Assembly: GCA_031459715.1 (NCBI GenBank) | Contig: JAVKIA010000002.1 | Coordinates: forward strand, 64,596 to 128,595 | Direction: 5' to 3' | Length of the DNA stretch: 64,000 bases | Source: Armatimonadota bacterium | GTDB taxonomy: Bacteria > Sysuimicrobiota > Sysuimicrobiia > Sysuimicrobiales > Humicultoraceae | In this document: positions 1 through 64,000 of the stretch, in pieces | Numbering within the stretch: position 1 is the first letter of the stretch | Layout of the letters: each line of letters begins with the position of its first letter | Notes under the pieces: generated by a model | What the model saw: only the letters and a program-made list of their open reading frames with translations | Databases searched by the model: none | What the model was told of the DNA's origin: nothing | Program-made: the position numbers and the translations under genes

Positions 1-1197
1 GCGTCCCAGCACCACCCGGGCCACCGAGTCGTCCACATGCCGGGCGATGGGCCGGTCGTGCACCAGGAAGAGGTCCGCGATCCCGCTCAGGCGATCCAGA
101 GCCTCTCGTTCGTCGGTGACGATGGGCTCCTCCGCCAGGTTCCCGCTGGTGGCCACCACGGGGAACCCGAGCTCGGTCATCAGCAGGTGGTGCAGGGGGC
201 TGTAAGGGAGCATCACTCCCAGGAAGGGATTGCCCGGGGCTACCGCGGCGGCGACGGATGCACCGGCCCGGCGGCGCAGCAGGACGATGGGGGCCTCAGG
301 CGAGACAAGGAGCGCCGCCTCTTCACCCGAAACCAAGCAGTCTCTCCTTGCCGCCTGCAGCGACGGGTAGAGAAGGGCGAAGGGCTTCTCCTCGCGCCGC
401 TTGCGGTGGCGCAGACGCTGCACCGCCTCCTCGCTGCGCGCATCCACCAGGAGCTGGAAGCCGCCCAGTCCCTTGAGCGCCACGATGGCGCCCCGGCGCA
501 GCGCCGCGGCCGCCTCCTGCAGCGCCGCCTCCCGGACAGCCAGAACGCGCCCCCGCTCGTCCCACAGCGCCAGGTGCGGGCCGCATACGGGGCAGGCGAT
601 GGGCTGGGCGTGGAAGCGGCGGTCCAGCGGGTCGTCGTACTCCGCCCGGCAGGCCGGACACATGGCGAAACCGCGCATGGTGGTGTTGGGACGGTCGTAG
701 GGCAAGTTCTCGATAATGCTGAAACGCGGCCCGCAGTTGGTGCAGTTGATGAAGGGATAGCGGTAGCGGCGGTCTCGTGGGTCGAAGAGCTCCCGCAGGC
801 AGTCCGGGCAGGTGGCAATGTCTGGGAGTACGGCAACCGTCCTGGCGCCCTCCACCGTGCTCTCCCTGATCTGGAACCCCACAAATCCCACCGCATCCAG
901 GTAGACGGCGTCCAGGCTGACTACCGCCGCCCGCGGGGGCCGCTCCCGCTGCACCCGCCGCAGGAAGGCGCGCAGGGCCTCTTGCGGGCCTTCCACCTCG
1001 ATGAAGACCCCTTGCGTGGTGTTGCTCACCCATCCGGCCAGGCCCGTCTCCGTGGCCAGGCGGTAGACGAACGGCCTGTAGCCCACCCCCTGGACGGCGC
1101 CGCGGATGGTCACCCGGAGCCGCTGCGCAGGGGACTCCTGCGCGCGGGGCCGCTTCCTCACCTGCCGGGAAACGTGCTGCACGCGCAGGTCAGCCAT
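1..1197 (-). CDS. hypF: Carbamoyltransferase HypF, N-terminal part (runs off window)
   Basis: HypF makes the cyano ligands of the [NiFe] site from carbamoyl phosphate, working with HypE. The 399 visible codons carry the expected domain order: an acylphosphatase domain (motif VQGVGYRPFVYRL near residues 35-47), a double zinc-finger region with CxxC pairs at C130/C133, C152/C155, C180/C183 and C202/C205, then the start of the YrdC-like domain (KGLGGFQLL, later SGN). The C-terminal Kae1-like carbamoyltransferase domain lies beyond base 1. The ATG at 1195-1197 overlaps the stop of the endopeptidase gene by 8 bases, so the two are translationally coupled. The reading frame stays open to the window edge. 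Confidence 0.95.
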   Translation of the reverse strand, partial: MADLRVQHVSRQVRKRPRAQESPAQRLRVTIRGAVQGVGYRPFVYRLATETGLAGWVSNTTQGVFIEVEGPQEALRAFLRRVQRERPPRAAVVSLDAVYLDAVGFVGFQIRESTVEGARTVAVLPDIATCPDCLRELFDPRDRRYRYPFINCTNCGPRFSIIENLPYDRPNTTMRGFAMCPACRAEYDDPLDRRFHAQPIACPVCGPHLALWDERGRVLAVREAALQEAAAALRRGAIVALKGLGGFQLLVDARSEEAVQRLRHRKRREEKPFALLYPSLQAARRDCLVSGEEAALLVSPEAPIVLLRRRAGASVAAAVAPGNPFLGVMLPYSPLHHLLMTELGFPVVATSGNLAEEPIVTDEREALDRLSGIADLFLVHDRPIARHVDDSVARVVLGR

Positions 1198-1660
1198 CCC
1201 GCTCACCGCCAGCCTGCAGGTCCTGCAGGATCGATGCTACCACCCCGCGCACCGCCCTCCTCACCTCCGGGGAGAGCCCCACACCGGCGGTAAAGTGCTC
1301 CCCCTCGATCCCGTAGACCAGCAGGCGGCGCGGCAGCCGCCCCAGGGCCCGGGCCAGCTCCACCGCGTCCGCCACCCCCACGGCGTGCGTGGAGTCCCGA
1401 AGCAGCGTCGCCGGCAGCGGGCCGTCCGCCGCGTCGAAGCGGTACACCGTGCCCGCCGCCGCCCCCGAGGCTACGGCGTCCACCAGGATCACCAGGTCGG
1501 CTCCCTCCCACGCCTCCAGCAGGGCAGCCCCCTCGCCGCCGTGTTCCGCCAGGCGGACGTCACCCCGCACCCGCCGCCGCAGGCGGCGCACCACCTCCCG
1601 CCCCGCAGCGTCGTCACGCCGGTAGGGATTCCCCACTCCGATCACCAGAGCCGGCCGCAT
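1190..1660 (-). CDS. [NiFe]-hydrogenase maturation endopeptidase (M52 family), group 3b operon
   Basis: A 156-residue M52-type protease that removes the C-terminal tail of the large subunit after nickel insertion. The nickel-sensing residues of the family are visible: GVGNPYRRDDAAG (Asp near residues 16-17), ILVDAV (Asp near 61) and a His near 92 in DSTHAVG. It sits between the large subunit gene (stop 4 bases from this start) and hypF, so it is probably dedicated to the group 3b enzyme. A second paralogue lies at 6813-7367 beside the other hydrogenase. Confidence 0.92.
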   Translation of the reverse strand: MRPALVIGVGNPYRRDDAAGREVVRRLRRRVRGDVRLAEHGGEGAALLEAWEGADLVILVDAVASGAAAGTVYRFDAADGPLPATLLRDSTHAVGVADAVELARALGRLPRRLLVYGIEGEHFTAGVGLSPEVRRAVRGVVASILQDLQAGGERDG

Positions 1661-1663
1661 GCC

Positions 1664-2956
1664 CTACTCCCGGTCCACTCGCAAGGTTAGGAAGTGGGTG
1701 GCGCAGGAGATGCAGGGATCGTAGTTGCGGATGGCCTGCTCGCACTGCCAGGCGAGCGTGGCGTGGTCCAGGTCGATGCGTGGCGCGACGAACGCCCGCA
1801 GGTCCTCCTCCATCGCCTTCTGGTTCTGCGCCGTGGGGGGGACGATTTTCGCCTCGGTAATCACCCCGTTCCCGTCGATGGTGTAACGGTGGTAGAGGAT
1901 GCCCCGCGGGGCTTCGGTGCACCCGTAGCCCGTCCCCGCCCGCGGACGGACCTCCACGAACGGCCGCTGCGGGGGCTGGTACAGGTCGATCAGCCGCAGG
2001 GCTTCCTCGCAGGCGTAGAGGACTTCCACGCTGCGTACCACGATGCTCTGGAAGGGGTTACGGCAGACCGGACCAAGCCCCCCCTCCCGCGCCGCCTGCT
2101 GTACCGCGGCGGGGAGGCGGTCGAAGTTCAGGTTGTAGCGGGCCAGCGGCCCCACCAGGTAGGCTCCCCTGACCCGCAGCCGGGAATGCAGGGCGTTGGA
2201 GTGGGGGATGTGCTCCTCGACGAAGTGGGTGTCGTAGTCGCGCACGGGAATGTCCAGCCCCCGGGTGGAGACGAGCCGCCCCTCGATGATGGGGTACTCG
2301 GTGGGATGGCGCAGGGCGACGAACTCGTAGTCGTGTTCGTAGTCGGGGAACGGCAGCGTCCCCGCCCAGCGCACCGTCTCCAGTGCCGCATCGCGCGCCC
2401 ACTTCAATTGCTCGGCGACCCGGGCCAGGTCGGCCCTGACCGGCACATGGTAGAACCCGCCCACGCGCACGGTGATGGGGTGGACTTCCCGCCCGCCAAG
2501 CAGAGCCATCAGGTCGTTGCCCGCCTTTTTCAGCCGCAGCCCCCGCTGCACCACCTCCGGGTGGTCGCGGGCCAGGTGGATGGCGCTCTCGTAGCCCAGG
2601 AAGTCCGGGGCGTGCAGGAGGTAGATGTGCAGGGCGTGGCTTTCCATCCACTCGCCGCAGTAGAGCAGGCGGCGCAGCAGGCGCACCGGCTCCTCCACCT
2701 GGACGCCGCAGACATCCTCCATGGCCGCCACCGCGCTCATCTGGTAGGCCACCGGGCAGATGCCGCAGATCCGTGCCGTGATGTCCGGGGCCTCGGTGAA
2801 GCGGCGGCCCCGCAGAAAGGCCTCAAAGAAGCGTGGCGGCTCGAAGATGCGCAGGCGGGCCTCGGTCACCCGGCCGCCGCGGACGCGCACGTCCAGGGCG
2901 CCCTCGCCCTCGACGCGCGCCAGGTAGTTCACTTTGATGGTCTTAGTGCGCTTCAC
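1664..2956 (-). CDS. hydA: Group 3b-type [NiFe] hydrogenase large subunit (alpha)
   Basis: Catalytic [NiFe] subunit of a cytoplasmic bidirectional NAD(P)-linked hydrogenase (sulfhydrogenase type). The N-terminal nickel-binding motif reads [11 protein letters not shown] and the C-terminal one DPCISCATH, followed by a short tail for endopeptidase cleavage. The frame is open upstream to 3025, but the GTG at 2954-2956 ([19 protein letters not shown]) is preferred: it overlaps the small-subunit stop by 14 bases and begins directly at conserved sequence, giving 430 residues, normal for the family. Group 3b assignment rests on the gene set hydB-hydG-small-large and on the RICGICPxAYQ form of motif 1. 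Confidence 0.95.
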
Positions 2957-3728
2957 GGCGCTCGCTCTCCGCACGGAAAGCCTCTGCTCCCGCATTGAAG
3001 GTGCGCAGCACCCGCACCAGGTCACCGTCCTCCACCCCCAGGCCCTTCCACCAGGACATCAGGGAGGTGGGGTTGGGCGTCTCCGTGGGGCCGTAGCAGC
3101 CGTAGCAGCCGCGGCCGTAGGCGGGGCAGATGGCCCCGCAGCCGGCCTGCGTGATGGGACCCAGGCAGGGCGTCCCCCGCGCCACCATGACGCAGGGCGT
3201 GCCCCGCCGCTTGCACTCCATGCAGACGCTGTGGGACGGGACCGCCGGGCGCCTGCCGTGGAGGAAGGCGCTGATCACCTCCACCAGCTGCGTCTTGCTG
3301 ATGGGGCAGCCGCGCAGCTCGAAGTCCACGGGCACGTGGGCGGCTACGGGCGTGGAGGTCTCCAGCGTCTGCACGTACTCGGGACGAGCGTAGACCAGCC
3401 TCCGCCACTCCTCCACCTGGGAAAAGTTGCGCAGCGCCTGGATGCCCCCCGCGGTGGCGCAGGCGCCGATGGTCACCAGGACCCGGGAGATCCGCCGCAC
3501 CGCCTTGATGCGTTCCGCGTCGTGCGGAGTAGAGATCGACCCCTCCACCAGGGAGATGTCGTAGGGACCGCGCCCTGTGGCCCGCGAGGCCTCGAGAAAG
3601 TAGGCGATCTCCATCTGGCTGGCGATGGCCAGCAGCTCCTCCTCGCAGTTCAGCAGGGAGAGCTGGCAGCCGTCGCAGGAGGCAAACTTCCAGACGGCCA
3701 GCTTCGGGCGGCGAAGGCTGCGGACCAT
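2943..3728 (-). CDS. hydD: Group 3b-type [NiFe] hydrogenase small subunit (delta)
   Basis: Electron-transfer subunit with the proximal cluster motif [12 protein letters not shown] near residues 15-26, GACATAGG in the middle, and C-terminal cysteine groups ([36 protein letters not shown]) for medial and distal clusters. There is no Tat signal, so it is cytoplasmic. The ATG at 3726-3728 ([14 protein letters not shown]) is chosen over an upstream in-frame start at 3827 because it overlaps the hydG stop by one base and begins at conserved sequence. Length is 261 residues. Confidence 0.94.
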
Positions 3729-4573
3729 CACAGCTCCCTCAGGCGGAAGAACGGGGCGATTCGCCGGTAGGGGAAGACCGGTCCGTCCCGGCAGACGAAG
3801 AACGGTCCGCACTGGCAGTGGCCGCACTGCCCGATGCCGCAGTGCATGTTGCGTTCCATGGAGAGGTAGATGCTCCCGTCCGGCACGCCACGGGCCTGCA
3901 ACTCGCGCACCACGAAGCGCATCATCACCTCCGGCCCGCAGACCAGGGCCACGGTGCTGGCCGGCTCGAAGCGCGCCCGCGGGATCAGCGTGGTCACCAC
4001 TCCCACGTCACCCCGCCAGCCGTCGGTGGCCGCGTCCACCGTCACCTCCACCTCCAGATCCATCCGAGCACGCCACCGCCGCAGGTCCGTCACGTACAGC
4101 AGATCTCCCGGGGTGCGCGCCCCGTAGAGCAGGACGATGCGCCCGAAGCGCTCCCGCCGCGCCAGGAGAGCGTACAGCGCGGGGCGCAGCGGCGCCAGCC
4201 CCATACCCCCGGCCACCACGACCACGTCGCTGCCGGCTGCCTCCTCCAACGGCCAGGAGGTGCCGAAGGGACCGCGCACGCCCACGGCCCCGCCGCGGGG
4301 GAGGCGGCCCAGGGCGCGCGTCACCGCCCCCACCATGCGCACCGTGTGCACCAGCCGGCCCGGGTGCGCCGGGTCGCCGCTGATGGAGATAGGGACCTCG
4401 CCCACGCCAAAGACGTACAACATGTTGAACTGCCCGGGGGCGAACTCTCCCAGCCCCGGCCCCACCGCCTCCAGCTCCAGGGTGACGGTGTCCCGGGTCT
4501 CCCGTCGCCGCGCGTGCAGGCGGCAGGGGAGGGGCCACAGGGGTGCAGGGGAGGCCTCAACGGTGGGGGACAT
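3728..4573 (-). CDS. hydG: FAD/NAD(P)-binding subunit of group 3b hydrogenase (gamma, HydG-like)
   Basis: A 281-residue ferredoxin-NADP reductase-like diaphorase subunit that passes electrons between NAD(P)H and the hydrogenase clusters. It has an FAD-binding beta-barrel ([13 protein letters not shown], residues about 44-56), an NAD(P)-binding region ([16 protein letters not shown], about 118-133, and [11 protein letters not shown]), and a C-terminal [2Fe-2S] motif [14 protein letters not shown]. The start overlaps the end of the cNMP-domain gene by 17 bases. Confidence 0.93.
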
Positions 4574-5024
4574 GGCCGTAGACGTCCAGCAACTGCAGCC
4601 TGGTGGCCTGCAGCCGCTCCACGATGACCTGGGCGAAGCGCTTTACCAGCTCGTAGCCCAGACTGTGGTCCTGCTCGCACTTGTCCCTCAGGCACTGGCC
4701 GTCCATGGCGATGGCCCGCACCAGCTCCACGGCCCGCGCGTCGAAGTGCCAGCGGTGGGGAGGAAAGAGCCACGCCCAGCCCAGTACGTCCCCCTCCCTG
4801 ATGGTCTGGATGGTCAGGGAGCCCCGTCCCGGTACGGCCATCTCCAGAGCCACCCGGCCGTGGCGGAGGAGGTAGAAAGTCTTCGCCTCCTCCCCTTCCC
4901 TGAAGATGTACTGCCCCGCCTCGAAGCGCACGTTGGCGGCGCAGCCCACCAGCACCTGGAGGTGCTCGGGGCGCAGGTCCTTGAAGAACGGATGTGCGGC
5001 CAGCAGCCGCTCAAGAGTCTCCAT
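4557..5024 (-). CDS. Cyclic-nucleotide-binding-domain protein without DNA-binding domain
   Basis: A 155-residue protein made of one Crp-type effector beta-roll. Visible are [20 protein letters not shown] (about 33-52) and [20 protein letters not shown] (about 88-107), followed by the dimerisation helix ([19 protein letters not shown]). It ends without a helix-turn-helix, so it cannot act alone as a Crp-type transcription factor. It is embedded between hydB and hydG with overlaps of 14 and 17 bases. A redox or ligand-sensing or assembly role tied to the hydrogenase is inferred. A Crp-type HTH fragment occurs at 6279-6422 on the other strand. Confidence 0.85.
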
Positions 5025-6168
5025 CGGTCTGCTCCTTCCCTCCGCTCGTCGCGGCCCGCTCTTCCCCGCGCAGGGCGCGGACCTCTTCCGTGATGTCGAT
5101 CCCCACGGGACACCAGGTGATGCACCGCCCGCAGCCCACGCACCCCGACGTCCCGAACTGGTCGATCCACGCTGCCAGCTTGTGGGTCAGCCACTGCCGG
5201 TAGCGGGAAGCTGTGGAGACGCGCACGCTGCCGCCGTGGATGTAAGAGAAGGTCAGGGAGAAGCAGGAGTCCCAGCGGCGCCAGCGCTCCGCGTGCTCCC
5301 CGGTCAGGTCGGTGACCTCCACTACCGCGTGGCAGAAGCAGGTGGGGCAGGCCAGAGTGCAGTTGCCGCAGGCCAGGCAGCGGGCGGCGGTCTCCTGCCA
5401 GCGGGGGTGCTCCGCGTTCCGGTAGAGCACCTCCCGGATGTCGCGGGTGTCCAGACGGCGGCCCATCTGCGCCGCGGTGCGGGTGACGATGGCCGCGGCG
5501 GCCTCCCCGTCGGCGGCTTCGGCCGGGCGGGAGGGTACATGACTCAGGATCTCCGCCCCCCGCGCCGTACCCACCTCCACCAGGAACTCATGGCGCCCTT
5601 CTCCCACCATCTCGGTGAGCGCCAGGTCATACCCCTCGCTGGCCCGGGGTCCGGTGCCCATGGAGGCGCAGAAGCAGGTCCCCCCGGCCCGCCCGCAGTT
5701 GACTGCTACGATGAAGGCTCCCCGGCGCGCGGCGTAGGCGGGGTCGGGGACAGCGCCCTGCAGGAAGACCCGGTCCTGGATCTGGATGGCATGCAGGTCA
5801 CAGGCCCGCACCCCGAGGAAGGCGTACGGCCTGCTCTCCTCCTCCCGGTCCACCCGCTGCCACCCGCCGTCGGCCCGCCGGGCCCTCCACAGGCGCAGTT
5901 CCGGAGGAAAGAGGTAGCGCTTCCAGGAGGCGGGGCTGGAGGCGTAGCCAAAGAGAGCCCCGTCGTCGCGGCGCTGCAGGCGGTAGGCCCCCGGCCCCTG
6001 CTCCTCAGTCCACCCGGCGGGCAGGTCGGCCAGGGAAGAGATCTCCTCGTAGACGATGGCGCCCTCGCGCCTCACCGGGCCGACCAGCGTATAGCCAGCC
6101 TCCCGCAGCCGGGCCAGGAGCTCATCCAGGCCCTGTCGGTCGATGACCCGCTGCTTTGCGGGCTGCAT
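5011..6168 (-). CDS. hydB: Fe-S subunit of group 3b hydrogenase (sulfhydrogenase beta, HydB-like)
   Basis: A 385-residue iron-sulfur protein that relays electrons within the HydABGD-type complex. Two C-terminal ferredoxin motifs are clear, [16 protein letters not shown] and [16 protein letters not shown], and a further Cys group ([11 protein letters not shown]) lies near the middle, as in sulfhydrogenase beta subunits. It is the first gene of the operon. The ATG at 6166-6168 is preceded by the promoter region containing the palindromes at 6239-6283. Confidence 0.92.
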
Positions 6169-6238
6169 GCTCAGGCTCCCCTATGACTGTATCGGTCTCC
6201 ACCCTGAGGTCCTATCGGGCTCATGCTCGATCTGCGGG

Positions 6239-6283
6239 TCGGACAGACGTCCGATCGCCGGTGGTACTATACCCATCGATGGG
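6239..6283. promoter_or_regulatory. Divergent control region with two palindromes and facing -10 boxes
   Basis: Two dyads lie between hydB and the small HTH fragment: TCGGAC-AGAC-GTCCGA (6239-6254) and the perfect 12-base palindrome CCCATCGATGGG (6272-6283). Between them, 6265-6271 reads TACTATA, giving TACTAT on the plus strand and TATAGT on the minus strand. No good -35 box is visible on either strand, which would fit activator dependence. The plus-strand -10 is about 8 bases before the ATG at 6279, a leaderless arrangement. Operator function is inferred. Confidence 0.45.
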
Positions 6284-6422
6284 ACTGAAAATGGCGCAGA
6301 AGGAAAATCCTGTCCGCATGACCCACCAGGAGATCGCACCCGAGCTGGGCACTTCCCGGGAAGTCGTCAGTCGCGTTCTTGAGGATTTCACGGCCGGAGG
6401 AATGATCCGGTCGGCCAGCTAG
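6279..6422 (+). pseudogene. Crp/FNR-type helix-turn-helix fragment
   Basis: A 47-codon open frame whose last 34 residues match the DNA-binding helix-turn-helix of Crp/FNR regulators: MTHQEIAPELGTSREVVSRV followed by LEDFTAGGMIRSAS and a stop. In intact family members the frame continues for 15-25 residues after the recognition helix and has about 150 residues of effector domain before it; both are absent here. It is most simply a decayed remnant. A leaderless micro-regulator is possible because TACTAT sits just upstream of the ATG. An alternative start is the ATG at 6291. Confidence 0.6.
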
Positions 6423-6444
6423 TGGCCGCTGGAGTCAGTGCGGG

Positions 6445-6468
6445 ACCGGAGCGGCGCGCGGCTCCGGT
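6445..6468. terminator. Stem-loop between converging HTH fragment and hypA
   Basis: A perfect 8-base inverted repeat ACCGGAGC / GCTCCGGT with an 8-base GC loop lies 13 bases before the stop of hypA and 23 bases after the stop of the HTH fragment. No T-run follows on either strand, so termination is inferred from position and symmetry only. Confidence 0.4.
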
Positions 6469-6480
6469 GAAGCGCCGGCA

Positions 6481-6831
6481 TCAACCCGCGGGCACGTCGA
6501 CCTCGATGTCTTCCAGGGTCATTTCGGGGTCCGGGGGCTCGGGCAGGGCCGGCGCGCCGCAGGCGGGGCAGGTGAGGTCGGCCGTCACCACGAACTTGCG
6601 GGCACAGTAGCGGCAGGTCTTTTCCACGGATCGCCTGGTGAAGACCAGCTCGGCGCCCTCGGCCGGCGTGCCCTGGCTGACCAGGGCGAAGTGCAGGCGC
6701 ACCGTCTCCGGCTCGATGTGCGAGGCGCTGGAGAGCACCAGGTGCAGGCGACGGATGGCACAGGCGCCCGCCCGCTGCGCCGCCTCCAGGGCTGCGGCCA
6801 GAAGCTCTTCGGTCAGAGCCAGCTCGTGCAT
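6481..6831 (-). CDS. hypA: Hydrogenase nickel-incorporation protein HypA
   Basis: A 116-residue metallochaperone that delivers nickel to the large subunit with HypB. It begins with the invariant Met-His-Glu (MHELALTEELL), where the N-terminal amine and His2 bind nickel, and carries the structural zinc site CRYCARKF ... LTCPACGAP. The start is fixed by this MHE motif, so the longer in-frame extension to 6858 is not used. It overlaps the preceding endopeptidase gene by 19 bases and is the last gene of the Mvh-Hdr-Etf operon. Confidence 0.95.
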   Translation of the reverse strand: MHELALTEELLAAALEAAQRAGACAIRRLHLVLSSASHIEPETVRLHFALVSQGTPAEGAELVFTRRSVEKTCRYCARKFVVTADLTCPACGAPALPEPPDPEMTLEDIEVDVPAG

Positions 6832-7367
6832 CTGGAGACGGGCGCCGGCTGGGCCCAATCCTGCAGAATGCCCACCACCAGCTCCACGACCAGGGAAACC
6901 GCCTCCTGCAGGGCCGGGTGCATCGCCCCGCCAATAGTGGTGCAGTCGGAAGCTTCCACGGCCAGGACCACCACTTCCTGCGGGGCCGGCAACCCCAGCG
7001 TGCGGGCCAGGTGCAGCATCTCCAGCAGGCCCACATAGTGGGGTGACGGGCCGGGCGCGGACCGCAGGTCATCCTCCCGGATGAGGTGCACTGTGCCGGG
7101 CGGGCCCGTCCCCGTGCGTACCGTGTCCACGACCACCAGGCGCGGGACCTCCAGGAGGTCGTCCAGCAGCCCGAACCCCGTCAGCTCGTTCTGCACTACC
7201 TCCGTCCCGGGAGGCAGACGCCCCGCCAGCGCACCGGCCACCTCCGCCCCCAGGGCGTCATCGGCCAGCAGTGGATTGCCCAGGCACAGGACCCGGGCGG
7301 CCACACGCTCCCGCGGCTCTGGCGGAGAGGCATACATGCTCAACCTGCCCACCTCCCCTCCGGTCAC
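6813..7367 (-). CDS. [NiFe]-hydrogenase maturation endopeptidase (M52 family), Mvh operon
   Basis: A 184-residue M52 protease: CLGNPLLADDALG near residues 29-41, VVVDTVRTG near 80 and SPHYVGLLEML near 110 give the Asp, Asp and His that bind nickel. The ATG overlaps the mvhA stop (ATGA), tying it to processing of that large subunit. A shorter start at codon 11 (MYASPPEP) is possible. It differs clearly from the paralogue at 1190-1660, as expected because these proteases are specific to one large subunit. Confidence 0.92.
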   Translation of the reverse strand: MTGGEVGRLSMYASPPEPRERVAARVLCLGNPLLADDALGAEVAGALAGRLPPGTEVVQNELTGFGLLDDLLEVPRLVVVDTVRTGTGPPGTVHLIREDDLRSAPGPSPHYVGLLEMLHLARTLGLPAPQEVVVLAVEASDCTTIGGAMHPALQEAVSLVVELVVGILQDWAQPAPVSRCTSWL

Positions 7368-8932
7368 GTCCGGTGCACCCTGCCGTCGTGGTCCCGTCGC
7401 AGCAGCCCCAGCACGTTGCCCTGCCGGTCGCGCAACCGCAGCACCAGCGGCATGCTTCCGGGGAGAGAGTGGGTGGCGCAGGCGTGACAGGGGTCGTAGG
7501 CACGGAAGGCCATTTCCACCATGTTCAGCAGCCCCTCGCTGAGCTCCCGTCCGGAGAGCACCCCCTTCGCCGCCTTCTCCACGCTCATGGCGATGCGCGC
7601 AGCGTTGTTCTGCGTGGCCACGATGAGGTTGGCCCGCTGGATCACCCCTCGCTCATCGGTCTCGTAGTGGTGGAAGAGCGTCCCCCGCGGCGCCTCCACC
7701 ACGCCCACTCCCGCACGCGGTGTGGCCGTGGGCAGGGTGCGCACCACTGGGTCGATGATCTCCGGGTCGTTGGCCAGCTCCCGCATCCGCTCTGCGGCGT
7801 AGAGCAGCTCGATCACCCGCGCCCAGTGGTTGGCCAGGGTGTGGTGCACCGGCTTGCCGCCCAGGGTGGCGTAGAACTCCTCGTAGGCCTCCTGGGCCAG
7901 AGGCGTGGCCATGCCGTCGGCCGCGTTCAGCCGGGCCAGGGGGGCGACGCAGTAGATGCCGCTGTCGGGCCCGTCAACAAACCCCTTCCACCCCACCGGC
8001 TTCAGGTAGCAGAACTTGACGTAGCTCCACGGCTCCACGTGTTCGGCCACGTAGTCCAGGTAGTCGGCCGCGGCGAACGTGGTTAGCTCTCTCCCCTCGG
8101 GGGAAGTCACGCGAATCCGTCCGTCGTAGAAGTTGACTCGGTTGCGATTGTCCACCAGCCCCATGTAGTAGGTGCGGTGGGTGAAGGCGTCGTCGCGGAT
8201 GAGGGCCACGTAGTCGGAGTTCTTCAGGACCACATCCTGGAACAGCTTCAGGGTGAAGCGGGCAAACTCCACCGCCTCCCCCGCCACCTCCTGGAAGCGG
8301 GCCTGGTCCTGGGGGGTGAGGCGCCTGGCCACCCCGCCCGGCAGCCCCAGCACCGGGTGAACCGCCTTTCCCCCGACCAGAGCGATCAGCTCGCGCAGCC
8401 GTCGGCGCATGGCGATAACCCTCTGCCCCACCTCCAGCCCGACGCGGGCGATCACTCCCAGGACGTTGCGCTCGGCGGCGGGCGCGGTGGGCCCCACGAC
8501 GAAGTCGGGGCCGCCCAGGAAGTAGAAGTGAAGGGCGTGGTCCTCCGTCATGAAGGTGCTGTAGACCAGCTCACGGATCTTCCGCGCTGCCGGCGGGGGG
8601 GTCACCTGGTAGAGGGCATCCAGGGCCTTGGTGGAGGCCATGTGGTGCGCGGTGGGGCAGACCCCGCAGATGCGGGAGGTGATCTGCGGCATCTCCTCCG
8701 CCGGCCGCCCCTCGGCAAATTTCTCGAAGCCGCGCAGCTCGGGCACCTGGAAGTAGGCCCGCTCCACCTGCCCCTGCTCGTCCAGGAAGATGTCGATCTT
8801 CCCGTGCCCTTCCAGGCGGGTGATGGGGTCGATGGTGACGCGTCGCCGCACGTACTCGGCGGTGGCCCGCCTCGCTCCCTCCTGCCACGCCCTCTGAGCT
8901 GTCTGCTGCTCTTCCTGCGCCATCCCAGCCAC
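7364..8932 (-). CDS. mvhA: [NiFe] hydrogenase large subunit, MvhA-like (group 3c type)
   Basis: Catalytic subunit of an Hdr-linked hydrogenase, 522 residues. The nickel motifs are RICGVCPTAHH near residue 87 and DPCHACATH near 485, with a C-terminal extension after the His for endopeptidase cleavage. VTIDPITRLEGHGKIDIFL is the conserved start of the family. Adjacency to mvhG, mvhD and hdrA places it in the MvhADG module that oxidises H2 and feeds the flavin of HdrA for electron bifurcation to ferredoxin and a second acceptor. A 79-base gap with a strong hairpin separates it from mvhG. Confidence 0.94.
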   Translation of the reverse strand: MAGMAQEEQQTAQRAWQEGARRATAEYVRRRVTIDPITRLEGHGKIDIFLDEQGQVERAYFQVPELRGFEKFAEGRPAEEMPQITSRICGVCPTAHHMASTKALDALYQVTPPPAARKIRELVYSTFMTEDHALHFYFLGGPDFVVGPTAPAAERNVLGVIARVGLEVGQRVIAMRRRLRELIALVGGKAVHPVLGLPGGVARRLTPQDQARFQEVAGEAVEFARFTLKLFQDVVLKNSDYVALIRDDAFTHRTYYMGLVDNRNRVNFYDGRIRVTSPEGRELTTFAAADYLDYVAEHVEPWSYVKFCYLKPVGWKGFVDGPDSGIYCVAPLARLNAADGMATPLAQEAYEEFYATLGGKPVHHTLANHWARVIELLYAAERMRELANDPEIIDPVVRTLPTATPRAGVGVVEAPRGTLFHHYETDERGVIQRANLIVATQNNAARIAMSVEKAAKGVLSGRELSEGLLNMVEMAFRAYDPCHACATHSLPGSMPLVLRLRDRQGNVLGLLRRDHDGRVHRT

Positions 8933-8946
8933 CTGCCTTGCCCGCC

Positions 8947-8974
8947 CCCCAGAGTTCGCAGGCGAACTCTGGGG
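8947..8974 (-). promoter_or_regulatory. Perfect 12-bp stem-loop in the mvhG-mvhA gap
   Basis: CCCCAGAGTTCG (8947-8958) and CGAACTCTGGGG (8963-8970 plus 8971-8974) form an uninterrupted 12-base stem closed by a 4-base loop. It lies in the longest gap between structural genes of the operon, 15 bases before the mvhA start. There is no T-run, so an mRNA-processing, stability or attenuating element that sets the MvhA:MvhG ratio is more likely than a terminator. Function is inferred; the symmetry is seen directly. Confidence 0.6.
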
Positions 8975-9011
8975 ACCCCGGGCCCGTTATGCGCTGTTTC
9001 CCCGCATACTC

Positions 9012-10004
9012 CTAAGCCGCCCTGACCTCCCGCCGGCGGCGCAGCAGTGAGGCGGGCAGACTGTACCGGTACAGCGTCCCGGTGGGATCCGGGATCTGCT
9101 GGAAGATGCGCACGATCTCCTCCCCGGCGTTGCTGGCCACGATGGAGGCCAGGGCCGAGAGGGCCTTGCCGCCGTAGTCACGCACCCGGCTGGTGGGCCC
9201 GAAGCACCCCGAGCAGGGCATGTTGCCCTTGACGCACAGCGCCCCACAGCCCGCCCGCGTGGCCGGGCCCAGGCAGAGCAGCCCCTGCGCCAGCAGGCAC
9301 GTCCCCTCGTCGACCAGTACCTGGTGTGGCCGCTTGAACTCCACCAGGCCCAGGCGCTCCGGCTTGGAATCCTTGCGCGGGCACTCCTCGCACAGCGCCT
9401 GGTCGGGGGCGAGGACCGATCCCCGCGCCGGCAGCTCGCCGCGCAGCAGGGCCCGAACCGCCTGCAGGATGATGTTGGGCGTGGGCGGGCAGCCGGGGAG
9501 GTAGTAGTCCACCGGGACCACCTGGTCCAGGGTGCGCACGGTGTCGAAGAAGCCGGGGAGGGTGAGGGGACGGCCGTCGTCCTCGTAGCGCACCTGGGGC
9601 AGGACGCCGTCCGGGTTGTCGGTGCTGGGCGACTCCAGGTAGACCCGGCGGAAGATGCTCTCCCGGTCCCAGAGGTTGGCCAGCCCGGGAATCCCGCCCA
9701 GATGGGCACAGGCGCCGAAGGCAATCACCAGCTTCGACTTCTGCCGCAGCAGCTGCGCCATCTCCGCCTGCTCCGTGGTGCGCACCGCCCCGTTGATGAA
9801 CGACGCCGCCAGGGATCCGTCCTCCATGGCCTCCACGTCCCGGCGCTTGAAGTCCAGGGCCACCGGCCAGAAGGCGATGTCCACCGCGCCCACCACCTCC
9901 AGGATGGCCTCGGCCAGGTCCACTACGGCCTCCTCGCAGCCGCCGCAGGAGGCGCACCAGTAGAAGGCCACCTTGGGCTTGCCCGTTTGCGGCGCATCCG
10001 CCAT
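9012..10004 (-). CDS. mvhG: [NiFe] hydrogenase small subunit, MvhG-like
   Basis: A 330-residue electron-transfer subunit with FYWCASCGGCEEAVVDL (proximal cluster, near residues 15-31), GACAHLGGIPGL, CEECPRKDSKPE, and CLLAQGLLCLGPATRAGCG ... GNMPCSGCFGPTS for the other clusters. There is no Tat signal. The ATG at 10002-10004 overlaps the mvhD stop by one base, which fixes the start although the frame is open further upstream. Confidence 0.94.
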   Translation of the reverse strand: MADAPQTGKPKVAFYWCASCGGCEEAVVDLAEAILEVVGAVDIAFWPVALDFKRRDVEAMEDGSLAASFINGAVRTTEQAEMAQLLRQKSKLVIAFGACAHLGGIPGLANLWDRESIFRRVYLESPSTDNPDGVLPQVRYEDDGRPLTLPGFFDTVRTLDQVVPVDYYLPGCPPTPNIILQAVRALLRGELPARGSVLAPDQALCEECPRKDSKPERLGLVEFKRPHQVLVDEGTCLLAQGLLCLGPATRAGCGALCVKGNMPCSGCFGPTSRVRDYGGKALSALASIVASNAGEEIVRIFQQIPDPTGTLYRYSLPASLLRRRREVRAA

Positions 10005-10504
10005 CAGGCCGCCACCTCCTCTCGCTGCCGCGGCACCGGGACCTCCTGCGGCACCTCCAGCCGCAGCGGCCCCAGAGCGCGCACCTGCTCCACCATTTCG
10101 TTGACCACCGCCCGCACCCGCTCCGCCTCCGAGGCCGAGATCCACTCCAGGCGGAAGCGCTGCGGCTCGATGCCCAGGGTGGCCAGCACCTGGCGCAGGA
10201 GCGTGTAGCGGCGCAGGGTCTTGTAGTTGCCCTCCTGGTAGTGGCAGTCCCCGGGATGGCAGCCGCCGATGAGCACCCCGTCCGCGCCGCGGGCGAAGGC
10301 CTCCAGCACGAACTGGGGATCGACCCGCCCCGAGCACATAGTGCGGATGACCCGCACGTTGGGAGCGTACTTCATCCGGGAGGTCCCCGCCAGGTCGGCG
10401 GCGATGTAGGTGCACCAGTTGCAGAAAAAGGCGACGATCCTGGGCTCGAAACCTTCCGGCGCCGCCCGCGCCCCGCCTTCCGTAGTGTGTGTTGCCTCAG
10501 GCAT
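10004..10504 (-). CDS. mvhD: MvhD/FlpD-type Fe-S protein linking hydrogenase to HdrA
   Basis: A 166-residue [2Fe-2S] protein of the MvhD/FrhD family that forms the electrical contact between hydrogenase and HdrA. The family cysteines are present in FFCNWCTYIAADLAGTSRM, RVIRTMCSGRVDP and GGCHPGDCHYQEGNY. The start overlaps the hdrA stop by 8 bases. The C-terminal helix ends in a short basic stretch. Its position between hdrA and mvhG repeats the order of the proteins in the known complex. Confidence 0.93.
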   Translation of the reverse strand: MPEATHTTEGGARAAPEGFEPRIVAFFCNWCTYIAADLAGTSRMKYAPNVRVIRTMCSGRVDPQFVLEAFARGADGVLIGGCHPGDCHYQEGNYKTLRRYTLLRQVLATLGIEPQRFRLEWISASEAERVRAVVNEMVEQVRALGPLRLEVPQEVPVPRQREEVAA

Positions 10505-12497
10505 GGGTCAGCACCCCCTCGATCTCCTCGAAGATGGCCTCGTCCTCGAAGAGGTTCTGCTTGATGGACCCCGAAGGGCAGGCGGCGACACAGACCCCGC
10601 ACCCCTTGCACAGCACCTCGTTGATCTGGGCCTTCTTCGTCTCGGCCACAAAGCTGATGGCGTTGTAGGGACACAGGGGGATGCAGGTCTTGCAGCCGGA
10701 GCAGTCCTCCTCCACCACGTAGGCGGTGTAGGGCTCCAGCTCCACCGCCCCGGCGTCGATCAGGGCCAGGGCTTCCGCGGCGGCCGCCCCCGCCTGGGCC
10801 ACGCTGTCGGGGATGTCCTTGGGGCCCTGGCAGGCTCCCGCCAGGAAGATCCCGTCGGTGAAGGTGGACACCGGGGCCAGCTTGGGGTGTCGCTCCAGGA
10901 ACCACCCCTCGGTGGAGCAGCTGATGTTGAACAGGCGGCGCACCTCTTGGGCATCCGGGCGTGGCTCCAGCCCCACGGAGAGCACCACCATGTCCACGGG
11001 GATCTTGCGCACCTTGCCCAGCAAGGTGTCCTCCACCTGCACCACCAGCCGCCCATCTCCGCCAGGGTAGAGGTCGGCCACCTTCCCCCGGATGAAGTGG
11101 GTGCCCTCCTCCTGCACTCGGTTGTAGAACTCCTCGAAGCTCTTGCCCGGGGCGCGGATGTCGATGTAGAAGTTGTAGACCTCCGCCTGGGTCTTCTCCT
11201 TGATCAGGTGGGCCAGCTTCAGGGAGTACATGCAGCAGACCCGGGAGCAGTAGCGGTTGGTGTTCTCGTCCCGGCTGCCCACGCAGTGGATGATGGCCAC
11301 GCTCTCCGGCCGCCGGCCATTGCGCAGCACCACCTCACCTCCGGTGGGCCCGGCGGCGTTTACCAGCCGCTCCACCTCCAGCGCCGTGTACACCTGCGGA
11401 TAGGTGCCGTAGCCGTAGTAGGGGATGCGCCGGGCGTCGAAGATCTTGAAGCCGGTGGCCAGGATGATGGCCCCCACCCGGATGGTCTCCAGACGCTCCT
11501 GCTGGCTGAAGTCGATGGCCCCCCGCTCCCCGCAGGCCTCCACGCAGGTCTTCTTGCACTTCCCGCTCTTGAACTCGATGCAGGCCTCCCGGTCGATGAC
11601 CACCACCTGAGGCACGGCCTGAGGGAAGGGCATGTAGATGGGTTTGCGCCGGGACAGCCCCAGGTTGAACTCGTCAGGCGTCTTCCCTTCCTTGTAGACG
11701 CAGGCCTCGATGCACTCCCGACAGCCCACGCAGAGGTCCTCGTTGACGTAGCGCGGCTTGCGGCGCACGGTCACCTGGTAGTTCCCCACATAGCCGCCGA
11801 CCTGCGTCACCTCCGAGTAGGTCCACAGGGTGATGTTGGGGTGGGCCTTCACCGCGGTCATCTTCGGGGTGAGGATGCAGGCCGCGCAGTCCAGGGTGGG
11901 GAAGGTCTTGTCGAACATGGCCATGTGCCCGCCGATGGTGGGCTCCCGCTCCACCAGGTAGACGTGCTTGCCGGCGTTGGCCAGGGTCAGGGCAGCGTGG
12001 ATCCCGGCTATCCCCCCGCCCACCACCAGCACGTCGGGGTTGATGGTCACCCGCCGCCGCTCCAGGGGGCGGTGCAGGGCCACACGGCGCACGGCCGCCC
12101 GGATGAGGTCCCCGGCCTTGGCCGTGGCCGCCTCCCGGTCTTCGTGCACCCAGGAGTCGTGCTCGCGGATGTTCACCATCTGCACCTGGAAGGGGTTTAG
12201 GCCGCCACGGGCGGCGGCGCCGCGGAAGGTGTGCTCGTGCAGCAGCGGCGAGCAGGAAGCCACCACCACACGCTGCAGGCGGTGCTCGGCGATATCCTTG
12301 ACGATGAGCTCCTGGCCGGGGTCGGAGCACATGTAGCGGTAGTCCCGCGCCACTACCACCCCGGGCAGCGTGGTCGAATAGGCTGAGAGCGCCTGCACGT
12401 CCACGGTGCCGGCGATGTTGGTGCCGCAGTGGCAGATGTAGACGCCGATCCGGGGTCTGCCGTTGGGACCTCCAACTCCTTCCGCCATATGCATCAT
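10497..12497 (-). CDS. hdrA: Heterodisulfide reductase subunit A (flavin-based bifurcating subunit)
   Basis: A 666-residue FAD and multi-[4Fe-4S] protein, the site of electron bifurcation in HdrABC. In order: YICHCGTNIAGTVDV (N-terminal Fe-S region), the FAD motif VLVVGGGIAGIHAALTLA (about residues 155-172), EREPTIGGHMAMFDK and TLDCAACILTPKM, the inserted ferredoxin motif CVGCRECIEAC, and two C-terminal ferredoxin motifs CSGCKTCIPLCPYNA and CKGCGVCVAACPSGS. The frame is open to 12839, but the ATG at 12497 overlaps the upstream stop (ATGA) and starts the conserved sequence. Size matches methanogen HdrA rather than the fused HdrA-like proteins. Confidence 0.95.
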   Translation of the reverse strand: MMHMAEGVGGPNGRPRIGVYICHCGTNIAGTVDVQALSAYSTTLPGVVVARDYRYMCSDPGQELIVKDIAEHRLQRVVVASCSPLLHEHTFRGAAARGGLNPFQVQMVNIREHDSWVHEDREAATAKAGDLIRAAVRRVALHRPLERRRVTINPDVLVVGGGIAGIHAALTLANAGKHVYLVEREPTIGGHMAMFDKTFPTLDCAACILTPKMTAVKAHPNITLWTYSEVTQVGGYVGNYQVTVRRKPRYVNEDLCVGCRECIEACVYKEGKTPDEFNLGLSRRKPIYMPFPQAVPQVVVIDREACIEFKSGKCKKTCVEACGERGAIDFSQQERLETIRVGAIILATGFKIFDARRIPYYGYGTYPQVYTALEVERLVNAAGPTGGEVVLRNGRRPESVAIIHCVGSRDENTNRYCSRVCCMYSLKLAHLIKEKTQAEVYNFYIDIRAPGKSFEEFYNRVQEEGTHFIRGKVADLYPGGDGRLVVQVEDTLLGKVRKIPVDMVVLSVGLEPRPDAQEVRRLFNISCSTEGWFLERHPKLAPVSTFTDGIFLAGACQGPKDIPDSVAQAGAAAAEALALIDAGAVELEPYTAYVVEEDCSGCKTCIPLCPYNAISFVAETKKAQINEVLCKGCGVCVAACPSGSIKQNLFEDEAIFEEIEGVLTHA

Positions 12498-14602
12498 CCC
12501 TCCGAGGGAGCTGTGGCCTCGTCCACCAGCTCCACCACGTCCCTGATGGTCAGCTTCCCCTCCAATCCGGTGGTCTTCAGGGCATCCTGAAACATGACGC
12601 GGTCCTTGGGGCAGGCCACCACCAGGGTGTCCACCCCCAGCGCGGCCGCCTCCCGCACGCGGCTCTCCGCGGGACGCTCTCTGACTCCCGGAACCTCCTC
12701 CATCCAGATCCTCCCCCCGCCGGCACCGCAGCAGTAGCTGCCGCGGCGGTTGCGTCGCATCTCCCGCAGCTCCACCCCCAGGGCCCGCAGCACCCGGCGC
12801 GGCGGGTCGTAGATCCCGTTGCCCCGTCCCAGGTAGCATGGGTCGTGGTAGGTGGCACGCAGCCGCAGCGGCCGGGCCACCCTAAGGCCACCTGTCCGCA
12901 GCAGCTCCTCCACCACCTCGGAGTGGTGGCGCACGGGCGGAGGGCCCTGTCCGTCGCCGGCGAGGGCGTACTCGTTGCGCAGCGCGTGCAAGGTGTGCGG
13001 GTCGGTGGTGAGCAGGCGGCGGAAACGCGCCCTGGCCAGCGCCTGCAGGTTCTTCTCCCGCAGCATCTCGAAAAGGCCCTCCTCGCCGGCACGACGCGCG
13101 TCAGTGCCGGCGTTGCGCTCCTCCTCGTAAAGGATGGCCACGTCCAGGCCGGCGCGGTGGAAGACCCGGGCCGCCGCCCGGGTGGCCGGCTGCACCCGCG
13201 GGTCGTAGGAGGCGTAGTCGCCGAGGAACCACAGGTAGTCGGCTGCCTCCTTCCGTGCATCTTTGAGGGAGAAGCCCAGCCCCTGCGTCCAGCGGGTGCG
13301 GGCGCGGGAGGGCTGCCCCATGGAGTTGCCGTAGCGGGACAGGTTCTGCAGAGCCGCCTGCAGGCGCTCTTCCACTTCGCCCTGCGCCACCAGGAAGCGT
13401 CGCAGCTGCAGGATGAGCTCAAACGGCGAAGCACCCACCGGGCACCGGTCGACGCAGCCCAGGCAGGCGGTACACGACCACAGCCAGTCCACCGGAACCA
13501 GGCTGACCCCGGGGGGGACCGGAGGGCCAGGATTGGCCGGGGCAACCGCCGGCGTCGCCGGTCTGCCCGCAGCAGGAGAGGCCAGTCGATCGGCCAGCCC
13601 GCGCAGCGCGAGCATGAAGTCTCTCGGGGACAGAGGAAACCCGCTCCCCGCCGCCGGGCAGGCGGCATGACACCGACCGCACCGGGTGCAGGCGTCCAGC
13701 ATGAGCAGCTCACCGCGGCTGAAGTCTTCCAGCCGGGTGTACGAAGGTGCCTCGCCGAGGATGGGTGCGCGGACCGTCCCGGGAGGGGCATTCCCTCCCA
13801 GGGCCAGGCTGAACCACCCGGCCACCATGTGCCAGGCCTTGCCGTAGGGGATGTAGGCAACAAACACCAGGGCCATCAGCGCGTGTGCCGACCAGGCGTA
13901 GGGAAAGGCCAACCGCGCGGCTTCCGGGGCCAAGCCTACCCCGAGCAGCACCTGTGCCAGGCCCCACCCGGCAAACGACACTCGTTCGAAGGCCGGCTGT
14001 GTGGTGCTGATGCGCAGCGCTTCCACCACGAACCCGCCCAGGCCCACAGAGAGCAGCAACAAGAGGAACAGCCAGTCCTCACGCACCAGTGACCGGGGCG
14101 AATACGGCGTATCCGCCGAGGACCTGTACCTCAACTGGGGTGGAGGAAACACCCAGCGGCGCAGGGCAAACATTACCAGACCGCCAAGCAATGCCAGGCC
14201 AAAGAGGTCTGCGGCGAGAGAGAAGCCCAGGTAGAACGCCCCGGAGAGGAACCTCCACTGGGGAGCCAGCGGCTTGAGCAGGTCGTTGTCTACCAGCACC
14301 AGGAGGGTGGCGACGAACAGCGCAGCAAATCCCCAGAAAACGGCCAGATGCGCCAGCCCCGGGTACAGATTTCCCTGCAGGACCGTCCGGTTCCCCAGGA
14401 TCGACAGGACCGCAGAGCCCAGTCGTCTCCAGGTCAGCCGCTCTTCAGGCTGCCGCCGGCCGCGGAGGTACTTGCGCACCTTAAAGTAGACGCCACGGAA
14501 GAACAGACCGAGTGCCCCGGCACTCAGGAGGTAGAAGACCACCACCAGCCAGGCAGGCAGCAGGAAGAACACCGGGCGTCCGATAAGCTCCGCGTCCGTC
14601 AT
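12494..14602 (-). CDS. Membrane EtfAB:quinone oxidoreductase, FadF/EMO type (heme b domain plus HdrD-like domain)
   Basis: A 702-residue fusion: an N-terminal NarI-like membrane domain of about five or six helices (residues 12-35, 75-105, 125-150, 180-205, 230-260), expected to hold heme b, followed by two ferredoxin motifs (CTRCGRCHAACPAAGS, CTACLGCVDRCPVGAS) and a CCG-type domain (YHDPCYLGRGNG ... GSYCCGAGGG). This is the layout known for EtfAB:menaquinone oxidoreductase. It directly follows etfBA with a one-base overlap, so electrons from acyl-CoA or other dehydrogenases are expected to flow Etf to this protein to quinone. Placement inside an Hdr-Mvh operon is unusual. Confidence 0.9.
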   Translation of the reverse strand: MTDAELIGRPVFFLLPAWLVVVFYLLSAGALGLFFRGVYFKVRKYLRGRRQPEERLTWRRLGSAVLSILGNRTVLQGNLYPGLAHLAVFWGFAALFVATLLVLVDNDLLKPLAPQWRFLSGAFYLGFSLAADLFGLALLGGLVMFALRRWVFPPPQLRYRSSADTPYSPRSLVREDWLFLLLLLSVGLGGFVVEALRISTTQPAFERVSFAGWGLAQVLLGVGLAPEAARLAFPYAWSAHALMALVFVAYIPYGKAWHMVAGWFSLALGGNAPPGTVRAPILGEAPSYTRLEDFSRGELLMLDACTRCGRCHAACPAAGSGFPLSPRDFMLALRGLADRLASPAAGRPATPAVAPANPGPPVPPGVSLVPVDWLWSCTACLGCVDRCPVGASPFELILQLRRFLVAQGEVEERLQAALQNLSRYGNSMGQPSRARTRWTQGLGFSLKDARKEAADYLWFLGDYASYDPRVQPATRAAARVFHRAGLDVAILYEEERNAGTDARRAGEEGLFEMLREKNLQALARARFRRLLTTDPHTLHALRNEYALAGDGQGPPPVRHHSEVVEELLRTGGLRVARPLRLRATYHDPCYLGRGNGIYDPPRRVLRALGVELREMRRNRRGSYCCGAGGGRIWMEEVPGVRERPAESRVREAAALGVDTLVVACPKDRVMFQDALKTTGLEGKLTIRDVVELVDEATAPSEG

Positions 14603-15588
14603 CAGCTCGCCGCCTTCTGCCGTGCGGCCCTTATCCGGTCGATCAGGAGCGGCACAATGTCAAACAGGTCGGCCGTCACCCCGTAGTGCGCGACTCCGAA
14701 GATGGGGGCCCGCGGATCGGTGTTGATGGCAATGATCAGCCTGGCGCGCTTCATCCCCTCCACGTGTTCCGGCGCTCCGCTGATGCCAAGGGCCAGATAC
14801 ATCTGGGGCTCCACGATCATCCCGGAGGTGCCGACCTGGCGGGATGCGGGCAGCCAGCCCTGGTCGACCACGGGCCGCGACCCACAGACGGCACCCCCCA
14901 GCGCTGCGGCCAGCTCTTCTGCCAGGGCCACGTTCTCCTGGCGCTGAATCCCTCGTCCCACGGCCACCAGAACGTCCTCCCGGGTGATGTCTACATCACC
15001 GGGCGGCGGCTCGGTGTAGCCGCGGAACTGGACCGGCGGCGTTGCCGGGAGGTCGACGGAGACCGCCGCGCATGGAGGCGTGCGATCAATCCGCCCCTGC
15101 TCCCGGGGGCGAGCTCCAGGCAGGATCCCCAGCACAACAGGCGTCCTTTCTGGGACCACGGCTGCCTCGACCTTTCCGCCGTAGAGCAGACAGCGGGCCA
15201 GGAGTCGCCCCTGGTCCAGGTGGACGTCCCGGCAGGAATTGATGCAGGACAATCCCAGTCGCGCCGCCAGTAGCGGTCCACACCCCATCAGGGCGTTCGT
15301 CTGGGGGATCAGCAGCGCCTCCGGCTGGCGCCGGGGAATGACCTGCGCCAGGACCAGAGCATAGAGATCCGGTTCTGGTTCCCCCAGCGCGGTGTTCTCG
15401 GCGACCAGAACGCCGTCGGCGGCTCCCAACGAGGGAGGCACCTCGGCAACGCCGGGCCCCAGCAAGACTGCCTGAAGACTTCCGCCCGTGGCTGTGGCGA
15501 GTTCGCGACCAAGCGCCAGCACCTCGTACGTCACGTCGGTGACCTGGCCCCGCCACTGTTCCACCAGCACCCAGATGTCCCCGGCCAT
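14602..15588 (-). CDS. etfA: Electron transfer flavoprotein alpha subunit
   Basis: FAD-carrying subunit, 328 residues from the ATG at 15586-15588 (MAGDIWVLVEQWRG); a GTG nine bases upstream is an alternative. The C-terminal FAD domain is clear: RPVVDQGWLPASRQVGTSG, MYLALGISGAPEHVEGM and IAINTDPRAPIFGVAHYG. The stop overlaps the membrane oxidoreductase start by one base. Whether the pair bifurcates cannot be decided from sequence by eye; the neighbouring quinone oxidoreductase favours a quinone-linked Etf. Confidence 0.94.
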   Translation of the reverse strand: MAGDIWVLVEQWRGQVTDVTYEVLALGRELATATGGSLQAVLLGPGVAEVPPSLGAADGVLVAENTALGEPEPDLYALVLAQVIPRRQPEALLIPQTNALMGCGPLLAARLGLSCINSCRDVHLDQGRLLARCLLYGGKVEAAVVPERTPVVLGILPGARPREQGRIDRTPPCAAVSVDLPATPPVQFRGYTEPPPGDVDITREDVLVAVGRGIQRQENVALAEELAAALGGAVCGSRPVVDQGWLPASRQVGTSGMIVEPQMYLALGISGAPEHVEGMKRARLIIAINTDPRAPIFGVAHYGVTADLFDIVPLLIDRIRAARQKAAS

Positions 15589-15601
15589 CTGCCTCACCGC
15601 C

Positions 15602-16384
15602 TCAGACCAGCCCGCGTTCTCGCAGGAGGTCGCAGATCTGTGCGGCGACCTCCTCGGGCGACCCTTCCAGCATCACGGCGCCACCGCCAACCTGCGGCTT
15701 GCTCAACTGGAGCACCTCCAGATGCGCCGGCTCCTCCTCTACCGCCGCCGGCAGCACCTCCAGGCGCTGAGCCTTCATGGCCGCGCGCACCCTGGCTACC
15801 GGCACGTAGCGCGGCGGCTTCTCGGCGGACTGAACGCCCAGGACCACCGGCAGCCGCACCTCGAAGGTGCCGGTGACGCCTCCGGCGTACTCGCGCGCCA
15901 CGACGGCCTCATGCCCGGCCGGGTCAACCTCCACCCGGGAAACCATGCTGACATAGGGCAGCTCCAGCAGCCGGGCCACCACAGGACCGGTCTGGCCGTC
16001 CAGGTCGTCGATAGCCTGTACGCCGGTGAGGATGAGGTCCGCGGGCAGCAGCCCCGGCGTTACGCGCAGGGTCCTGGCCAGGGCCGCAGCGGCTGCCCAG
16101 GTGCTCATCCCCGGCTCCACCCCGGAGACCTTCACCGCCCGGTCCGCGCCCTTGGCCAGGGCGGTGAAGAGGACGTCGTCCACCTCGGGAACGTCCAGGG
16201 CCACGGCGGTGACGGTCCCCCCGTAGCGCTCCTTGAGCAGAAGCGCCTCCTCCAGGGCATGCTCGTCCCGCTCGCTGACCACCAGACGCACCGAGCTCGG
16301 ATCCAGCGACCGTCCGTCCGCAGCGATCTCCGGCTCTTCCACCACGTCCGGGACCAGCTTGAGCAGCACCAGCACCTTCACCAT
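15602..16384 (-). CDS. etfB: Electron transfer flavoprotein beta subunit
   Basis: A 260-residue nucleotide-binding partner of EtfA. MVKVLVLLKLVPDVVEEPEI is the typical N-terminus, with SERDEHALEEALLLKE near residues 37-52 and the nucleotide-binding stretch TGVQAIDDLDGQTGPVVA near 120-137. It lies 28 bases downstream of hdrB and 13 bases upstream of etfA, within the same run of genes, which argues for co-expression of Etf with HdrABC. Confidence 0.94.
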   Translation of the reverse strand: MVKVLVLLKLVPDVVEEPEIAADGRSLDPSSVRLVVSERDEHALEEALLLKERYGGTVTAVALDVPEVDDVLFTALAKGADRAVKVSGVEPGMSTWAAAAALARTLRVTPGLLPADLILTGVQAIDDLDGQTGPVVARLLELPYVSMVSRVEVDPAGHEAVVAREYAGGVTGTFEVRLPVVLGVQSAEKPPRYVPVARVRAAMKAQRLEVLPAAVEEEPAHLEVLQLSKPQVGGGAVMLEGSPEEVAAQICDLLRERGLV

Positions 16385-16412
16385 GCCACCTGCCTCCTCA
16401 CCCCTCCGGCCA

Positions 16413-17285
16413 TCATCCCGCCACCTTTGCCAGCACCGGGGCCGGGGAAACCAGCTCCGTGCCCACGCCCAGCCGCTGCGGCGGGATCCCCAGCGCCAGC
16501 CCCACCAGTTGCGTGAAGTAGAGGACGGGCAGGCGGAAGCCGGTGCCGAAGGTCCGATTGACCTGCCGCTGGTAGCACTCCAGGTTCACCTGGCACAGGG
16601 GGCAGGCGGTGGCCACCACCTCCGCGTCGTGGTCTGCCGCGTCCTGCAGCAGGGCGTAAACCATGCTTAGAGCCGCGGGCCGGTGGGTGACGATCAGCGA
16701 GCCCCCGCAGCAGCGGTCCCGCAGGGGGAACTCTACCGGGGTGGCGCCGATGGCGGTCAGGAGATCCTCGAAGAAGCGAGGTGCCTCTTCTCTCGCCCCG
16801 GGCTTGTGCGGCCGCAGGATCTGGCAACCGTAGTATGGGGCGACACGCAGGCCGGCAAGCGGCCGGGTGACGCGCCTGCGGATCTCTGTCAGGCCCACCT
16901 CCTGCACCAGGACCTCCAGCAGGTGACGCACGTGCACGGTCCCCCGGAACTGCAGCCCGTCCTCGGCCAGGGCCGTGTTCACGTGCTCCGCCAGGTCGGG
17001 GTCCTGTCGCAGGTGCTCCCGGGCGAAGTACATGTTCTTGTAGCAGCCGCTGCAGGGCGTGACCACGTCCAGCCCCTGCTGCTCCGCCAGGGCCAGGTTG
17101 CGTGCGGAGAGGGTGGTGGCCAGCAGCTCGTCGATGTGGAAGTAAGCCGTGGCCCCGCAGCAGTTCCAGTCCTCCAGTTCGCGCAGCTCCACCCCCAGCG
17201 CCCGCGCCGTCTCCATCGCCGAGCGGTGATAGGACGCGGCCATTCGTTCCAGGGAGCACCCGGGGTAGTAGCTGTAGGCCCTCAT
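16413..17285 (-). CDS. hdrB: Heterodisulfide reductase subunit B
   Basis: A 290-residue protein with two complete CCG motifs, each built of Cys, then CCG, then CxxC: the first around YYPGCSLERM ... WNCCGATAYF ... TPCSGCYKNM, the second around YYGCQILRP ... RDRCCGGSLI ... TACPLCQVNL. These bind the noncubane [4Fe-4S] clusters that reduce disulfide-type substrates in HdrB. The ATG at 17283-17285 overlaps the hdrC stop (ATGA). The physiological disulfide or alternative acceptor is unknown in a bacterium lacking coenzyme M and B. Confidence 0.94.
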   Translation of the reverse strand: MRAYSYYPGCSLERMAASYHRSAMETARALGVELRELEDWNCCGATAYFHIDELLATTLSARNLALAEQQGLDVVTPCSGCYKNMYFAREHLRQDPDLAEHVNTALAEDGLQFRGTVHVRHLLEVLVQEVGLTEIRRRVTRPLAGLRVAPYYGCQILRPHKPGAREEAPRFFEDLLTAIGATPVEFPLRDRCCGGSLIVTHRPAALSMVYALLQDAADHDAEVVATACPLCQVNLECYQRQVNRTFGTGFRLPVLYFTQLVGLALGIPPQRLGVGTELVSPAPVLAKVAG

Positions 17286-17845
17286 GCCAGCCCTCCTGCC
17301 GGCAGGATCTGTCCGATCACCCGCCGCAACCGGTCCACGCGCCTGATGCGCCGCGGCAGCAGGGGCAGCCGCCCCCGCCGCAGCAGCCCCAGCGCCGTGC
17401 GCACTTCGTCCAGCAGGTCGCGCAGGCCGCGCCGCAGGAGGTAGGGAGCGGCCAGAGCGGGCTCGTAGGAGCGGCCGTAGCGGGTGATCAGGCGGACGAA
17501 GCGGCGGGAAAAGTCCGCGCCCGGGGGGACCCGGCGGTAGTGGTTGCGCCAGAGGGCGTAGCGCTTCAGCCCGTACATCATCGCCGCCACGTCGATCCCC
17601 TGGGGACACTTCACGCTGCAGGCGTAGCAGGAGGCGCAGGCCCAGTAGGCGTTGCTGGCCAGGACTGCCGTCTTCTGCCCGGCCCGAATCATGGCAATGA
17701 TCGCCCGGGGAGAATGCTGCATGAAGGCCACCGCCGGGCAGGTCCCGGAGCAGAGCCCACACTGGATGCACGCCTGCACCGGATTGCTGTCCATGACGTA
17801 GAAGAGGTTGGCGATCTCCTGCTCGAAGGTCAGCGCCCGGGCCAT
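17282..17845 (-). CDS. hdrC: Heterodisulfide reductase subunit C
   Basis: A 187-residue protein with two [4Fe-4S] motifs, CIQCGLCSGTCPAVAF near residues 26-41 and CASCYACSVKCPQGIDV near 70-86, which connect HdrA to HdrB. The C-terminal third is Arg-rich and extends beyond the minimal family length. It starts 9 bases after the receiver-domain gene and overlaps hdrB. Confidence 0.93.
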   Translation of the reverse strand: MARALTFEQEIANLFYVMDSNPVQACIQCGLCSGTCPAVAFMQHSPRAIIAMIRAGQKTAVLASNAYWACASCYACSVKCPQGIDVAAMMYGLKRYALWRNHYRRVPPGADFSRRFVRLITRYGRSYEPALAAPYLLRRGLRDLLDEVRTALGLLRRGRLPLLPRRIRRVDRLRRVIGQILPAGGLA

Positions 17846-17854
17846 GCTCGCTTC

Positions 17855-18274
17855 CTACCCCGCCTCCCGCCGGGCGGCGGCTGCCTGCAGCAGCGCCCGC
17901 ACCCGATCCAGAAGCAGCTCCGGGTCCACGGGCTTCTCCATCAGCTCGTCCACAGGGAGGATGTGCGGGTGGACCGCCTGTCCCGGGAACAGGAAGGCGA
18001 TCTGCTCCCGGATGCCGGTGATGATCAGGGTGGGAATCCGGGAAAGCTGGGGGTCCTTGCGCATCTTCCGCGCCAGCATCACCCCTTCCGCTCCCCGGCC
18101 CATGAGGATGTCCAGCAGAAGCAGGTCGGGGGGACGGCGCTTCAACGTCTCAAACCCGCTTCGGGGATTGTAGGCGGCCTCCACCTCGTACCCCGCCCCC
18201 TCAAGCACCCCGCGGATTGCATCCACGAATTCCGGGTCGTCGTCGATGATCAGCAGCCTGGCCTTCTCCTTCAT
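17855..18274 (-). CDS. Single-domain response regulator (receiver only)
   Basis: A 139-residue receiver domain with no output domain: LLIIDDDPEF (acidic pocket), LLLLDILMG (phospho-acceptor Asp near residue 55), LIITGI (Thr) and EKPVDPELL (Lys). A stretch before the conserved Lys (QIAFLFPGQAVHPHILPVDEL) is longer than usual. It overlaps the hybrid kinase stop (ATGA) and sits directly before hdrC. It could be a phosphate sink, a relay intermediate, or a regulator acting by protein contact. Confidence 0.9.
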   Translation of the reverse strand: MKEKARLLIIDDDPEFVDAIRGVLEGAGYEVEAAYNPRSGFETLKRRPPDLLLLDILMGRGAEGVMLARKMRKDPQLSRIPTLIITGIREQIAFLFPGQAVHPHILPVDELMEKPVDPELLLDRVRALLQAAAARREAG

Positions 18275-19425
18275 GCCGCACCCTCCAGTGATGCCGCGGG
18301 CCGGTCCAGCCCCACCGCCACCTGCCCCGCCTGCCCGGCTACGGGCAGAGCCACGGTGAAGGTGCTGCCCTTCCCCGGCGTGCTCTCCGCCGTGATCACC
18401 CCGCCGTGCGCCTCCACGATCTTGCGCGTCACCGCCAGCCCCAGCCCCGCACCCACCTCCCCGGCCATCCCGGCCCGCCCGCGGTAGAAGGCGCCGAAGA
18501 TGTGAGGGAGCTCGTCGGGGGGAATACCCACGCCCTGGTCGCTGACGCCGATGTGTACCTGCTCCCCCTCGACCCGCGCCGCCACGGTGATGCTGCCACC
18601 GGGGTAGGAGTACTTGACCGCGTTGTGCAGGAGGTTGACCAGCGCCTGCACCAGGGTCACTTCGTCCCCGACCACCGGAGGCAACCCTTCGGGGAGAGCC
18701 GTGCCGATCTGCAGATCCTTGCGTCGGGCGAAGGGCTGTACCGCCTCCACCGCCCGGGCCACCAGGTCTGCCACGGCCGTGGGCCGGAAGCGTTCCCGGA
18801 TGCCACGCAGGTCCACGGAGATCGCCCGAAGCCAGGTATCCACCATCTGCAGGAGGTCGGCCAGGCGCGCCTGCAGGCGGGCCAGCCGCTCCCGTTGCGC
18901 CTCGGTCAGGGCTTCCCGCAGCTCTGCCGCCAGCAGATAGAGGCTCTGCTGAACCGCCGCCAGAGGGGACTTCACCTCATGGGCGATGATGGCGGCGAAG
19001 TGCTCCCGCAGCATCTCCTGCTCTCGACGCAGGGCCATCGTCTCCTGCACCAGCCGCCTTCGCTCCAGGCCGCGGCGGGTGATCAGTCGCAGCTCCTCCG
19101 GGGTGAAGGGCTTGGGCACGAAGTCGTAGGCCCCCCGCTGCATGGCCTCCACAGCTGAGGCCAGCGTGGCGTAGCCGGTGACGACGATGGTGACCACGGA
19201 GGGATCGGCGGCGCGGATGCGCTCCAGTACCTCCATCCCCGACATCCCCGGCATCTTCAGGTCCAGGTAGACCAGGTCGGGGCGAAACTCTTCCACCTGC
19301 CGCAGTCCCTGCGCCCCGTCGGAGGCTGTGGCCACGGCGTAGCCGGCGGCGCGGAGGATCTCGCTGCAGGAATCCAGAACGATCTCCTCGTCGTCCACGA
19401 TGAGGATGCGCCCGGTGACCTCCAC
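18271..19425 (-). CDS. Hybrid receiver-histidine kinase
   Basis: A 384-residue protein with an N-terminal receiver (RILIVDDEEIVLDS, phospho-acceptor Asp in LVYLDLKMPGMSG, VVTGYA, PKPF) followed by a cytoplasmic histidine kinase: His in FAAIIAHEVKSPL, N-box LVNLLHNAVKYS, G1 DQGVGIP, G2 GAGLGLAV. There are no membrane segments and no PAS domain. The GTG at 19423-19425, three bases after the sensor-kinase stop, is chosen because the longer frame runs through that gene. It probably takes phosphate from the membrane sensor kinase upstream and passes it to the stand-alone receiver. Confidence 0.9.
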   Translation of the reverse strand: MEVTGRILIVDDEEIVLDSCSEILRAAGYAVATASDGAQGLRQVEEFRPDLVYLDLKMPGMSGMEVLERIRAADPSVVTIVVTGYATLASAVEAMQRGAYDFVPKPFTPEELRLITRRGLERRRLVQETMALRREQEMLREHFAAIIAHEVKSPLAAVQQSLYLLAAELREALTEAQRERLARLQARLADLLQMVDTWLRAISVDLRGIRERFRPTAVADLVARAVEAVQPFARRKDLQIGTALPEGLPPVVGDEVTLVQALVNLLHNAVKYSYPGGSITVAARVEGEQVHIGVSDQGVGIPPDELPHIFGAFYRGRAGMAGEVGAGLGLAVTRKIVEAHGGVITAESTPGKGSTFTVALPVAGQAGQVAVGLDRPAASLEGAA

Positions 19426-19427
19426 CG

Positions 19428-21437
19428 CTACGCCTCCTGTCCGGCGGCGGGCAGGCTCACCGTGAAGGTGGTTCCCCTGCCCACCTCGCTCTGCACGTTG
19501 ATGGCACCCCGGTGTTCCTGGACGATGCGGTAGCTGATAGCCAGCCCCAGCCCGATCCCCCGGCCTGAGGGCTTGGTGCTGAAGAACGGGTCGAAGATCC
19601 GCTCCAGGTCCTCGGGGCGGATGCCGCGCCCGGTGTCGCTGATGGCGATGTGGATCATCCGGGCCACAGGGTCGTAGGACGTGGTGGCGATCAAGGTGCC
19701 GGTCCCGTCCATGGCCTCCGCGGCGTTTACGATGATGTTCATGAACACCTGCTGCATCTGGGCGGGGTCCGCCATCACCGACGGCAGGCCTGGCTGCAAG
19801 TTGCGGATGACCCGGATGTTGTGGAACATCGCCTGGTGCTCCACCAGGCCCAGGCATTCCTGGAGGATGCTGTTAACGTTGGCCGGTCGCACCTGCGGCG
19901 GGCGCGGTCGGGCAAAGTCCAGCAGCCCCTGGATGATCTCCCGGCTGCGGTCGGCCTGGACGGCGATCTTCTGCAGCGCCGGCCGCAGCGGGTCATCCGA
20001 CGGGACCTTCTCCAGCAGCATGTGCGCGTAGGCCAGGATCCCCTGAAGGGGGTTGTTCAGCTCATGCGCCACCCCGGCGGCCAGCTGCCCGGTGATGGCC
20101 AGCCGCTCGGACTCGCGGATGCGGCTCTGGGCGTACTCCCGCAACTGCGCATCGCGCTGCTGCAGGGAGGCGGCCATAGCATTGAAGGCCTCCGCCAGCT
20201 CCTGCAGCTCATCGTTGGTGCGTAGGAACACACGCACATCCAGCTTCCCCCGGGCCATCTCCTGCGCGGCGTGAGTCATCCGGGCGATCCCGGCGGAGAC
20301 ACGGCGAGAGATGTAGTAGGAGACGACCATGGAGAGAATCCCGCCCATCAGGCTGATGGCCAGGAAGGCGGCAATGGTCCGCCGCCGGATAGCCACGTAC
20401 TTCCCCTCCAGCACGCCCACGTAGAGGATCCCGATGATTCGGTCATCCAGGGCACGGATGGGCTCGTAGGCTGCGATGTACCAGTTGTTCACCACGAAGG
20501 CCCGGCTGGTCCAGCGCTGTCCCTGCTCTACCACCCGGCGGTAGACGTCCGAGGCGACACGGGTGCCCACGGCACGGCTGCCGTCAGCATTGGGCACGTT
20601 GGTGGCGATACGCAGGTCGTCAAGGAAGATGGTGGCGGTGCCCACGTCCCGCCCGCCGTAGCGCAACCCCTGGAAGACGGTCTCCTTCACCCTGTCCACG
20701 ATCTCGTAGTTGCGGTTCAGCAGCACGCCGCCGTAGAGAAAGCCGATCAGCCCGCCGCGCCCATCCAGGACGGGCGCCACTGTCTCCAGCACCATGCCGG
20801 CGGTTTCCTCGGTCTCCGGGCGCGGCCGCGCCCTGGGCGTGGGAACGAAACGGATGTAGGCCCGGTCCGCCAGGAGCGGCGACTCCAGTCGCAGGTCGGT
20901 CCCGGGTATGACGCTCACCGCAGCCACCGGCACCTTCCGCGCCCGTGCCGCGGCCAGCAGCGGGTCGTGGTTGCGGTAGTCGCCAGCCACCCCCGGATTG
21001 CTGGTTCGCAGCAGAACCCTGCCGGCGGCGTCGGTCACCGTGAGGAAGTCCAGCCCCTCGCTGCGGGCGACGCGGGCCAGCTCCGCCGCCGCCTCCTCGA
21101 TTTTCCCCCTCTCCAGAGCGCTCCTGAGGAAGAAGCGGTCCGCGGTCAGCCGGACCACGGCGTGCACGTTGTTCAGGCGGCCATAGAGGAGCTCCCGCGC
21201 CGTGTTCAGGGCGTTGGTGACCGAGGTCTGCGCCTCGGAGAGGATCAGCCGGCCAACCAGCTGCGTCCCCACCACCATGAAGACGATTACGGCGATGAAG
21301 ATGATCAGCAGGTAGCTGAAGACCAGCTTGGCGCCGATGGACAGCCGTCGCCGGACGGCCGGTGCCAGCCAGCGCCGCACCGCGGGCAGCACAGGCCGTG
21401 CGCTCGCCTGGCGGAAAAGCTGATGCACCGTACTCAC
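19428..21437 (-). CDS. Membrane sensor histidine kinase with extracytoplasmic Cache-like domain
   Basis: About 670 residues. A first membrane helix (KLVFSYLLIIFIAVIVFMVV) and a second near residue 340 (AFLAISLMGGILSMVVSYYI) flank an extracytoplasmic region that looks like a Cache-type ligand-binding domain (VPVAAVSVIPG, GFLYGGVLLNRN). Then come HAMP (ISRRVSAGIARMTHAAQEM), the His box GVAHELNNPLQGIL, N-box IIVNAAEAMDG, G1 DTGRGI and G2 GIGLGLAIS. The start is uncertain: GTG 21437 or 21428, with an in-frame TTG at 21476. It sits between the HdrD-like gene and the hybrid kinase. Confidence 0.9.
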   Translation of the reverse strand: MSTVHQLFRQASARPVLPAVRRWLAPAVRRRLSIGAKLVFSYLLIIFIAVIVFMVVGTQLVGRLILSEAQTSVTNALNTARELLYGRLNNVHAVVRLTADRFFLRSALERGKIEEAAAELARVARSEGLDFLTVTDAAGRVLLRTSNPGVAGDYRNHDPLLAAARARKVPVAAVSVIPGTDLRLESPLLADRAYIRFVPTPRARPRPETEETAGMVLETVAPVLDGRGGLIGFLYGGVLLNRNYEIVDRVKETVFQGLRYGGRDVGTATIFLDDLRIATNVPNADGSRAVGTRVASDVYRRVVEQGQRWTSRAFVVNNWYIAAYEPIRALDDRIIGILYVGVLEGKYVAIRRRTIAAFLAISLMGGILSMVVSYYISRRVSAGIARMTHAAQEMARGKLDVRVFLRTNDELQELAEAFNAMAASLQQRDAQLREYAQSRIRESERLAITGQLAAGVAHELNNPLQGILAYAHMLLEKVPSDDPLRPALQKIAVQADRSREIIQGLLDFARPRPPQVRPANVNSILQECLGLVEHQAMFHNIRVIRNLQPGLPSVMADPAQMQQVFMNIIVNAAEAMDGTGTLIATTSYDPVARMIHIAISDTGRGIRPEDLERIFDPFFSTKPSGRGIGLGLAISYRIVQEHRGAINVQSEVGRGTTFTVSLPAAGQEA

Positions 21438-21491
21438 GTGCGTCGTCGCCCTACCGCTCCTCCTGCGGCAGATCAAGCCGCGTCACGCCGG

Positions 21492-22703
21492 CTAGCTGAC
21501 CAGGGCTTCGGCCAGCAGTTCCACCACATCGCGCACGACCATCCGCTTCTCGTAGCCCAGCACCTTCAGCGCGTCCTCGAAGCGGGCGACCTCGTAGGGG
21601 CAGGAGACGGCCAGCACGTCCGCACCGGTGGCCACCGCCTCCTGCACCCGCCGCTCCGACAGCCGCTCGTAGCCCTTGGCCTTGTAGTAGGCGTCCAGCC
21701 ACATGCCTCCACCGCCCCCGCCGCAGCAGACCGTGTTTACCCGGTTGTGTGCCATCTCCAGGAGTCGTATCCCGGGGATCGCCGTCAGGAGCTGCCGTGG
21801 CTCGTCGTAGTAGCCGTTGTGCCGGCCCAGACAGCAGGAGTCGTGATACGTTACGGCATATCCCAGGCGTCGTCTCAGCAACGGCCGGAGGCGCTCCAGG
21901 TGCCGCACCAGGAAGGGGACCGTGTGTTCCACTGGGAAGGCAAAGCCCAAGGCGGGGTATTGATACTTGAAGGCGTCGTAGGCGTGCGGGTCCCCGGTGA
22001 CCAGACGGTCAAAACGGTACTTCTGCAGTACGGCCATGTTGTAGTCAGTGAGGGTACCGAAGAGGCCCGCTTCGCCCACCAGCCGGGAGCACTCCCCGGC
22101 GCACTTCTCTTCGTGGGCCAGGATGGCGAAGTCCACGCCCAGGGCGTGGAAGACCCTGGCGGTGGCGCGGCTGACCTCCTGCCCGCGCGGCGTGTAGGAG
22201 GGGTAGCACTCCACGAACCAGAGGACGTCCACCGGTCGCGGCGTCTCCGCCAGGATGCGCACAGGTACCTCCGCACCCTTCGTCCATTCGCCCCGGCGCC
22301 GCGGCGGGAGGCCCATAGGGTTGCCGTAACGCAGGGTGTTGTCCAGGGCCCGCCGCAGCTCCGTCGGCACGTCGGGTAGGCGGAGGAAGACCTCCTCTTT
22401 GACCAGGGGCAGGAGGACCTCGGTCAGACGGATGCCTCGGGGGCACTTGGCCATGCAGGCGTAGCAGGCGACGCAGGTGAGCATGCTGTCACTGGAGAGC
22501 GCCTCCTCCAGCATCCCCGCGCGCAGCAGTCCGATGATCCGCCGCGGCGGGTAGTCCATCACCTCCCCGTGGGGGCAGGTCCCCGCGCAGACACCGCACT
22601 GAATGCAGGTGAGGATCCGCCGCCCCTCAGGAGTCGCCAGCAGATTTGCCAGTGCCGGCTCCGCTACAAACTCCGAGCCGCCGGCCGCGACTGCGTCAGA
22701 CAT
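21492..22703 (-). CDS. HdrD-like iron-sulfur oxidoreductase (ferredoxin plus two CCG domains)
   Basis: A 403-residue HdrC-HdrB type fusion without membrane helices. Two ferredoxin motifs (CIQCGVCAGTCPHGEV, CVACYACMAKCPRGIRL) precede a degenerate first CCG domain (FVECYPSYTP ... EEKCAGECSRLVG) and an intact second (YHDSCCLGRHNG ... TVCCGGGGGG ... VSCPYE). The ATG at 22703 (MSDAVAAGG) follows a GAGGACGG ribosome site. It closely resembles the soluble half of the membrane oxidoreductase at 12494-14602, suggesting an alternative electron donor or acceptor for the Hdr or Etf system. First gene of the operon. Confidence 0.88.
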   Translation of the reverse strand: MSDAVAAGGSEFVAEPALANLLATPEGRRILTCIQCGVCAGTCPHGEVMDYPPRRIIGLLRAGMLEEALSSDSMLTCVACYACMAKCPRGIRLTEVLLPLVKEEVFLRLPDVPTELRRALDNTLRYGNPMGLPPRRRGEWTKGAEVPVRILAETPRPVDVLWFVECYPSYTPRGQEVSRATARVFHALGVDFAILAHEEKCAGECSRLVGEAGLFGTLTDYNMAVLQKYRFDRLVTGDPHAYDAFKYQYPALGFAFPVEHTVPFLVRHLERLRPLLRRRLGYAVTYHDSCCLGRHNGYYDEPRQLLTAIPGIRLLEMAHNRVNTVCCGGGGGGMWLDAYYKAKGYERLSERRVQEAVATGADVLAVSCPYEVARFEDALKVLGYEKRMVVRDVVELLAEALVS

Positions 22704-23055
22704 CGGCCCACCGTCCTCGCAAGATGTATCTCCGGGACCATGGTAGGCGCGGCCGGCCGCCGGTGGCATCGGGCAGGCAGTTGAAACACCCTGCGCAGGG
22801 GTGCTGCGGAAACCGCACGGCCACTGTATGCGCACCACCCGTTAGAACTATTCCCATTGTCCCATCGGGCCAGAGGTAGGCCGCAGGCAGATCGGGCCCG
22901 GCACCCTCCTGGCCGCTATCCGCAGTGCGCATACCGCCGGCACCGGGAGTGGGACAACACCGCCCCGGTTCAGGCTCTTCTCCCCCGGGATACTAGGGAG
23001 CTTGCTCGATGCGCCGCCCTGGCCCCGCACCTAGCGTGAGACGGGGGTGGGTTCT
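22704..23055. promoter_or_regulatory. Divergent intergenic region between the Hdr operon and the HybAB-like genes
   Basis: These 352 bases hold no credible gene. They contain a 10-base motif GTATGCGCAC at 22826-22835 whose reverse complement occurs at 22925-22934, an inverted pair about 100 bases apart, suitable for a regulator that loops or serves both promoters. A possible plus-strand promoter is TTCAGG (22969-22974), 16 bases, TACTAG (22991-22996). No convincing minus-strand -35/-10 pair was found for the large operon. All functions here are inferred. Confidence 0.35.
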
Positions 23056-23367
23056 ATGACGTCCATCGTGCCGCGGCAAGCGGGGCAGCCAAACCCCGCC
23101 GGAGCGGCCGACCGGTCGGTCTGCCCGGCCGCCGCCCTCAGCTTCGCCCTGGGGCTAATGGCCCTGCGGCTGTGCTGGTTGCCGGGGGTGAACTGCGCGC
23201 TGGCCCTGGGGGCGGTGGGGGCGGGCGTCCTGGGGTTCTTGCGGGTGGTGCGCAGCCGGGGCGGCCTGTGCGGGCTTGACGAGGCCGTCTCCGGCATCGT
23301 CCTGGGGGTGATCGTGCTGGGCCTCTCAGTGTTCTTCGTCTCGGCATTCGTGGGGGCCTGGCGCTAG
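23056..23367 (+). CDS. Small membrane protein of unknown function
   Basis: A 103-residue protein from the ATG at 23056 (a GTG at 23047 is in frame). Two hydrophobic stretches, about residues 25-60 and 75-100, predict two or three membrane segments, with a short loop RVVRSRGGLCGLDEAVSG between them. The pattern resembles DUF4190-type membrane proteins, which have no known activity. It ends 4 bases before the HybA-like gene, so it is probably part of that transcription unit. No homologue is recognised with confidence. Confidence 0.65.
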   Translation: MTSIVPRQAGQPNPAGAADRSVCPAAALSFALGLMALRLCWLPGVNCALALGAVGAGVLGFLRVVRSRGGLCGLDEAVSGIVLGVIVLGLSVFFVSAFVGAWR

Positions 23368-23371
23368 GACC

Positions 23372-24265
23372 ATGGCTGTACGGCTGAACAGGCGCCAGTT
23401 CCTGCAGCTGGCGGCGGCGGCAGGCGCCGGGGTGACGGTGCTCTCGGCGGCGCCGCCTGTCGCGGCCCGGGCGGGTTGGGCCACGGGAACCGCCGCGGCA
23501 GCGATCCTCATCGATATCGCTCGCTGCATCGGCTGCCGGTCCTGCGAGGCAGCCTGCAAAGCCTATCACAACTTCCCGCAGGGCGAGGCGCGGGACCTGA
23601 GCCCTACCGCCTGGACCTATGTCCGGACCATAGCGCTGCAAAGCCCGCGCCCACACCTCAACCTGGGGGATGGGGGAGCTGGTCGTCGGACGTTCAAGGT
23701 CCAGTGCATGCACTGCCTGACGCCGGCGTGCGCCTCAGCCTGCCCGGTGGCTGCACTGCAGAAGACGCCGCAGGGACCCGTGGTCTACGATGCCAGCCGC
23801 TGCATCGGCTGCCGTTACTGCATGGTGGCCTGCCCCTTCCAGGTGCCCCGCTTCGAATGGCGCAGCCCGCTGCCCCGGATCACCAAGTGCAACATGTGCG
23901 CGGAGCGGCAGCAGCGGAGGGAACTCCCCGCCTGCGTGGAGGCCTGCCCTGTGGGGGCGCTGCAGTTTGGCCTACGCCCCGCCCTGCTGGCCGAGGCGGC
24001 CCGGCGGATCAGTGCGGACCCTCGCTACGTGCCGGCCATCTTCGGAGCGGAGGAGGCAGGCGGCACGTCCGTCCTGTACATCTCCGACGTCCCGTTTGAG
24101 GAGCTCGGCTTCCCGGTGGTGGTCTGCGAGCCTCTTCCCGCGTACACCTGGCGCGTCCTGGGCAAACTGCCTGGGATCGTCCTTACGCTGGGGGCGTTGC
24201 TCACCGCCGTGGAGGCCCTGGCCCGCCGCCGCAATACCCTGCCGCCTCCGGGGGGCGCAGCATGA
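23372..24265 (+). CDS. HybA-like Tat-exported ferredoxin with four [4Fe-4S] motifs
   Basis: A 297-residue protein. The N-terminal Tat signal is RRQFLQLAAAAGAGV with a following A-rich region. Four Fe-S motifs follow: CIGCRSCEAACKAYH, CMHCLTPACASACPVAAL, CIGCRYCMVACPF and CNMCAERQQRRELPACVEACPVGAL. A C-terminal hydrophobic helix (about residues 262-280) would anchor it in the membrane, as in HybA. It overlaps the NrfD-like gene by 4 bases. It is the electron-transfer half of a periplasm-facing quinone module, but no catalytic subunit is encoded beside it. Confidence 0.9.
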   Translation: MAVRLNRRQFLQLAAAAGAGVTVLSAAPPVAARAGWATGTAAAAILIDIARCIGCRSCEAACKAYHNFPQGEARDLSPTAWTYVRTIALQSPRPHLNLGDGGAGRRTFKVQCMHCLTPACASACPVAALQKTPQGPVVYDASRCIGCRYCMVACPFQVPRFEWRSPLPRITKCNMCAERQQRRELPACVEACPVGALQFGLRPALLAEAARRISADPRYVPAIFGAEEAGGTSVLYISDVPFEELGFPVVVCEPLPAYTWRVLGKLPGIVLTLGALLTAVEALARRRNTLPPPGGAA

Positions 24266-25386
24266 GGATGTGGCGGCGGCGTCCCTCTCCTGGACGGCTC
24301 GTGCTGTGGGTGCTGTTTCTGGGCGCGCTAGCCATCAGCGCACGCCGCTTCGCCTTCGGCCTCGGGTCCGTCACGCACCTCTCGGACCGCTTCCCCTGGG
24401 GGCTGTGGGTCGCCGTCGACGTGCTCGGTGGGGTGGCCTTGGCCGCGGGAGGCTTCACCATGGCCGCCGCCGTCTACGTGCTGCACAACGAGCGCTACCG
24501 CCCTCTGGTGCGGCCCGCGGTGGTCACGGGGTTCCTCGGGTACGTACTGGTCATTGCCGCCCTGCTGGTGGACCTCGGCCGCCCCTACCGGATCTGGCAT
24601 CCGGTGATCATGTGGAACCCGCACTCGGTGATGTTCGAGGTAGCCTGGTGCGTGCTGCTCTATACGCTGGTGCTCGCCCTCGAGTTCGGACAGATGGTGC
24701 TGGAGCGGCTGGGACGCCTGACCATGCTGCGCCTGACCCGTCTGGCCATGCCCCCCCTGGTGGTGGCGGGGGTAATCCTCTCCATGCTGCACCAGTCGTC
24801 CCTGGGGACGCTCTTCCTCATCGTGCCCGGCAAGCTCCACCCGTTGTGGTACACGCCGCTGCTGCCGGTCTTCTTTTTCGTCTCCGCCCTGGCCGTCGGG
24901 CCGGCCATGGTCCTGGTGGAATCGTTCCTGAGCTCCCGCGCCCTCAAGCGCGAGCTGGAACTACCTCTCCTGAGGGACCTGGCCCGTATCTCCTTTGTCA
25001 TTCTCTCCATCTACCTGGGGCTAAAGGTCACGGATCTGACCGCCCGGGGGGCCTGGACGCACGCCCTGACTCCGTCGGTAGAGGGACGCCTGTTTGCCGC
25101 AGAGCTCCTGCTGGGCGTGGTCATTCCCCTGGTCCTTCTGGCCACGAACGGCGGCCCAGGGGCGAGCCGGCATGTGCTGGCCGCGACGCTGGTGGTCCTG
25201 GGAGTGCTGCTCAATCGCCTGAACGTGGCCATCACCGGCATGCTGGCCGGCAGCCACGCCACCTACGTTCCCGCCTGGACGGAGGTGGTAGTGACCCTGG
25301 GCATTACCTCCGCAGGGATCCTGGCCTACCTGTGGGTCGCCGAGCATTTGCCGGTGTTTCCCCAACGCAAACACGCCACCCTGTAG
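24262..25386 (+). CDS. HybB/NrfD-family integral membrane quinone-interacting subunit
   Basis: A 374-residue protein with about nine or ten membrane helices through its length and the family hallmarks DRFPWGLWVAVDVLGGVALAA (residues about 43-63) and LDLGRPYRIW-like VDLGRPYRIWHPVI, then WYTPLLPVFFFVSALAVGPAM. NrfD-family proteins exchange electrons between a peripheral Fe-S protein and the quinone pool without heme. Paired with the HybA-like protein it would form a membrane electron conduit. The partner enzyme is not in the window. Confidence 0.9.
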   Translation: MRMWRRRPSPGRLVLWVLFLGALAISARRFAFGLGSVTHLSDRFPWGLWVAVDVLGGVALAAGGFTMAAAVYVLHNERYRPLVRPAVVTGFLGYVLVIAALLVDLGRPYRIWHPVIMWNPHSVMFEVAWCVLLYTLVLALEFGQMVLERLGRLTMLRLTRLAMPPLVVAGVILSMLHQSSLGTLFLIVPGKLHPLWYTPLLPVFFFVSALAVGPAMVLVESFLSSRALKRELELPLLRDLARISFVILSIYLGLKVTDLTARGAWTHALTPSVEGRLFAAELLLGVVIPLVLLATNGGPGASRHVLAATLVVLGVLLNRLNVAITGMLAGSHATYVPAWTEVVVTLGITSAGILAYLWVAEHLPVFPQRKHATL

Positions 25387-25482
25387 AGGGCACCTTCCTC
25401 AGGAGGAGTGCCATGCCGGGAGCGAGGGTAGGGGCAGGTGGTGACCCTCGCGAAACCTGTAGTGGACGGACCAGGGGGAGCC

Positions 25483-26328
25483 GTGAACCGCCACGCCTCT
25501 GCCACCCTGCGAACGCTGCTGTCCCGCGTGGCTCTCCTCGAACAGCAGGTGGCCCGGATGGCGCCCACCGTCGATGCCACCTTGCGCCACCGGGGATGGC
25601 CCGCTGCCGTCCACTCCCGCGACGACCGCCTGCTCCTGCCGCACCCCGCCAGCCAAGCCCTCATCGACCGCTACTACGCCGATCTCCGCCACTACCACTT
25701 CCGCCGCATCCTTCAGGAGGCGGCCGAGCGGCGGAGGCTCGGCCCTGTCGCCGTGCGTCGGCTGGTGGAGCGATGGGGCCCACGCAGCGCAACCACCCTG
25801 GATCGGCTGGTGGAGTACGGCCTGCTCACCCGGCGGGGGAAGGGGTTTGTGCTGACGGCGGAGGAGACAAAAACCTTCGGGGAGACGCTGGAATGGTTCG
25901 TCGCCCAGGTGTTTGCCCGGGAGTTCGCGGCACCGGCGGCCTGGGATGTGCGGGTCCGCGGCCTGGAACGCGGCGGGGACTTCGACGTCCTGGTGGTGCT
26001 GGACGGCCGCCTGGGCTACGTGGAGTGCAAGGGCAGCCCCCCGTACAACGTCTCCGCGGACGTCCTGGCCCGCTACCTGGAGCGCACCCGCCACCTCGGC
26101 CCGGACTTCACCATCCTCCTCCTGGACACGACGCTACGCATCGAGCGCAACATCATCGACAACCTGGTCCGCCTGCTGCGCGGCGGGGGTGAGCCGCCTC
26201 AGGTGCTCCGGGTGACGCCGGGCGTTTATGAAGTAGCTGGAGGTATCCCGTCGTTCGTGGTCACCAGCCGCCGCAGCCTGGTGGCCAATCTGGCTGTCTG
26301 CCTCCGCCGCCTTCACGGCGCGCGGTAA
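25483..26328 (+). CDS. Uncharacterised protein with winged-helix and PD-(D/E)XK nuclease-like domain
   Basis: Of unknown function, 281 residues from the GTG at 25483, which has GGGGGAG six bases upstream; in-frame GTGs at 25438 and 25441 lack a ribosome site. An N-terminal coiled stretch (TLRTLLSRVALLEQQVARM) precedes a winged-helix-like segment (VRRLVERWGPRSATTLDRLV) and a PD-(D/E)XK signature: GGDFDVLVVLDGRLGYVECKG (Asp, then Glu-x-Lys), with ERNIIDNLVRLL after it. No methylase, helicase or other restriction partner is adjacent. It is convergent with the MntA-HepT locus. Confidence 0.7.
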   Translation: MNRHASATLRTLLSRVALLEQQVARMAPTVDATLRHRGWPAAVHSRDDRLLLPHPASQALIDRYYADLRHYHFRRILQEAAERRRLGPVAVRRLVERWGPRSATTLDRLVEYGLLTRRGKGFVLTAEETKTFGETLEWFVAQVFAREFAAPAAWDVRVRGLERGGDFDVLVVLDGRLGYVECKGSPPYNVSADVLARYLERTRHLGPDFTILLLDTTLRIERNIIDNLVRLLRGGGEPPQVLRVTPGVYEVAGGIPSFVVTSRRSLVANLAVCLRRLHGAR

Positions 26329-26418
26329 ACGGCGGGAAACCTGCAGGGACGACCGAGGGGCTTCCGGCCCGCAGCGGGCGTGTCCGGCTATTCTGGCGCT
26401 TTCACTGCAGGCACCCCG

Positions 26419-27119
26419 CTACTCCGGCAGATTGTGCAACCATTCTTCCACGGCGCGGATGAACCCGCGGAATGTGTTAGGCACGCCGTGTAGCGCTGCC
26501 GCCACCTCCCCCAGGTCAACCCTGACATACTCGTGCACCAGGACGTTGCGGAACCCTCCCGATCCCCTCAGCTTCTCGTAGAGCGAAGGCGGGAGGACTC
26601 CCGCATCCCGCAGCTCCTGCAACAGCCCTTCGTACGTCTCCGGATGCCGGTGAAAGTGGGCGGCCAGGATGTGTCGCACACCTGAAAGACGATGGTCAGG
26701 CCCGCCAGCAGCCCGCGCTCGACAGTCCATCGCAGGCTGAGGTCCTGGGCCATGACGGCAGCAGCGACAAGGCGCTCGTAGGCGGCGGCCTCCTCAGGAC
26801 TGGCTGCCTCAAGGAGGCGGCCGGTGGTGACTACCTCCCACTGCAGCAGCACGGAGGCACACCGCATGTCCGCCAGGTCCAGACGGTCGGTACCGAGCGC
26901 CCTGGAGAGGTCGGCGTACAGCCTGGCGTAGCTGAAACCGTCCGCGGGTAGCACCGCCAGGTCGATGTCGCTGGCCGTTGCCGGATCCCGGGCGGCGGAC
27001 CCGAACAGGTAGGCGAGTCGCAGCGGGTGGCCCACCAGAACCGAAGGCAGCGCCTCCAGCCGCCGGGAGATGTCCGGCGGAAGAGGCGGAAGCCGCGCGT
27101 ACCTCTCCTTTATGCCCAC
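26419..27119 (-). pseudogene. MntA-HepT toxin-antitoxin fusion with a 2-base frameshift
   Basis: The 5' part (from GTG 27119) encodes a MntA-type nucleotidyltransferase with GSAARDPATASDIDLAVL, the GSx10DxD signature. Without a stop the frame continues into HepT-like sequence (LSLRWTVERGLLAGLTIVFQV), then leaves frame at a GTGT tract near 26675-26678. The next frame carries the rest of HepT: RHILAAHFHRHPETYEGLL and the RNase motif RNVLVHEY (Rx4HxY), ending at 26419. The span is 701 bases; removing 2 restores 233 codons, so a dinucleotide gain in GTGT explains it. Known family activity: HepT is an RNase toxin that MntA adenylylates. Either the locus is inactivated or the assembly has an error. 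Confidence 0.8.
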
Positions 27120-27188
27120 GCCCTGGTGTTCGCGGCGCCTGCGCCTGCGGCCTGCTTCAGCCCCAGGGGAATCCCGGGAGCCCCCGGC

Positions 27189-28337
27189 TCAGTACTCTCG
27201 CGAAAGCAGGTGCCGGTTGCCGATGCGCACGTTGGTCAGGCCGGCGTCCAGTGCCGCATCGGCCGCCTCCTGAGCATGGCGCACCGAGGTGCATGGGAGG
27301 TCCGGCATGTAGAAGTTGGGGGCGAATCCAAGCAGGGCGTAAGGGATGTCCCGGCTGAAGGCGGCGATGAAGCGGGCGATGCGTCCCACCTCCTCGGCGT
27401 CCACGTAACCGGGCACCAGCAGGGTGCTGGCCACCAGAAGCGGGGGGTCGGCCCGCTCGGCGACGCGACAGGCGGCGCGGGCGAAGTTGGCCAGCGTCTG
27501 GCGGTTGGTGTGACCGGTCAGCGCCACGTGCAGGGTCTCGTCAAAGGCCTTCAGGTCGAACTTCACCGTGCCGCCGCTACGCAGGGAGAGCTCCACCGCC
27601 CGGTCCAGCAGGCCGGGGCTGGAGGTGCCCGCGCTCTCCCAGCACACGGCCACCCCCCGCGCGGCCAGCAGGGCTGCGGAGGCCAGGGCGTGTGGCATCT
27701 GGGAGGCCGGGTCGCCACCGAAGTAGCAGACGCAGAACGTCTGCGCATTGGCCGCTGCGGCCAGCTCCACGGCGCTGATAGCCCGCTGTCGTAGCGCGGG
27801 CGCCACCTCCGCAGGCTCACCGCCACGAGTGCCCGCTGACTCTGCAGCTGTGGGCAGCAGCTCCCGGTAGTGCCAGTTCTGGCAGAAAAGGCAGTTCAGG
27901 GTGCAGCTACCGTAGAAGACGGCGAGGTTGTGCCCATCCCGCCGCCCGCGCCCGCCGCAGGCCCACATGGCCACACAGTTCGTGGGCAGAGGATCGCGGT
28001 ACCAGTGCAGCAGGCCGCGCGCAGGGACTCCGGCCAGGTGCACCAGCCGCCCCCGGCGCACCGTGCGCAGCCCGCAGTAGCCGGTCTCCCCCTCCCCGAT
28101 GACGCAACCATGCAGGCACAGCCCGCAGCGCACCCCGCCCGCCGTCCGCGGCGGAGCCGGCGGCATACGGAAGGCGCGGCGCACCGCGGCGTGAGCAGCG
28201 GCGGCCACCTGCCGTGCTTGGTCAGGCCTTTGGCGGATGCAGGGGCCGCAGACGCCCAGGTGAGCGGCGATGAGAAGGGAGGAACGGCCGCACAATCTGC
28301 AGCGCTGCGGAAGCGGTGCGCGGATAGTGGCGACCAT
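27189..28337 (-). CDS. Radical SAM protein, PflA-like (COG1180 / AmmeMemoRadiSam-type)
   Basis: A 382-residue protein. The radical SAM motif is CTLNCLFCQN (Cx3Cx2C) near residue 150. The N-terminal region has zinc-finger-like cysteines (CRLCGRSS, CGPC) and CGLCLHGCVIGEGETGYC, typical of stand-alone COG1180 proteins. YFGGDPASQMPHAL and VSTLLVPGYVDAEEVGRIA-type segments are present (here VASTLLVPGYVD). The usual partners Memo and AMMECR1 are not in the window, so the substrate is unknown. It lies 18 bases downstream of the coiled-coil pseudogene on the same strand. Confidence 0.85.
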   Translation of the reverse strand: MVATIRAPLPQRCRLCGRSSLLIAAHLGVCGPCIRQRPDQARQVAAAAHAAVRRAFRMPPAPPRTAGGVRCGLCLHGCVIGEGETGYCGLRTVRRGRLVHLAGVPARGLLHWYRDPLPTNCVAMWACGGRGRRDGHNLAVFYGSCTLNCLFCQNWHYRELLPTAAESAGTRGGEPAEVAPALRQRAISAVELAAAANAQTFCVCYFGGDPASQMPHALASAALLAARGVAVCWESAGTSSPGLLDRAVELSLRSGGTVKFDLKAFDETLHVALTGHTNRQTLANFARAACRVAERADPPLLVASTLLVPGYVDAEEVGRIARFIAAFSRDIPYALLGFAPNFYMPDLPCTSVRHAQEAADAALDAGLTNVRIGNRHLLSREY

Positions 28338-28355
28338 CCACCATCACGCTACTGT

Positions 28356-28745
28356 CTACGCGGCTGGCGGCTCGGAGCGACCGTCCAGAACATTCCAGAC
28401 TCCTGCGGCTTCCTCCTGGGTCTCGCGGTCGTCCAGCACCCGCGCTCCTGCGACCGCGGGGATGAAACGCTGCCCCGTAGCCTTCTCCAGTATGGCCGCC
28501 GGGCGCGATGGACATCGTGGGCCATGACAACCCCGGAGACCTCGCTGGGACGCTGCTCGCTCCCGGTAGCGGCGTTCCAGACTCTCCCCCTTGAGGCCGG
28601 CGGCGTCGCGGACCAGGATCCGCACGGTCTGCTCTGTGTCCCGCTGGGCGGCAGCCAGCTCCTCTACCCGCTGCTCAGTCCGCCGCTAGACCTCCGCCAA
28701 GAGCTTGACTTCCTGAGCCAGCTCGCGAACCACCGATTCTAGCAT
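28356..28745 (-). pseudogene. Decayed coiled-coil / nuclease-like gene
   Basis: From the ATG at 28745 the frame reads MLESVVRELAQEVKLLAEV, then an amber codon at 28686-28688, then RRTEQRVEELAAAQRDTEQT and GLKGESLERRYRERAAS. A CAG to TAG change would restore the heptad pattern (EVQRRTEQRVEELAAAQ). After that, the conserved core EVSGVVMAHDVHRAR is found in another frame and the C-terminus (QRFIPAVAGARVLDD ... GVWNVLDGR) returns to the first frame. This matches a bacterial family of unknown function with an N-terminal coiled coil and a PD-(D/E)XK-like core (VVEVS). Its 5' end overlaps the hemY 3' end by 71 bases. Confidence 0.75.
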
Positions 28746-30111
28746 GCACCGCGGCTGCGGCAGTCAGCCCCTGCCTGATGCAGTCGGGCAGGCCGATCCC
28801 CCGGTAGCCGGCGCCGGCCAGGAAGAGTCCGGGGAGCCCGGCCAGCGCTGCCTCCGCCGCCGCCAGGCGCTCCAGGTGGCCCACGGTGTACTGGGGCATC
28901 GAGGCCGGCCAGCGGACGATGCGCCAGAGGACGGGCCAGGCCGTAATCCCCATGGCCGAGTGCAGCTCCTCGCTCACCACCCGGAGGATCTCCTCGTCGC
29001 TCCGCTCCAGTACCGCAGCGTCGCTGGCGCTGCCCACATAGGCCCGCAGCAGGGCGAAGCCCGGCGGCGCCCGGTCTGGCCACTTGGCCGAGGCCCAGGT
29101 GCAGGCCGTGATCCGCCAGCCCTCGCCGCGCGCCACCACGAACCCATGCCCCCGCAGCGGAGGGAGGTCACCCTCTCGGAACGCCAGCGAGACGGTGGCC
29201 GTGGAGGCGTACGGGATCTGCCGCAGCATAGAGGCGGCCTCCGGCGACAGGGGCTCCAGCAGAGAGGCGGCAACGAACGCCGGAGTGGTCAGGATAACCA
29301 GATCGGCTCGTGCCCGCCCCCCGACGCTCAGCTCGAGGAGGTATCCCGCCCCTTCTCGGGCGATCGCCTCCACTCCGACTCCGGTGCGCACTTCCACCCC
29401 CTCCAGGGCGGCGCCCAGCCGTTCCACCAGCCGGCCCAGTCCTCCCCTCAGCGTGACGAACAGGGGGAGGTGGCCGTCGGCATCCGCCGCCGTGCGGCGC
29501 CGGGCCAGCATACCGGCGATCACCGAGCCGTGCCGCCGCTCCAGCTCCCGCAACAGGGGGAATGTCGCCTCCAGGCTGAGCTGCTCGGCGTCCCCGGCGT
29601 AGATGCCGGCCAGCAGCGGCGCGGCGATGCGGTCCAGGGCGGCCTGTCCCAGACGGCGGCGGACGAAGGCACCCAGGCTCTCGTCGCTGTCCACCCTCCG
29701 GGGCGGAAGGAGGAGCTCTGCGCCGATCCGCGCCTTCTCCGGCAACGTGAAAAGCCCGCTGCGCATGAAGGGGAGGACCCTGGTAGGGGCCACGAGCGCC
29801 AGCCCCTCGGGCAGCGGGTGGAGGCGTCCGCGGGACAGCACGTAGACGGTGCGGTCAGGCCCGGTGCCCACCAATTCCTCCCCCAGCCCCAGGGCCCGCG
29901 ACAGAGCCACCGCCTCCGGCTTGCTGGTGAGGAAGGAATCCGGTCCCGCCTCCAGGAGGAAACCGTCCAGGCGTTCGGTGAGGATCTTACCGCCCAGCCG
30001 CGGAGCCTGTTCGTAGAGGGTCACCTCCGCGCCGCGCAGCTCCTTGGCCTGCACAAGCCCGTAGGCCGCCGCCAGCCCGGTGATGCCCCCGCCGACGACG
30101 GCGATCCTCAC
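28675..30111 (-). CDS. hemY: Coproporphyrinogen/protoporphyrinogen oxidase HemY (CgoX)
   Basis: A 478-residue FAD enzyme that removes six electrons from the porphyrinogen. The N-terminal dinucleotide motif is VRIAVVGGGITGLAAAYGL and the C-terminal FAD motif is FLAGAGYRGIGLPDCIRQG. With HemQ in the same operon, the product is probably coproporphyrin III. The GTG at 30109-30111 overlaps the hemH stop (GTGA) and starts at conserved sequence. The last 20 or so codons (ARIGGSRAGSGSQALGG) look non-conserved and read through the old start of the pseudogene, so the native C-terminus may have been extended. Confidence 0.94.
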   Translation of the reverse strand: MRIAVVGGGITGLAAAYGLVQAKELRGAEVTLYEQAPRLGGKILTERLDGFLLEAGPDSFLTSKPEAVALSRALGLGEELVGTGPDRTVYVLSRGRLHPLPEGLALVAPTRVLPFMRSGLFTLPEKARIGAELLLPPRRVDSDESLGAFVRRRLGQAALDRIAAPLLAGIYAGDAEQLSLEATFPLLRELERRHGSVIAGMLARRRTAADADGHLPLFVTLRGGLGRLVERLGAALEGVEVRTGVGVEAIAREGAGYLLELSVGGRARADLVILTTPAFVAASLLEPLSPEAASMLRQIPYASTATVSLAFREGDLPPLRGHGFVVARGEGWRITACTWASAKWPDRAPPGFALLRAYVGSASDAAVLERSDEEILRVVSEELHSAMGITAWPVLWRIVRWPASMPQYTVGHLERLAAAEAALAGLPGLFLAGAGYRGIGLPDCIRQGLTAAAAVHARIGGSRAGSGSQALGGGLAAD

Positions 30112-31082
30112 GGCACGCGCGCCCCCAGGTGGGGTGCGACCAGGTCGGCCAGCGCGGTGATGAAGTCCGGGGCGTCGTTGGGCATAGCGGTGCGCTCCAG
30201 CCGCAGCCCCAGCCGGGCCGCCAGGCCCTGCGCCTCCACGTCGATGTCGTAGAGCACCTCCAGGTGGTCGGCGACGAACCCGATGGGGCAGACCAGGACC
30301 TCCCGCTCCCCCTCCCTGCGCAGCCGCTCCAGCGTCGAGAGCAAGTCGGGGCCGAGCCAGGGCTCCGGCGTCCGGCCCGCACTCTGGTAGGCAACCGTCC
30401 ACCGGGGCAGGGCAGCGAGGCGGGCCGCGCCCGCAGCGCTGCGGTTGACCTCCTCCGGATAGGGATCATCCCAGGTGCGGATGCGCTGGGGCAGGGAGTG
30501 CGCCGTGAACACCACATAGGGGGCTGCGGGGAAGCGCTGCGCCGCCGCGCGCAGGCGGGCGGCGACGGCGGCCAGGAAGCCTGGATGATCGCCCCAGCTC
30601 GTGATGTAGGTGAGGGTCAGCCCCGGGGGCCGCGCCTGCTCGGCCGCCTCCACGTACACCCCCACGCTCAGCCGGGAGTAGTGGGGGGCCAGGGCCATCC
30701 CCACCGCATGCCGGATCCTGGCGGCGGCCATCTCCCGGATCACGTCGCCGATGAAGGGGGGCGCGTGCCGCATCCCCGCACGCACGGAGACGGCGTACCC
30801 CCGCGCAGCCAGCGTCGCCTCCAGCGCCGCAGCCTGACGATGGGTTATTTCCACAAGCGGCGACCTTCCGCCGATGGCGCGGTAGCGCTCCACCAGCTCG
30901 GCCAGCAGTTCCGCGGAGGGCGGACGACCTCCCCGGATGTGAGTGTAGTAGGCCCCGACCTCGGCCAGGGTGGCCGGGGAGCCGTAGGCCATGAGCAGGA
31001 CCGCCTCCCGGGCGGGCGTCGCTCTCCACCCGGTCTCGCCTCCCTCGGCCAGCCGACCTCCGTGCGCCACCTCCGCGCTCAC
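30108..31082 (-). CDS. hemH: Ferrochelatase HemH (coproporphyrin ferrochelatase CpfC type)
   Basis: A 324-residue enzyme that inserts Fe2+ into the porphyrin. The catalytic His lies in FTAHSLPQRI near residue 185, followed by YQSAGRTPEPWLGPD and the acidic PIGFVADHLEVLYDID. The N-terminal MAYGSPATLAEVGAYYTHIR is typical. The GTG at 31080-31082 overlaps the hemE stop. As HemQ is present, coproporphyrin III is the likely substrate (inference from the pathway). Confidence 0.94.
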   Translation of the reverse strand: MSAEVAHGGRLAEGGETGWRATPAREAVLLMAYGSPATLAEVGAYYTHIRGGRPPSAELLAELVERYRAIGGRSPLVEITHRQAAALEATLAARGYAVSVRAGMRHAPPFIGDVIREMAAARIRHAVGMALAPHYSRLSVGVYVEAAEQARPPGLTLTYITSWGDHPGFLAAVAARLRAAAQRFPAAPYVVFTAHSLPQRIRTWDDPYPEEVNRSAAGAARLAALPRWTVAYQSAGRTPEPWLGPDLLSTLERLRREGEREVLVCPIGFVADHLEVLYDIDVEAQGLAARLGLRLERTAMPNDAPDFITALADLVAPHLGARVP

Positions 31083-32098
31083 CTGGCCACCTCCGCACCC
31101 GCGTGCACCAGGTCCACCAGGCGGCGCAGGTTGTCCACCGGCGTGTGCGGCAGCACCCCGTGCCCCAGGTTGAAGATGTGCCCGGGGCGGCCGGCGGCAG
31201 CGCGGAGAATGGCCGCAGCCTGCTCCCGGACCACCTCGAACGGGCCGGCGGCCACCGCGGGGTCGAGGTTGCCCTGGATCCCCCTGGGGCCTATGCGCGC
31301 CCAGGCCGCGTCCAGCGCCACGCGCCAGTCCACACCAATCACGTCTCCACCCGCCTCCGCCATCAGCTCCAGCAGGCCCGCCGTCCCCGTGCCGAAGTGG
31401 ATGGCGGGGACCTGGGGCAGGGAGGCGAAGAGACGGCGCATGTGCGGCAGCACCGCGCCCCGGTAGTCGTGGGGGCTCAGGCAGCCCACCCATGAGTCGA
31501 AGACCTGCAGCGCCTGCGCCCCGGAGGCCACCTGCGCCCGGAGGAAGGCCACTGCGGCATCTGTGAGCCGTTCCATCAGCCGGTGCCAGACGTCGGGCGC
31601 GCTGTGGATCATCGCCTTGACCTTGAGGAACTGCCGCGAGGAGCCGCCTTCGATGAGGTAGGAGGCCAGCGTGAAGGGCGCGCCGGCAAAGCCGATCAGG
31701 GGGACGGGCGAGGCCCTGCGCACCAGGGCCACAGCCTCCAGCAGGGCCGGGGTGTGTTCATAGGGGTCGAAGGGCCGCAGCCGCTCCACGTCGGCGGCGC
31801 TTTTCAGCGGCTCGGCCACCACCGGTCCCACCCCTTCGCACAGCTCCAACGCCACCCCCATCCCGGCCAGGGGCAGGGTGATGTCGGCGAAGAGAATGGC
31901 CGCGTCCACACCCAGGCGGTGCACAGGCTGCAGTGTGACCTCGGCGCAAAGGTCGGGGTGCCAGATGATCTCCAGGATGCTGTAGCGCTCGCGGACCGCC
32001 CGGTACTCGGGGAGCGCCCGCCCGGCCTGGCGCATGAACCACACCGGAGTCCTGCTGGCGGGCTGGCAACGGCAGGCGCGCAGGAACGCGTCGTTCAC
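31079..32098 (-). CDS. hemE: Uroporphyrinogen decarboxylase
   Basis: A 339-residue cytosolic enzyme that converts uroporphyrinogen III to coproporphyrinogen III. The signature PVWFMRQAGRALPEYR lies near residues 18-33, with FADITLPLAGMGVALE (active-site Asp) near 70-85, and FAGAPFTLASYLIEG and HFGTGTAGLLELM later. It overlaps hemL at its start and hemH at its stop by 4 bases each. Confidence 0.96.
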   Translation of the reverse strand: MNDAFLRACRCQPASRTPVWFMRQAGRALPEYRAVRERYSILEIIWHPDLCAEVTLQPVHRLGVDAAILFADITLPLAGMGVALELCEGVGPVVAEPLKSAADVERLRPFDPYEHTPALLEAVALVRRASPVPLIGFAGAPFTLASYLIEGGSSRQFLKVKAMIHSAPDVWHRLMERLTDAAVAFLRAQVASGAQALQVFDSWVGCLSPHDYRGAVLPHMRRLFASLPQVPAIHFGTGTAGLLELMAEAGGDVIGVDWRVALDAAWARIGPRGIQGNLDPAVAAGPFEVVREQAAAILRAAAGRPGHIFNLGHGVLPHTPVDNLRRLVDLVHAGAEVAR

Positions 32099-33363
32099 GC
32101 CACCGCCTCCCGCGCTGCGGCCACCGCGGCGTCCACCTCCTCCTCACCGTGGGCCAGCGTGAGGAACCACGCCTCGAACTGGGAGGGCGGCAGGAGGATC
32201 CCCCGGGCCAGCATGGCGTGGAAGAAACGGGCGAAGCCCGAAGTGTCGCATTCCACGGCCTGCGCGTGGTCGGCCGGAGGGGTCTCCCGGAAGAAGACGG
32301 TGAGCATGGCGCCGACCTGGGCCACCGCGGCCCGCCCGGCCAGGGCCGTGCGCAGCCGGTCGGCCAGCGAGGCGGCGCGCTCCTCCAGCGTGCGATAGAC
32401 GGCGGGGTCGGCCAGGCGGCGCAGCACCACCGCGCCCGCCGCCATGGCCACAGGGTTCCCCGACAGGGTGCCCGCCTGGTAGACGGGACCCAGCGGGGCC
32501 ACGCGTTCCATGATCTCCCGCCGGCCCCCGTAGGCTCCCACGGGCAGCCCCCCGCCGATGATCTTGCCCAGGCAGGTCAGGTCGGGAGTGACGTCGTAGC
32601 GGGCCTGCGCTCCACCGAAGGCGACGCGGAAGCCGGTGATCACCTCGTCAAAGATCAGGAGGGCGCCGTGGGCGGTGGTGAGGTGGCGCAGCGCCGGCAG
32701 GAACTCCGGATGCGGAGGGATCACACCCATGTTGGCGGCCACCGGCTCGACGATCACCGCGGCAATCTCCTCTCCGAACTGACGGAAGAGCTCAGCGACA
32801 GCATCCACATGGTTATAGGGCGCCACCAGCGTGTCCCTTACCGCGGCGGCGGGCACGCCGGCGGAACCCGGCAGTCCCAGAGTGGTCACGCCCGAGCCGG
32901 CCTGCACCAGCAGCACGTCCGCGTGCCCGTGGTAGCACCCGGCGAACTTGACGATCTTCTCCCGTCCGGTGAAGGCCCGGGCCAGGCGCAGGGCGCTCAT
33001 TGCGGCCTCGGTGCCGGAGCTGACGAAGCGCATCCGCTCCATGGCGGGGAAGGCCGACTGGATCAGGCCGCCCAGCTCGACCTCTTCCGGGGTGGGCGCC
33101 CCGAAGCTGGTCCCCCGGGTGGCAGCAGCCTGGACCGCTTCCACCACCTGGGGGGCGGCGTGGCCCAGGATGACCGCTCCCCAGGAGGCGATGAAGTCCA
33201 GGAGGCGCTGTCCCTCCGCGTCCCACACGTAGGCGCCGGAGCCGCGGGTGATGAAGCGGGGCGTCCCGCCCACCGCGCCGAAGGCCCGCACCGGACTGTT
33301 CACCCCGCCGGGGAAGAGGTGCTGGGCCCGGGCGAAGAGGTCCGCGTTGGTCGTCCCCGTCAC
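32095..33363 (-). CDS. hemL: Glutamate-1-semialdehyde 2,1-aminomutase
   Basis: A 422-residue PLP enzyme that makes 5-aminolevulinate. The start LFARAQHLFPGGVNSPVRAF and the PLP lysine in CLGKIIGGGLPVGAYGG (near residue 265), preceded by FDEVITGFR, are diagnostic. It overlaps the radical SAM gene and hemE by 4 bases each. With hemA it completes the C5 route. Confidence 0.96.
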   Translation of the reverse strand: MTGTTNADLFARAQHLFPGGVNSPVRAFGAVGGTPRFITRGSGAYVWDAEGQRLLDFIASWGAVILGHAAPQVVEAVQAAATRGTSFGAPTPEEVELGGLIQSAFPAMERMRFVSSGTEAAMSALRLARAFTGREKIVKFAGCYHGHADVLLVQAGSGVTTLGLPGSAGVPAAAVRDTLVAPYNHVDAVAELFRQFGEEIAAVIVEPVAANMGVIPPHPEFLPALRHLTTAHGALLIFDEVITGFRVAFGGAQARYDVTPDLTCLGKIIGGGLPVGAYGGRREIMERVAPLGPVYQAGTLSGNPVAMAAGAVVLRRLADPAVYRTLEERAASLADRLRTALAGRAAVAQVGAMLTVFFRETPPADHAQAVECDTSGFARFFHAMLARGILLPPSQFEAWFLTLAHGEEEVDAAVAAAREAVA

Positions 33364-34520
33364 GGCTGGTAGGGACAGAGGGGGTCGCTAGCCATCTCGT
33401 CGCCGGTCCAGGCGTAGGCCCGGGCGCGGGAGCCGCCGCAGATGGCCTTGAAGGAGCAGGCGCCGCACTTGCCTGTGAGGCGATCCACGTCGCGCAGGCG
33501 GACGAACAGGGGCGAGGCCCGGTAGAGGTCGACGATGCTGCCCTCACGCACATTCCCGGCGGCCAGCGGCAGGAACCCTGAGGGATAGACCTCCCCGGTA
33601 TGCGAGACGAACATGATCCCGTTGCCATCACGTACCCCGAACCCCCGCCCCACGGGGGTGCGGGCGATGGCCGCATCGTCCATTCCCGCCGCCCGCATGC
33701 GCACCACCGCCACCCGCCGGTAGTGGGTGGCCTCGGTGGTCTTGATGGCAAAGGGGGCGTCCCGGGAGAGATCCAGCAGCCAGTGGAAGAGCCGCTCCGA
33801 CTGGCCGGGCGTGATCTCGCGCAGCAGGCGGCCCCGACCCACGGAGATGAGGAAGAAGAGGCTCCAGCGCATGATGTCCAGGCCGCTAAGCAGGGCGTAG
33901 AGGTCCGGCAGGTCCTCCAGTGTCTCCGCCGTGACCAGCGTGTTGACCTGCAGGGGGATGCGGGCCTGGCGCACCCATCGGGCCGCCTGCAGCGTCACCG
34001 CGAAGCACCCCGGGACTCCGCGGAAGGCGTCGTGCCTCTCCGCCGTGGACCCGTCCAGAGAGAGCGACATGCTCTGGATTCCGGAAGCGGCCAGACGGCG
34101 AACTACCTCCCGCGTGAGCAGGACCGTCCCGCTGGGAGCCAGGGAGACACCGAAGCCCTGCTCCACCGCCGCGGCGATGAGGTCCCACAGGTCGGGACGC
34201 TTCAGGGGATCGCCCCCGGTGATCACCAGGTGGGGCGGTGGCTCGCCAAAACGCCGCGCCTCCCGCAGCATCGCCCGCCCCTCCTCCGTGGAGAGCTCCC
34301 CGGGGTGACGCGTTGCCACCGCCTCGGCGCGGCAGTGGCTGCAGGCCAGGTCGCAGGCACGGGTCACCTCCCAGTAGATCAGCAGCGGCGCCCGGGCGAA
34401 GACGTAGGGGACGGTACCAGTGGAGGGTCGAAGGTGCGCCTCCCGCTCCCCCTGCCGGGGCTCCGGGTGCCAGGACTCCAGATCTTGTGCCTCCACCCGC
34501 TGCGTTTCCAGTGGATTCAT
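33360..34520 (-). CDS. Radical SAM/SPASM protein, AhbD/NirJ-like
   Basis: A 386-residue protein. The radical SAM motif is CDLACSHC (Cx3Cx2C) near residue 50. TGGDPLKRPDLWDL follows, and the C-terminal SPASM cysteines are in CGACSFKAICGGSRARAY ... PLCPY. This family includes AhbD (anaerobic Fe-coproporphyrin decarboxylase) and NirJ (heme d1). Set between hemQ and hemL, it is a good candidate for an oxygen-independent coproheme decarboxylation or another late porphyrin step. The ATG at 34520 is used; it has GGAGGGGCC upstream, 9 bases after the hemQ stop. Confidence 0.85.
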   Translation of the reverse strand: MNPLETQRVEAQDLESWHPEPRQGEREAHLRPSTGTVPYVFARAPLLIYWEVTRACDLACSHCRAEAVATRHPGELSTEEGRAMLREARRFGEPPPHLVITGGDPLKRPDLWDLIAAAVEQGFGVSLAPSGTVLLTREVVRRLAASGIQSMSLSLDGSTAERHDAFRGVPGCFAVTLQAARWVRQARIPLQVNTLVTAETLEDLPDLYALLSGLDIMRWSLFFLISVGRGRLLREITPGQSERLFHWLLDLSRDAPFAIKTTEATHYRRVAVVRMRAAGMDDAAIARTPVGRGFGVRDGNGIMFVSHTGEVYPSGFLPLAAGNVREGSIVDLYRASPLFVRLRDVDRLTGKCGACSFKAICGGSRARAYAWTGDEMASDPLCPYQP

Positions 34521-34528
34521 GGCCCCTC

Positions 34529-35203
34529 CTATCCCAGCAGGCGCAGCGCCTCCTCCAGCGGCCGGTGGATTCCGGTGAGGATGGGCACGTCGCGCACGGT
34601 GGCCCGCCGCGCCTCCGTCTCCCGCAGGGCCATGACCAGGTCCTGAAAGGCGGGCAGGTCGTCTGTCTCGTAGGTGACGATGAACTCCTGGTCGTCCAAT
34701 CCGAAGGAGTAGGCCAGGCACTGCCGCACCTGCGGGTAGGTACGTCCCACCCGGATGTGCTCGGCCATGATCTTCTGCCTCTCGGCCCGCGGGGTGAGGT
34801 ACCAGTCGGCCGACTTGACGAAGGGGTAGACGATCAGGTAGCGGGAGCGCTCCCCCGCCAGCATGGCCTGCTCCTGTTCGCTAACCCGCTGCACGTAGAC
34901 CGACGGCCGCAGTAGCCCCAGCAGAGAGTGGGCCGGGGTACACCAGCGGCCCACTCCGGAACGCAGCAGCAGGCTGGCCGTCTCCTCCAGGTCCTCCGGG
35001 GTGGCCCCCAGGCGCCAGAGGAGGAACTGGGCGTCGGCGCGCAGTCCCACCATGGAGTAGGTGTGTGTGGTCACTCGCCTCGCCGCCTCATCTGCCGCCC
35101 GGACGAAGGCGGTTAGATCCGCTTCCCGCTCGGCCGCGGTCGTCCGCCGCCAGGCCGGGTCCAGGCGCAGGGTAAGGACGTGCACGAAGGATCCCTCTCT
35201 CAT
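34529..35203 (-). CDS. hemQ: Coproheme decarboxylase HemQ (ChdC), chlorite dismutase family
   Basis: A 224-residue protein that converts coproheme to heme b with peroxide in the coproporphyrin-dependent pathway. Family features are [17 protein letters not shown] near residues 50-66, [16 protein letters not shown] (region of the catalytic Tyr) near 120-135, and [16 protein letters not shown] (proximal heme-ligand His) near 145-160. It lacks the chlorite-dismutase distal Arg context as far as can be judged by eye. Its presence in the operon identifies the end of the pathway. It overlaps hemB by 4 bases. Confidence 0.93.
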
Positions 35204-36189
35204 GCGATGAGCCGTGCCGCTTCCTTGGCAAAGTAGGTGATGATCACATCAGCGCCGGCGCGGGCGATGGCGGTGAGGATCTCCAGCGCTGCGGCCGGCC
35301 CGTCCAGCCAGCCCCGCTCGGCGGCAGCCTTAACCATGGCATACTCCCCGCTGACGTTGTAGGCGGCCAGCGGCACCGGGACTATTTCGCGGGCGGCGCG
35401 GATGACGTCCAGGTAGGCCAGGGCCGGCTTTACCATGACCAGGTCGGCACCCTCCTCTACATCCAGGGTGATCTCCCGCAGCGCCTCGCGGACGTTGGGC
35501 GGGTCCATCTGGTAGCCACGGCGGTCGCCGAACTGCGGGGCTGAACCGGCGGCCTCGCGGAAGGGGCCGTAGAAGACGGAGGCGTACTTGGCCGAGTACG
35601 CCATCACCGCCACCTGTTGTTGCCCGGCGGCGTCCAGCGCCCTGCGGATGGCACCCACCTGGCCGTCCATCATTGCGCTGGGGGCGACGACATCCGCCCC
35701 CGCCGCCGCCAGCGCCGTGGCCGTCTGTGCCAGCAGCTCCAGTGTGGCGTCGTTGTCCACCTGGCCGTCGCGGATAACGCCGCAGTGGCCGTGGGTGGTG
35801 TACTCGCACAGGCAGACGTCCGCGGCGACAACCAGCTCCGGGTCCGCGTCGCGCAGCGCCCGGATGGCCTGGGGGACGATGCCGTCGGGGTCGTAGGCTC
35901 CGCTCCCCAGGGCGTCCTTGCGTTCGGGGATCCCGAAGAGCAGCACCGCGCGGATGCCGAGCCGGCGCAGCTCGGCGGCCTCCCCGGCCAGCAGGTCCAC
36001 CGAGAGGCGGAACTGCCCGGGCATGGGGCCGATGGGCTCGCGCACACCGCGCCCGGCTCGCACGAAGAGCGGGTAGATGAACCGCTCCGGGGTAAGGCGG
36101 GTCTCACGGGTCAGGGTCCGCAAGGTGGCGGTCCGCCGCAGCCGGCGCGGCCGCCGGACGAGCTCATGTGGGGCGGTGAGCTGCTGCAC
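35200..36189 (-). CDS. hemB: Porphobilinogen synthase (5-aminolevulinate dehydratase)
   Basis: A 329-residue enzyme. The zinc-type metal site is complete ([15 protein letters not shown] near residues 122-136), and both Schiff-base lysines are visible in [15 protein letters not shown] and [12 protein letters not shown]. The start overlaps the end of hemD by 26 bases. The N-terminal extension rich in Arg is typical. Confidence 0.96.
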
Positions 36190-36955
36190 GTGCCTCCCTC
36201 CTCTGCAGTGCGGCGATCAAGCCTTCGGTGGTGTGCTCTTCGGCCACCAGGTGCGGGTGGAGCCCCAGCTCCCGCACGGCCCGCGCGGTCACAGGGCCGA
36301 TGCAGGCCACGAGGACCCCGGCCAGTGCGGCGGCGGGGTCGTCCACCAGGCGGGCGAAGCCGCGCACGGTGGAGCCGCTGGTGAACAGGACGACGTCGAT
36401 CCCCTCGGCCAGGAGGCCGCGCAGCGGCCGGCGCGATTCCTCTGGGCCCTCGACGGTGCGGTAGGCCACCACCTGATCCACATGCGCGCCCCGTTCCCGG
36501 AGCAGGCGGGGCAGCTCCGCTGAAGCGGCGTCCGCGCGCGGTAGCAGGATGCGTCGCCCGGCCACCTCGCCCAGGCCGCGGGCCACCGCCGCGGTGAGGT
36601 AGCGGTCCGGTACGAAGGCGGCGGTGACCCCTTGGGCCTGCAGCGCCGCTGCGGTCGCCGGCCCCACCGCCGCCCATCGGGGAGCGGCAGGGACCGGCAG
36701 GCCCAGGCTGTGTAGACGCTGGAAGACCGCACGTACCCCGCCGGCGCTGGTGACCACGACCCAGTCGTAGGTGTCCAACCGGCGCAGGGCCACATCCAGC
36801 GGGCCACCCGCCTCGACCTCCACAAGGGCCACCGTGGGAACCCAGCGCGGGTCCCACCCCAGAGCCTGCAGGCGTGCACAGAGCTCGCGGCCCTCGGGCC
36901 GGGTTACCAGCACCCGCCGCCCGCCTGTACCGCTCCCGTTGCCACGCCCGCTCAC
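36164..36955 (-). CDS. hemD: Uroporphyrinogen-III synthase
   Basis: A 263-residue two-domain protein that cyclises and inverts ring D of hydroxymethylbilane. Low conservation is normal for the family, but [20 protein letters not shown] (near 13-32), [34 protein letters not shown] and [17 protein letters not shown] are all typical. The GTG at 36953-36955 overlaps the hemC stop (GTGA) and is chosen over longer upstream reading. Confidence 0.93.
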
Positions 36956-37863
36956 GTCCGCCCTCCCCCCGCCAGCACCGCGGCGCCGCGGGCAAGCAGG
37001 CGCGCCCCCAGCGCCGAGCCCAATTCCTCGGCCATCTCCACCGCGCCCTCCGCCCGGTCCCGCACCATGCTCCGGCCGTCGGGGGAGACCACAGCACCCT
37101 CCAGCACCAGGCGCCCTCCGTCGACGCGGGCCAGCGCGGCGATGGGCGCCCGGCACCCGCCTCCCACCGCCCGCAGGAAGGCCCGCTCCGCCACCAGCTC
37201 CTGCCGCGTGGGCAGGTGGTCCAGCGACGCTACCAGCGCGGAGGAGGAGCCATCCACCCGTACCTGCACCGCCACCGCACCCTGGCCGACAGCCGGCAGC
37301 ATCACCTGGGGGGAGAGCGGCGCCGTGATCCGACGGGCGAGCCCCAGGCGCTGCAGCCCTGCGGCAGCCACCACGATGGCATCCAGGGAGCCTGCGTCCA
37401 GGCGGCGCAGCCGGGTGTCCACGTTGCCGCGCAGCCCGATGATCCGCAGGTCGGGACGCAGCGCCAGGAGGAAGGCGGCCCGTCTGGGGCTGTCGGTCCC
37501 CACCCGGGCTCCGGGAGGCAGGTCCGCCACCTCCCGGCCGCTGCGACTGATCAGCGCGTCGCGCGGGTCACTGCGAGGCAGGTAGGCCGCGACGGAGACC
37601 CCGTCTGTCTCGGCGGTAGGGAGGTCCTTGGCGCTGTGCACCGCCAGGTCGATGCGTCCACCAAGCAGCGCCTGCTCCAGCTCCTTGACGAAGATCCCGC
37701 TGCCCCTCCGTAAGGCGCCCGCACTCCGGTCGCGGTCCCCGGTCGTGCGCACAGTGACGACCTCGACCGAGATGCCCCTGGCGCGCAGCGCCTGGGCCAC
37801 CAGCTCCGCCTGCGCCAGGGCCAGAGCGCTCCCCCGGGTGCCCAGGCGCAGCCGGTCAGCCAT
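36952..37863 (-). CDS. hemC: Hydroxymethylbilane synthase (porphobilinogen deaminase)
   Basis: A 303-residue enzyme. RLGTRGSALALAQAELV is at the N-terminus, AVHSAKDLPTAETDG carries the catalytic Asp region, GLRGNVDTRLRRLDAG follows, and the dipyrromethane cofactor Cys lies in GGGCRAPIAALA near residue 240. It overlaps hemA by 8 bases. Confidence 0.96.
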   Translation of the reverse strand: MADRLRLGTRGSALALAQAELVAQALRARGISVEVVTVRTTGDRDRSAGALRRGSGIFVKELEQALLGGRIDLAVHSAKDLPTAETDGVSVAAYLPRSDPRDALISRSGREVADLPPGARVGTDSPRRAAFLLALRPDLRIIGLRGNVDTRLRRLDAGSLDAIVVAAAGLQRLGLARRITAPLSPQVMLPAVGQGAVAVQVRVDGSSSALVASLDHLPTRQELVAERAFLRAVGGGCRAPIAALARVDGGRLVLEGAVVSPDGRSMVRDRAEGAVEMAEELGSALGARLLARGAAVLAGGGRT

Positions 37864-39079
37864 CCCGCCACTCCGGCTCGCCGCCGTCGGAGTCGTTGAG
37901 GGCGAACAGGTCCCGGGCCACGTCCAGGTAGATGGGCCCGTGTGTCGCCGCGCGGTCCCGCATCCGCACCAGCGGGTAGTGCAGGAACTTGTTCAGGAGG
38001 CGACGGCCAAAGGCCCGCAGGACCGGGTCGGGTGAGGAGGCCGCAGCCAGCTCCTCCTCCAGCAGGGCCTCGGCCCGACGGCGCAGCGCCCGGATCGTGG
38101 GCACGGCCTGGCGGCCAGCCAGCCAGGACAGGAACTGCGCCGTCTCCTCCTCCACAATGGCCTCCGCCCTTGCCAGCACCTCCGGGGAGACAGCCTGGGA
38201 GGCGCGGCTGCGCAGGTCGTCGAGGTCGAAAAGGCGGACACCGGGCAGGTGTCGCACCTCGGGAGCGACATCGCGCGGCACCGCCAGGTCGATCAGGACC
38301 AGGGGCCTTCCTCCCCGCGCAGAGGCCACCCTACCAACCAGCTCCCGGTCCAGAAGCGGAGCCTGAGATCCGGTGCAGGAGATAACCAGGTCGGCCTCCC
38401 GCAGGAGCCGCTCCAGGTCCCCTAACGGAGCCGCCTCCCCGCCGACGGCGCGCGCCAGCTCCACCGCAGCCGCCGGGGTGCGGTTGGTCACAACAATGGG
38501 CCCCGCGCCGGCATCCCGCAGCGCCTGCGCCGTCAGCTCTCCCACCTTTCCCGCCCCGACTACCAGGACCGCTCGATTGTCGGAAGCGGCAAGCACCTCG
38601 GCGGCCAGTACGGCCGCCGCCTTGGGGATGGAGGGGCGGTCGCGCCCCAGGGGGGTCTCGGTGCGCACACGACGCCCGGCGGCCAGCGCATGCTGCCCCA
38701 GGCGGTCCAGTACCGCTCCCAGCCTGCCCAGGCGCCGGGCCACCGCCAGCGCCTCCCGCACCTGCCCCAGGATCTGCGGCTCGCCCAGCACCATGGAATC
38801 CAGCCCTGCGGCCACAGCCAGCAGGTGGCGCACGGCGCCGCGGCCGCGCAGCACCACCAGCGGGGTCTCCTGGGGGGCGCCCGCCGCCTCCAGCAGGGCG
38901 CGGCGCAGTTCCTCTACCGACGCCGTGCCGTAGAGCTCGGTGCGGTTGCAGGTCACCAGCAGGAGGGCTTCGCCCCCCAGACCGGCCAGCAGGCGCTCGG
39001 CTGCATCCGCTCCCAGGGCGAACCGCTCCCGCAGGGCCAGGGGAGCGGTCTTGTGGCTGAGCCCGACGCTGGTGATCAC
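37856..39079 (-). CDS. hemA: Glutamyl-tRNA reductase
   Basis: A 407-residue enzyme for the first committed step of the C5 pathway. SVGLSHKTAPLALRERFA opens the protein, the catalytic Cys is in LLVTCNRTELYG near residue 45, VLGEPQILGQVREA follows, and the NADPH-binding domain shows VLVVGAGKVGELTAQAL. It overlaps the HTH regulator gene by 4 bases. Confidence 0.96.
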   Translation of the reverse strand: MITSVGLSHKTAPLALRERFALGADAAERLLAGLGGEALLLVTCNRTELYGTASVEELRRALLEAAGAPQETPLVVLRGRGAVRHLLAVAAGLDSMVLGEPQILGQVREALAVARRLGRLGAVLDRLGQHALAAGRRVRTETPLGRDRPSIPKAAAVLAAEVLAASDNRAVLVVGAGKVGELTAQALRDAGAGPIVVTNRTPAAAVELARAVGGEAAPLGDLERLLREADLVISCTGSQAPLLDRELVGRVASARGGRPLVLIDLAVPRDVAPEVRHLPGVRLFDLDDLRSRASQAVSPEVLARAEAIVEEETAQFLSWLAGRQAVPTIRALRRRAEALLEEELAAASSPDPVLRAFGRRLLNKFLHYPLVRMRDRAATHGPIYLDVARDLFALNDSDGGEPEWRDG

Positions 39080-39708
39080 GGTGTCCCCCGCCCAGGCGGG
39101 GCCTCGTAGGCCTGCACGATGGCCAGCAGCATCTCGTCCAGCAGCCGACCCAGGTCTCGTGCTGTCCTGACCTGCGCCTGGCCCGCCGGCAGCGCCTGCA
39201 CCGTGCGGGCCAGCACCAGGTCGCGGAAGAAGCAGTAGCCTTCTACAGCCTGGGAGAGCGTAAGGCCGGCGGCACGCAGTTCGCGTCCGTACCCCTGCCC
39301 CAGCAACCGCAGACGGCGTCTCGCCTCCCGCCGCTCCACGGTGCCGCCCACCGAGTTTGCCAGCAGCTCCACCACCTGCCGCCCGTGTTCTCGCGCCTTG
39401 GCCCGGAAGGCGTTGTTCAGCGCGGCGAACCAGGGGGCCGCGCGCATACGGCGCGCCGGCAGGCCGGAGACCAGGTGGAGGGTGTGACGGCGCAGCGTAG
39501 CCGCCACATCGCCGCGGGCCGGGCGCGCCGGAGCCATGAGGGCGCGCAGGTCCTCCTCGAGGAAGCGGCGGTGTCCACCCGGGGTACGGAAGGTCTGCAC
39601 CTTGCCCTGGTCCGCCCAGTGGCGCAACGTGGCTTCGTCCACGCCAAGCAAGGCGGCGGCCTGACTCAGAGACAACCAGCGTCGTACCCGGGCCACGGGG
39701 CAGTCCAC
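39076..39708 (-). CDS. MerR/excisionase-type HTH regulator heading the heme operon
   Basis: A 210-residue protein. The N-terminal helix-turn-helix and wing read LSLSQAAALLGVDEATLRHW and TFRTPGGHRRFLEEDLRAL (residues 12-56), the MerR or helix-turn-helix-17 pattern. The rest is all-helical (ALNNAFRAKAREHGRQVVEL, GLTLSQAVEGYCFFRDLVL) and lacks B12-binding motifs, so it is not a CarH. It is the first gene of the hem operon and overlaps hemA, so it is probably a heme-pathway regulator and autoregulated. The GTG at 39708 lies about 8 bases from the -10 box, so the mRNA looks leaderless. Confidence 0.8.
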   Translation of the reverse strand: MDCPVARVRRWLSLSQAAALLGVDEATLRHWADQGKVQTFRTPGGHRRFLEEDLRALMAPARPARGDVAATLRRHTLHLVSGLPARRMRAAPWFAALNNAFRAKAREHGRQVVELLANSVGGTVERREARRRLRLLGQGYGRELRAAGLTLSQAVEGYCFFRDLVLARTVQALPAGQAQVRTARDLGRLLDEMLLAIVQAYEAPPGRGTP

Positions 39709-39716
39709 GGGCTAAA

Positions 39717-39753
39717 TTCTACAGTTTTCTGCAAGACCCTTTACAAATCTGCA
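39717..39753 (-). promoter_or_regulatory. Putative hem operon promoter with repeated TnTACA motifs
   Basis: An AT-rich island, rare in this genome. On the minus strand TAGAAT (complement of 39717-39722) is a good -10, about 8 bases from the GTG start. No -35 at standard spacing is clear; TTGTAA is 19 bases upstream. On the plus strand TnTACA occurs at 39718-39723 and again exactly 22 bases on (39740-39745), with TnTGCA variants at 39728 and 39748. From memory, MerR-type CarH/LitR regulators bind 11-base repeats with a TnTACA core, so this could be the site of the regulator encoded next to it. Confidence 0.45.
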
Positions 39754-39876
39754 CAAAAGGGGGCAGCCTGTCCATCGGGGGAGTGCCCGATCTTATGCTC
39801 GGCCGGCGAGCGGAGGTCCTCCACTCCCGCCAGAGGAGGCCCATGAGCGGGTACGCACCTGCTAGATGTGCACTGC

Positions 39877-39905
39877 TTGACCGTTTGGTCAAATCCTGCT
39901 ATTGT
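39877..39905 (+). promoter_or_regulatory. paaA-operon promoter with operator on the -35
   Basis: TTGACC (39877-39882), a 17-base spacer and TATTGT (39900-39905) form the best sigma70-type promoter seen in the window. The -35 is the left arm of a perfect inverted repeat TTGACC-GTTT-GGTCAA (39877-39892), a shape common for TetR-family operators. A bound repressor would block the -35 directly. The paaA start is 63 bases after the -10. Which regulator binds is unknown; candidates are the IclR at 53060 and the TetR at 59672. Confidence 0.7.
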
Positions 39906-39967
39906 CACCAACATAGTAGCCGGGGAGCAGCGGGCGGCGCTGTGTTCTTTCTGCACGGGGGAAGCGG

Positions 39968-40903
39968 GTGGCTCCAGTCACCGAGGAGGCCCTCCGGGCA
40001 CGTCTCGACCGGGGCGAACTGGTGGAGGGTCCCGAGTACGCAACCTCAGCGTACGTCGAGTCACTCCAGCGCACCCTGATCGTCTCGGCGGACACCGAGC
40101 TGATCAGCGCGCCGGCCTACCTGCGTGCCGCGCAGGACGCCCCCAGCATCAACTCCTACATTTCGGCCATCGGCATCATCCAGGACGAACTGGGCCACGC
40201 CCACATCGCCTACCGCATGCTGCGCGACCTGGGCGTCGATACCGACGCGCTCATATATGAGCGCGACCCGGCGCAGTTCAAGCATCCTTTCGCGTTCGAC
40301 GTGCCGCTGGAGTCGTGGACGGAACTGGTGGTGGCCAACGCCTTCTATGACCGCGCCGGTTTCGTCCTGCTGGGCGATATTTACCGGCACACCACGTACG
40401 GGCCGTGGAAACGGGCGCTGGCCAAGGTGGACCGCGAGGAGAACTTCCACCTGCGTCACGGGGAGAAGTGGATGCATACGCTGGCGGCCGCCCCCGCCAC
40501 CCGGGCCGAGCTGCAGCGGGCGGTGGACTGGATGTTCCTCCTGACCGTGGAGTGGTTCGGGCTGCCCGACGACCTCAAGCGCCACAAGGAGCAGATCGGC
40601 TATGGCCTCAAGGGCTGCACCAACGACGAGCTGCGCCAGCAGTGGCTCTCCACCGCCGTCCCCCTCTGCCAGGCGCTGGGCCTGGAGGTGCCGGCGCGCT
40701 ACGACCCATCCGCCCGCCGCTGGGTCATCACCTGCCCGTTCCCGGCGCGATTCGACGCAGCGCAGAAACGCTGGCGCCTGGAAGAAGGCGCCACCACCTG
40801 GGATGAGGTCGTGGGGCGCTGGAGGCAGCGGGGACCTGCCAACGCCGAGCTGGTGGCTGAAATCCAGCGAGGCTATCGCCAGCTGCAGCAGCTCCAGGCC
40901 TGA
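39968..40903 (+). CDS. paaA: Phenylacetyl-CoA epoxidase-like catalytic subunit (PaaA family)
   Basis: A 311-residue diiron oxygenase subunit. The iron ligands are in the helices IIQDELGHAHIAYRMLRDLG (ExxH type) and KVDREENFHLRHGEKW, with a further Glu near DTELISAPAYLRA. The length fits PaaA, not the longer benzoyl-CoA epoxidase BoxB. GTG start with a GGGGGAAGC ribosome site. It heads the catabolic operon. Phenylacetyl-CoA is the family substrate, but downstream genes also point to benzoyl-CoA, so specificity is open. Confidence 0.88.
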   Translation: MAPVTEEALRARLDRGELVEGPEYATSAYVESLQRTLIVSADTELISAPAYLRAAQDAPSINSYISAIGIIQDELGHAHIAYRMLRDLGVDTDALIYERDPAQFKHPFAFDVPLESWTELVVANAFYDRAGFVLLGDIYRHTTYGPWKRALAKVDREENFHLRHGEKWMHTLAAAPATRAELQRAVDWMFLLTVEWFGLPDDLKRHKEQIGYGLKGCTNDELRQQWLSTAVPLCQALGLEVPARYDPSARRWVITCPFPARFDAAQKRWRLEEGATTWDEVVGRWRQRGPANAELVAEIQRGYRQLQQLQA

Positions 40904-40917
40904 GAGGGTGGGACCAG

Positions 40918-41274
40918 ATGGCAGGACCGCCGGTCGACCCTCCGCCCGCAGCGCTGGCGCCGGGTGAGCGGTGCACGGCGGAGGAGGCTCTGGCCGCCCT
41001 GCGCGAGGTGCTCGACCCCGAGTACCCTGTGAGCATTGTGGACCTGGGCCTGATCCGCGGTGTGGCCGTCCAGGGTGACACCGTCCGGGTCCGGATTACC
41101 TTCACGTCCATGGGCTGTCCGTGTGTGGACCTGATCCAGGACGACATCACCGCGCGGTTGCGGCGTCTGCCGGGCGTGCGCCAGGTGGATCTGGAGGTGG
41201 TCTGGGAGCCGTGGAGCCGCGCCGACATCACCGCGGAGGGGTCGCGCCGCCTCCGCCGGCTCGGGGTGGTCTAG
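40918..41274 (+). CDS. paaD: PaaD-like MIP18-domain protein (N-terminal half of a split PaaD)
   Basis: A 118-residue MIP18/DUF59 domain: AALREVLDPEYPVSIVDLGL near residues 26-45, FTSMGCPCVDLIQDDI near 60-75 and VEVVWEPWSRADITAEG-like VVWEPWSRADIT near 94-105. PaaD is needed for Fe-S or diiron assembly of the epoxidase. Canonical PaaD continues into a C-terminal zinc domain; here the protein stops at the end of the MIP18 domain and the zinc domain is encoded separately at about 42441-42635, after paaC. Confidence 0.88.
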   Translation: MAGPPVDPPPAALAPGERCTAEEALAALREVLDPEYPVSIVDLGLIRGVAVQGDTVRVRITFTSMGCPCVDLIQDDITARLRRLPGVRQVDLEVVWEPWSRADITAEGSRRLRRLGVV

Positions 41275-41321
41275 CGTCTGGTCTGACCTCCGGCGTCCCC
41301 GGCCATGTCCTGAGGGTGCGG

Positions 41322-41516
41322 ATGAACGAAGAGTACTACGAGGTGTTCGCCGCCCGCGCGGAGGCCGGTGAGCCGCTGCGCAACGTGGGCGCGGTGCGGG
41401 CCACGGGCTCACGCGAGGCGGGTATCTTTGCGCACAAGCTGTACGACGAGTGGAGGTGGCGGGCCATGTTCGTGGTGCCGCGCCGGGCGTTGCTCCCGGT
41501 GATCCGTCCCCAATGA
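41322..41516 (+). CDS. paaB: PaaB-like small structural subunit of the epoxidase
   Basis: 64 residues: NEEYYEVFAARAEAGEPLRN, then VGAVRATGSREAGIFAHKL and MFVVPRRALLPVI. The YEVF-R...VG.V.A pattern is that of PaaB, which bridges PaaA and PaaC. It is shorter than proteobacterial PaaB (about 95 residues). The ATG at 41322 is preceded by GAGGG; a GTG at 41316 is possible. The stop overlaps the next small gene (ATGA). Confidence 0.8.
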   Translation: MNEEYYEVFAARAEAGEPLRNVGAVRATGSREAGIFAHKLYDEWRWRAMFVVPRRALLPVIRPQ

Positions 41517-41722
41517 CCGGCCGGGTGCGCTTCCTGGTTCTGGCGCGGCGCGCCTACTCGGAGGCGCTTGAGTATCACGGGGTGCTGGAGGTGCCCGCGG
41601 GTGAGGACGCCGCCCGGCTGGCCCGGGAGCGGTTCGGCTCCGACTGGCTGGAACTGGTGCTGGCACCGGATGCGGCGGTGCACTGGGTTATCGGGCCGCC
41701 GGCTCTGGAGCCGACCGCATGA
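41513..41722 (+). CDS. Small PaaB-like protein of unknown role
   Basis: 69 residues starting at an ATGA overlap with paaB and ending in an ATGA overlap with paaC, so it is certainly translated with them. The sequence VRFLVLARRAYSEALEYHGV then AARLARERFGSDWLELVLAP resembles the PaaB layout (beta-strand, G, helix with AR, aromatic). It may be a second PaaB-type subunit, but the similarity is judged by eye and weak. Confidence 0.65.
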   Translation: MTGRVRFLVLARRAYSEALEYHGVLEVPAGEDAARLARERFGSDWLELVLAPDAAVHWVIGPPALEPTA

Positions 41723-42483
41723 ACCACGAGGTCACCTCCGCCCCCGAGCTGGCGCTGCCGGCGCTGGTCAACCTCATCGTGGTCCTGGCGGATACCAAGT
41801 ACTTCCTGGGGCGACGCCTCTCCGAGTGGGCGCCGGCCGCGCCGTTTCTGGAAGCGTCGGTGGCGTGCGCCGCCATCGCCCAGGAGGACCTGGGGCACTC
41901 GCGGGCCATCTATCCGCTACTGGAGGATCTGGCGTACCCCAACCGGCCCGCGCCCCTGGAGCGCGAGACCGACCGCGACCGCCGTTTCTGCGTGCGCTTC
42001 CTGGATGCGCCGTTTCCCACCTGGTCTCACGTAGTGGCCGCCGCTGTCCTGGTGGACACGGCGGTCACCACCATGTTTGAGGCGTTGGTGGCTTCTCGTC
42101 ACGAGGCGCTGGCCAGCCGCGTACGGCGCGCGCTGGAGGAGGAGCGCGCGCACCTGGGCTACGCGGAGAGCCTGGTCCGCCGGCTGGCGGCGATCCCCGG
42201 GGGAGCGGCGGCCCTGCAGGCGCGCGTGGACGAGGCACTGACAGAGATGCTGTGCTGGTACGGACCGACCGGGGAGGCGGGCGTGGAGATGCTGCGGAGC
42301 CAGGGTTTCCTTGCCGCTGCCAACGACGCTCTCCGCCAGGCGTACCTCCGCCGGGTGGCGCCGCTGCTGCTGGAGGTGGGCGTGCATCTCCCGGTGCGGT
42401 GGAATCTCGAGGAGGGCAGCTGGGAGGTGCCGCCGCTCCCGTGGGAAAGGTGGAACGCGACACAGCGCCGGCTCGAGGCCTGA
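41719..42483 (+). CDS. paaC: Phenylacetyl-CoA epoxidase-like structural subunit (PaaC family)
   Basis: A 254-residue ferritin-like helical protein: NLIVVLADTKYFLGRRLSEW, AIAQEDLGHSRAIYPLLEDL near residues 53-72, and LEEERAHLGYAESLVRRLA near 138-156. PaaC is the catalytically inactive partner of PaaA in the epoxidase core. The start overlaps the preceding small gene by 4 bases. No PaaE-type flavin/[2Fe-2S] reductase is encoded anywhere in the window. Confidence 0.87.
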   Translation: MNHEVTSAPELALPALVNLIVVLADTKYFLGRRLSEWAPAAPFLEASVACAAIAQEDLGHSRAIYPLLEDLAYPNRPAPLERETDRDRRFCVRFLDAPFPTWSHVVAAAVLVDTAVTTMFEALVASRHEALASRVRRALEEERAHLGYAESLVRRLAAIPGGAAALQARVDEALTEMLCWYGPTGEAGVEMLRSQGFLAAANDALRQAYLRRVAPLLLEVGVHLPVRWNLEEGSWEVPPLPWERWNATQRRLEA

Positions 42484-42635
42484 CCCGCCCGGGCGCGCCC
42501 CCCGGGGACGGGCCGCGGTGCCCCTGGTGCCAGTCGACGGACGTGGAGCGGGTCGGTGCCTTCGGACCGCAGCTGATGTCCGAGCAGTACCTGTGCCGCG
42601 CCTGCCACAGTCCTTTCGAGCGGATCCGCCGATAG
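42441..42635 (+). CDS. Stand-alone zinc domain of PaaD (C-terminal half of a split PaaD)
   Basis: The frame ends in CPWCQSTDVERVGAFGPQLM and SEQYLCRACHSPFERIRR: two CxxC pairs around a central FG segment, matching the C-terminal zinc domain of PaaD. The start is uncertain: GTG at 42441 or 42450, or a CTG at 42480 overlapping the paaC stop. Only the last 45 or so residues look like a folded domain. It presumably works with the MIP18 protein at 40918-41274. Confidence 0.75.
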   Translation: MGKVERDTAPARGLTRPGAPPGDGPRCPWCQSTDVERVGAFGPQLMSEQYLCRACHSPFERIRR

Positions 42636-42699
42636 GGGCGGTCGCGAGCGGCGGGGGCAGGTGCCGGGCCTCGAACGGTGGGGACGAGGAGGTCTGGCC

Positions 42700-44148
42700 A
42701 TGGCGTTGCTGGTAATCAACGGTGAGATGGTCCCGGCCAGAAGCGGCCAGCAGATGCCGGTGCTGAACCCGGCCACCGAGGAGGTGGTCGACACCGTGCC
42801 CAGGGCCGGGCCCGAGGACGTCGACGCCGCGGTGGCGGCGGCGCGGCGGGCGTTCGACACCTGGGCGAAGACCGACCCGGACGAGCGCGCCCACAAGATC
42901 CGCGAGGGCCTGGCCCGGGTCCGGGCCCACGCTCCGGAGGTGGCCGACCTCCTGGTGCGTGAGCAGGGGAAGCCGCTGCATGAGGCCAGCGGCGAGCTCA
43001 CCCACTTTCTCCACGGGATGGAGTTCTACGCGGACCTGGCCAGCAAGCAACGCGGGGTCTATGCTCCCCTGCCGTCGGCGTTGGGCAGGGCCTACGGCCT
43101 GGTGATCCGCCGGCCCGTGGGGATCTGCGCCGCCATCGTGCCGTGGAACTTCCCGCTCACGCTGATGGGTACCAAGATCGGCCCGGCGCTGGCGGCCGGC
43201 AACACCGTAGTGATCAAGCCGGCGAGCACTACCCCACTGGCGACGCTGCGCGTCATCGGTCTGATGAACGAGGTGCTGCCGGCCGGCGTCCTCAACGTGA
43301 TTACAGGCCCCGGCCCGCTGGTAGGTGAGGCGCTGGCGGGGCATCCAGATGTGCGACGTGTGGCCTTCACCGGGCAGACCACCACCGGCCGGCGGATCAT
43401 GGAGGTGGCCGGGCCGTCGTTCAAACGCGTGACGCTGGAGCTGGGTGGCTCCGACCCGGTCATCGTCTGCGCGGACGCCGACCTGGACAAGGCCGTCCGC
43501 GGCGTGCTGATCGGTCGCTTCTGGAACTGCGGTCAGGCGTGTCTGGCGGCCAAGCGAGTCTACGTCTTCGCCGAGGTCTACCAGGCCTTCCTGGAAAAGC
43601 TCCTCGCCGGTGTGGCGCGCTATGAGCCGGGGGAGGGATGGGTGAAGGCGGAACGGCCCCGGATCCGCCTGGGTCCCCTGCACACCGCCGAACAGCGTCA
43701 GGAGATCGTCGAGCAACTCCAGGATGCCCTGGGCCGGGGCGCCCGGGTGGCCTATGGGGGCGCGGTGCCCGAGGGGCGCGACAAAGGGTACTTCTTCACG
43801 CCCACCGTGGTCACCGGGGCGCCGCACGACAGCCGGGTGGTTCAGGAGGAGACATTCGGGCCGCTCCTGCCGGTGTTCAAAGTCTCGGGCATCGATGAGG
43901 CGATCCGGCTGGCCAACGACTCGGTCTACGGTCTGGGCTCGTCTATCTGGACCTACAACGTCCGGTGGATCCACCGGGCGGCCCAGGAGATCGAGGCCGG
44001 AATGACCTGGGTGAATCAGGTCCACTATGGGTACGACGAACTGCCGTTCGGCGGGGTGAAGGCGTCGGGGATCGGACGCGAGCACGGCATCGAGGCCATG
44101 GACTACTACGTCGAGGGCAAGTCGGTGGTCGTCGGCGACCTGGAATAG
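42700..44148 (+). CDS. NAD(P)-dependent aldehyde dehydrogenase
   Basis: A 482-residue ALDH-superfamily enzyme. The Rossmann segment IVPWNFPLTLMGTKIGPALA is near residues 146-165, the general base Glu is in LELGGSDPV, and the catalytic Cys is in FWNCGQACLAAKRVY near residue 280. GGAGG lies nine bases before the ATG. In the Paa context it may oxidise a ring-cleavage semialdehyde (the ALDH role of PaaZ or BoxD), but an ordinary aromatic or aliphatic aldehyde is equally possible. Confidence 0.9.
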   Translation: MALLVINGEMVPARSGQQMPVLNPATEEVVDTVPRAGPEDVDAAVAAARRAFDTWAKTDPDERAHKIREGLARVRAHAPEVADLLVREQGKPLHEASGELTHFLHGMEFYADLASKQRGVYAPLPSALGRAYGLVIRRPVGICAAIVPWNFPLTLMGTKIGPALAAGNTVVIKPASTTPLATLRVIGLMNEVLPAGVLNVITGPGPLVGEALAGHPDVRRVAFTGQTTTGRRIMEVAGPSFKRVTLELGGSDPVIVCADADLDKAVRGVLIGRFWNCGQACLAAKRVYVFAEVYQAFLEKLLAGVARYEPGEGWVKAERPRIRLGPLHTAEQRQEIVEQLQDALGRGARVAYGGAVPEGRDKGYFFTPTVVTGAPHDSRVVQEETFGPLLPVFKVSGIDEAIRLANDSVYGLGSSIWTYNVRWIHRAAQEIEAGMTWVNQVHYGYDELPFGGVKASGIGREHGIEAMDYYVEGKSVVVGDLE

Positions 44149-44190
44149 TTCGTGCCGCCGCATCGTCCCTCGACGATCAGGAGGGGAAGG

Positions 44191-44991
44191 ATGGCCGTCG
44201 AGTACACGCGCGAAGGGTCGGTGGGGTTCATCACCCTCAACCGCCCGCCCGCCAACTCCTACGAGATCACCTTCATGGAGGAGCTGGAGCGGGCCATTCG
44301 GGCGGCCGCCGAGGATGCCGGGGCCCGGGCGGTGGTCGTCCGCAGCGCGCTGGAGAAGTTCTTCTGCGCCGGTGCCGACATCAAAGCCTTCGGCGAGAAC
44401 ACCCCCGAACAGAACATGGCGATGTGCCGCCTGGCCCACCGCGCGCTGGCCCGCATTGCCGCCGTTCCCAAGGTCTTCATCGCCCAGATCGCCGGGCACG
44501 CGCTGGGGGGAGGCCTGGAGATAGCCCTGGCCTGCGACCTGCGCTTCGGCGCCGACGGCACCTACAGCCTGGGCGTCCCCGAGGCGACCCTGGGACTGCT
44601 GCCCGGCAACGGCGGCACGCAGCGCCTGCCGCGTCTGATCGGCTGGAGCCGGGCGCTGGACCTGATGATCACCGGCCGGCGCATCTCACCCGGAGAAGCG
44701 CAGGCCCTGGGGATCCTGGACCGGGTGTTTCCTCCTGACCGTCTCGACGCCGAGACCCTCGCCTACGCCCAGGCGCTGACCGAAGGCTCCGCCTCGGCGA
44801 TCGGGGCCATCAAGCTGGCCGTGCACCAGGGGCGGGAACGGCCGCTGGACGACGGGCTGCGCATCGAGCGTGAGCTGCTGGACGGCCTCTTCCGCAGTCC
44901 GGACGGCCAGGAGGGGGTGCGCGCGTTCATTGAAAGACGCAAGCCACAGTTCGCTCCGATAGTGGAACCGGCAGATCTGCAGAGGGGGTGA
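44191..44991 (+). CDS. Enoyl-CoA hydratase/isomerase family protein
   Basis: A 266-residue crotonase. The oxyanion-hole segments are EKFFCAGADIKAFGE near residues 60-74 and IAGHALGGGLEIALACDLRF near 100-119; PEATLGLLPGNGGTQRLPRL follows. Both catalytic Glu positions of hydratases appear in this region (GGGLE and PEATLG), so hydratase is likelier than pure isomerase. AGGAGGGG precedes the ATG at 44191. PaaF- or PaaG-type steps are the likely roles. Confidence 0.9.
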   Translation: MAVEYTREGSVGFITLNRPPANSYEITFMEELERAIRAAAEDAGARAVVVRSALEKFFCAGADIKAFGENTPEQNMAMCRLAHRALARIAAVPKVFIAQIAGHALGGGLEIALACDLRFGADGTYSLGVPEATLGLLPGNGGTQRLPRLIGWSRALDLMITGRRISPGEAQALGILDRVFPPDRLDAETLAYAQALTEGSASAIGAIKLAVHQGRERPLDDGLRIERELLDGLFRSPDGQEGVRAFIERRKPQFAPIVEPADLQRG

Positions 44992-44999
44992 GGAGTGCC

Positions 45000-46190
45000 A
45001 TGCGGACCATGATTGCGGCCGCCGCCATCCTGACGCTCTTGGCGGCGACCCTGGGGCCGGCCGCGGCGCAGCCGCAGCCGGTGCGGATCGCCTTTCTCAG
45101 TTCGCTCAGCGGTCCATTCGCCTTCTGGGGCGTCAACGCCCGGGACGGCATGAAGATGGCCGTCGCGGAGGTGAACGCCGGCGGCGGGGTGCTGGGGCGG
45201 CCACTCGAGCTGGTGGAACGGGACGACCGGAACAACCCGGCGGAGGCCATCACGGCCTTTCGGTCCCTGGTGGAGCGGGACCGGATTGTCGCGGCCGGAG
45301 GGGTGATCTCCAGCGATGTGGCCCTGGCCGCAGCTCGCGAGGCCGAGAGCCTGCGCGTTCCTCTCTTTCTGACCATGGCCGGCTCCCACGCCATCCTCAC
45401 CCGCCGGACCCGGTTCACCTTCCGGACGTGCCTGGTGGCCGCGCCGATGTACGTCCAGGCCATCGCGGGGATGGTGCAGCGAGAAAAGTACACGCGTGTG
45501 GGAGCCATCGTCGCCGACTATGCCTGGGGACACTCCATCCGGGAGGCGTTTGAGCGGTATGTGGCTCCCCTGCCCGGCGTCCGCACGCAGCAGGAGGTCG
45601 CGCCGGTGGTTACGCCTGACTTCACGCCATACCTGCGGCGGCTCCAGCCGCTGAATCCTCAGCTGCTGGTGGCGGCGGGCCATCCTCCGGGCAACCCCAC
45701 CATTGTCCGCCAAATGTGGGAGCTCGGCATGACGGCGCCGGTGATCGGCTCCGTGTTGCCGCCGGAGTTGATGGTGCAGCGGGCGGGGGACGCCGTCTAC
45801 GGCCGCTTCCAGGACTACTCCTGCGTCGACTTTCAGAACCCTACCTGGGCGCGTCTCGCCGCCAGGTTCCACACCGAGTACAAGCGCTACTTCGACAACA
45901 GCGCGCTCTCCGGGTATGTCATCGTCAAGATGGTGGCGGACGCCGCCCGGCGGGCGAAGAGCACGGACCCGCCGGTACTCGCGGACACGATTCGCAAGGG
46001 GCGCTTCATCCAGGCCGGCCACGGCTGGCCCCTCTCCTATACTGAATGGGGAGAGATGAAGGAAGCTCGCCCGATCATCTTTGTCATCGAGCGTGGGGAG
46101 GCCCCCGGCGGTGCCAACCCCGGCGCGGGCTGGTTCCAGAAGTGGCTGTTCCGTCCCCCGGCCGTCGAGCCGTATGTCCCCGCAGAGTGA
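45000..46190 (+). CDS. ABC transporter substrate-binding protein (LivK type)
   Basis: A 396-residue exported protein: the signal peptide MRTMIAAAAILTLLAATLG ends near AAAQPQ. The mature start PVRIAFLSSLSGPFAFWGVN is typical of branched-chain amino acid or aromatic-acid receptors, followed by ERDDRNNPAEAITAFRSLV. The ATG at 45000 is preferred over the in-frame GTG at 44988 because of GGAG upstream. Located inside a catabolic operon, it may bind an aromatic acid rather than an amino acid. Confidence 0.9.
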   Translation: MRTMIAAAAILTLLAATLGPAAAQPQPVRIAFLSSLSGPFAFWGVNARDGMKMAVAEVNAGGGVLGRPLELVERDDRNNPAEAITAFRSLVERDRIVAAGGVISSDVALAAAREAESLRVPLFLTMAGSHAILTRRTRFTFRTCLVAAPMYVQAIAGMVQREKYTRVGAIVADYAWGHSIREAFERYVAPLPGVRTQQEVAPVVTPDFTPYLRRLQPLNPQLLVAAGHPPGNPTIVRQMWELGMTAPVIGSVLPPELMVQRAGDAVYGRFQDYSCVDFQNPTWARLAARFHTEYKRYFDNSALSGYVIVKMVADAARRAKSTDPPVLADTIRKGRFIQAGHGWPLSYTEWGEMKEARPIIFVIERGEAPGGANPGAGWFQKWLFRPPAVEPYVPAE

Positions 46191-46950
46191 CGGACCGTTC
46201 CTGGAGTGCCACCGGCTCACCAAGATGTTCGGGGGCATGGTGGCGGTGGCGGAGGTGAGCTTAGCGGTCTCTCCCCGGAGCATCGTGGGGCTTATCGGCC
46301 CCAACGGGGCCGGGAAGACTACCGTGCTCAACCTGATCAGCGGTGTCCTCCGTCCCAATGCCGGTACCGTCCGGCTGCGCGGACGGGACATCACCGGGCT
46401 CGCCCCCCACGCCGTGGCGCGGCTGGGCGTGGGACGTGTGCTCCAGATCCCCCGGCTCTTCCCGGGGATGACCGTGCTGGAGAACGTGACGGTGGGGGCG
46501 CTGTTCGGCGACGGATCTCCTCGGCGGTCTCAAGCAGAGGCCCGGCGCCAGGCCCAGGAGACCCTGGCCCTGGTGGGACTGGAGGACAAACAGGACCAGC
46601 CCGTCGCCAGGCTAACATTACAGGAGAAGAAACTGGTGGACCTGGCCCGCGCCCTGGCGGCTCGGCCCCAGTTGATCCTGATCGACGAGGTGATGAGCGG
46701 ACTCAACCCGGGGGAGGTCGAGGAGTGCGTGCAGTTGCTCCGCCGCGTGCGGGATGAGCGGCACGTGGCCATTATCTGGGTGGAGCACGTGATGAAAGCC
46801 ATCATGAGCGCCGCCGAGCGCGTCTTCGTCCTGAACTACGGTCGGTTGATCGCCGCGGGCACGCCCGATGTCATCGCCAGGGACCCGGCCGTCATCCAGG
46901 CGTACCTGGGTGTGACGGAACCGGCGCAGCGGGGAGGGCCAAGCCGCTAG
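46174..46950 (+). CDS. ABC transporter ATP-binding protein (LivG type)
   Basis: A 258-residue ATPase. Walker A GPNGAGKTT is near residue 45, the Liv-specific ARLGVGRVLQIPRLFPGMTV follows, the signature region is degenerate (ARLTLQEKKLVDLARAL), and Walker B is LILIDEVMSGL. The LTLQEKK signature in place of LSxGxxR is common in LivG. The start overlaps the end of the receptor gene by 17 bases. Confidence 0.92.
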   Translation: MSPQSDGPFLECHRLTKMFGGMVAVAEVSLAVSPRSIVGLIGPNGAGKTTVLNLISGVLRPNAGTVRLRGRDITGLAPHAVARLGVGRVLQIPRLFPGMTVLENVTVGALFGDGSPRRSQAEARRQAQETLALVGLEDKQDQPVARLTLQEKKLVDLARALAARPQLILIDEVMSGLNPGEVEECVQLLRRVRDERHVAIIWVEHVMKAIMSAAERVFVLNYGRLIAAGTPDVIARDPAVIQAYLGVTEPAQRGGPSR

Positions 46951-46954
46951 GTGT

Positions 46955-47656
46955 ATGCTGTCCGTTGAGGGATTGGCGACGGCCTACGACGACATCCCCA
47001 TCCTGCGGGACGTCAGCCTGAAGGTCCGGCGGGGCGAGGCTGTGGGGGTGATCGGCCCCAACGGGGCGGGCAAGACTACCCTCCTGCGCACCATTGCCGG
47101 ACTGGTGCGGCCGCGTGCCGGGAGCATCGCCTGGGAAGGCCTGCGGCTGGACGAGCTGCCAGCGCACGTGGTGGCGCGGCTCGGCATCGTGTACGTGCCG
47201 GCCGAGCGCGAGCTGTTCCCGCAGATGACGGTCCTGGAGCACCTCCGGCTGGGAACCTACCCGCACCCCGCCGGCTTCAAGGCCCGCGTCGAGTTCGTCT
47301 ACGACCTGTTCCCGCGACTGGCGGAGCGCCGCCACCAGCGGGCGGGGACCCTGAGCGGCGGAGAACAGCAGATGCTGGCCATCGCCCGCGGCGTAATGAT
47401 GCAGCCCCAGGTCCTGCTCCTCGACGAGCCCTCCACGGGCCTGGCCCCCCTGCTGGTGGCGGAACTATACCACCAGCTCGGCCGGCTGCGTGACGCCGGC
47501 CTCACCGTCCTGCTGGCCGAGCAGCAGGTGCCGCGGGCGCTGGAATTCTGCGAGCGCCTGTACGTGCTGGAGAACGGAGAGGTGGTTCTGGCGGGGGCCC
47601 CGGACGACCTCCTGGCAGACTCCGCGCTGAAGCGCGCCTACCTGGGGGTGGCCTGA
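46955..47656 (+). CDS. ABC transporter ATP-binding protein (LivF type)
   Basis: A 233-residue ATPase with Walker A GPNGAGKTTLL, the LivF hallmark VPAERELFPQMTVLEHLRLG, signature [16 protein letters not shown], Walker B VLLLDEPSTGLAP and the switch stretch LLAEQQVPRALEF, where the usual H-loop His is replaced by Gln-Gln-Val. It starts 4 bases after livG. Confidence 0.92.
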   Translation: MLSVEGLATAYDDIPILRDVSLKVRRGEAVGVIGPNGAGKTTLLRTIAGLVRPRAGSIAWEGLRLDELPAHVVARLGIVYVPAERELFPQMTVLEHLRLGTYPHPAGFKARVEFVYDLFPRLAERRHQRAGTLSGGEQQMLAIARGVMMQPQVLLLDEPSTGLAPLLVAELYHQLGRLRDAGLTVLLAEQQVPRALEFCERLYVLENGEVVLAGAPDDLLADSALKRAYLGVA

Positions 47657-47684
47657 CGGTGGGCGCGACGGTGGCGTCGCGGCC

Positions 47685-48545
47685 GTGGTGATCGCCGTCC
47701 TGATCGACGGGATGGTGCAGGGGCTACAGCTGGGGCTACTCGGGGTCGGCATCACCCTGGTCTACGGCCTGGGCGGCGTGCTGAACCTGGCCCACGGGCA
47801 GCTGGCCGTGACCACGGGGGTAGCGGCGGCCCTGCTCATCGGCGCTGGCCTCCATCCCGCGCCCGCCGCCATGCTCGGGGTCCTGGGCGCCGGTCTGCTG
47901 GGTGTGGTCATGGATCGGACGCTGTTGCGACCTGCGTACCGTCGCCGGGGGGAAGAGCGGCTCCTGCTGGCGCTTATCCTGACCCTGGGCTTCGCCTTCG
48001 TCGTCGACGGCTTCCTGGCCTATCGCTATCCGAGCGTGGCGCTGACGCTGCGGCTGCCGGCCCCCGCCGTGGTCCTGGCAGGGGTGCGCATCCGCACGGT
48101 CAGCCTGGCGGTGGCAGGTCTGGGGCTGGCGGCCTTTGTCCTCCTGGGCCTGTTCCTGCGGAGCACGCTCCTGGGAAGCGCGGTGCGCTCCATCATGCAG
48201 AACGAGACGGGCGCGGTCCTGTGCGGCATCGACGTGGACCGGGCGCGCACCATCGTCGTCGGCCTGAGCGCCCTCCTGGCGGGGCTGGCCGGTCTGGCCC
48301 AGGGGCTCTTCTCGCACGTGGGGCCGGAGATGGGGCCGGAGTTCACCGTCCTGGCCCTCATCGTTGCGGTTGTCGGTGGGGTGCGCAGCCTGACCGGTAC
48401 CTTCGTCGCCGGCCTGCTCCTTGGCCTGGTGAATGCCTTTTCCAGCTTCTACGTGGGGACATATCTCACGTGGATCCTGCTCCTCCTGGCGGCTCTGCTC
48501 ACCCTGCTGGTGCGCCCCGAGGGCCTGCTGGCCTACTGGACATGA
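47685..48545 (+). CDS. ABC transporter permease (LivH type)
   Basis: A 286-residue permease with about eight membrane helices. MVQGLQLGLLGVGITLVYGL then GVLNLAHGQLAVTTG is the LivH family start, and GAVLCGIDVDRARTIVVGLS carries the EAA-like loop. GTG start at 47685. The stop overlaps livM (ATGA). Confidence 0.92.
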   Translation: MVIAVLIDGMVQGLQLGLLGVGITLVYGLGGVLNLAHGQLAVTTGVAAALLIGAGLHPAPAAMLGVLGAGLLGVVMDRTLLRPAYRRRGEERLLLALILTLGFAFVVDGFLAYRYPSVALTLRLPAPAVVLAGVRIRTVSLAVAGLGLAAFVLLGLFLRSTLLGSAVRSIMQNETGAVLCGIDVDRARTIVVGLSALLAGLAGLAQGLFSHVGPEMGPEFTVLALIVAVVGGVRSLTGTFVAGLLLGLVNAFSSFYVGTYLTWILLLLAALLTLLVRPEGLLAYWT

Positions 48546-49495
48546 GGGAACGACCGCGCTCCAGACGGATGATACCGGTCCTGGTAACGGGGGCGGTCCT
48601 GGCCCTCCTCCCGTGGGTCTTCGGCACTGGCGGCTACTCTCTGCGCATCACCACCCTGATGCTGGTCATGATCATCTACACCGTAGCATTCAACATCATC
48701 TTCGGACACACCAGACAGCTCTTTCTCTGCCTGGGCGCCCTGGCCGGACTCTCCGCCTACCTGTCGGTGATTCTGGTGCGGGAAGCGCGGCTGGCCCCGG
48801 CGGCGGGCATTGCCCTGGGCACTCTGGGGGCTGGCACGCTGGGCGCGTTACTCAGCTACGTGGCCGCCCGCCGGGGGCTCGGGGTAATCTTCGCGGGCAT
48901 CGTGACCCTGGTGGTGTCACTCATCTTCCAGAACCTCCTCCTGGGGCTCCGGCGGTACACGAACGGCGAAACCGGGATCGTCACCCAGGGGCTGGGGGTT
49001 GGTCTAGCCGGATACCCGGTGGTCGCGTACTACGCCCTCCTGGCCCTCCTGGTCCTGGCCCTGGGGGTGTACCGGTGGCTCATGGACGGCCGGCCCGGGC
49101 TGGCCTTCGGCGCGCTCAGCGAGGACGAGCTGACCGCGGAGCTGGCCGGGATCGACGTGACGCGCTACAAGGTGCTGGCGGCCGCGGTGGGATCGGGCCT
49201 GATCGGCCTGGCCGGAGCCCTGTTCGCCGACTTCAACGGGTTCATCAGTCCCAGCATCTTCTCCCTGGCGCACATCGACATCGTGGTCCTTATCGCCCTG
49301 CTGTTGGGCGGGATGCGGACGCTGCTTGGGCCTGTCATCGGTGCCGCCGCCTTCACCCTTATCGACGAGCTTGTGCGACCGTTCGGGCAGGCCACGGTGC
49401 TGGCGTACGGCGTTCTGCTGATCGTTCTTTTCCTGGCGTTTCGGCAGGGACTGGTACCGTTCGTGCGTCGCCTGGCCCGCGTGCCTGTGCCCTGA
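48542..49495 (+). CDS. ABC transporter permease (LivM type)
   Basis: A 317-residue permease with eight to ten predicted helices: MIIYTVAFNIIFGHTRQLFL near residues 38-57, where LivM usually has GLVLGYxGQ-like sequence, ELAGIDVTRYKVLAAAVGSG (cytoplasmic coupling loop), and LLGGMRTLLGPVIGAAAFTL near the C-terminus. Together with LivKGFH it makes a complete five-gene importer within the catabolic operon. Confidence 0.92.
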   Translation: MRERPRSRRMIPVLVTGAVLALLPWVFGTGGYSLRITTLMLVMIIYTVAFNIIFGHTRQLFLCLGALAGLSAYLSVILVREARLAPAAGIALGTLGAGTLGALLSYVAARRGLGVIFAGIVTLVVSLIFQNLLLGLRRYTNGETGIVTQGLGVGLAGYPVVAYYALLALLVLALGVYRWLMDGRPGLAFGALSEDELTAELAGIDVTRYKVLAAAVGSGLIGLAGALFADFNGFISPSIFSLAHIDIVVLIALLLGGMRTLLGPVIGAAAFTLIDELVRPFGQATVLAYGVLLIVLFLAFRQGLVPFVRRLARVPVP

Positions 49496-49532
49496 GCAGC
49501 CGGCCGGGTTGCGGTGCCCCTGGAGGCGTGGG

Positions 49533-50972
49533 ATGGCTGAGATGTTCATCGACGGGCAGAGCGTCTCGTTCGCCGGGCTTGACCGGCTGGCCGTGACGAA
49601 CCCGGCCAGCGGCGAGGTCATCGACACCGTGCCCCGGGGCGGATCCTCCGAGGTCGACGCGGCCGTCAACGCCGCGGCCACGGCTTTTCCCGCCTGGCGC
49701 GACCTCCCCGCCGCCCGCCGCGGGGAGCTCGTGGCCGCCGCGGCGCGCGCCGTCCTGGGGCGGCTGGACGAGCTGGCCCCGCTGCTCGTGGCCGAGCAGG
49801 GCAAACCCCTCCGCGAGGCCCGTCTGGAGATCCGGCGCTTCGTGCACACGCTGGAGTACTACGCCGGCCTGGCCAAGAACCTCCGGGGCGGATACGTACC
49901 CAACCTCGACCAGGGCGCCTACGGAATGATCCTCAAGCAGCCCATGGGTGTGGTGGCCGCCATCGTCCCCTGGAACTTCCCGGTGTCGCTGCTGGGCAAC
50001 AAGCTGGGCCCCGCCCTGGTGGCCGGCAATACCGTTGTGGCCAAGCCGGCGGAGACCACCCCGCTCGCCACCCTGCGCGTGGCGGCCATCATGCACGCCG
50101 CTGGTGTGCCCTCCGGGGTGTTCAACGTCGTGACCGGTCGGGGCTCCGAGGCCGGCCGGGCGCTGGTGGAACACCCCCGGGTGCGCAAGGTGGCGTTCAC
50201 CGGCTCCACGCCCGTGGGCAGGGAGATCCTGGCCCGCGCGGCGGCCGACCTCAAGCGCGTCACGCTGGAACTCGGCGGCTCCGATCCCATGATCGTCTGC
50301 GACGACGCCGATCTGGAGACCGCCGCCGGCGCGGCCAGCGTGGGGCGCTTCTTCAATTGCGGGCAGGCCTGCCTGGCGGTGAAGCGGCTCTACGTCTTCG
50401 AGCGCGTGGCCGACGAGTTCCTCCGCCACCTGCAGGCCCGCGTCGGCAGGTTGCGTCTGGGGCCGGGCGACGCCGAGGGGGTCCTGATCGGGCCGCTACA
50501 CACCGCACAAGGGCGCGAGACCATCGAGGCCCAGGTGGCCGACGCCCTGGCTGGCGGCGCCAGGGTCCTGCTGGGCGCCAGGCGTCCCGCCGGGGCGACC
50601 TTCGCCCGCGGCTTCTTCTACGAGCCCACGGTGCTGCTGGAGCCCGCGCCCGATGCCCGCGTGGCCCGCGAGGAGGTCTTTGGTCCCGTGCTGCCCGTCT
50701 GGCGCGTGCGCGACCTGGATGACGCCATCCGCCGGGCCAACGACTCGATCTACGGGCTGGGGTCGTCTATCTGGACCCGCGACCTGGACCGCGCCTCGTA
50801 TGCCGCCGAGCGGCTGGAGGCGGGGTGGACCTGGATCAACTCGCCGCCCAAGATCTATGACGAACTCCCCCACGGCGGAGTCAAGCAGAGCGGGATCGGC
50901 AAGGAGCACGGCAGCGAAGCCCTCGATTACTATATGGAGACAAAGTCGGTGGTGGTGCGCAGGTCCTCGTGA
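49533..50972 (+). CDS. Second NAD(P)-dependent aldehyde dehydrogenase
   Basis: A 479-residue ALDH, similar to the one at 42700-44148: AAIVPWNFPVSLLGNKLGPA, general base in LELGGSDPMIV, catalytic Cys in FFNCGQACLAVKRLY. The C-termini of both proteins share DELPxGGVKxSGIGxEHG, so the two are probably paralogues. GGAGGCGTGGG precedes the ATG. It lies between livM and the CoA ligase gene. Substrate unknown; a benzaldehyde-like or semialdehyde substrate would suit the context. Confidence 0.9.
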   Translation: MAEMFIDGQSVSFAGLDRLAVTNPASGEVIDTVPRGGSSEVDAAVNAAATAFPAWRDLPAARRGELVAAAARAVLGRLDELAPLLVAEQGKPLREARLEIRRFVHTLEYYAGLAKNLRGGYVPNLDQGAYGMILKQPMGVVAAIVPWNFPVSLLGNKLGPALVAGNTVVAKPAETTPLATLRVAAIMHAAGVPSGVFNVVTGRGSEAGRALVEHPRVRKVAFTGSTPVGREILARAAADLKRVTLELGGSDPMIVCDDADLETAAGAASVGRFFNCGQACLAVKRLYVFERVADEFLRHLQARVGRLRLGPGDAEGVLIGPLHTAQGRETIEAQVADALAGGARVLLGARRPAGATFARGFFYEPTVLLEPAPDARVAREEVFGPVLPVWRVRDLDDAIRRANDSIYGLGSSIWTRDLDRASYAAERLEAGWTWINSPPKIYDELPHGGVKQSGIGKEHGSEALDYYMETKSVVVRRSS

Positions 50973-50987
50973 GGGGAGGGGGCGCGG

Positions 50988-52544
50988 ATGGTGGAGGTAC
51001 CGTTGCAGTACAATGCCTCGCTTGTGCTGGACCGCAACGTGGAAGCGGGGCGGGCCGGCAAGGTGGCCATCAGGTGCGGGGACGAGCAGGTCACCTACGG
51101 AGACCTGCTGGCACGGGTCTGCCGGTGCGGTAGCGCCTTGCAGCGGCTGGGGGTGCGGCGGGAGGAGCGGGTGGTCATGGTGCTCAACGACACGCCCGCC
51201 TTCCCCACGGTCTTCTACGGCGCGCTACGCATCGGCGCGGTGCCGGTGCCGACCAACCCGCTGCTGCGGTGGGAAGATCACCGCTACTTCATCCAGGACA
51301 GCTATGCCCGGGTGGTGGTGACGGACCTGGAGCACCTGGAGAAGGTCCGGCAGGCCGCCGAAGGCGTCGCCGACCCGGTCACGCTTGTCGTGGCCAACGG
51401 CCGGGCGGAGGGGGCGCTGGCGCTGGACGACCTGCTGGCCTCAGGCCTGCCCGACCTGGCGCCCGCCTCCACCCACCGCGACGACATGGCCTTCATCCTC
51501 TACAGTTCCGGCAGTACCGGACTCCCCAAGGGCGTGGTGCACCTGCACCACGACATCCCCTACACGTGTGAGACCTACGCCCGGCACGTACTGCAACTCA
51601 CCGACGCCGACATCACCTACTCCGCGGCCAAACTCTTCCACGCCTACGGCCTGGGCAACAACATGACCTTCCCCTACTGGGCGGGTGCGGCCACGGTCCT
51701 GGTGCCGGGGCGCCCGGCTCCCCAGCCGGTGCTGGAGACAATACAGCGGTTCCGGCCCACGGTGTTCTTCGGGGTACCCACCCTGTACAACGCCATCCTC
51801 AACTTCCCCGACTGCACGCGCTACGACCTCTCGTCGCTGCGACTGTGTGTCTCGGCGGCCGAGGCCCTCCCGGCCGAGATCTGGCGGCGGTGGAAGGAGA
51901 CGTTCGGGCTGGTCATTCTCGACGGCATCGGCACCACCGAGATGCTGCACATCTTCGCCTCCAACACCCGGGAGGCGCTCCGCCCCGGCTCCAGCGGGAA
52001 GCCGGTGCCGGGCTACGAGGTCAAGATCGTGGATGATGAGGGGCGGCCGGTGCCGCCCGGCGGCGCTGGCCACCTGATGGTCAAGGGGGACTCGGCGGCG
52101 CCCTACTACTGGCACTTCCACGAGAAGTCCAAGGCCACCATGGTCGGTGAGTGGATGCGCACCGGTGACTGGTACCGGATGGACCGGGAAGGCTTCCTCT
52201 GGTACGAAGGCCGCTCGGACGACATGCTGAAGGTCGGGGGCCTGTGGGTCTCCCCCATCGAGGTGGAGAACAGCCTGATCGAGCACCCGGCGGTGCGGGA
52301 GGCCGCGGTGGTGGGGATCGAGGTCGAGGGCCTGACCAAGATGAAGGCCTTCGTCATTCTGCGGGAGGGGTTTGTGGGGTCGGCGGCGCTGGCGGCGGAG
52401 CTGCAGGAGTGGTGTAAGACGAAGCTGGAGCGGTATGAGTACCCGCAGTTCGTGGAGTTCGTGGCCGACCTGCCCAGGACGGTGACGGGGAAGATCCAGC
52501 GATTCAAGCTACGGCAGGCCCACCCCACGCCGGCCTCGTCGTAG
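50988..52544 (+). CDS. Benzoate/4-hydroxybenzoate-CoA ligase family protein
   Basis: A 518-residue adenylate-forming enzyme. The start YNASLVLDRNVEAGRAGKVA is characteristic of benzoate-CoA ligases; the P-loop is YSSGSTGLPKGVVH near residue 170, then KLFHAYGLGNNMTFPYWAGA, DGIGTTEMLHIF, the hinge TGDWYRMDREGFLWYEGRSD and the catalytic Lys in TVTGKIQRF. With hcrCAB downstream, 4-hydroxybenzoate is a plausible substrate, giving 4-hydroxybenzoyl-CoA. It starts 15 bases after the aldehyde dehydrogenase. Confidence 0.9.
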   Translation: MVEVPLQYNASLVLDRNVEAGRAGKVAIRCGDEQVTYGDLLARVCRCGSALQRLGVRREERVVMVLNDTPAFPTVFYGALRIGAVPVPTNPLLRWEDHRYFIQDSYARVVVTDLEHLEKVRQAAEGVADPVTLVVANGRAEGALALDDLLASGLPDLAPASTHRDDMAFILYSSGSTGLPKGVVHLHHDIPYTCETYARHVLQLTDADITYSAAKLFHAYGLGNNMTFPYWAGAATVLVPGRPAPQPVLETIQRFRPTVFFGVPTLYNAILNFPDCTRYDLSSLRLCVSAAEALPAEIWRRWKETFGLVILDGIGTTEMLHIFASNTREALRPGSSGKPVPGYEVKIVDDEGRPVPPGGAGHLMVKGDSAAPYYWHFHEKSKATMVGEWMRTGDWYRMDREGFLWYEGRSDDMLKVGGLWVSPIEVENSLIEHPAVREAAVVGIEVEGLTKMKAFVILREGFVGSAALAAELQEWCKTKLERYEYPQFVEFVADLPRTVTGKIQRFKLRQAHPTPASS

Positions 52545-52562
52545 GTCTGGCGGCCCGCCGCG

Positions 52563-52948
52563 GTGCGGGCGCCCGGCCCGGAGCTGAGCGATGCCGTATG
52601 CCCATTCAATAAGCTCATGAGCCTGGCCGAGGCCATCGCCCGGTTCGTCCCTGACGGCGTCGCGGTGGCCATGGTCACCTCCCTGGAGTCGCTGATCCCG
52701 TTTGGGGCCGGCCATGAGATCATCCGCCAGCGCCGGCGCGATCTGACCCTGACTGGGCCCATCTTCGACATCGTGGTGGATCAGCTCATCGGCGCCGGCT
52801 GCGTCTCCCGGGTCGGGCCGCCTGGGTCGGCAACGTGAGCGCCGGATTGGGCCATGCCTACCGCCGCGCGGTGGTATCCGGGATTCCTCGCCCGCTTGCC
52901 GAGGTGGATCGCCCCGGGAACGTGAATTCGTCCTACGGGACGGGTTAG
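52563..52948 (+). pseudogene. Truncated, frameshifted glutaconate CoA-transferase subunit A (GctA)
   Basis: The first frame reads KLMSLAEAIARFVPDGVAVA, LIPFGAGHEIIRQRRRDLTL and QLIGAGCVSRV, a clear GctA N-terminus. It then shifts by one base near 52812, and the next frame continues as AAWVGNVSAGLGHAYRRAV and SGIPRPLAEVD before diverging and stopping at 52946-52948. Intact GctA is about 280-300 residues, so two thirds are missing, and no GctB gene follows. A CoA-transferase for an aromatic or dicarboxylic acid was probably once part of this operon. Confidence 0.8.
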
Positions 52949-53049
52949 CCGGAACCGCATCCTGAGCGCCAGCCGCCGGGCGGGGCCTTCCCGGCAGGAG
53001 GAGGGGTGTCCGCTGGCGAATCCGGGTGCTGTTCGACAGACCGAAACAG

Positions 53050-53065
53050 GTTCACAGTTATGAAC
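53050..53065. promoter_or_regulatory. Inverted repeat at the iclR start
   Basis: GTTCA-CAGTTA-TGAAC, a 5-base dyad with a 6-base centre, overlaps the ATG at 53060. IclR-family proteins often repress their own genes from short dyads at the start. It is short enough to arise by chance. Confidence 0.3.
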
Positions 53066-53923
53066 ACGGTCCCCGCCGCCAGCTCGGGCCGGCCGAGAGC
53101 GCCCCGCCTGGTGCCCGCAGTGGACCGGGCCGTGCGGGTGCTGCGCGCCCTGGCCGCGGACGGCGCGTCGCCCCGCCTCTCCGATCTGAGCCAGGCACTG
53201 GGCGTGAGCAAGAGTTCCCTCTCGGGCCTTTTGGCCACCCTCGAGCACCACGGCCTGGTCGAGCGCGACGCCGAGTCGCGCGTCTACCGGCTGGGCGGGG
53301 CGCTGATGGAGCTTGGGAGCGCGGCCCAGCGGGAGCTCGATCTCGCCCGCGCCGCCCGCCGTCCGCTGGAGCGCCTCCGCGATACCGTGGGCGAGACCGC
53401 CGTGCTACACGTCCCCGCCGGTGACGGGGCCGTCATCGTCGCCCGCGCCGAGTCTCGCCACGACCTTAAGGTCGTGGCGCCGCTGGGGCACCGGCTGCCG
53501 CCGCTGGCGGGCGCCGTGGCCAAGGTGCTCCTGGCGCACCGCCCGGAGGCCGACCTCGCCCCGCTGCTGCGTGGGGGGCTCCCCGCGTTTACCCGGCGCA
53601 GCGTGACCGACCCGCAGCGTTACTTGGAGGAACTGCGCCGGGTGCGCCGTCGGGGCTATGCGCTCGACGACGAAGAGTACCTGCCCGGGGTATGCGCGCT
53701 CTCCGCCCCCGTGTACGACGTGCTCGGCCGGCTGGCGGGCACGGTGACCGTGGTGGGGTCCAGTGCGCGGCTCAGCCGCTCACGGCTCCGGGCGGCGGCG
53801 CGGGAGGTGCGGGCCGCGGCCAGGGAGATCTCGCAGCGGCTGGGTGCCGGCGGTGCGGAGGCAAGGCTGGGTGACGCCGGTGCGGCGGCGGAGGCATCCA
53901 CCGGACGCTCCCGGGGAGGCTGA
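53060..53923 (+). CDS. IclR-family transcriptional regulator
   Basis: About 287 residues. The N-terminal winged helix is LVPAVDRAVRVLRALAADG then RLSDLSQALGVSKSSLSGLL; the C-terminal effector domain shows ETAVLHVPAGDGAVIVARAE, PLAGAVAKVLLAHRPEAD and YALDDEEYLPGVCALSAPVY, the IclR signature. IclR proteins commonly control aromatic catabolism with a pathway intermediate as effector. The start is uncertain: GTG at 53006 has a ribosome-site-like AGGAGGAGG that is too close; ATG 53060 has none. It ends two bases before hcrC. Confidence 0.88.
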   Translation: MNTVPAASSGRPRAPRLVPAVDRAVRVLRALAADGASPRLSDLSQALGVSKSSLSGLLATLEHHGLVERDAESRVYRLGGALMELGSAAQRELDLARAARRPLERLRDTVGETAVLHVPAGDGAVIVARAESRHDLKVVAPLGHRLPPLAGAVAKVLLAHRPEADLAPLLRGGLPAFTRRSVTDPQRYLEELRRVRRRGYALDDEEYLPGVCALSAPVYDVLGRLAGTVTVVGSSARLSRSRLRAAAREVRAAAREISQRLGAGGAEARLGDAGAAAEASTGRSRGG

Positions 53924-53924
53924 G

Positions 53925-54455
53925 ATGCCCAAGGTGCTGGTGACGCTGAGGGTCAACGGCGAGGCCTGCGAGGTCGCCGTGCCCGTGCACAAGACGCTGC
54001 TGGAGGTGCTGCGCGAGGACCTGCGCCTGACCGGCACCAAACACGGCTGCGAACTTGGGGAGTGCGGCACCTGCACCGTCCTGGTGGACGGCGAGCCCTG
54101 GCTGTCGTGCCTCACGTTGCCGGTGGAGGTCGAAGGGCGGGAGATCCTCACGGTGGAAGGTCTGGCGCAGGGAGGGCGCCCCCATCCCCTCCAGGCCGCC
54201 TTCGCCGAACTGGGCGCGGCGCAGTGCGGTTACTGCACCCCGGGGATCCTGGTGACGGCCAAGGCGCTCCTGGACGCCACGCCACGCCCCACGCGCCAGG
54301 AGATCGCGCAGGCCCTCTCGGGCAACCTGTGCCGGTGCACCGGCTACGTGAAGATCTTCGAGGCGGTGGAGCTGGCGGCGCGGCGCATGGCCGAGGAGGC
54401 GGCGCCCGCGGGCGCTCCCGTCAGCGCGCCGGCCGGGGCCGCCGGGGGGGAATAG
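53925..54455 (+). CDS. hcrC: 4-Hydroxybenzoyl-CoA reductase gamma subunit, [2Fe-2S]
   Basis: A 176-residue two-cluster ferredoxin subunit of the xanthine oxidase family. The plant-type cluster uses C42, C47, C50 and C62 (HGCELGECGTCTVLVDG); the second uses C101, C104, C136 and C138 (CGYCTPG ... NLCRCTG). The tail after residue 155 is Ala/Pro-rich and unconserved. GGGGAGG precedes the ATG. The assignment to HcrC rather than CoxS-like enzymes follows from the alpha and beta subunits next to it. Confidence 0.9.
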   Translation: MPKVLVTLRVNGEACEVAVPVHKTLLEVLREDLRLTGTKHGCELGECGTCTVLVDGEPWLSCLTLPVEVEGREILTVEGLAQGGRPHPLQAAFAELGAAQCGYCTPGILVTAKALLDATPRPTRQEIAQALSGNLCRCTGYVKIFEAVELAARRMAEEAAPAGAPVSAPAGAAGGE

Positions 54456-54456
54456 G

Positions 54457-56817
54457 ATGGCCCACGACTTCTCCGTCATCGGCCGGATGTTGCCCCGGGT
54501 GGATGGACTGGCCAAGGCCACCGGGCAGACCAGGTACGCCGACGACCTGGACCTGCCCCGGATGCTGTACGGGCGCCTGCTGCGCAGCACCTGCGCCCAC
54601 GCCCGCATCGTGCGCCTCGACACCAGCCGCGCCCGGGCCCTCGCCGGGGTGCACGCGGTCATCACCGGGCGGGACCTTCCGGTCAAGTTTGGCATCCTGC
54701 CCGTCAGCCAGGACGAGCACGCTCTGGCCCTGGACAAAGTGCGCTTCGTGGGGGATCCGGTGGCCGCCGTGGCCGCGGTGGATGAGGAGACCGCCGAGCG
54801 GGCCCTGGAGCTCATCGACGTGGAGTACGAGCCGCTTGAGGCCATCATGACCATCGACCAGGCCCTGGCGCGCGACCACGTGCGGATCCACGACTACGGC
54901 GACGGACCGGCCAACGTCCACAAGATGGTGGCCCTGGAGTTCGGCGACGTGGAGTATGGCTTCCGCCAGGCCGAGTACGTGCGCGAAGACGTCGTGTTCT
55001 ACCAGGGCAGTACGCACCTGCCCATGGAGCAGCACGCCGCGGTGGCATCCTACGAGGCCGACGGGAAGCTCACCGTCTGGACGTCGACGCAGACACCGCA
55101 CTACGTGCACCGGGCGCTGGCGAAGGTCCTGGAGTATCCGGCCGGCCGGATACGCGTGATCGCCACGCCCGTGGGGGGCGGCTTCGGCGGCAAGTCCGAT
55201 CCCTTTGCCCACGAGATCGTGGCCGCCAAGCTGTCGATGCTGACGGGCCGGCCGGTGAAGATCACCTGCACCCGCGAGGAGGTCTTCTACCTCCACCGGG
55301 GGCGGCATCCGGAGCTGCTGTGGGTGCGGACCGGCTTCACCCGCGACGGCCGCATCACCGCCATGCACTTCAAGGCCTTTCTGGACGGCGGGGCCTACGG
55401 TTCCTACGGCGTTGCCACCCTGTACTACGCCGGAGCACTGCAGACCACCACATACCGGATCCCCGCCTACCGCTTCGAGGGCCTGCGCGTCTTCACCAAC
55501 AAGCCGCCCTGCGGCCCCAAGCGCGGCCACGGCACGCCGCAGGCGCGGTTCGCCCTGGAGGTGCACCTGGACCGGGCGGCCGCCGATTTGGGACTGGACC
55601 CCGTGGAGCTGCGGCGCCGCAACCTGGTGGAGCCCTACTCCATGACGGTCAACCACCTGCGCATCACCTCGTGCGGGCTGCGGGAGTGTATCGACCGGGT
55701 GGTGGAGGCGTCGGGTTACCTGGAACGGCGCGGCCGGCTGGGACCCGGCCGCGGGCTGGGGTTTGCGGTGAGCGCCTACCTCTGCGGCGCCGCCCTGCCC
55801 ATCTACTGGAACGAGATGCCGCAGTCGGAGGTGCAGATCAAGATCGACCGGGGCGGCGGTGTCACCGTCTACTCCATGGCCATCGACATCGGCCAGGGCT
55901 CCGATACGGTGCTGGCTTCCGCGGTCGCTGAGGTGCTGGGCCTCGATCCGGCGGAGGTGGCGCTGGTGACGGCCGACACCGACCTTACCCCGATCGACCT
56001 GGGGGCCTATTCCAGCCGCGTGACTTTCATGGCCGGCAATGCGGCGGTGGAGGCCGCCCGCCAGATGCGCGGGCGGATCTTCCAGGCCGTGGCCGAGAAG
56101 CTGGAGGTGCCGGTGGAGCTGCTGGCGGCGCGCGGCGGGCGCATCTTCAACATGGAGAAACCGGAGCTTGGCCTGGAGTGGGTCGAGGCCGTGCGCGTCG
56201 CCGAGGCGCGTTGGGGCCTGCTGCTCACCTCCGGCTCGTACCGGCCCCCCCGGCTGGCCGGCCCGTACAAGGGCTCGGGCGTGGGACCCTCCCCTGCCTA
56301 CTCCTACACCGCCTGCGTGGCCGAGGTCACCTGCGACGCCGAGACTGGCTGGGTCACCGTCGACCGGGTCTGGCTGGCCCACGACATCGGCCGGGCGATC
56401 AACCCCCTGCTGGTCGAAGGGCAAATCGAGGGCAGCGTCTACATGGCGCTGGGCGAGGCCCTGATGGAGGAGCAGGTCTTCCGACGGGGCGTCCACAAAT
56501 TCCCGTCGATGCTGGAGTATAAGAGCCCGACGACGCTGGAAGCGCCCGAGATTCACTCCTTCCTGGTCGAGAGCGTCGACCCCGAAGGGCCGTTTGGGGC
56601 CAAGGAGGTCGGACAGGGGCCCCTGCTGCCCGTCGTTCCCGCGGTGGTCAACGCGGTGGCCGACGCCCTGGGCGTGCGCATCGACGAGGTCCCCCTCACC
56701 CCCGACAAGGTGCGCGCCGCCCTGGCCGACCGCGAGCGGGGCGGGCCCGGCCGTGTCGGGCCCAGGGGGGTCCCGGCGGTGCGCTTCAAGGATCCGATCC
56801 GGGTGCAGCCGCCATGA
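54457..56817 (+). CDS. hcrA: 4-Hydroxybenzoyl-CoA reductase alpha subunit (molybdenum cofactor)
   Basis: A 786-residue catalytic subunit. It binds Mo-pterin through segments such as TPVGGGFGGKSDPFAHE and IDIGQGSDTVLASAVAEV, and the conserved Glu is in GPFGAKEVGQGPLLP near residue 718. Segments FGILPVSQDEHALALDKVRF and YSSRVTFMAGNAAVEAARQM resemble Thauera HcrA as recalled. It removes the 4-hydroxyl group of 4-hydroxybenzoyl-CoA using reduced ferredoxin, giving benzoyl-CoA. It starts one base after hcrC and overlaps hcrB by 4 bases. Confidence 0.88.
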   Translation: MAHDFSVIGRMLPRVDGLAKATGQTRYADDLDLPRMLYGRLLRSTCAHARIVRLDTSRARALAGVHAVITGRDLPVKFGILPVSQDEHALALDKVRFVGDPVAAVAAVDEETAERALELIDVEYEPLEAIMTIDQALARDHVRIHDYGDGPANVHKMVALEFGDVEYGFRQAEYVREDVVFYQGSTHLPMEQHAAVASYEADGKLTVWTSTQTPHYVHRALAKVLEYPAGRIRVIATPVGGGFGGKSDPFAHEIVAAKLSMLTGRPVKITCTREEVFYLHRGRHPELLWVRTGFTRDGRITAMHFKAFLDGGAYGSYGVATLYYAGALQTTTYRIPAYRFEGLRVFTNKPPCGPKRGHGTPQARFALEVHLDRAAADLGLDPVELRRRNLVEPYSMTVNHLRITSCGLRECIDRVVEASGYLERRGRLGPGRGLGFAVSAYLCGAALPIYWNEMPQSEVQIKIDRGGGVTVYSMAIDIGQGSDTVLASAVAEVLGLDPAEVALVTADTDLTPIDLGAYSSRVTFMAGNAAVEAARQMRGRIFQAVAEKLEVPVELLAARGGRIFNMEKPELGLEWVEAVRVAEARWGLLLTSGSYRPPRLAGPYKGSGVGPSPAYSYTACVAEVTCDAETGWVTVDRVWLAHDIGRAINPLLVEGQIEGSVYMALGEALMEEQVFRRGVHKFPSMLEYKSPTTLEAPEIHSFLVESVDPEGPFGAKEVGQGPLLPVVPAVVNAVADALGVRIDEVPLTPDKVRAALADRERGGPGRVGPRGVPAVRFKDPIRVQPP

Positions 56818-57845
56818 TGCGGCTACCGCCCTTCACCTACCTGGCGCCGCGCCGGCTGGAGGAGGCCGTTCGCCTGCTGGCCGACCACGGCCCCGAGGCG
56901 GTACCGGTCGCCGGCGGGACCGACCTGTACCCCAACATGAAACGCCGCCAGATCGAGCCGAAGGTGCTGGTGGGCCTGCGGGGGTTGCCGGAACTGCAGG
57001 GGATCTCGGGGGATGCGCGAGCGGGCCTGCGGGTCGGCGCCGGGGTCGTGCTGCAGCGGTTCCTGGACCATCCGGTGGTGGCCCGGCACTACCCGGCGCT
57101 GGCGCGTGCCGCAGGGTTCATCTCCAACCCGCAGATCCGCCACATGGGCACCGTCGGGGGCAACCTGCTCATTGACACGCGGTGCAACTACTACAGCATG
57201 CCCTACTGGTGGAGGCGCTCCATCAACTTCTGTCTGAAAAAGGACGGCGACGTCTGCTGGGTGGCTCCGGGTGGGGGGCGCTGCTGGGCCATCTCCTCGT
57301 CGGACCTGGCGCCCGTGCTGATCGCGCTTCAGGCCCGGGTCCGGCTGGTGGGAGCGGCGGGCGAGCGCACGGTGCCGGTGCACGATCTCTATAGAGACGA
57401 CGGCATCGCGTACCTGGCCAAGGCCGCTGACGAGATCCTGGTGGACATCCTGCTGCCGCCCCCGGACGACCTTCGCGTCACCTACTGGAAGCTGCGGCGC
57501 CGCGGCGCCATCGACTTTCCCATCCTGGGCGTGGCCGCCGCCGTGGGGCTGGAGACGGATGGGACCTGCCGCCAGGCCCGGCTGGTGCTGGGTGCGGTGG
57601 CGTCGCGACCGGTCCGCAGCGAGGCCGCCGAACGGGTGCTGCTGGGCCAGCGCCTCACACCGGAGGTGATCCAGGCTGCGGCGGAGGCCGCCTGGAAGCC
57701 CTCAAAACCCCTGGACAACGCCGACCTGACTCTGGGCTACCGCAAGGCGATGGTGCGGGTCTACGTACGCCGCGCCCTGCGGGAACTGGCCGGGCTGCCG
57801 CCTGAAGCGGGGTTGAGCCAGACTGCCGGGGAGGTCTCGGCGTAG
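56814..57845 (+). CDS. hcrB: 4-Hydroxybenzoyl-CoA reductase beta subunit (FAD and extra [4Fe-4S])
   Basis: A 343-residue FAD subunit: PVAGGTDLYPNMKRRQ near 31-46 and GTVGGNLLIDTRC near 112-124. Decisive is a Cys-rich insertion with C124, C140, C148 and C157, spaced 16, 8 and 9, which equals the [4Fe-4S] ligands recalled for Thauera HcrB (C122, C138, C146, C155). Ordinary CoxM-type subunits lack it. The cluster lets the enzyme run in the reductive, low-potential direction. It starts by overlapping hcrA (ATGA). Confidence 0.92.
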   Translation: MMRLPPFTYLAPRRLEEAVRLLADHGPEAVPVAGGTDLYPNMKRRQIEPKVLVGLRGLPELQGISGDARAGLRVGAGVVLQRFLDHPVVARHYPALARAAGFISNPQIRHMGTVGGNLLIDTRCNYYSMPYWWRRSINFCLKKDGDVCWVAPGGGRCWAISSSDLAPVLIALQARVRLVGAAGERTVPVHDLYRDDGIAYLAKAADEILVDILLPPPDDLRVTYWKLRRRGAIDFPILGVAAAVGLETDGTCRQARLVLGAVASRPVRSEAAERVLLGQRLTPEVIQAAAEAAWKPSKPLDNADLTLGYRKAMVRVYVRRALRELAGLPPEAGLSQTAGEVSA

Positions 57846-57853
57846 CGGCGGCG

Positions 57854-59185
57854 ATGGCGACGCGCGGCACTTCCACCGAGGTTCCCTTCTTCCAGAGCGA
57901 GGTGGAGACGCTGGAGCGTCCCGCTCTGCGGGCGCTGCAGCTGGAGCGACTGCGCCGCCTGCTCGAGGAACTGGTCGACGCCAACCCGTTCTATCGGCAG
58001 AAGTGGCAGGCGGCGGGCGTGCGGCCGCTGCAGGACATCCGCGGACTCGACGACCTGCCACGCCTCCCCCTGACGACCAAGGCGGAGCTGCTGGCCGATC
58101 AGGAGGCTCACCCGCCCTTTGGTACGGTGCTCACCTACCCGCTGGAACGCTACAGCCGCCTCCACCTGACCTCCGGCTCCACCGGCCGGCCGCTGCGCTG
58201 GCTGGACACACCCCGCTCCTGGGAGTGGTGGTGCCATTGCTGGGGGTTCGTCTACGCCGCCGCCGGTGTCGGCCCCGCCGACCGCGTCTTCTTCCCCTTC
58301 TCCTTCGGCCCGTTCATCGGGTTCTGGGCTGGCTTTGACGCCGCGACCCGCCTGGGCGCCCTGGCGGTGCCGGGGGGAGGGCAGGACTCCGCCCTGCGCC
58401 TGCGCACTATGCAGGAGATCGGCGCCACTGTGCTGGTGTGCACACCCTCGTACGCGCTGCGCCTGGCCCAGGTGGCCAGGGAGCAGGGGCTTGACCCGGC
58501 GGCGCTGCCTGTGCGGGTGACGATCCACGCCGGCGAACCCGGCGCCAGCATCCCCGCCACGAAGCAGCGGATCGAGCGGGCCTGGGGCGCGCGCTCCTTC
58601 GACCACTACGGCATGACCGAGGTGGGCGCGGTGGGCTTCGAGTGCCTGGCCCGCACCGGCGGCCTCCACCTCAATGAGAGCGAGTTCATCGCCGAGGTCC
58701 TCGACCCGGCGACGGGTGAGACGGCGGCGGAGGGCGAGGGGGAACTGGTGCTGACGAACCTGGGCCGGGCGGGATCGCCCGTGATCCGGTACCGCACCGG
58801 CGACCGGGTCCGCCTGGTGACCGCGCCCTGTCCCTGCGGCCGGACCTTCGCCCGGCTGGACGGCGGCGTGCTGGGCCGGGTGGACGACATGGTGGTCATC
58901 CGGGGGGTTAACGTGTTTCCCAGCGCCATCGAGGAGATAGTGCGCCGCCACCCCGCCGTGGACGAGTTCCGCATCGAGGTCTACCGGCAGGACGAGATGG
59001 ACCGGGTGCGGGTGCTGCTGGAGATCGACGAGGGGCGGCACGGGGCCGCTGTGCGGGACCAGACCGTGGCGGCCGTGGCCGAGGCTCTGCGCCTGAGCTT
59101 CGGGCTGCGGATCGAGACATATGCCGTAGCCGCGGGGACCCTGCCGCGGTTCGAGCTAAAGGCGAAGCGCCTGGTCCGCATATAG
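57854..59185 (+). CDS. Phenylacetate-CoA ligase family protein (PaaK-like)
   Basis: A 443-residue adenylate-forming enzyme with the PaaK layout: LRRLLEELVDANPFYRQKW, the P-loop LTSGSTGRPLRW near residue 115, FDHYGMTEVGAVGFECLA near 250, YRTGDRVRL, and a C-terminal domain ending in LPRFELKAKRLVRI with the catalytic Lys. It starts 8 bases after hcrB. It may activate phenylacetate for the Paa epoxidase or another aryl acid; distant PaaK homologues have varied substrates. Confidence 0.87.
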   Translation: MATRGTSTEVPFFQSEVETLERPALRALQLERLRRLLEELVDANPFYRQKWQAAGVRPLQDIRGLDDLPRLPLTTKAELLADQEAHPPFGTVLTYPLERYSRLHLTSGSTGRPLRWLDTPRSWEWWCHCWGFVYAAAGVGPADRVFFPFSFGPFIGFWAGFDAATRLGALAVPGGGQDSALRLRTMQEIGATVLVCTPSYALRLAQVAREQGLDPAALPVRVTIHAGEPGASIPATKQRIERAWGARSFDHYGMTEVGAVGFECLARTGGLHLNESEFIAEVLDPATGETAAEGEGELVLTNLGRAGSPVIRYRTGDRVRLVTAPCPCGRTFARLDGGVLGRVDDMVVIRGVNVFPSAIEEIVRRHPAVDEFRIEVYRQDEMDRVRVLLEIDEGRHGAAVRDQTVAAVAEALRLSFGLRIETYAVAAGTLPRFELKAKRLVRI

Positions 59186-59201
59186 CCCGGTAGAAGCGGC
59201 G

Positions 59202-59675
59202 GTGGAGATCGAGCGGCAGCGGCTCTACTTCGACGACCTGGCGGTGGGGATGTCCTTCACCACGGCCGGCCGGACCGTCACAGAGGCAGACCTGGTCGCC
59301 TTTTCCGGTATCACCGGCGATTTCAACCCGCTGCACAGCGACGCCGAGTTTGCCAGGAGAACGATCTTCGGCCAGCGGGTTGCGCACGGGACCCTGACCC
59401 TGTCGCTGGCGGTGGGCCTGCGGCAGCGCACCGCGCTCTTCGAGGGGACGATGATAGCATTTCTGGAGATCCGGCACTGGAAGTTCCTGCGGCCGGTCTT
59501 CATCGGGGACACCGTCCGCGCCGTGACCGAGATCACCGGCCTGCAGCCGGGCCGACACCCCGACCGCGGGGTCATGGTCCAAACGGTACGGGTGCTGAAC
59601 CAGCGGGACGAAGTCGTGGCCGAGGGGGAGTTCGTGAACCTGGTCCGGCGGCGCACCCCCGTGCCGCCGGGCTAG
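59202..59675 (+). CDS. MaoC-family (R)-specific enoyl-CoA hydratase
   Basis: A 157-residue hot-dog-fold hydratase. The signature GMSFTTAGRTVTEADLVAFS then GDFNPLHSDAEFARRTIFGQ contains the catalytic Asp and His (DFNPLH), followed by RVAHGTLTLSLAVGL. It is a stand-alone form of the domain that PaaZ carries to hydrolyse oxepin-CoA. GTG start. Its stop overlaps the stop of the converging tetR gene. Confidence 0.9.
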   Translation: MEIERQRLYFDDLAVGMSFTTAGRTVTEADLVAFSGITGDFNPLHSDAEFARRTIFGQRVAHGTLTLSLAVGLRQRTALFEGTMIAFLEIRHWKFLRPVFIGDTVRAVTEITGLQPGRHPDRGVMVQTVRVLNQRDEVVAEGEFVNLVRRRTPVPPG

Positions 59676-60397
59676 GCCGGGGATTCGACCCCGGGCCGGG
59701 AGGCGGCCCCGCCGCGCAGGTAGCCGAGCACCGCCCGCTTGCAGAGCTCGCGCACCTGGGGGTGCAGCGCTTCCCACTGCGGCTCTTCCAGCCACTGGAG
59801 GAAGAGGCCGTCCATCATGGCCCGGACCACGGCGGCCGCCTCCGCCGCGTCGCCCACGCGGAAGACCCCCTCCCGGATTCCTTCAGCGATGAGCTGCGCG
59901 TAGGCTCCGTTCACGATGTGGCGGAACGTGGCATTGAGGCGGTCGAACCGGTCCAGGCGCGCCGCGTAGGTGAGCAGGTCCATGAACACCAGGTAGAAGT
60001 CGCGATTGGCGCGGGGGTCCACGAAGATGGAATCGATCATCGCCGCGACCTTCTCCTCGGCGGAACGAGCCGGGAGGACCGCGTTCTGGATACGGCGGGC
60101 CACGCGCCCCAGCACCCAGCGCATGGTGGAGAGAATCAGGTTCTCCTTTGAGCCGAAGTAGTAGAGCAGGATGCCCTTGCTCACACCGGCGGCCGAGGCG
60201 GCCTCCCGCAGGGAGAGGCGCTTCACCCCCCGCTCGGCCATGGCCCGATAGGTGCTGCGCAGCAGCCGGATGTGCTTTTCCGTGAAGGCGGGCTCGTCCA
60301 GGGCCGCGGCGCCGCGAGGTGGGGGCAGTGGGGAGAAGCCCGCGCTGCCAGCCAGGCGACGGGCCGCCTTCTTGGGCCTGATCAGCGGGTCGTCCAC
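59672..60397 (-). CDS. TetR-family transcriptional regulator
   Basis: A 241-residue protein. The HTH reads LSLREAASAAGVSKGILLYY followed by FGSKENLILSTM (residues about 60-92); the ligand-binding region (FYLVFMDLLTYAARLDRFDR, AEAAAVVRAMMDGLFLQWLE) resembles BetI-like regulators. A 40-residue basic N-terminal extension precedes the HTH. GTG start at 60397, about 12 bases from the predicted start of transcription. It converges on maoC with overlapping stops, so it may control the catabolic operon. Confidence 0.9.
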   Translation of the reverse strand: MDDPLIRPKKAARRLAGSAGFSPLPPPRGAAALDEPAFTEKHIRLLRSTYRAMAERGVKRLSLREAASAAGVSKGILLYYFGSKENLILSTMRWVLGRVARRIQNAVLPARSAEEKVAAMIDSIFVDPRANRDFYLVFMDLLTYAARLDRFDRLNATFRHIVNGAYAQLIAEGIREGVFRVGDAAEAAAVVRAMMDGLFLQWLEEPQWEALHPQVRELCKRAVLGYLRGGAASRPGVESPA

Positions 60398-60415
60398 GGC
60401 CAGGTGCCGCTCTCC

Positions 60416-60464
60416 AGCATACGTCAGGGGCCTTCAGGACGACAACATGTGTTCCATGATGTCG
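60416..60464 (-). promoter_or_regulatory. tetR promoter with quasi-palindromic operator
   Basis: On the minus strand TTGTCG (complement of 60440-60445), 18 bases and TATGCT (complement of 60416-60421) form a good promoter for the tetR gene. The -35 lies in a 25-base dyad: CGACAACATG (60440-60449), TGTTC, CATGATGTCG (60455-60464), 9 of 10 positions symmetric. Size and placement are what is expected for TetR autorepression. The sequence differs from the dyad at the paaA promoter. Confidence 0.65.
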
Positions 60465-60629
60465 GCCGGGACTTTCACCGACGTCTTCGGCTATGAGACC
60501 CGGACCGCCGCCCCCGGCCTGATTTGGGGATCGATCGGGCGCACGCCGGCCTCTTGCCAGCCGCGGGCCCGGCGGGGTTGCCAGGCCGCGTCGGACTGGC
60601 TGGCGCCCCGTGCCGCGTCCACCACCGGG

Positions 60630-62621
60630 CTACACCATTCTGAGGAAGCGCGCGGCGACGCCCCCAATCAGCACCGCCAGGGTCACCGTGCCCAGGGAAA
60701 TCAACGCGGCCCGGCGGCGGCCGAGAGCGCGGACCAGCACGGAGATGGTGGCGATGCAGGGGATGTAGATGGTGTTCACCAGGGCATAGGTGAAAATCTG
60801 GTCCGCGGTCATGAAGCTTCTCAGGTTCTGAGCCCCCCGCCCATACTCCATGACGGCCAGCGCCACCAGCAGCTGCAGCGCCAGCTCCTTGCGCAGCACG
60901 GCGAACAGCAGCGTCAGTCCCGCCACCGTGGGCAGGCCCAGCCAGCCTTCCACCAACGGGGCCAGGGGCCAGGCGGCCAGGCGGATCAGGCCGGTCTCGT
61001 AAAGGGCGCCCAGAGCCACACTTCCCCAGAGCACGATGGGCACCGCCACGAAGACGAAGTCCCGCACCCGGACCCACGTCTTCCGCAGAACGGTGCGCGC
61101 TGTGGGCAGGCGGAAGGGGAAGACCTCGGCCAGCAGGTCCGGGATCCTCCCCGGGATGAGGCGATTCAGCCCCCAGCCCGCCGTCAGCACCACAGCGGTG
61201 ACGATGCCGTAGAGCGCCAGGGCCCACGGCCACCCCAGGTAGTAAGCCACCGCCCCAAAGATGACGGCGGTGCGGGCGCTGCAGGGGATCATGGTGATCA
61301 GGGTCCCGGCGATCAGGCGCTCCCGTTCGGTGCGCAGCCCGCGCAGCCCGATGATCGCCGGGACGTTGCACCCTGCTCCGGCCACCAGTGGCAGCGCCGC
61401 CCGTCCCGACAGCCCCAGGCCACGCATCAGGCGGTCGAGCAGTACGGCGGCCGCATTGAGGTACCCCGTGTCCTCGAGGACGCCCAGGAGGATGTAGAAC
61501 GTGAGCACGTAGGGGATGCCCACCGAGAGCACGGCGTTCAGCCCTGCGTCCAGACCCCACAGCAGCGTGCGCCCTACCACGCCCCCGCCGAAGAGGGCCA
61601 GCACCAGCGCCCGGATGGGCGGTGAGGCAAGCCGGCCCCACAACCCGTCCACCAGCGCGGCCAGCGCACCGCCACCCCAAAAGAGGGTGGTGAAGACCAC
61701 AGCCAGGACGGCCAGCAGCAGGGGGACCCCTGTGGCCGGCCGGATGGCAGCGCGCCAGGCGGCCCGACCGCGGAACTCCCCCGGCGAGACCGTCACCCTG
61801 GCTGCGAGGCGCTCCGCAAGCGCGTGACGCTCGCGAGCCACCGCGACCGATGCCGGCTCCCCGCTTGCCGCCTCCAGGCGGGCGGCAGCGGAGGCGGTGC
61901 GCTCCGCCAGGGGCGCCCGTGCCTGCGGCGCCAGCCCCGGGAGATTTTCCGGCTGCAGCGCACCTTCCAGGAGCAGAAGCGCTGTCCCCCGCCTGGACAG
62001 GGGAATGTGGCCGTCCAGGGAGGAGGCCAGCCGCGCCACTTCCCGCTCCAGGAGGGGGCTGTAGCGGTGCCGGACCGCAGGCGCCTGGCCGGCCGCCCGC
62101 AGGGCCTCGGCCAGGACCTCACGCAGCCCCCACCCCCGTACAGCCACCGTCGGGATCACCGGGACACCCAGGAGCTCGCGCAACTGCTGGACGTCGATAC
62201 GGATACCCGCGCGCTCCGCGACATCCGCCAGGTTGAGGGCCACGACTACAGGGAAGCCCAGGTCGATCAGCTGCAGGACCAGGTAGAGGTTGCGCATCAG
62301 GTTCGTGGCGTCGACGATGGCCACCACCGCGTCGGGCGGCCACTCCAGCAGGGCCTGCCGGGCGGCGCACTGGTCGCCCGAAGTGCACGTCAGGCAGTAG
62401 AGTCCCGGCAGGTCCACCAGCGTCACCACTTGCCCATCCAGCCGGACGGTGGCCGCGTTCACCTCAACGGTGGCCCCGGGGTAGTTGGTGGTGAGCACCT
62501 CCAGCCCGGTGAGCCGGTTGAAGATCGTGGACTTCCCCACGTTGGGGTTGCCGGCGAGGGCAACGGTGGTACCCGCTCGCTGGTCGTAGGGCGCCAGCTG
62601 GTGGCAGGCCACGGCACTCAT
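60630..62621 (-). CDS. feoB: Ferrous iron transport protein B
   Basis: A 663-residue Fe2+ transporter. The N-terminal G-domain has G1 GNPNVGKST, G2/G3 YPGATVEVNA and DLPGLY, and G4 NLAD; the membrane part has about eight helices with GAGCNVPAIIGLRGLR and MIPCSARTAVIFGAVAYYLG, the two Cys-containing Gate motifs. The ATG at 62621 overlaps the feoA stop (ATGA). The G-domain/transporter linker is rich in Ala and Arg. It would supply iron to the heme and Fe-S enzymes of the region. Confidence 0.95.
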   Translation of the reverse strand: MSAVACHQLAPYDQRAGTTVALAGNPNVGKSTIFNRLTGLEVLTTNYPGATVEVNAATVRLDGQVVTLVDLPGLYCLTCTSGDQCAARQALLEWPPDAVVAIVDATNLMRNLYLVLQLIDLGFPVVVALNLADVAERAGIRIDVQQLRELLGVPVIPTVAVRGWGLREVLAEALRAAGQAPAVRHRYSPLLEREVARLASSLDGHIPLSRRGTALLLLEGALQPENLPGLAPQARAPLAERTASAAARLEAASGEPASVAVARERHALAERLAARVTVSPGEFRGRAAWRAAIRPATGVPLLLAVLAVVFTTLFWGGGALAALVDGLWGRLASPPIRALVLALFGGGVVGRTLLWGLDAGLNAVLSVGIPYVLTFYILLGVLEDTGYLNAAAVLLDRLMRGLGLSGRAALPLVAGAGCNVPAIIGLRGLRTERERLIAGTLITMIPCSARTAVIFGAVAYYLGWPWALALYGIVTAVVLTAGWGLNRLIPGRIPDLLAEVFPFRLPTARTVLRKTWVRVRDFVFVAVPIVLWGSVALGALYETGLIRLAAWPLAPLVEGWLGLPTVAGLTLLFAVLRKELALQLLVALAVMEYGRGAQNLRSFMTADQIFTYALVNTIYIPCIATISVLVRALGRRRAALISLGTVTLAVLIGGVAARFLRMV

Positions 62622-62878
62622 GGGTTGTCGCACACCTCGATGCGCGCGGCCAGTCGCCGACCCAGGGCGTAGACCCCGCCCGCGGTCTGCACTACGACCG
62701 GTCCCCCCAGGGGAACCACCTCGATCACCCCGACCGGCTCACCCGGAAGGAGGCGCAAGGCGGCCAGCTCCGCCGCCATACCCGGGTCGTCCAGAGGTAT
62801 GCGCACGATGGTCCCGCAGCTCCCTGCGCCAAGGCCGGCCAGGGGGCGCGTCCGCGCCGCGGCAGCAACGTGCTCCAT
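62618..62878 (-). CDS. feoA: Ferrous iron transport protein A
   Basis: An 86-residue SH3-like protein: AELAALRLLPGEPVGVIEVV near residues 35-54 and GGPVVVQTAGGVYALGRRLA near 58-77, the standard FeoA pattern, overlapping feoB. ATG at 62878; a GTG just before it is also in frame. Confidence 0.9.
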   Translation of the reverse strand: MEHVAAAARTRPLAGLGAGSCGTIVRIPLDDPGMAAELAALRLLPGEPVGVIEVVPLGGPVVVQTAGGVYALGRRLAARIEVCDNP

Positions 62879-62976
62879 CACCGGACCTATTTGTTGAGCC
62901 CCATTCTCCTAAATCACAGTGTCCAGGCTGCCGGCCGGGGCGGCAATCAGGCCGGCGCTGTATTCGACCACGCGCC

Positions 62977-62995
62977 AGGGGGAACGGCTCCCCCT
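62977..62995 (-). terminator. Stem-loop at the end of the Liv operon
   Basis: AGGGGGA-ACGGC-TCCCCCT (7-base perfect stem, 5-base loop) begins in the stop codon of the LivF gene at 62995. No T-run follows, so intrinsic termination is uncertain. Confidence 0.45.
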
Positions 62996-63699
62996 CAAAC
63001 TCCCAGGTAGGCGCGGCGCACGTCGTCGCGGTCCAGCAGCTTCCGGCCGGCGCCCTGCAGGGTTATGCGGCCGTTCTCCAGAACGTAGGCGCGGTCGGCG
63101 ATGGCCAGGGCCTGCTTCACGTTCTGCTCCACCAGCAGGACGGTGGTGCCCTGGCGGCGGATCTGCGCGATGACGTTGAAAACGTTGCGCACGACGATGG
63201 GAGCCAGCCCCAGGCTGGGCTCGTCCAGCAGGAGCAGGATGGGGGCGCTCATCAACGCCCGGGCGATGGCCAGCATCTGCTGCTCCCCGCCGGACAGCGT
63301 CCCTGCGTCCTGCCGCCGCCGCTCTCGCAGCACGGGAAAGATCTCGTAGACGCGCTCCAGGCTTTGCCGCCGCGTGCGCCGGCCGCGGGGGGTGTAGGAA
63401 CCCAGGAGGAGGTTCTCCTCGACCGTCATCAGCGGGAAGAGCTGTCGCCCTTCCGGCACGTGGGCGATCCCCCGGGCGGTGATGTGGTGCGCGCCCAGCC
63501 CGCCGATGCTCTCCCCGTTGAAGCGGATGGACCCGGCGCGGGGACGGAGCAGACCGGAGACGGCCCGCAGGGTCGTGGTCTTGCCCGCGCCGTTGGCCCC
63601 CACCAGCGCCACCAGCTCACCGGCGTTGACGGTGAAGGAAACGCCCCACAGCGTCTGCAGGTCCCCGTAGGCCACGTCCAGGCCGTCAACCTGCAGCAT
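62995..63699 (-). CDS. ABC transporter ATP-binding protein (LivF type), second operon
   Basis: A 234-residue ATPase with Walker [11 protein letters not shown], the LivF hallmark [20 protein letters not shown], signature [16 protein letters not shown], Walker [15 protein letters not shown] and [15 protein letters not shown]. It is closer to the standard LivF sequence than the paralogue at 46955-47656. The start overlaps the LivG end by 14 bases. Confidence 0.93.
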
Positions 63700-64000
63700 C
63701 TCCCGCCTCTCCCAGGTAGGCTTCGATCACCTGCGGGTTGCGGGCCACCTCCTGCGGTGGCCCCTCGGCGATCTTCTGCCCGTAGTTCAGCACCACCACC
63801 CGGTGGCTGATGCCCATGATCACCCGCATCACGTGCTCCACCACCAGGATGGTGAGGCCGCGGTCACGGAGCTGCCGGATCAGGTCCATCACCCGGTCCG
63901 TCTCCGTCGGGTTCAACCCCGCCGCCACCTCGTCCAGCAGGAGGAGCTGCGGCTGCAGCGCCAGCGCCCGGGCCAGCTCCACGCGCTTGCGGCCGGCCAG
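63686..64000 (-). CDS. ABC transporter ATP-binding protein (LivG type), C-terminal part
   Basis: The 104 visible residues cover Walker [16 protein letters not shown], the H-loop [14 protein letters not shown] and the LivG C-terminus [20 protein letters not shown]. The Walker A half lies beyond the window end. It belongs to a second Liv importer, distinct from the one inside the catabolic operon. Confidence 0.92.

Follow-up and report, generated by a model that had tools for sequence, protein, structure and literature searches.

Hdr operon genes and an embedded putative phosphorelay

Where does a putative phosphorelay deliver its signal when its genes lie inside an Hdr operon and none of its proteins carries a DNA-binding domain? 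This question is posed by HK1, RECHK and REC, which occupy 21437-17855 on the minus strand of the window (the whole 64,000-nucleotide stretch of DNA that was analysed). Their three reading frames are open and intact, and they are flanked by an HdrD-like gene on one side and hdrC on the other. In order of transcription, the genes concerned are:

21492..22838, minus strand: HdrD-like protein, 4Fe-4S dicluster and two CCG domains (Pfam CCG, Fer4_8), directly upstream of HK1
19428..21437, minus strand: HK1, membrane sensor kinase, 669 aa, GTG start
18271..19425, minus strand: RECHK, soluble receiver-kinase, 384 aa, GTG start
17855..18274, minus strand: REC, lone receiver, 139 aa, ATG start
17282..17845, minus strand: HdrC-like 4Fe-4S protein, in the block always immediately after REC
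16413..17303, minus strand: HdrB-like protein, two CCG domains (NCBIfam CoB_CoM_SS_B E 2e-63, under its cut-off)
15602..16384, minus strand: EtfB-like protein (sequence and gene order)
14602..15597, minus strand: EtfA-like protein (sequence and gene order)
12494..14602, minus strand: membrane FeS/CCG protein, EMO/HdrD-like (Pfam Fer4, CCG; N-terminal hydrophobic helices)
10497..12533 (start approximate), minus strand: HdrA-like flavoprotein (NCBIfam HdrA2 863.9 bits, cut-off 1100)
10004..10504, minus strand: MvhD/FlpD (Pfam FlpD E 3e-55)
9012..10010, minus strand: [NiFe]-hydrogenase small subunit, MvhG-type (Pfam Oxidored_q6)
7364..8932, minus strand: [NiFe]-hydrogenase large subunit, MvhA-type, group 3c-like (sequence and gene order)

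The initial annotation had described three consecutive two-component genes with overlapping or near-adjacent ends and no DNA-binding domain, and the description held in both respects. HK1 begins 54 nt after the HdrD-like gene and is separated from RECHK by 2 nt, RECHK and REC overlap by 4 nt (ATGA), and 9 nt separate REC from hdrC. Pfam detected sCache_3_3/Cache_3-Cache_2, HAMP, HisKA and HATPase_c domains in HK1, Response_reg, HisKA and HATPase_c in RECHK and Response_reg only in REC, with no DNA-binding domain in any of the three. Both kinases have the HisKA phospho-histidine (H458 in HK1, H149 in RECHK) together with the N and G boxes of the ATPase; the RECHK receiver has its aspartate (D55), and the acidic pocket (D11-D13), phospho-acceptor (D55), T86 and K114 of REC are invariant across 27 homologues. 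These domains, taken with the gene order, suggest that HK1, RECHK and REC constitute a phosphorelay. The HdrABC-MvhAGD (group 3c) gene set is complete in the window, with HdrA, HdrB, HdrC, MvhD, MvhG and MvhA found together; as HdrA, HdrB and HdrC all fall short of the methanogen equivalog cut-offs, this does not imply CoM-CoB reduction.

Recurrence and conservation of the five-gene block

The order HK1-RECHK-REC-HdrC-HdrB was found in ~50 other distinct genomes, mostly Chloroflexota, showing that the block is not due to chance. Order and strand are kept in 45 distinct loci as well as in the window, as far as each contig reaches, L079 being the sole locus among the 45 that lacks HK1, and strong Chloroflexota matches carried the five-gene block in 7/7 cases. 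Around this constant block, the positions of the Etf, HdrD-like, HdrA and hydrogenase genes vary. EtfB homologues were seen to move together with EtfA. REC stands alone, with no output domain, in all homologues of the block, and hdrC is its constant partner in all block loci, with no regulator gene linked in this way. No natural REC-HdrC fusion was present among 48 inspected loci. One locus (L040) has a long HdrC frame, which resembles an HdrC/HdrB region that has been truncated.

Within Sysuimicrobiota, REC was present in 6 of 43 genomes, all 6 of which have the HdrB orthologue; the single further HdrB is only 8 bp away from the end of its contig. In 96% of species pairs the conservation of REC exceeded that of HdrB (median 73 vs 65%), and in 89% of pairs it exceeded that of the RECHK receiver. 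Partial correlations of pairwise identities in a mirror-tree analysis of 21 loci, for which gene adjacency is a confounder, were.38 for HK1-RECHK,.35 for RECHK-REC,.38 for REC-HdrC and.35 for HdrC-HdrB. As an indirect coevolution signal, these values match the proposed chain HK1-RECHK-REC-HdrC-HdrB.

Search for a transcriptional output

Were the output transcriptional, HK1, RECHK or REC would reach an unlinked DNA-binding protein controlling this operon, for example a NarL-type regulator, a one-component factor or an anti-sigma partner. A search of the genome (97% complete) for an orphan DNA-binding regulator, as the initial annotation had proposed, revealed no obvious one and no orphan partner of matching class. 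Each of the three OmpR regulators adjoins its own HisKA kinase. Sigma-54/RpoN (PF04552) is absent from the genome, as is any NtrC regulator (PF00158 gave weak, partial matches only), so that no NtrB/NtrC-type sigma-54 system is encountered here, and the lack of any HPt protein in the genome led to onward relay through HPt being rejected. The genome does contain NarL, LytTR and ANTAR regulators, which would suit a transcriptional output, but NarL regulators are normally paired with HisKA_3 kinases. Among 19 other block-bearing genomes, no RpoN passed the cut-off in 12; with RpoN present in the other 7, its absence was rejected as a general rule of such genomes.

At a planctomycete locus (L080), homologous kinases occur beside an NtrC-type sigma-54 regulator, and there the sensor can thus also feed transcription. 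Precedents for this kind of output are DVU2394, a DNA-binding regulator through which D. vulgaris controls transcription of its adh-hdr operon (PMC3333781), and rrf1 and rrf2, which regulate hmc expression according to the statement in PMC10924467 that cites Keon 1997. Set against the pairing of the OmpR regulators with adjacent kinases, the missing NtrC and RpoN, and the linkage of REC to hdrC and to no regulator gene in all block loci, these points leave a transcriptional output unlikely, though by no means negligible.

A wider family of receivers beside redox enzymes

REC displays near-invariant surfaces specific to its family (motifs MGRGAEG and REQxAFLFPG), and the RECHK receiver groups with generic receivers, apart from REC. 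The top NCBIfam match of REC, DVU0259_DivK (NF045717), reached 58.9 bits against a cut-off of 160, which places REC outside that family. Among cousin receivers from Planctomycetota and Chloroflexota, picked by similarity to REC and compared with a redox reference set drawn from the first loci seen, electron-transfer enzyme genes lay at most 1.5 kb away in 33/47 loci, versus 0/29 for generic receivers in such genomes and 0/42 in a further comparison, the control set being mostly receivers with output domains. The contexts of the cousin receivers include HydABC [FeFe]-hydrogenase, NAD-linked formate dehydrogenase and MetVF-Hdr. Enzyme type follows the receiver tree, with 7 changes compared to at least 15 in shuffles. 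The presence of REC relatives beside many hydrogen- and formate-handling enzymes suggests that REC probably switches energy enzymes directly, and not genes.

Direct protein control of the Hdr/Etf enzymes, as raised in the initial annotation, was only partly borne out: conservation and the wider receiver family favour an enzyme-level role, while an AlphaFold2 model of a REC-HdrC fusion (made by in-frame read-through of TAG/TAA) gave a pTM of 0.47 without confident docking. Searches by sequence for an experimental structure in which a receiver sits on a redox enzyme returned only generic receivers. In the fusion model the near-invariant segment 88-107 of REC has a pLDDT below 50, as expected of a partner-dependent surface. 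Such a surface would also fit a constitutive assembly subunit, a membrane tether or a CpdR-like proteolysis adaptor, as would a small, highly conserved protein co-inherited with HdrC, but the invariant phosphorylation residues of REC and the kinases retained in the block argue for a switch and make these roles distinctly improbable. Least probable is that REC serves as a phosphate sink or feedback element tuning HK1/RECHK, with a true output unrelated to the Hdr complex: lone receivers often act as sinks, and the RECHK-REC partial correlation of 0.35 is compatible with this, but the tight hdrC/hdrB linkage, a conservation exceeding that of HdrB and the match of receiver subclades to enzyme type would all be left unexplained.

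A putative formate sensor in HK1

The sensor of HK1 matches sCache_3_3 (Pfam E 9e-33), and its predicted structure is a Cache fold (pLDDT 94, pTM 0.90). It contains the arginine, threonine (+3) and threonine (+16) of formate-binding sCache_3_3 sensors:

20562..20612, minus strand: formate-type signature R-x2-T-x12-T in HK1 (R276, T279, T292; residue spacing)

The signature is conserved at R276 in 32/35, at T279 in 34/35 and at T292 in 34/37. Its spacing is identical to that of R142/T145/T158 in PacF (PMC12501870), and a PDB sequence search with the HK1 sensor profile matched only the formate-bound structures 8py0/8py1. By this resemblance, the ligand of HK1 is most likely a small carboxylate, formate foremost. 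Formate as the likely signal and the wide receiver family had both been missed by the initial annotation.

Proposed mechanism and implications

On balance we lean towards formate being the input and REC, switched by phosphorylation, being the output, which would act on the Hdr complex at the protein level. Formate (or another small carboxylate) would bind the periplasmic Cache domain of HK1, which would autophosphorylate and act on the receiver of RECHK; RECHK would in turn phosphorylate D55 of REC, the terminus of the relay. Phospho-REC may then dock on the redox complex, most likely on HdrC/HdrB, through its specialised beta3-alpha3 and beta4-alpha4 surface (candidate residues 57-65 and 88-104), and thereby change the activity, partner choice or location of the complex. 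A broader reading, which we hold more tentatively, is that the widespread lone-receiver family could serve flavin-based electron-bifurcating and related enzymes (HdrABC-Mvh, MetVF-Hdr, HydABC, NAD-linked formate dehydrogenase) as a regulatory subunit switched by phosphorylation, with one enzyme type per subclade and often with formate-sensing kinases upstream, allowing rapid gating of bifurcation by external formate.

The regulation of electron-bifurcating enzymes is poorly understood. If the receiver switches enzymes directly, syntrophic and acetogenic community bacteria could set electron flow from outside formate without awaiting gene expression, and REC would offer both a genomic marker of regulated complexes and a small handle for purifying or controlling them. 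The ligand, the candidate docking surface (57-65, 88-104) and the phospho-site D55 are each open to direct test.

Comparison with known systems

We know of no single-domain response regulator that acts on an electron-bifurcating enzyme. The DVU0259/DivK family likewise comprises lone receivers in Desulfovibrio redox operons (DVU0259 is presumably linked to tmc), but REC scores beneath its NF045717 cut-off. In the sCache_3_3 formate receptors PacF and Atu0526 (8py0 and 8py1; PMC12501870, PMC12415202), the sensor matches the HK1 profile and R-x2-T-x12-T is conserved; these are, however, chemoreceptors, whereas HK1 is a histidine kinase whose sensor is longer and built in two parts, and its ligand is putative.

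The initial annotation held that a membrane sensor controlling an electron-bifurcating complex after translation would be new. This stands for the receiver family and the mechanism and not for co-location, as two-component genes by an Hdr/MetF operon had already been noted (PMC5736913), nor for two-component control of an Hdr operon as such, which is known at the transcriptional level from Desulfovibrio adh-hdr (PMC3333781). Literature on receivers with Hdr or bifurcating hydrogenases yielded only sightings of the type in PMC5736913, PMC3333781 and PMC10924467; the lack of others is weak evidence given the thin coverage of subscription journals. In the Chloroflexi DscP3, an HdrABC-MvhD-MetVF cluster is flanked by 'phoBR' genes (PMC5736913), placing two-component genes in an Hdr-type electron-bifurcating operon, much as in the second locus of the present survey (L150, L151); in DscP3 they are annotated merely as PhoBR, and a lone-receiver family, co-inheritance and an enzyme-level role are not proposed. 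DVU2394 shares with the present system a two-component link to an Hdr operon but is a DNA-binding regulator, of which no counterpart was found here. The rrf1/rrf2 genes of Desulfovibrio similarly lie in the operon of an electron-transfer complex (hmc) with an HdrD-like subunit, and differ in being described, in the account cited above, as expression regulators. As a receiver-only protein with no output domain, REC is a single-domain response regulator and most resembles in this respect CheY, DivK, Spo0F and CpdR, receivers that act by protein contact.

Three signalling genes within the Hdr operon

The interval (contig 2, 64596-128595) belongs to a 2.76 Mb, 75-contig, 97% complete assembly; among named organisms, Armatimonadetes CSP1-3 (Sysuimicrobiota) is closest to it. 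An operon-like run on the reverse strand encodes an HdrD-like protein, HK1, RECHK, REC, HdrC, HdrB, EtfB, EtfA, a membrane FeS/CCG protein, HdrA, MvhD and hydrogenase small and large subunits. The genes considered here, with Pfam domains for the three signalling proteins, are:

19428-21437 (-), HK1, two-TM Cache sensor kinase
18271-19425 (-), RECHK, soluble receiver-kinase
17855-18274 (-), REC, receiver only
4557-5024 (-), 155-aa cyclic-nucleotide (cNMP)-binding protein without HTH or DNA-binding domain, in an adjoining [NiFe]-hydrogenase cluster (1664-6168)

The initial annotation had placed three signalling genes inside the Hdr run, and this was borne out as written: all are intact with their catalytic residues, spaced by 54 nt (HdrD-like/HK1), 2 nt (HK1/RECHK), a 4-nt overlap (RECHK/REC) and 9 nt (REC/hdrC). 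Homologues of the cNMP-binding protein occur beside EMO/HK1 (EMO being the membrane FeS/CCG, HdrD-like type) at three other loci (L043, L044 and L055). In L055 (2819-5891) neither HK1 nor RECHK reads as one frame; both are broken up, which points to frameshifts or errors of assembly.

The module is tied to hdrCB

Scanning 84,980 species with a REC pattern gave 60 loci. In the 45 distinct loci fetched (L010 and L039 counted as one genome), HdrC and HdrB come directly after REC, with RECHK and HK1 upstream wherever the contig extends, the exception being L079, where HK1 is missing and RECHK-REC-HdrC-HdrB separates the small-subunit from the large-subunit gene of a hydrogenase (3421-11919). These loci are mainly from Chloroflexota, the remainder being labelled Actinomycetota, Acidimicrobiia, Gemmatimonadales and Verrucomicrobiia, MAG labels that may be wrong. 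The Etf, HdrD-like, HdrA and hydrogenase genes lie variously upstream, downstream, on the opposite strand or are absent; L154 and L155 have the module inserted with the hydrogenase small subunit on one side and HdrC on the other. Among 400 sampled Chloroflexota genomes, all seven strong REC matches lay in the block; REC occurred in 6 of 43 Sysuimicrobiota genomes, each with an HdrB orthologue, and a seventh HdrB sits at a contig end. The module is thus patchy in distribution, holds together as a unit and is tied to hdrCB.

Of 861 pairs, 96% showed higher conservation of REC than of HdrB (median pairwise identity 73% for REC, 67% for the RECHK receiver, 65% for HdrB and 57% for HdrC). In addition to its phosphorylation residues, REC has two near-invariant motifs that are family-specific, MGRGAEG behind the phospho-Asp and IITGxREQxAFLFPG at beta4-alpha4; the alpha4-beta5-alpha5 face is the usual signalling face of receivers. 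In a fused AlphaFold2 model, residues 88-107 had pLDDT below 50 and most of the receiver core 75-95; this segment is compatible with a partner-dependent surface but is no proof of one. When pairwise identities at 21 loci were compared by partial correlation, known partners were recovered (EtfA-EtfB 0.42, HdrA-MvhD 0.37, HdrC-HdrB 0.35), and the signalling chain gave HK1-RECHK 0.38, RECHK-REC 0.35 and REC-HdrC 0.38. The support is weak because neighbouring genes share a common history, and there is an unexplained 0.43 for RECHK-HdrB.

Formate as a candidate input

The HK1 sensor was modelled confidently as Cache-like (pLDDT 94). By sequence, its profile matched only two PDB entries, both formate-bound sensor domains, and R276, T279 and T292 are spaced identically to R142, T145 and T158 of PacF, changes to which alter formate binding (PMC12501870). 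The three residues are kept in nearly all homologues, including those of L080 and L091. In PacF formate sits in the distal module; the HK1 signature is in the membrane-proximal one. Given these matches, spacing and conservation, formate is a strong candidate ligand.

Search for a DNA-binding output

The initial annotation had noted no DNA-binding domain in any of the three proteins; a search of the genome for an orphan DNA-binding response regulator turned up no obvious candidate. The source genome has 22 receiver places. Each of its three OmpR-type regulators has a HisKA kinase within 2 kb; the other receivers, classed by sequence reading rather than Pfam, are NarL, LytTR, ANTAR, GGDEF, HD-GYP, CpaE-like, hybrid or lone. 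The top NCBIfam matches of HK1 are AtoS- and ZraS-type kinases, which partner with NtrC-type sigma-54 regulators; the 97% complete genome yielded no RpoN DNA-binding domain, no convincing NtrC and no HPt. Of 19 further genomes with the block, L080 and L091 not counted, 12 likewise lacked RpoN above cut-off. An off-pathway NarL regulator may still serve as the DNA-binding output of HK1, RECHK and REC.

Most related receivers lie near redox enzyme genes

A REC profile search of 294 Planctomycetota and 400 Chloroflexota genomes found cousins at E 1e-20 to 1e-33. A redox gene (a member of our reference set) lay within 1.5 kb in 33 of 47 cousin loci, versus 0 of 29 generic receivers from the genomes searched (Fisher p 1.6e-10); among receivers of the source genome and relatives the count was 0 of 42. 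Pfam annotation over larger stretches bore out a formate-type Cache kinase and a HydABC [FeFe]-hydrogenase (L247) or NAD-linked formate dehydrogenase (L248) by the cousin, HydAB with HydE/G/F-type maturation genes surrounding a cousin overlooked with the reference set (L250), and [NiFe]-hydrogenases (L251, L252). In the planctomycete locus L080 (4063-16409), genes for formate dehydrogenase and hydrogenlyase-like proteins are clustered with an HK1-type sensor kinase, an NtrC sigma-54 regulator, tandem REC-REC, RECHK and REC. On a tree the family stands apart from generic receivers, a separation partly by construction, and the two 'generic' exceptions are the REC studied here under different locus ids. 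Enzyme type required 7 changes (minimum 6; shuffles at least 15). One member (L249, 5989-6378, genome G207) is flanked by the genes of an ARMT1-like phosphatase and of a 667-aa protein without a Pfam match.

In two sister genomes (L150, 2662-19082, and L151), a MetVF-Hdr cluster contains two lone receivers flanked by two metF genes, a cytosolic histidine kinase with a cNMP-binding domain, and a 1,737-aa GltD-HdrA fusion with such a domain at its N-terminus. A signal-input domain fused to an HdrA-type flavoprotein hints independently at enzyme-level control, and the 155-aa cNMP-binding protein is comparable in spirit. The source genome has a second Hdr set outside the interval (L153, contig 2, 34000-50000) with MetF, a GltD-HdrA fusion, fused HdrCB, FolD and a NuoEF-type protein; it lacks a lone receiver, and its HdrA fusion a cNMP domain.

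Relation to known systems

Direct control of the Hdr/Etf enzymes at the protein level, one of the two outputs initially considered, is strengthened by the conserved block and the family contexts; control of the Hdr complex by REC is plausible, not proven. We found neither the REC family nor enzyme-level control by it described in the open-access literature, and a Sysuimicrobiota survey reporting group 3c hydrogenases describes no two-component link (PMC11604079). Regulators do accompany such enzymes elsewhere: a 'phoBR' pair lies beside metF in a Chloroflexi Hdr-MetVF operon (Sewell et al., PMC5736913), an adh-hdr operon is under transcriptional control (Rajeev et al., PMC3333781), hmc is accompanied by rrf1/rrf2 (PMC10924467), and in Syntrophaceticus a receiver gene adjoins a putative sensory [NiFe]-hydrogenase (PMC5113046).
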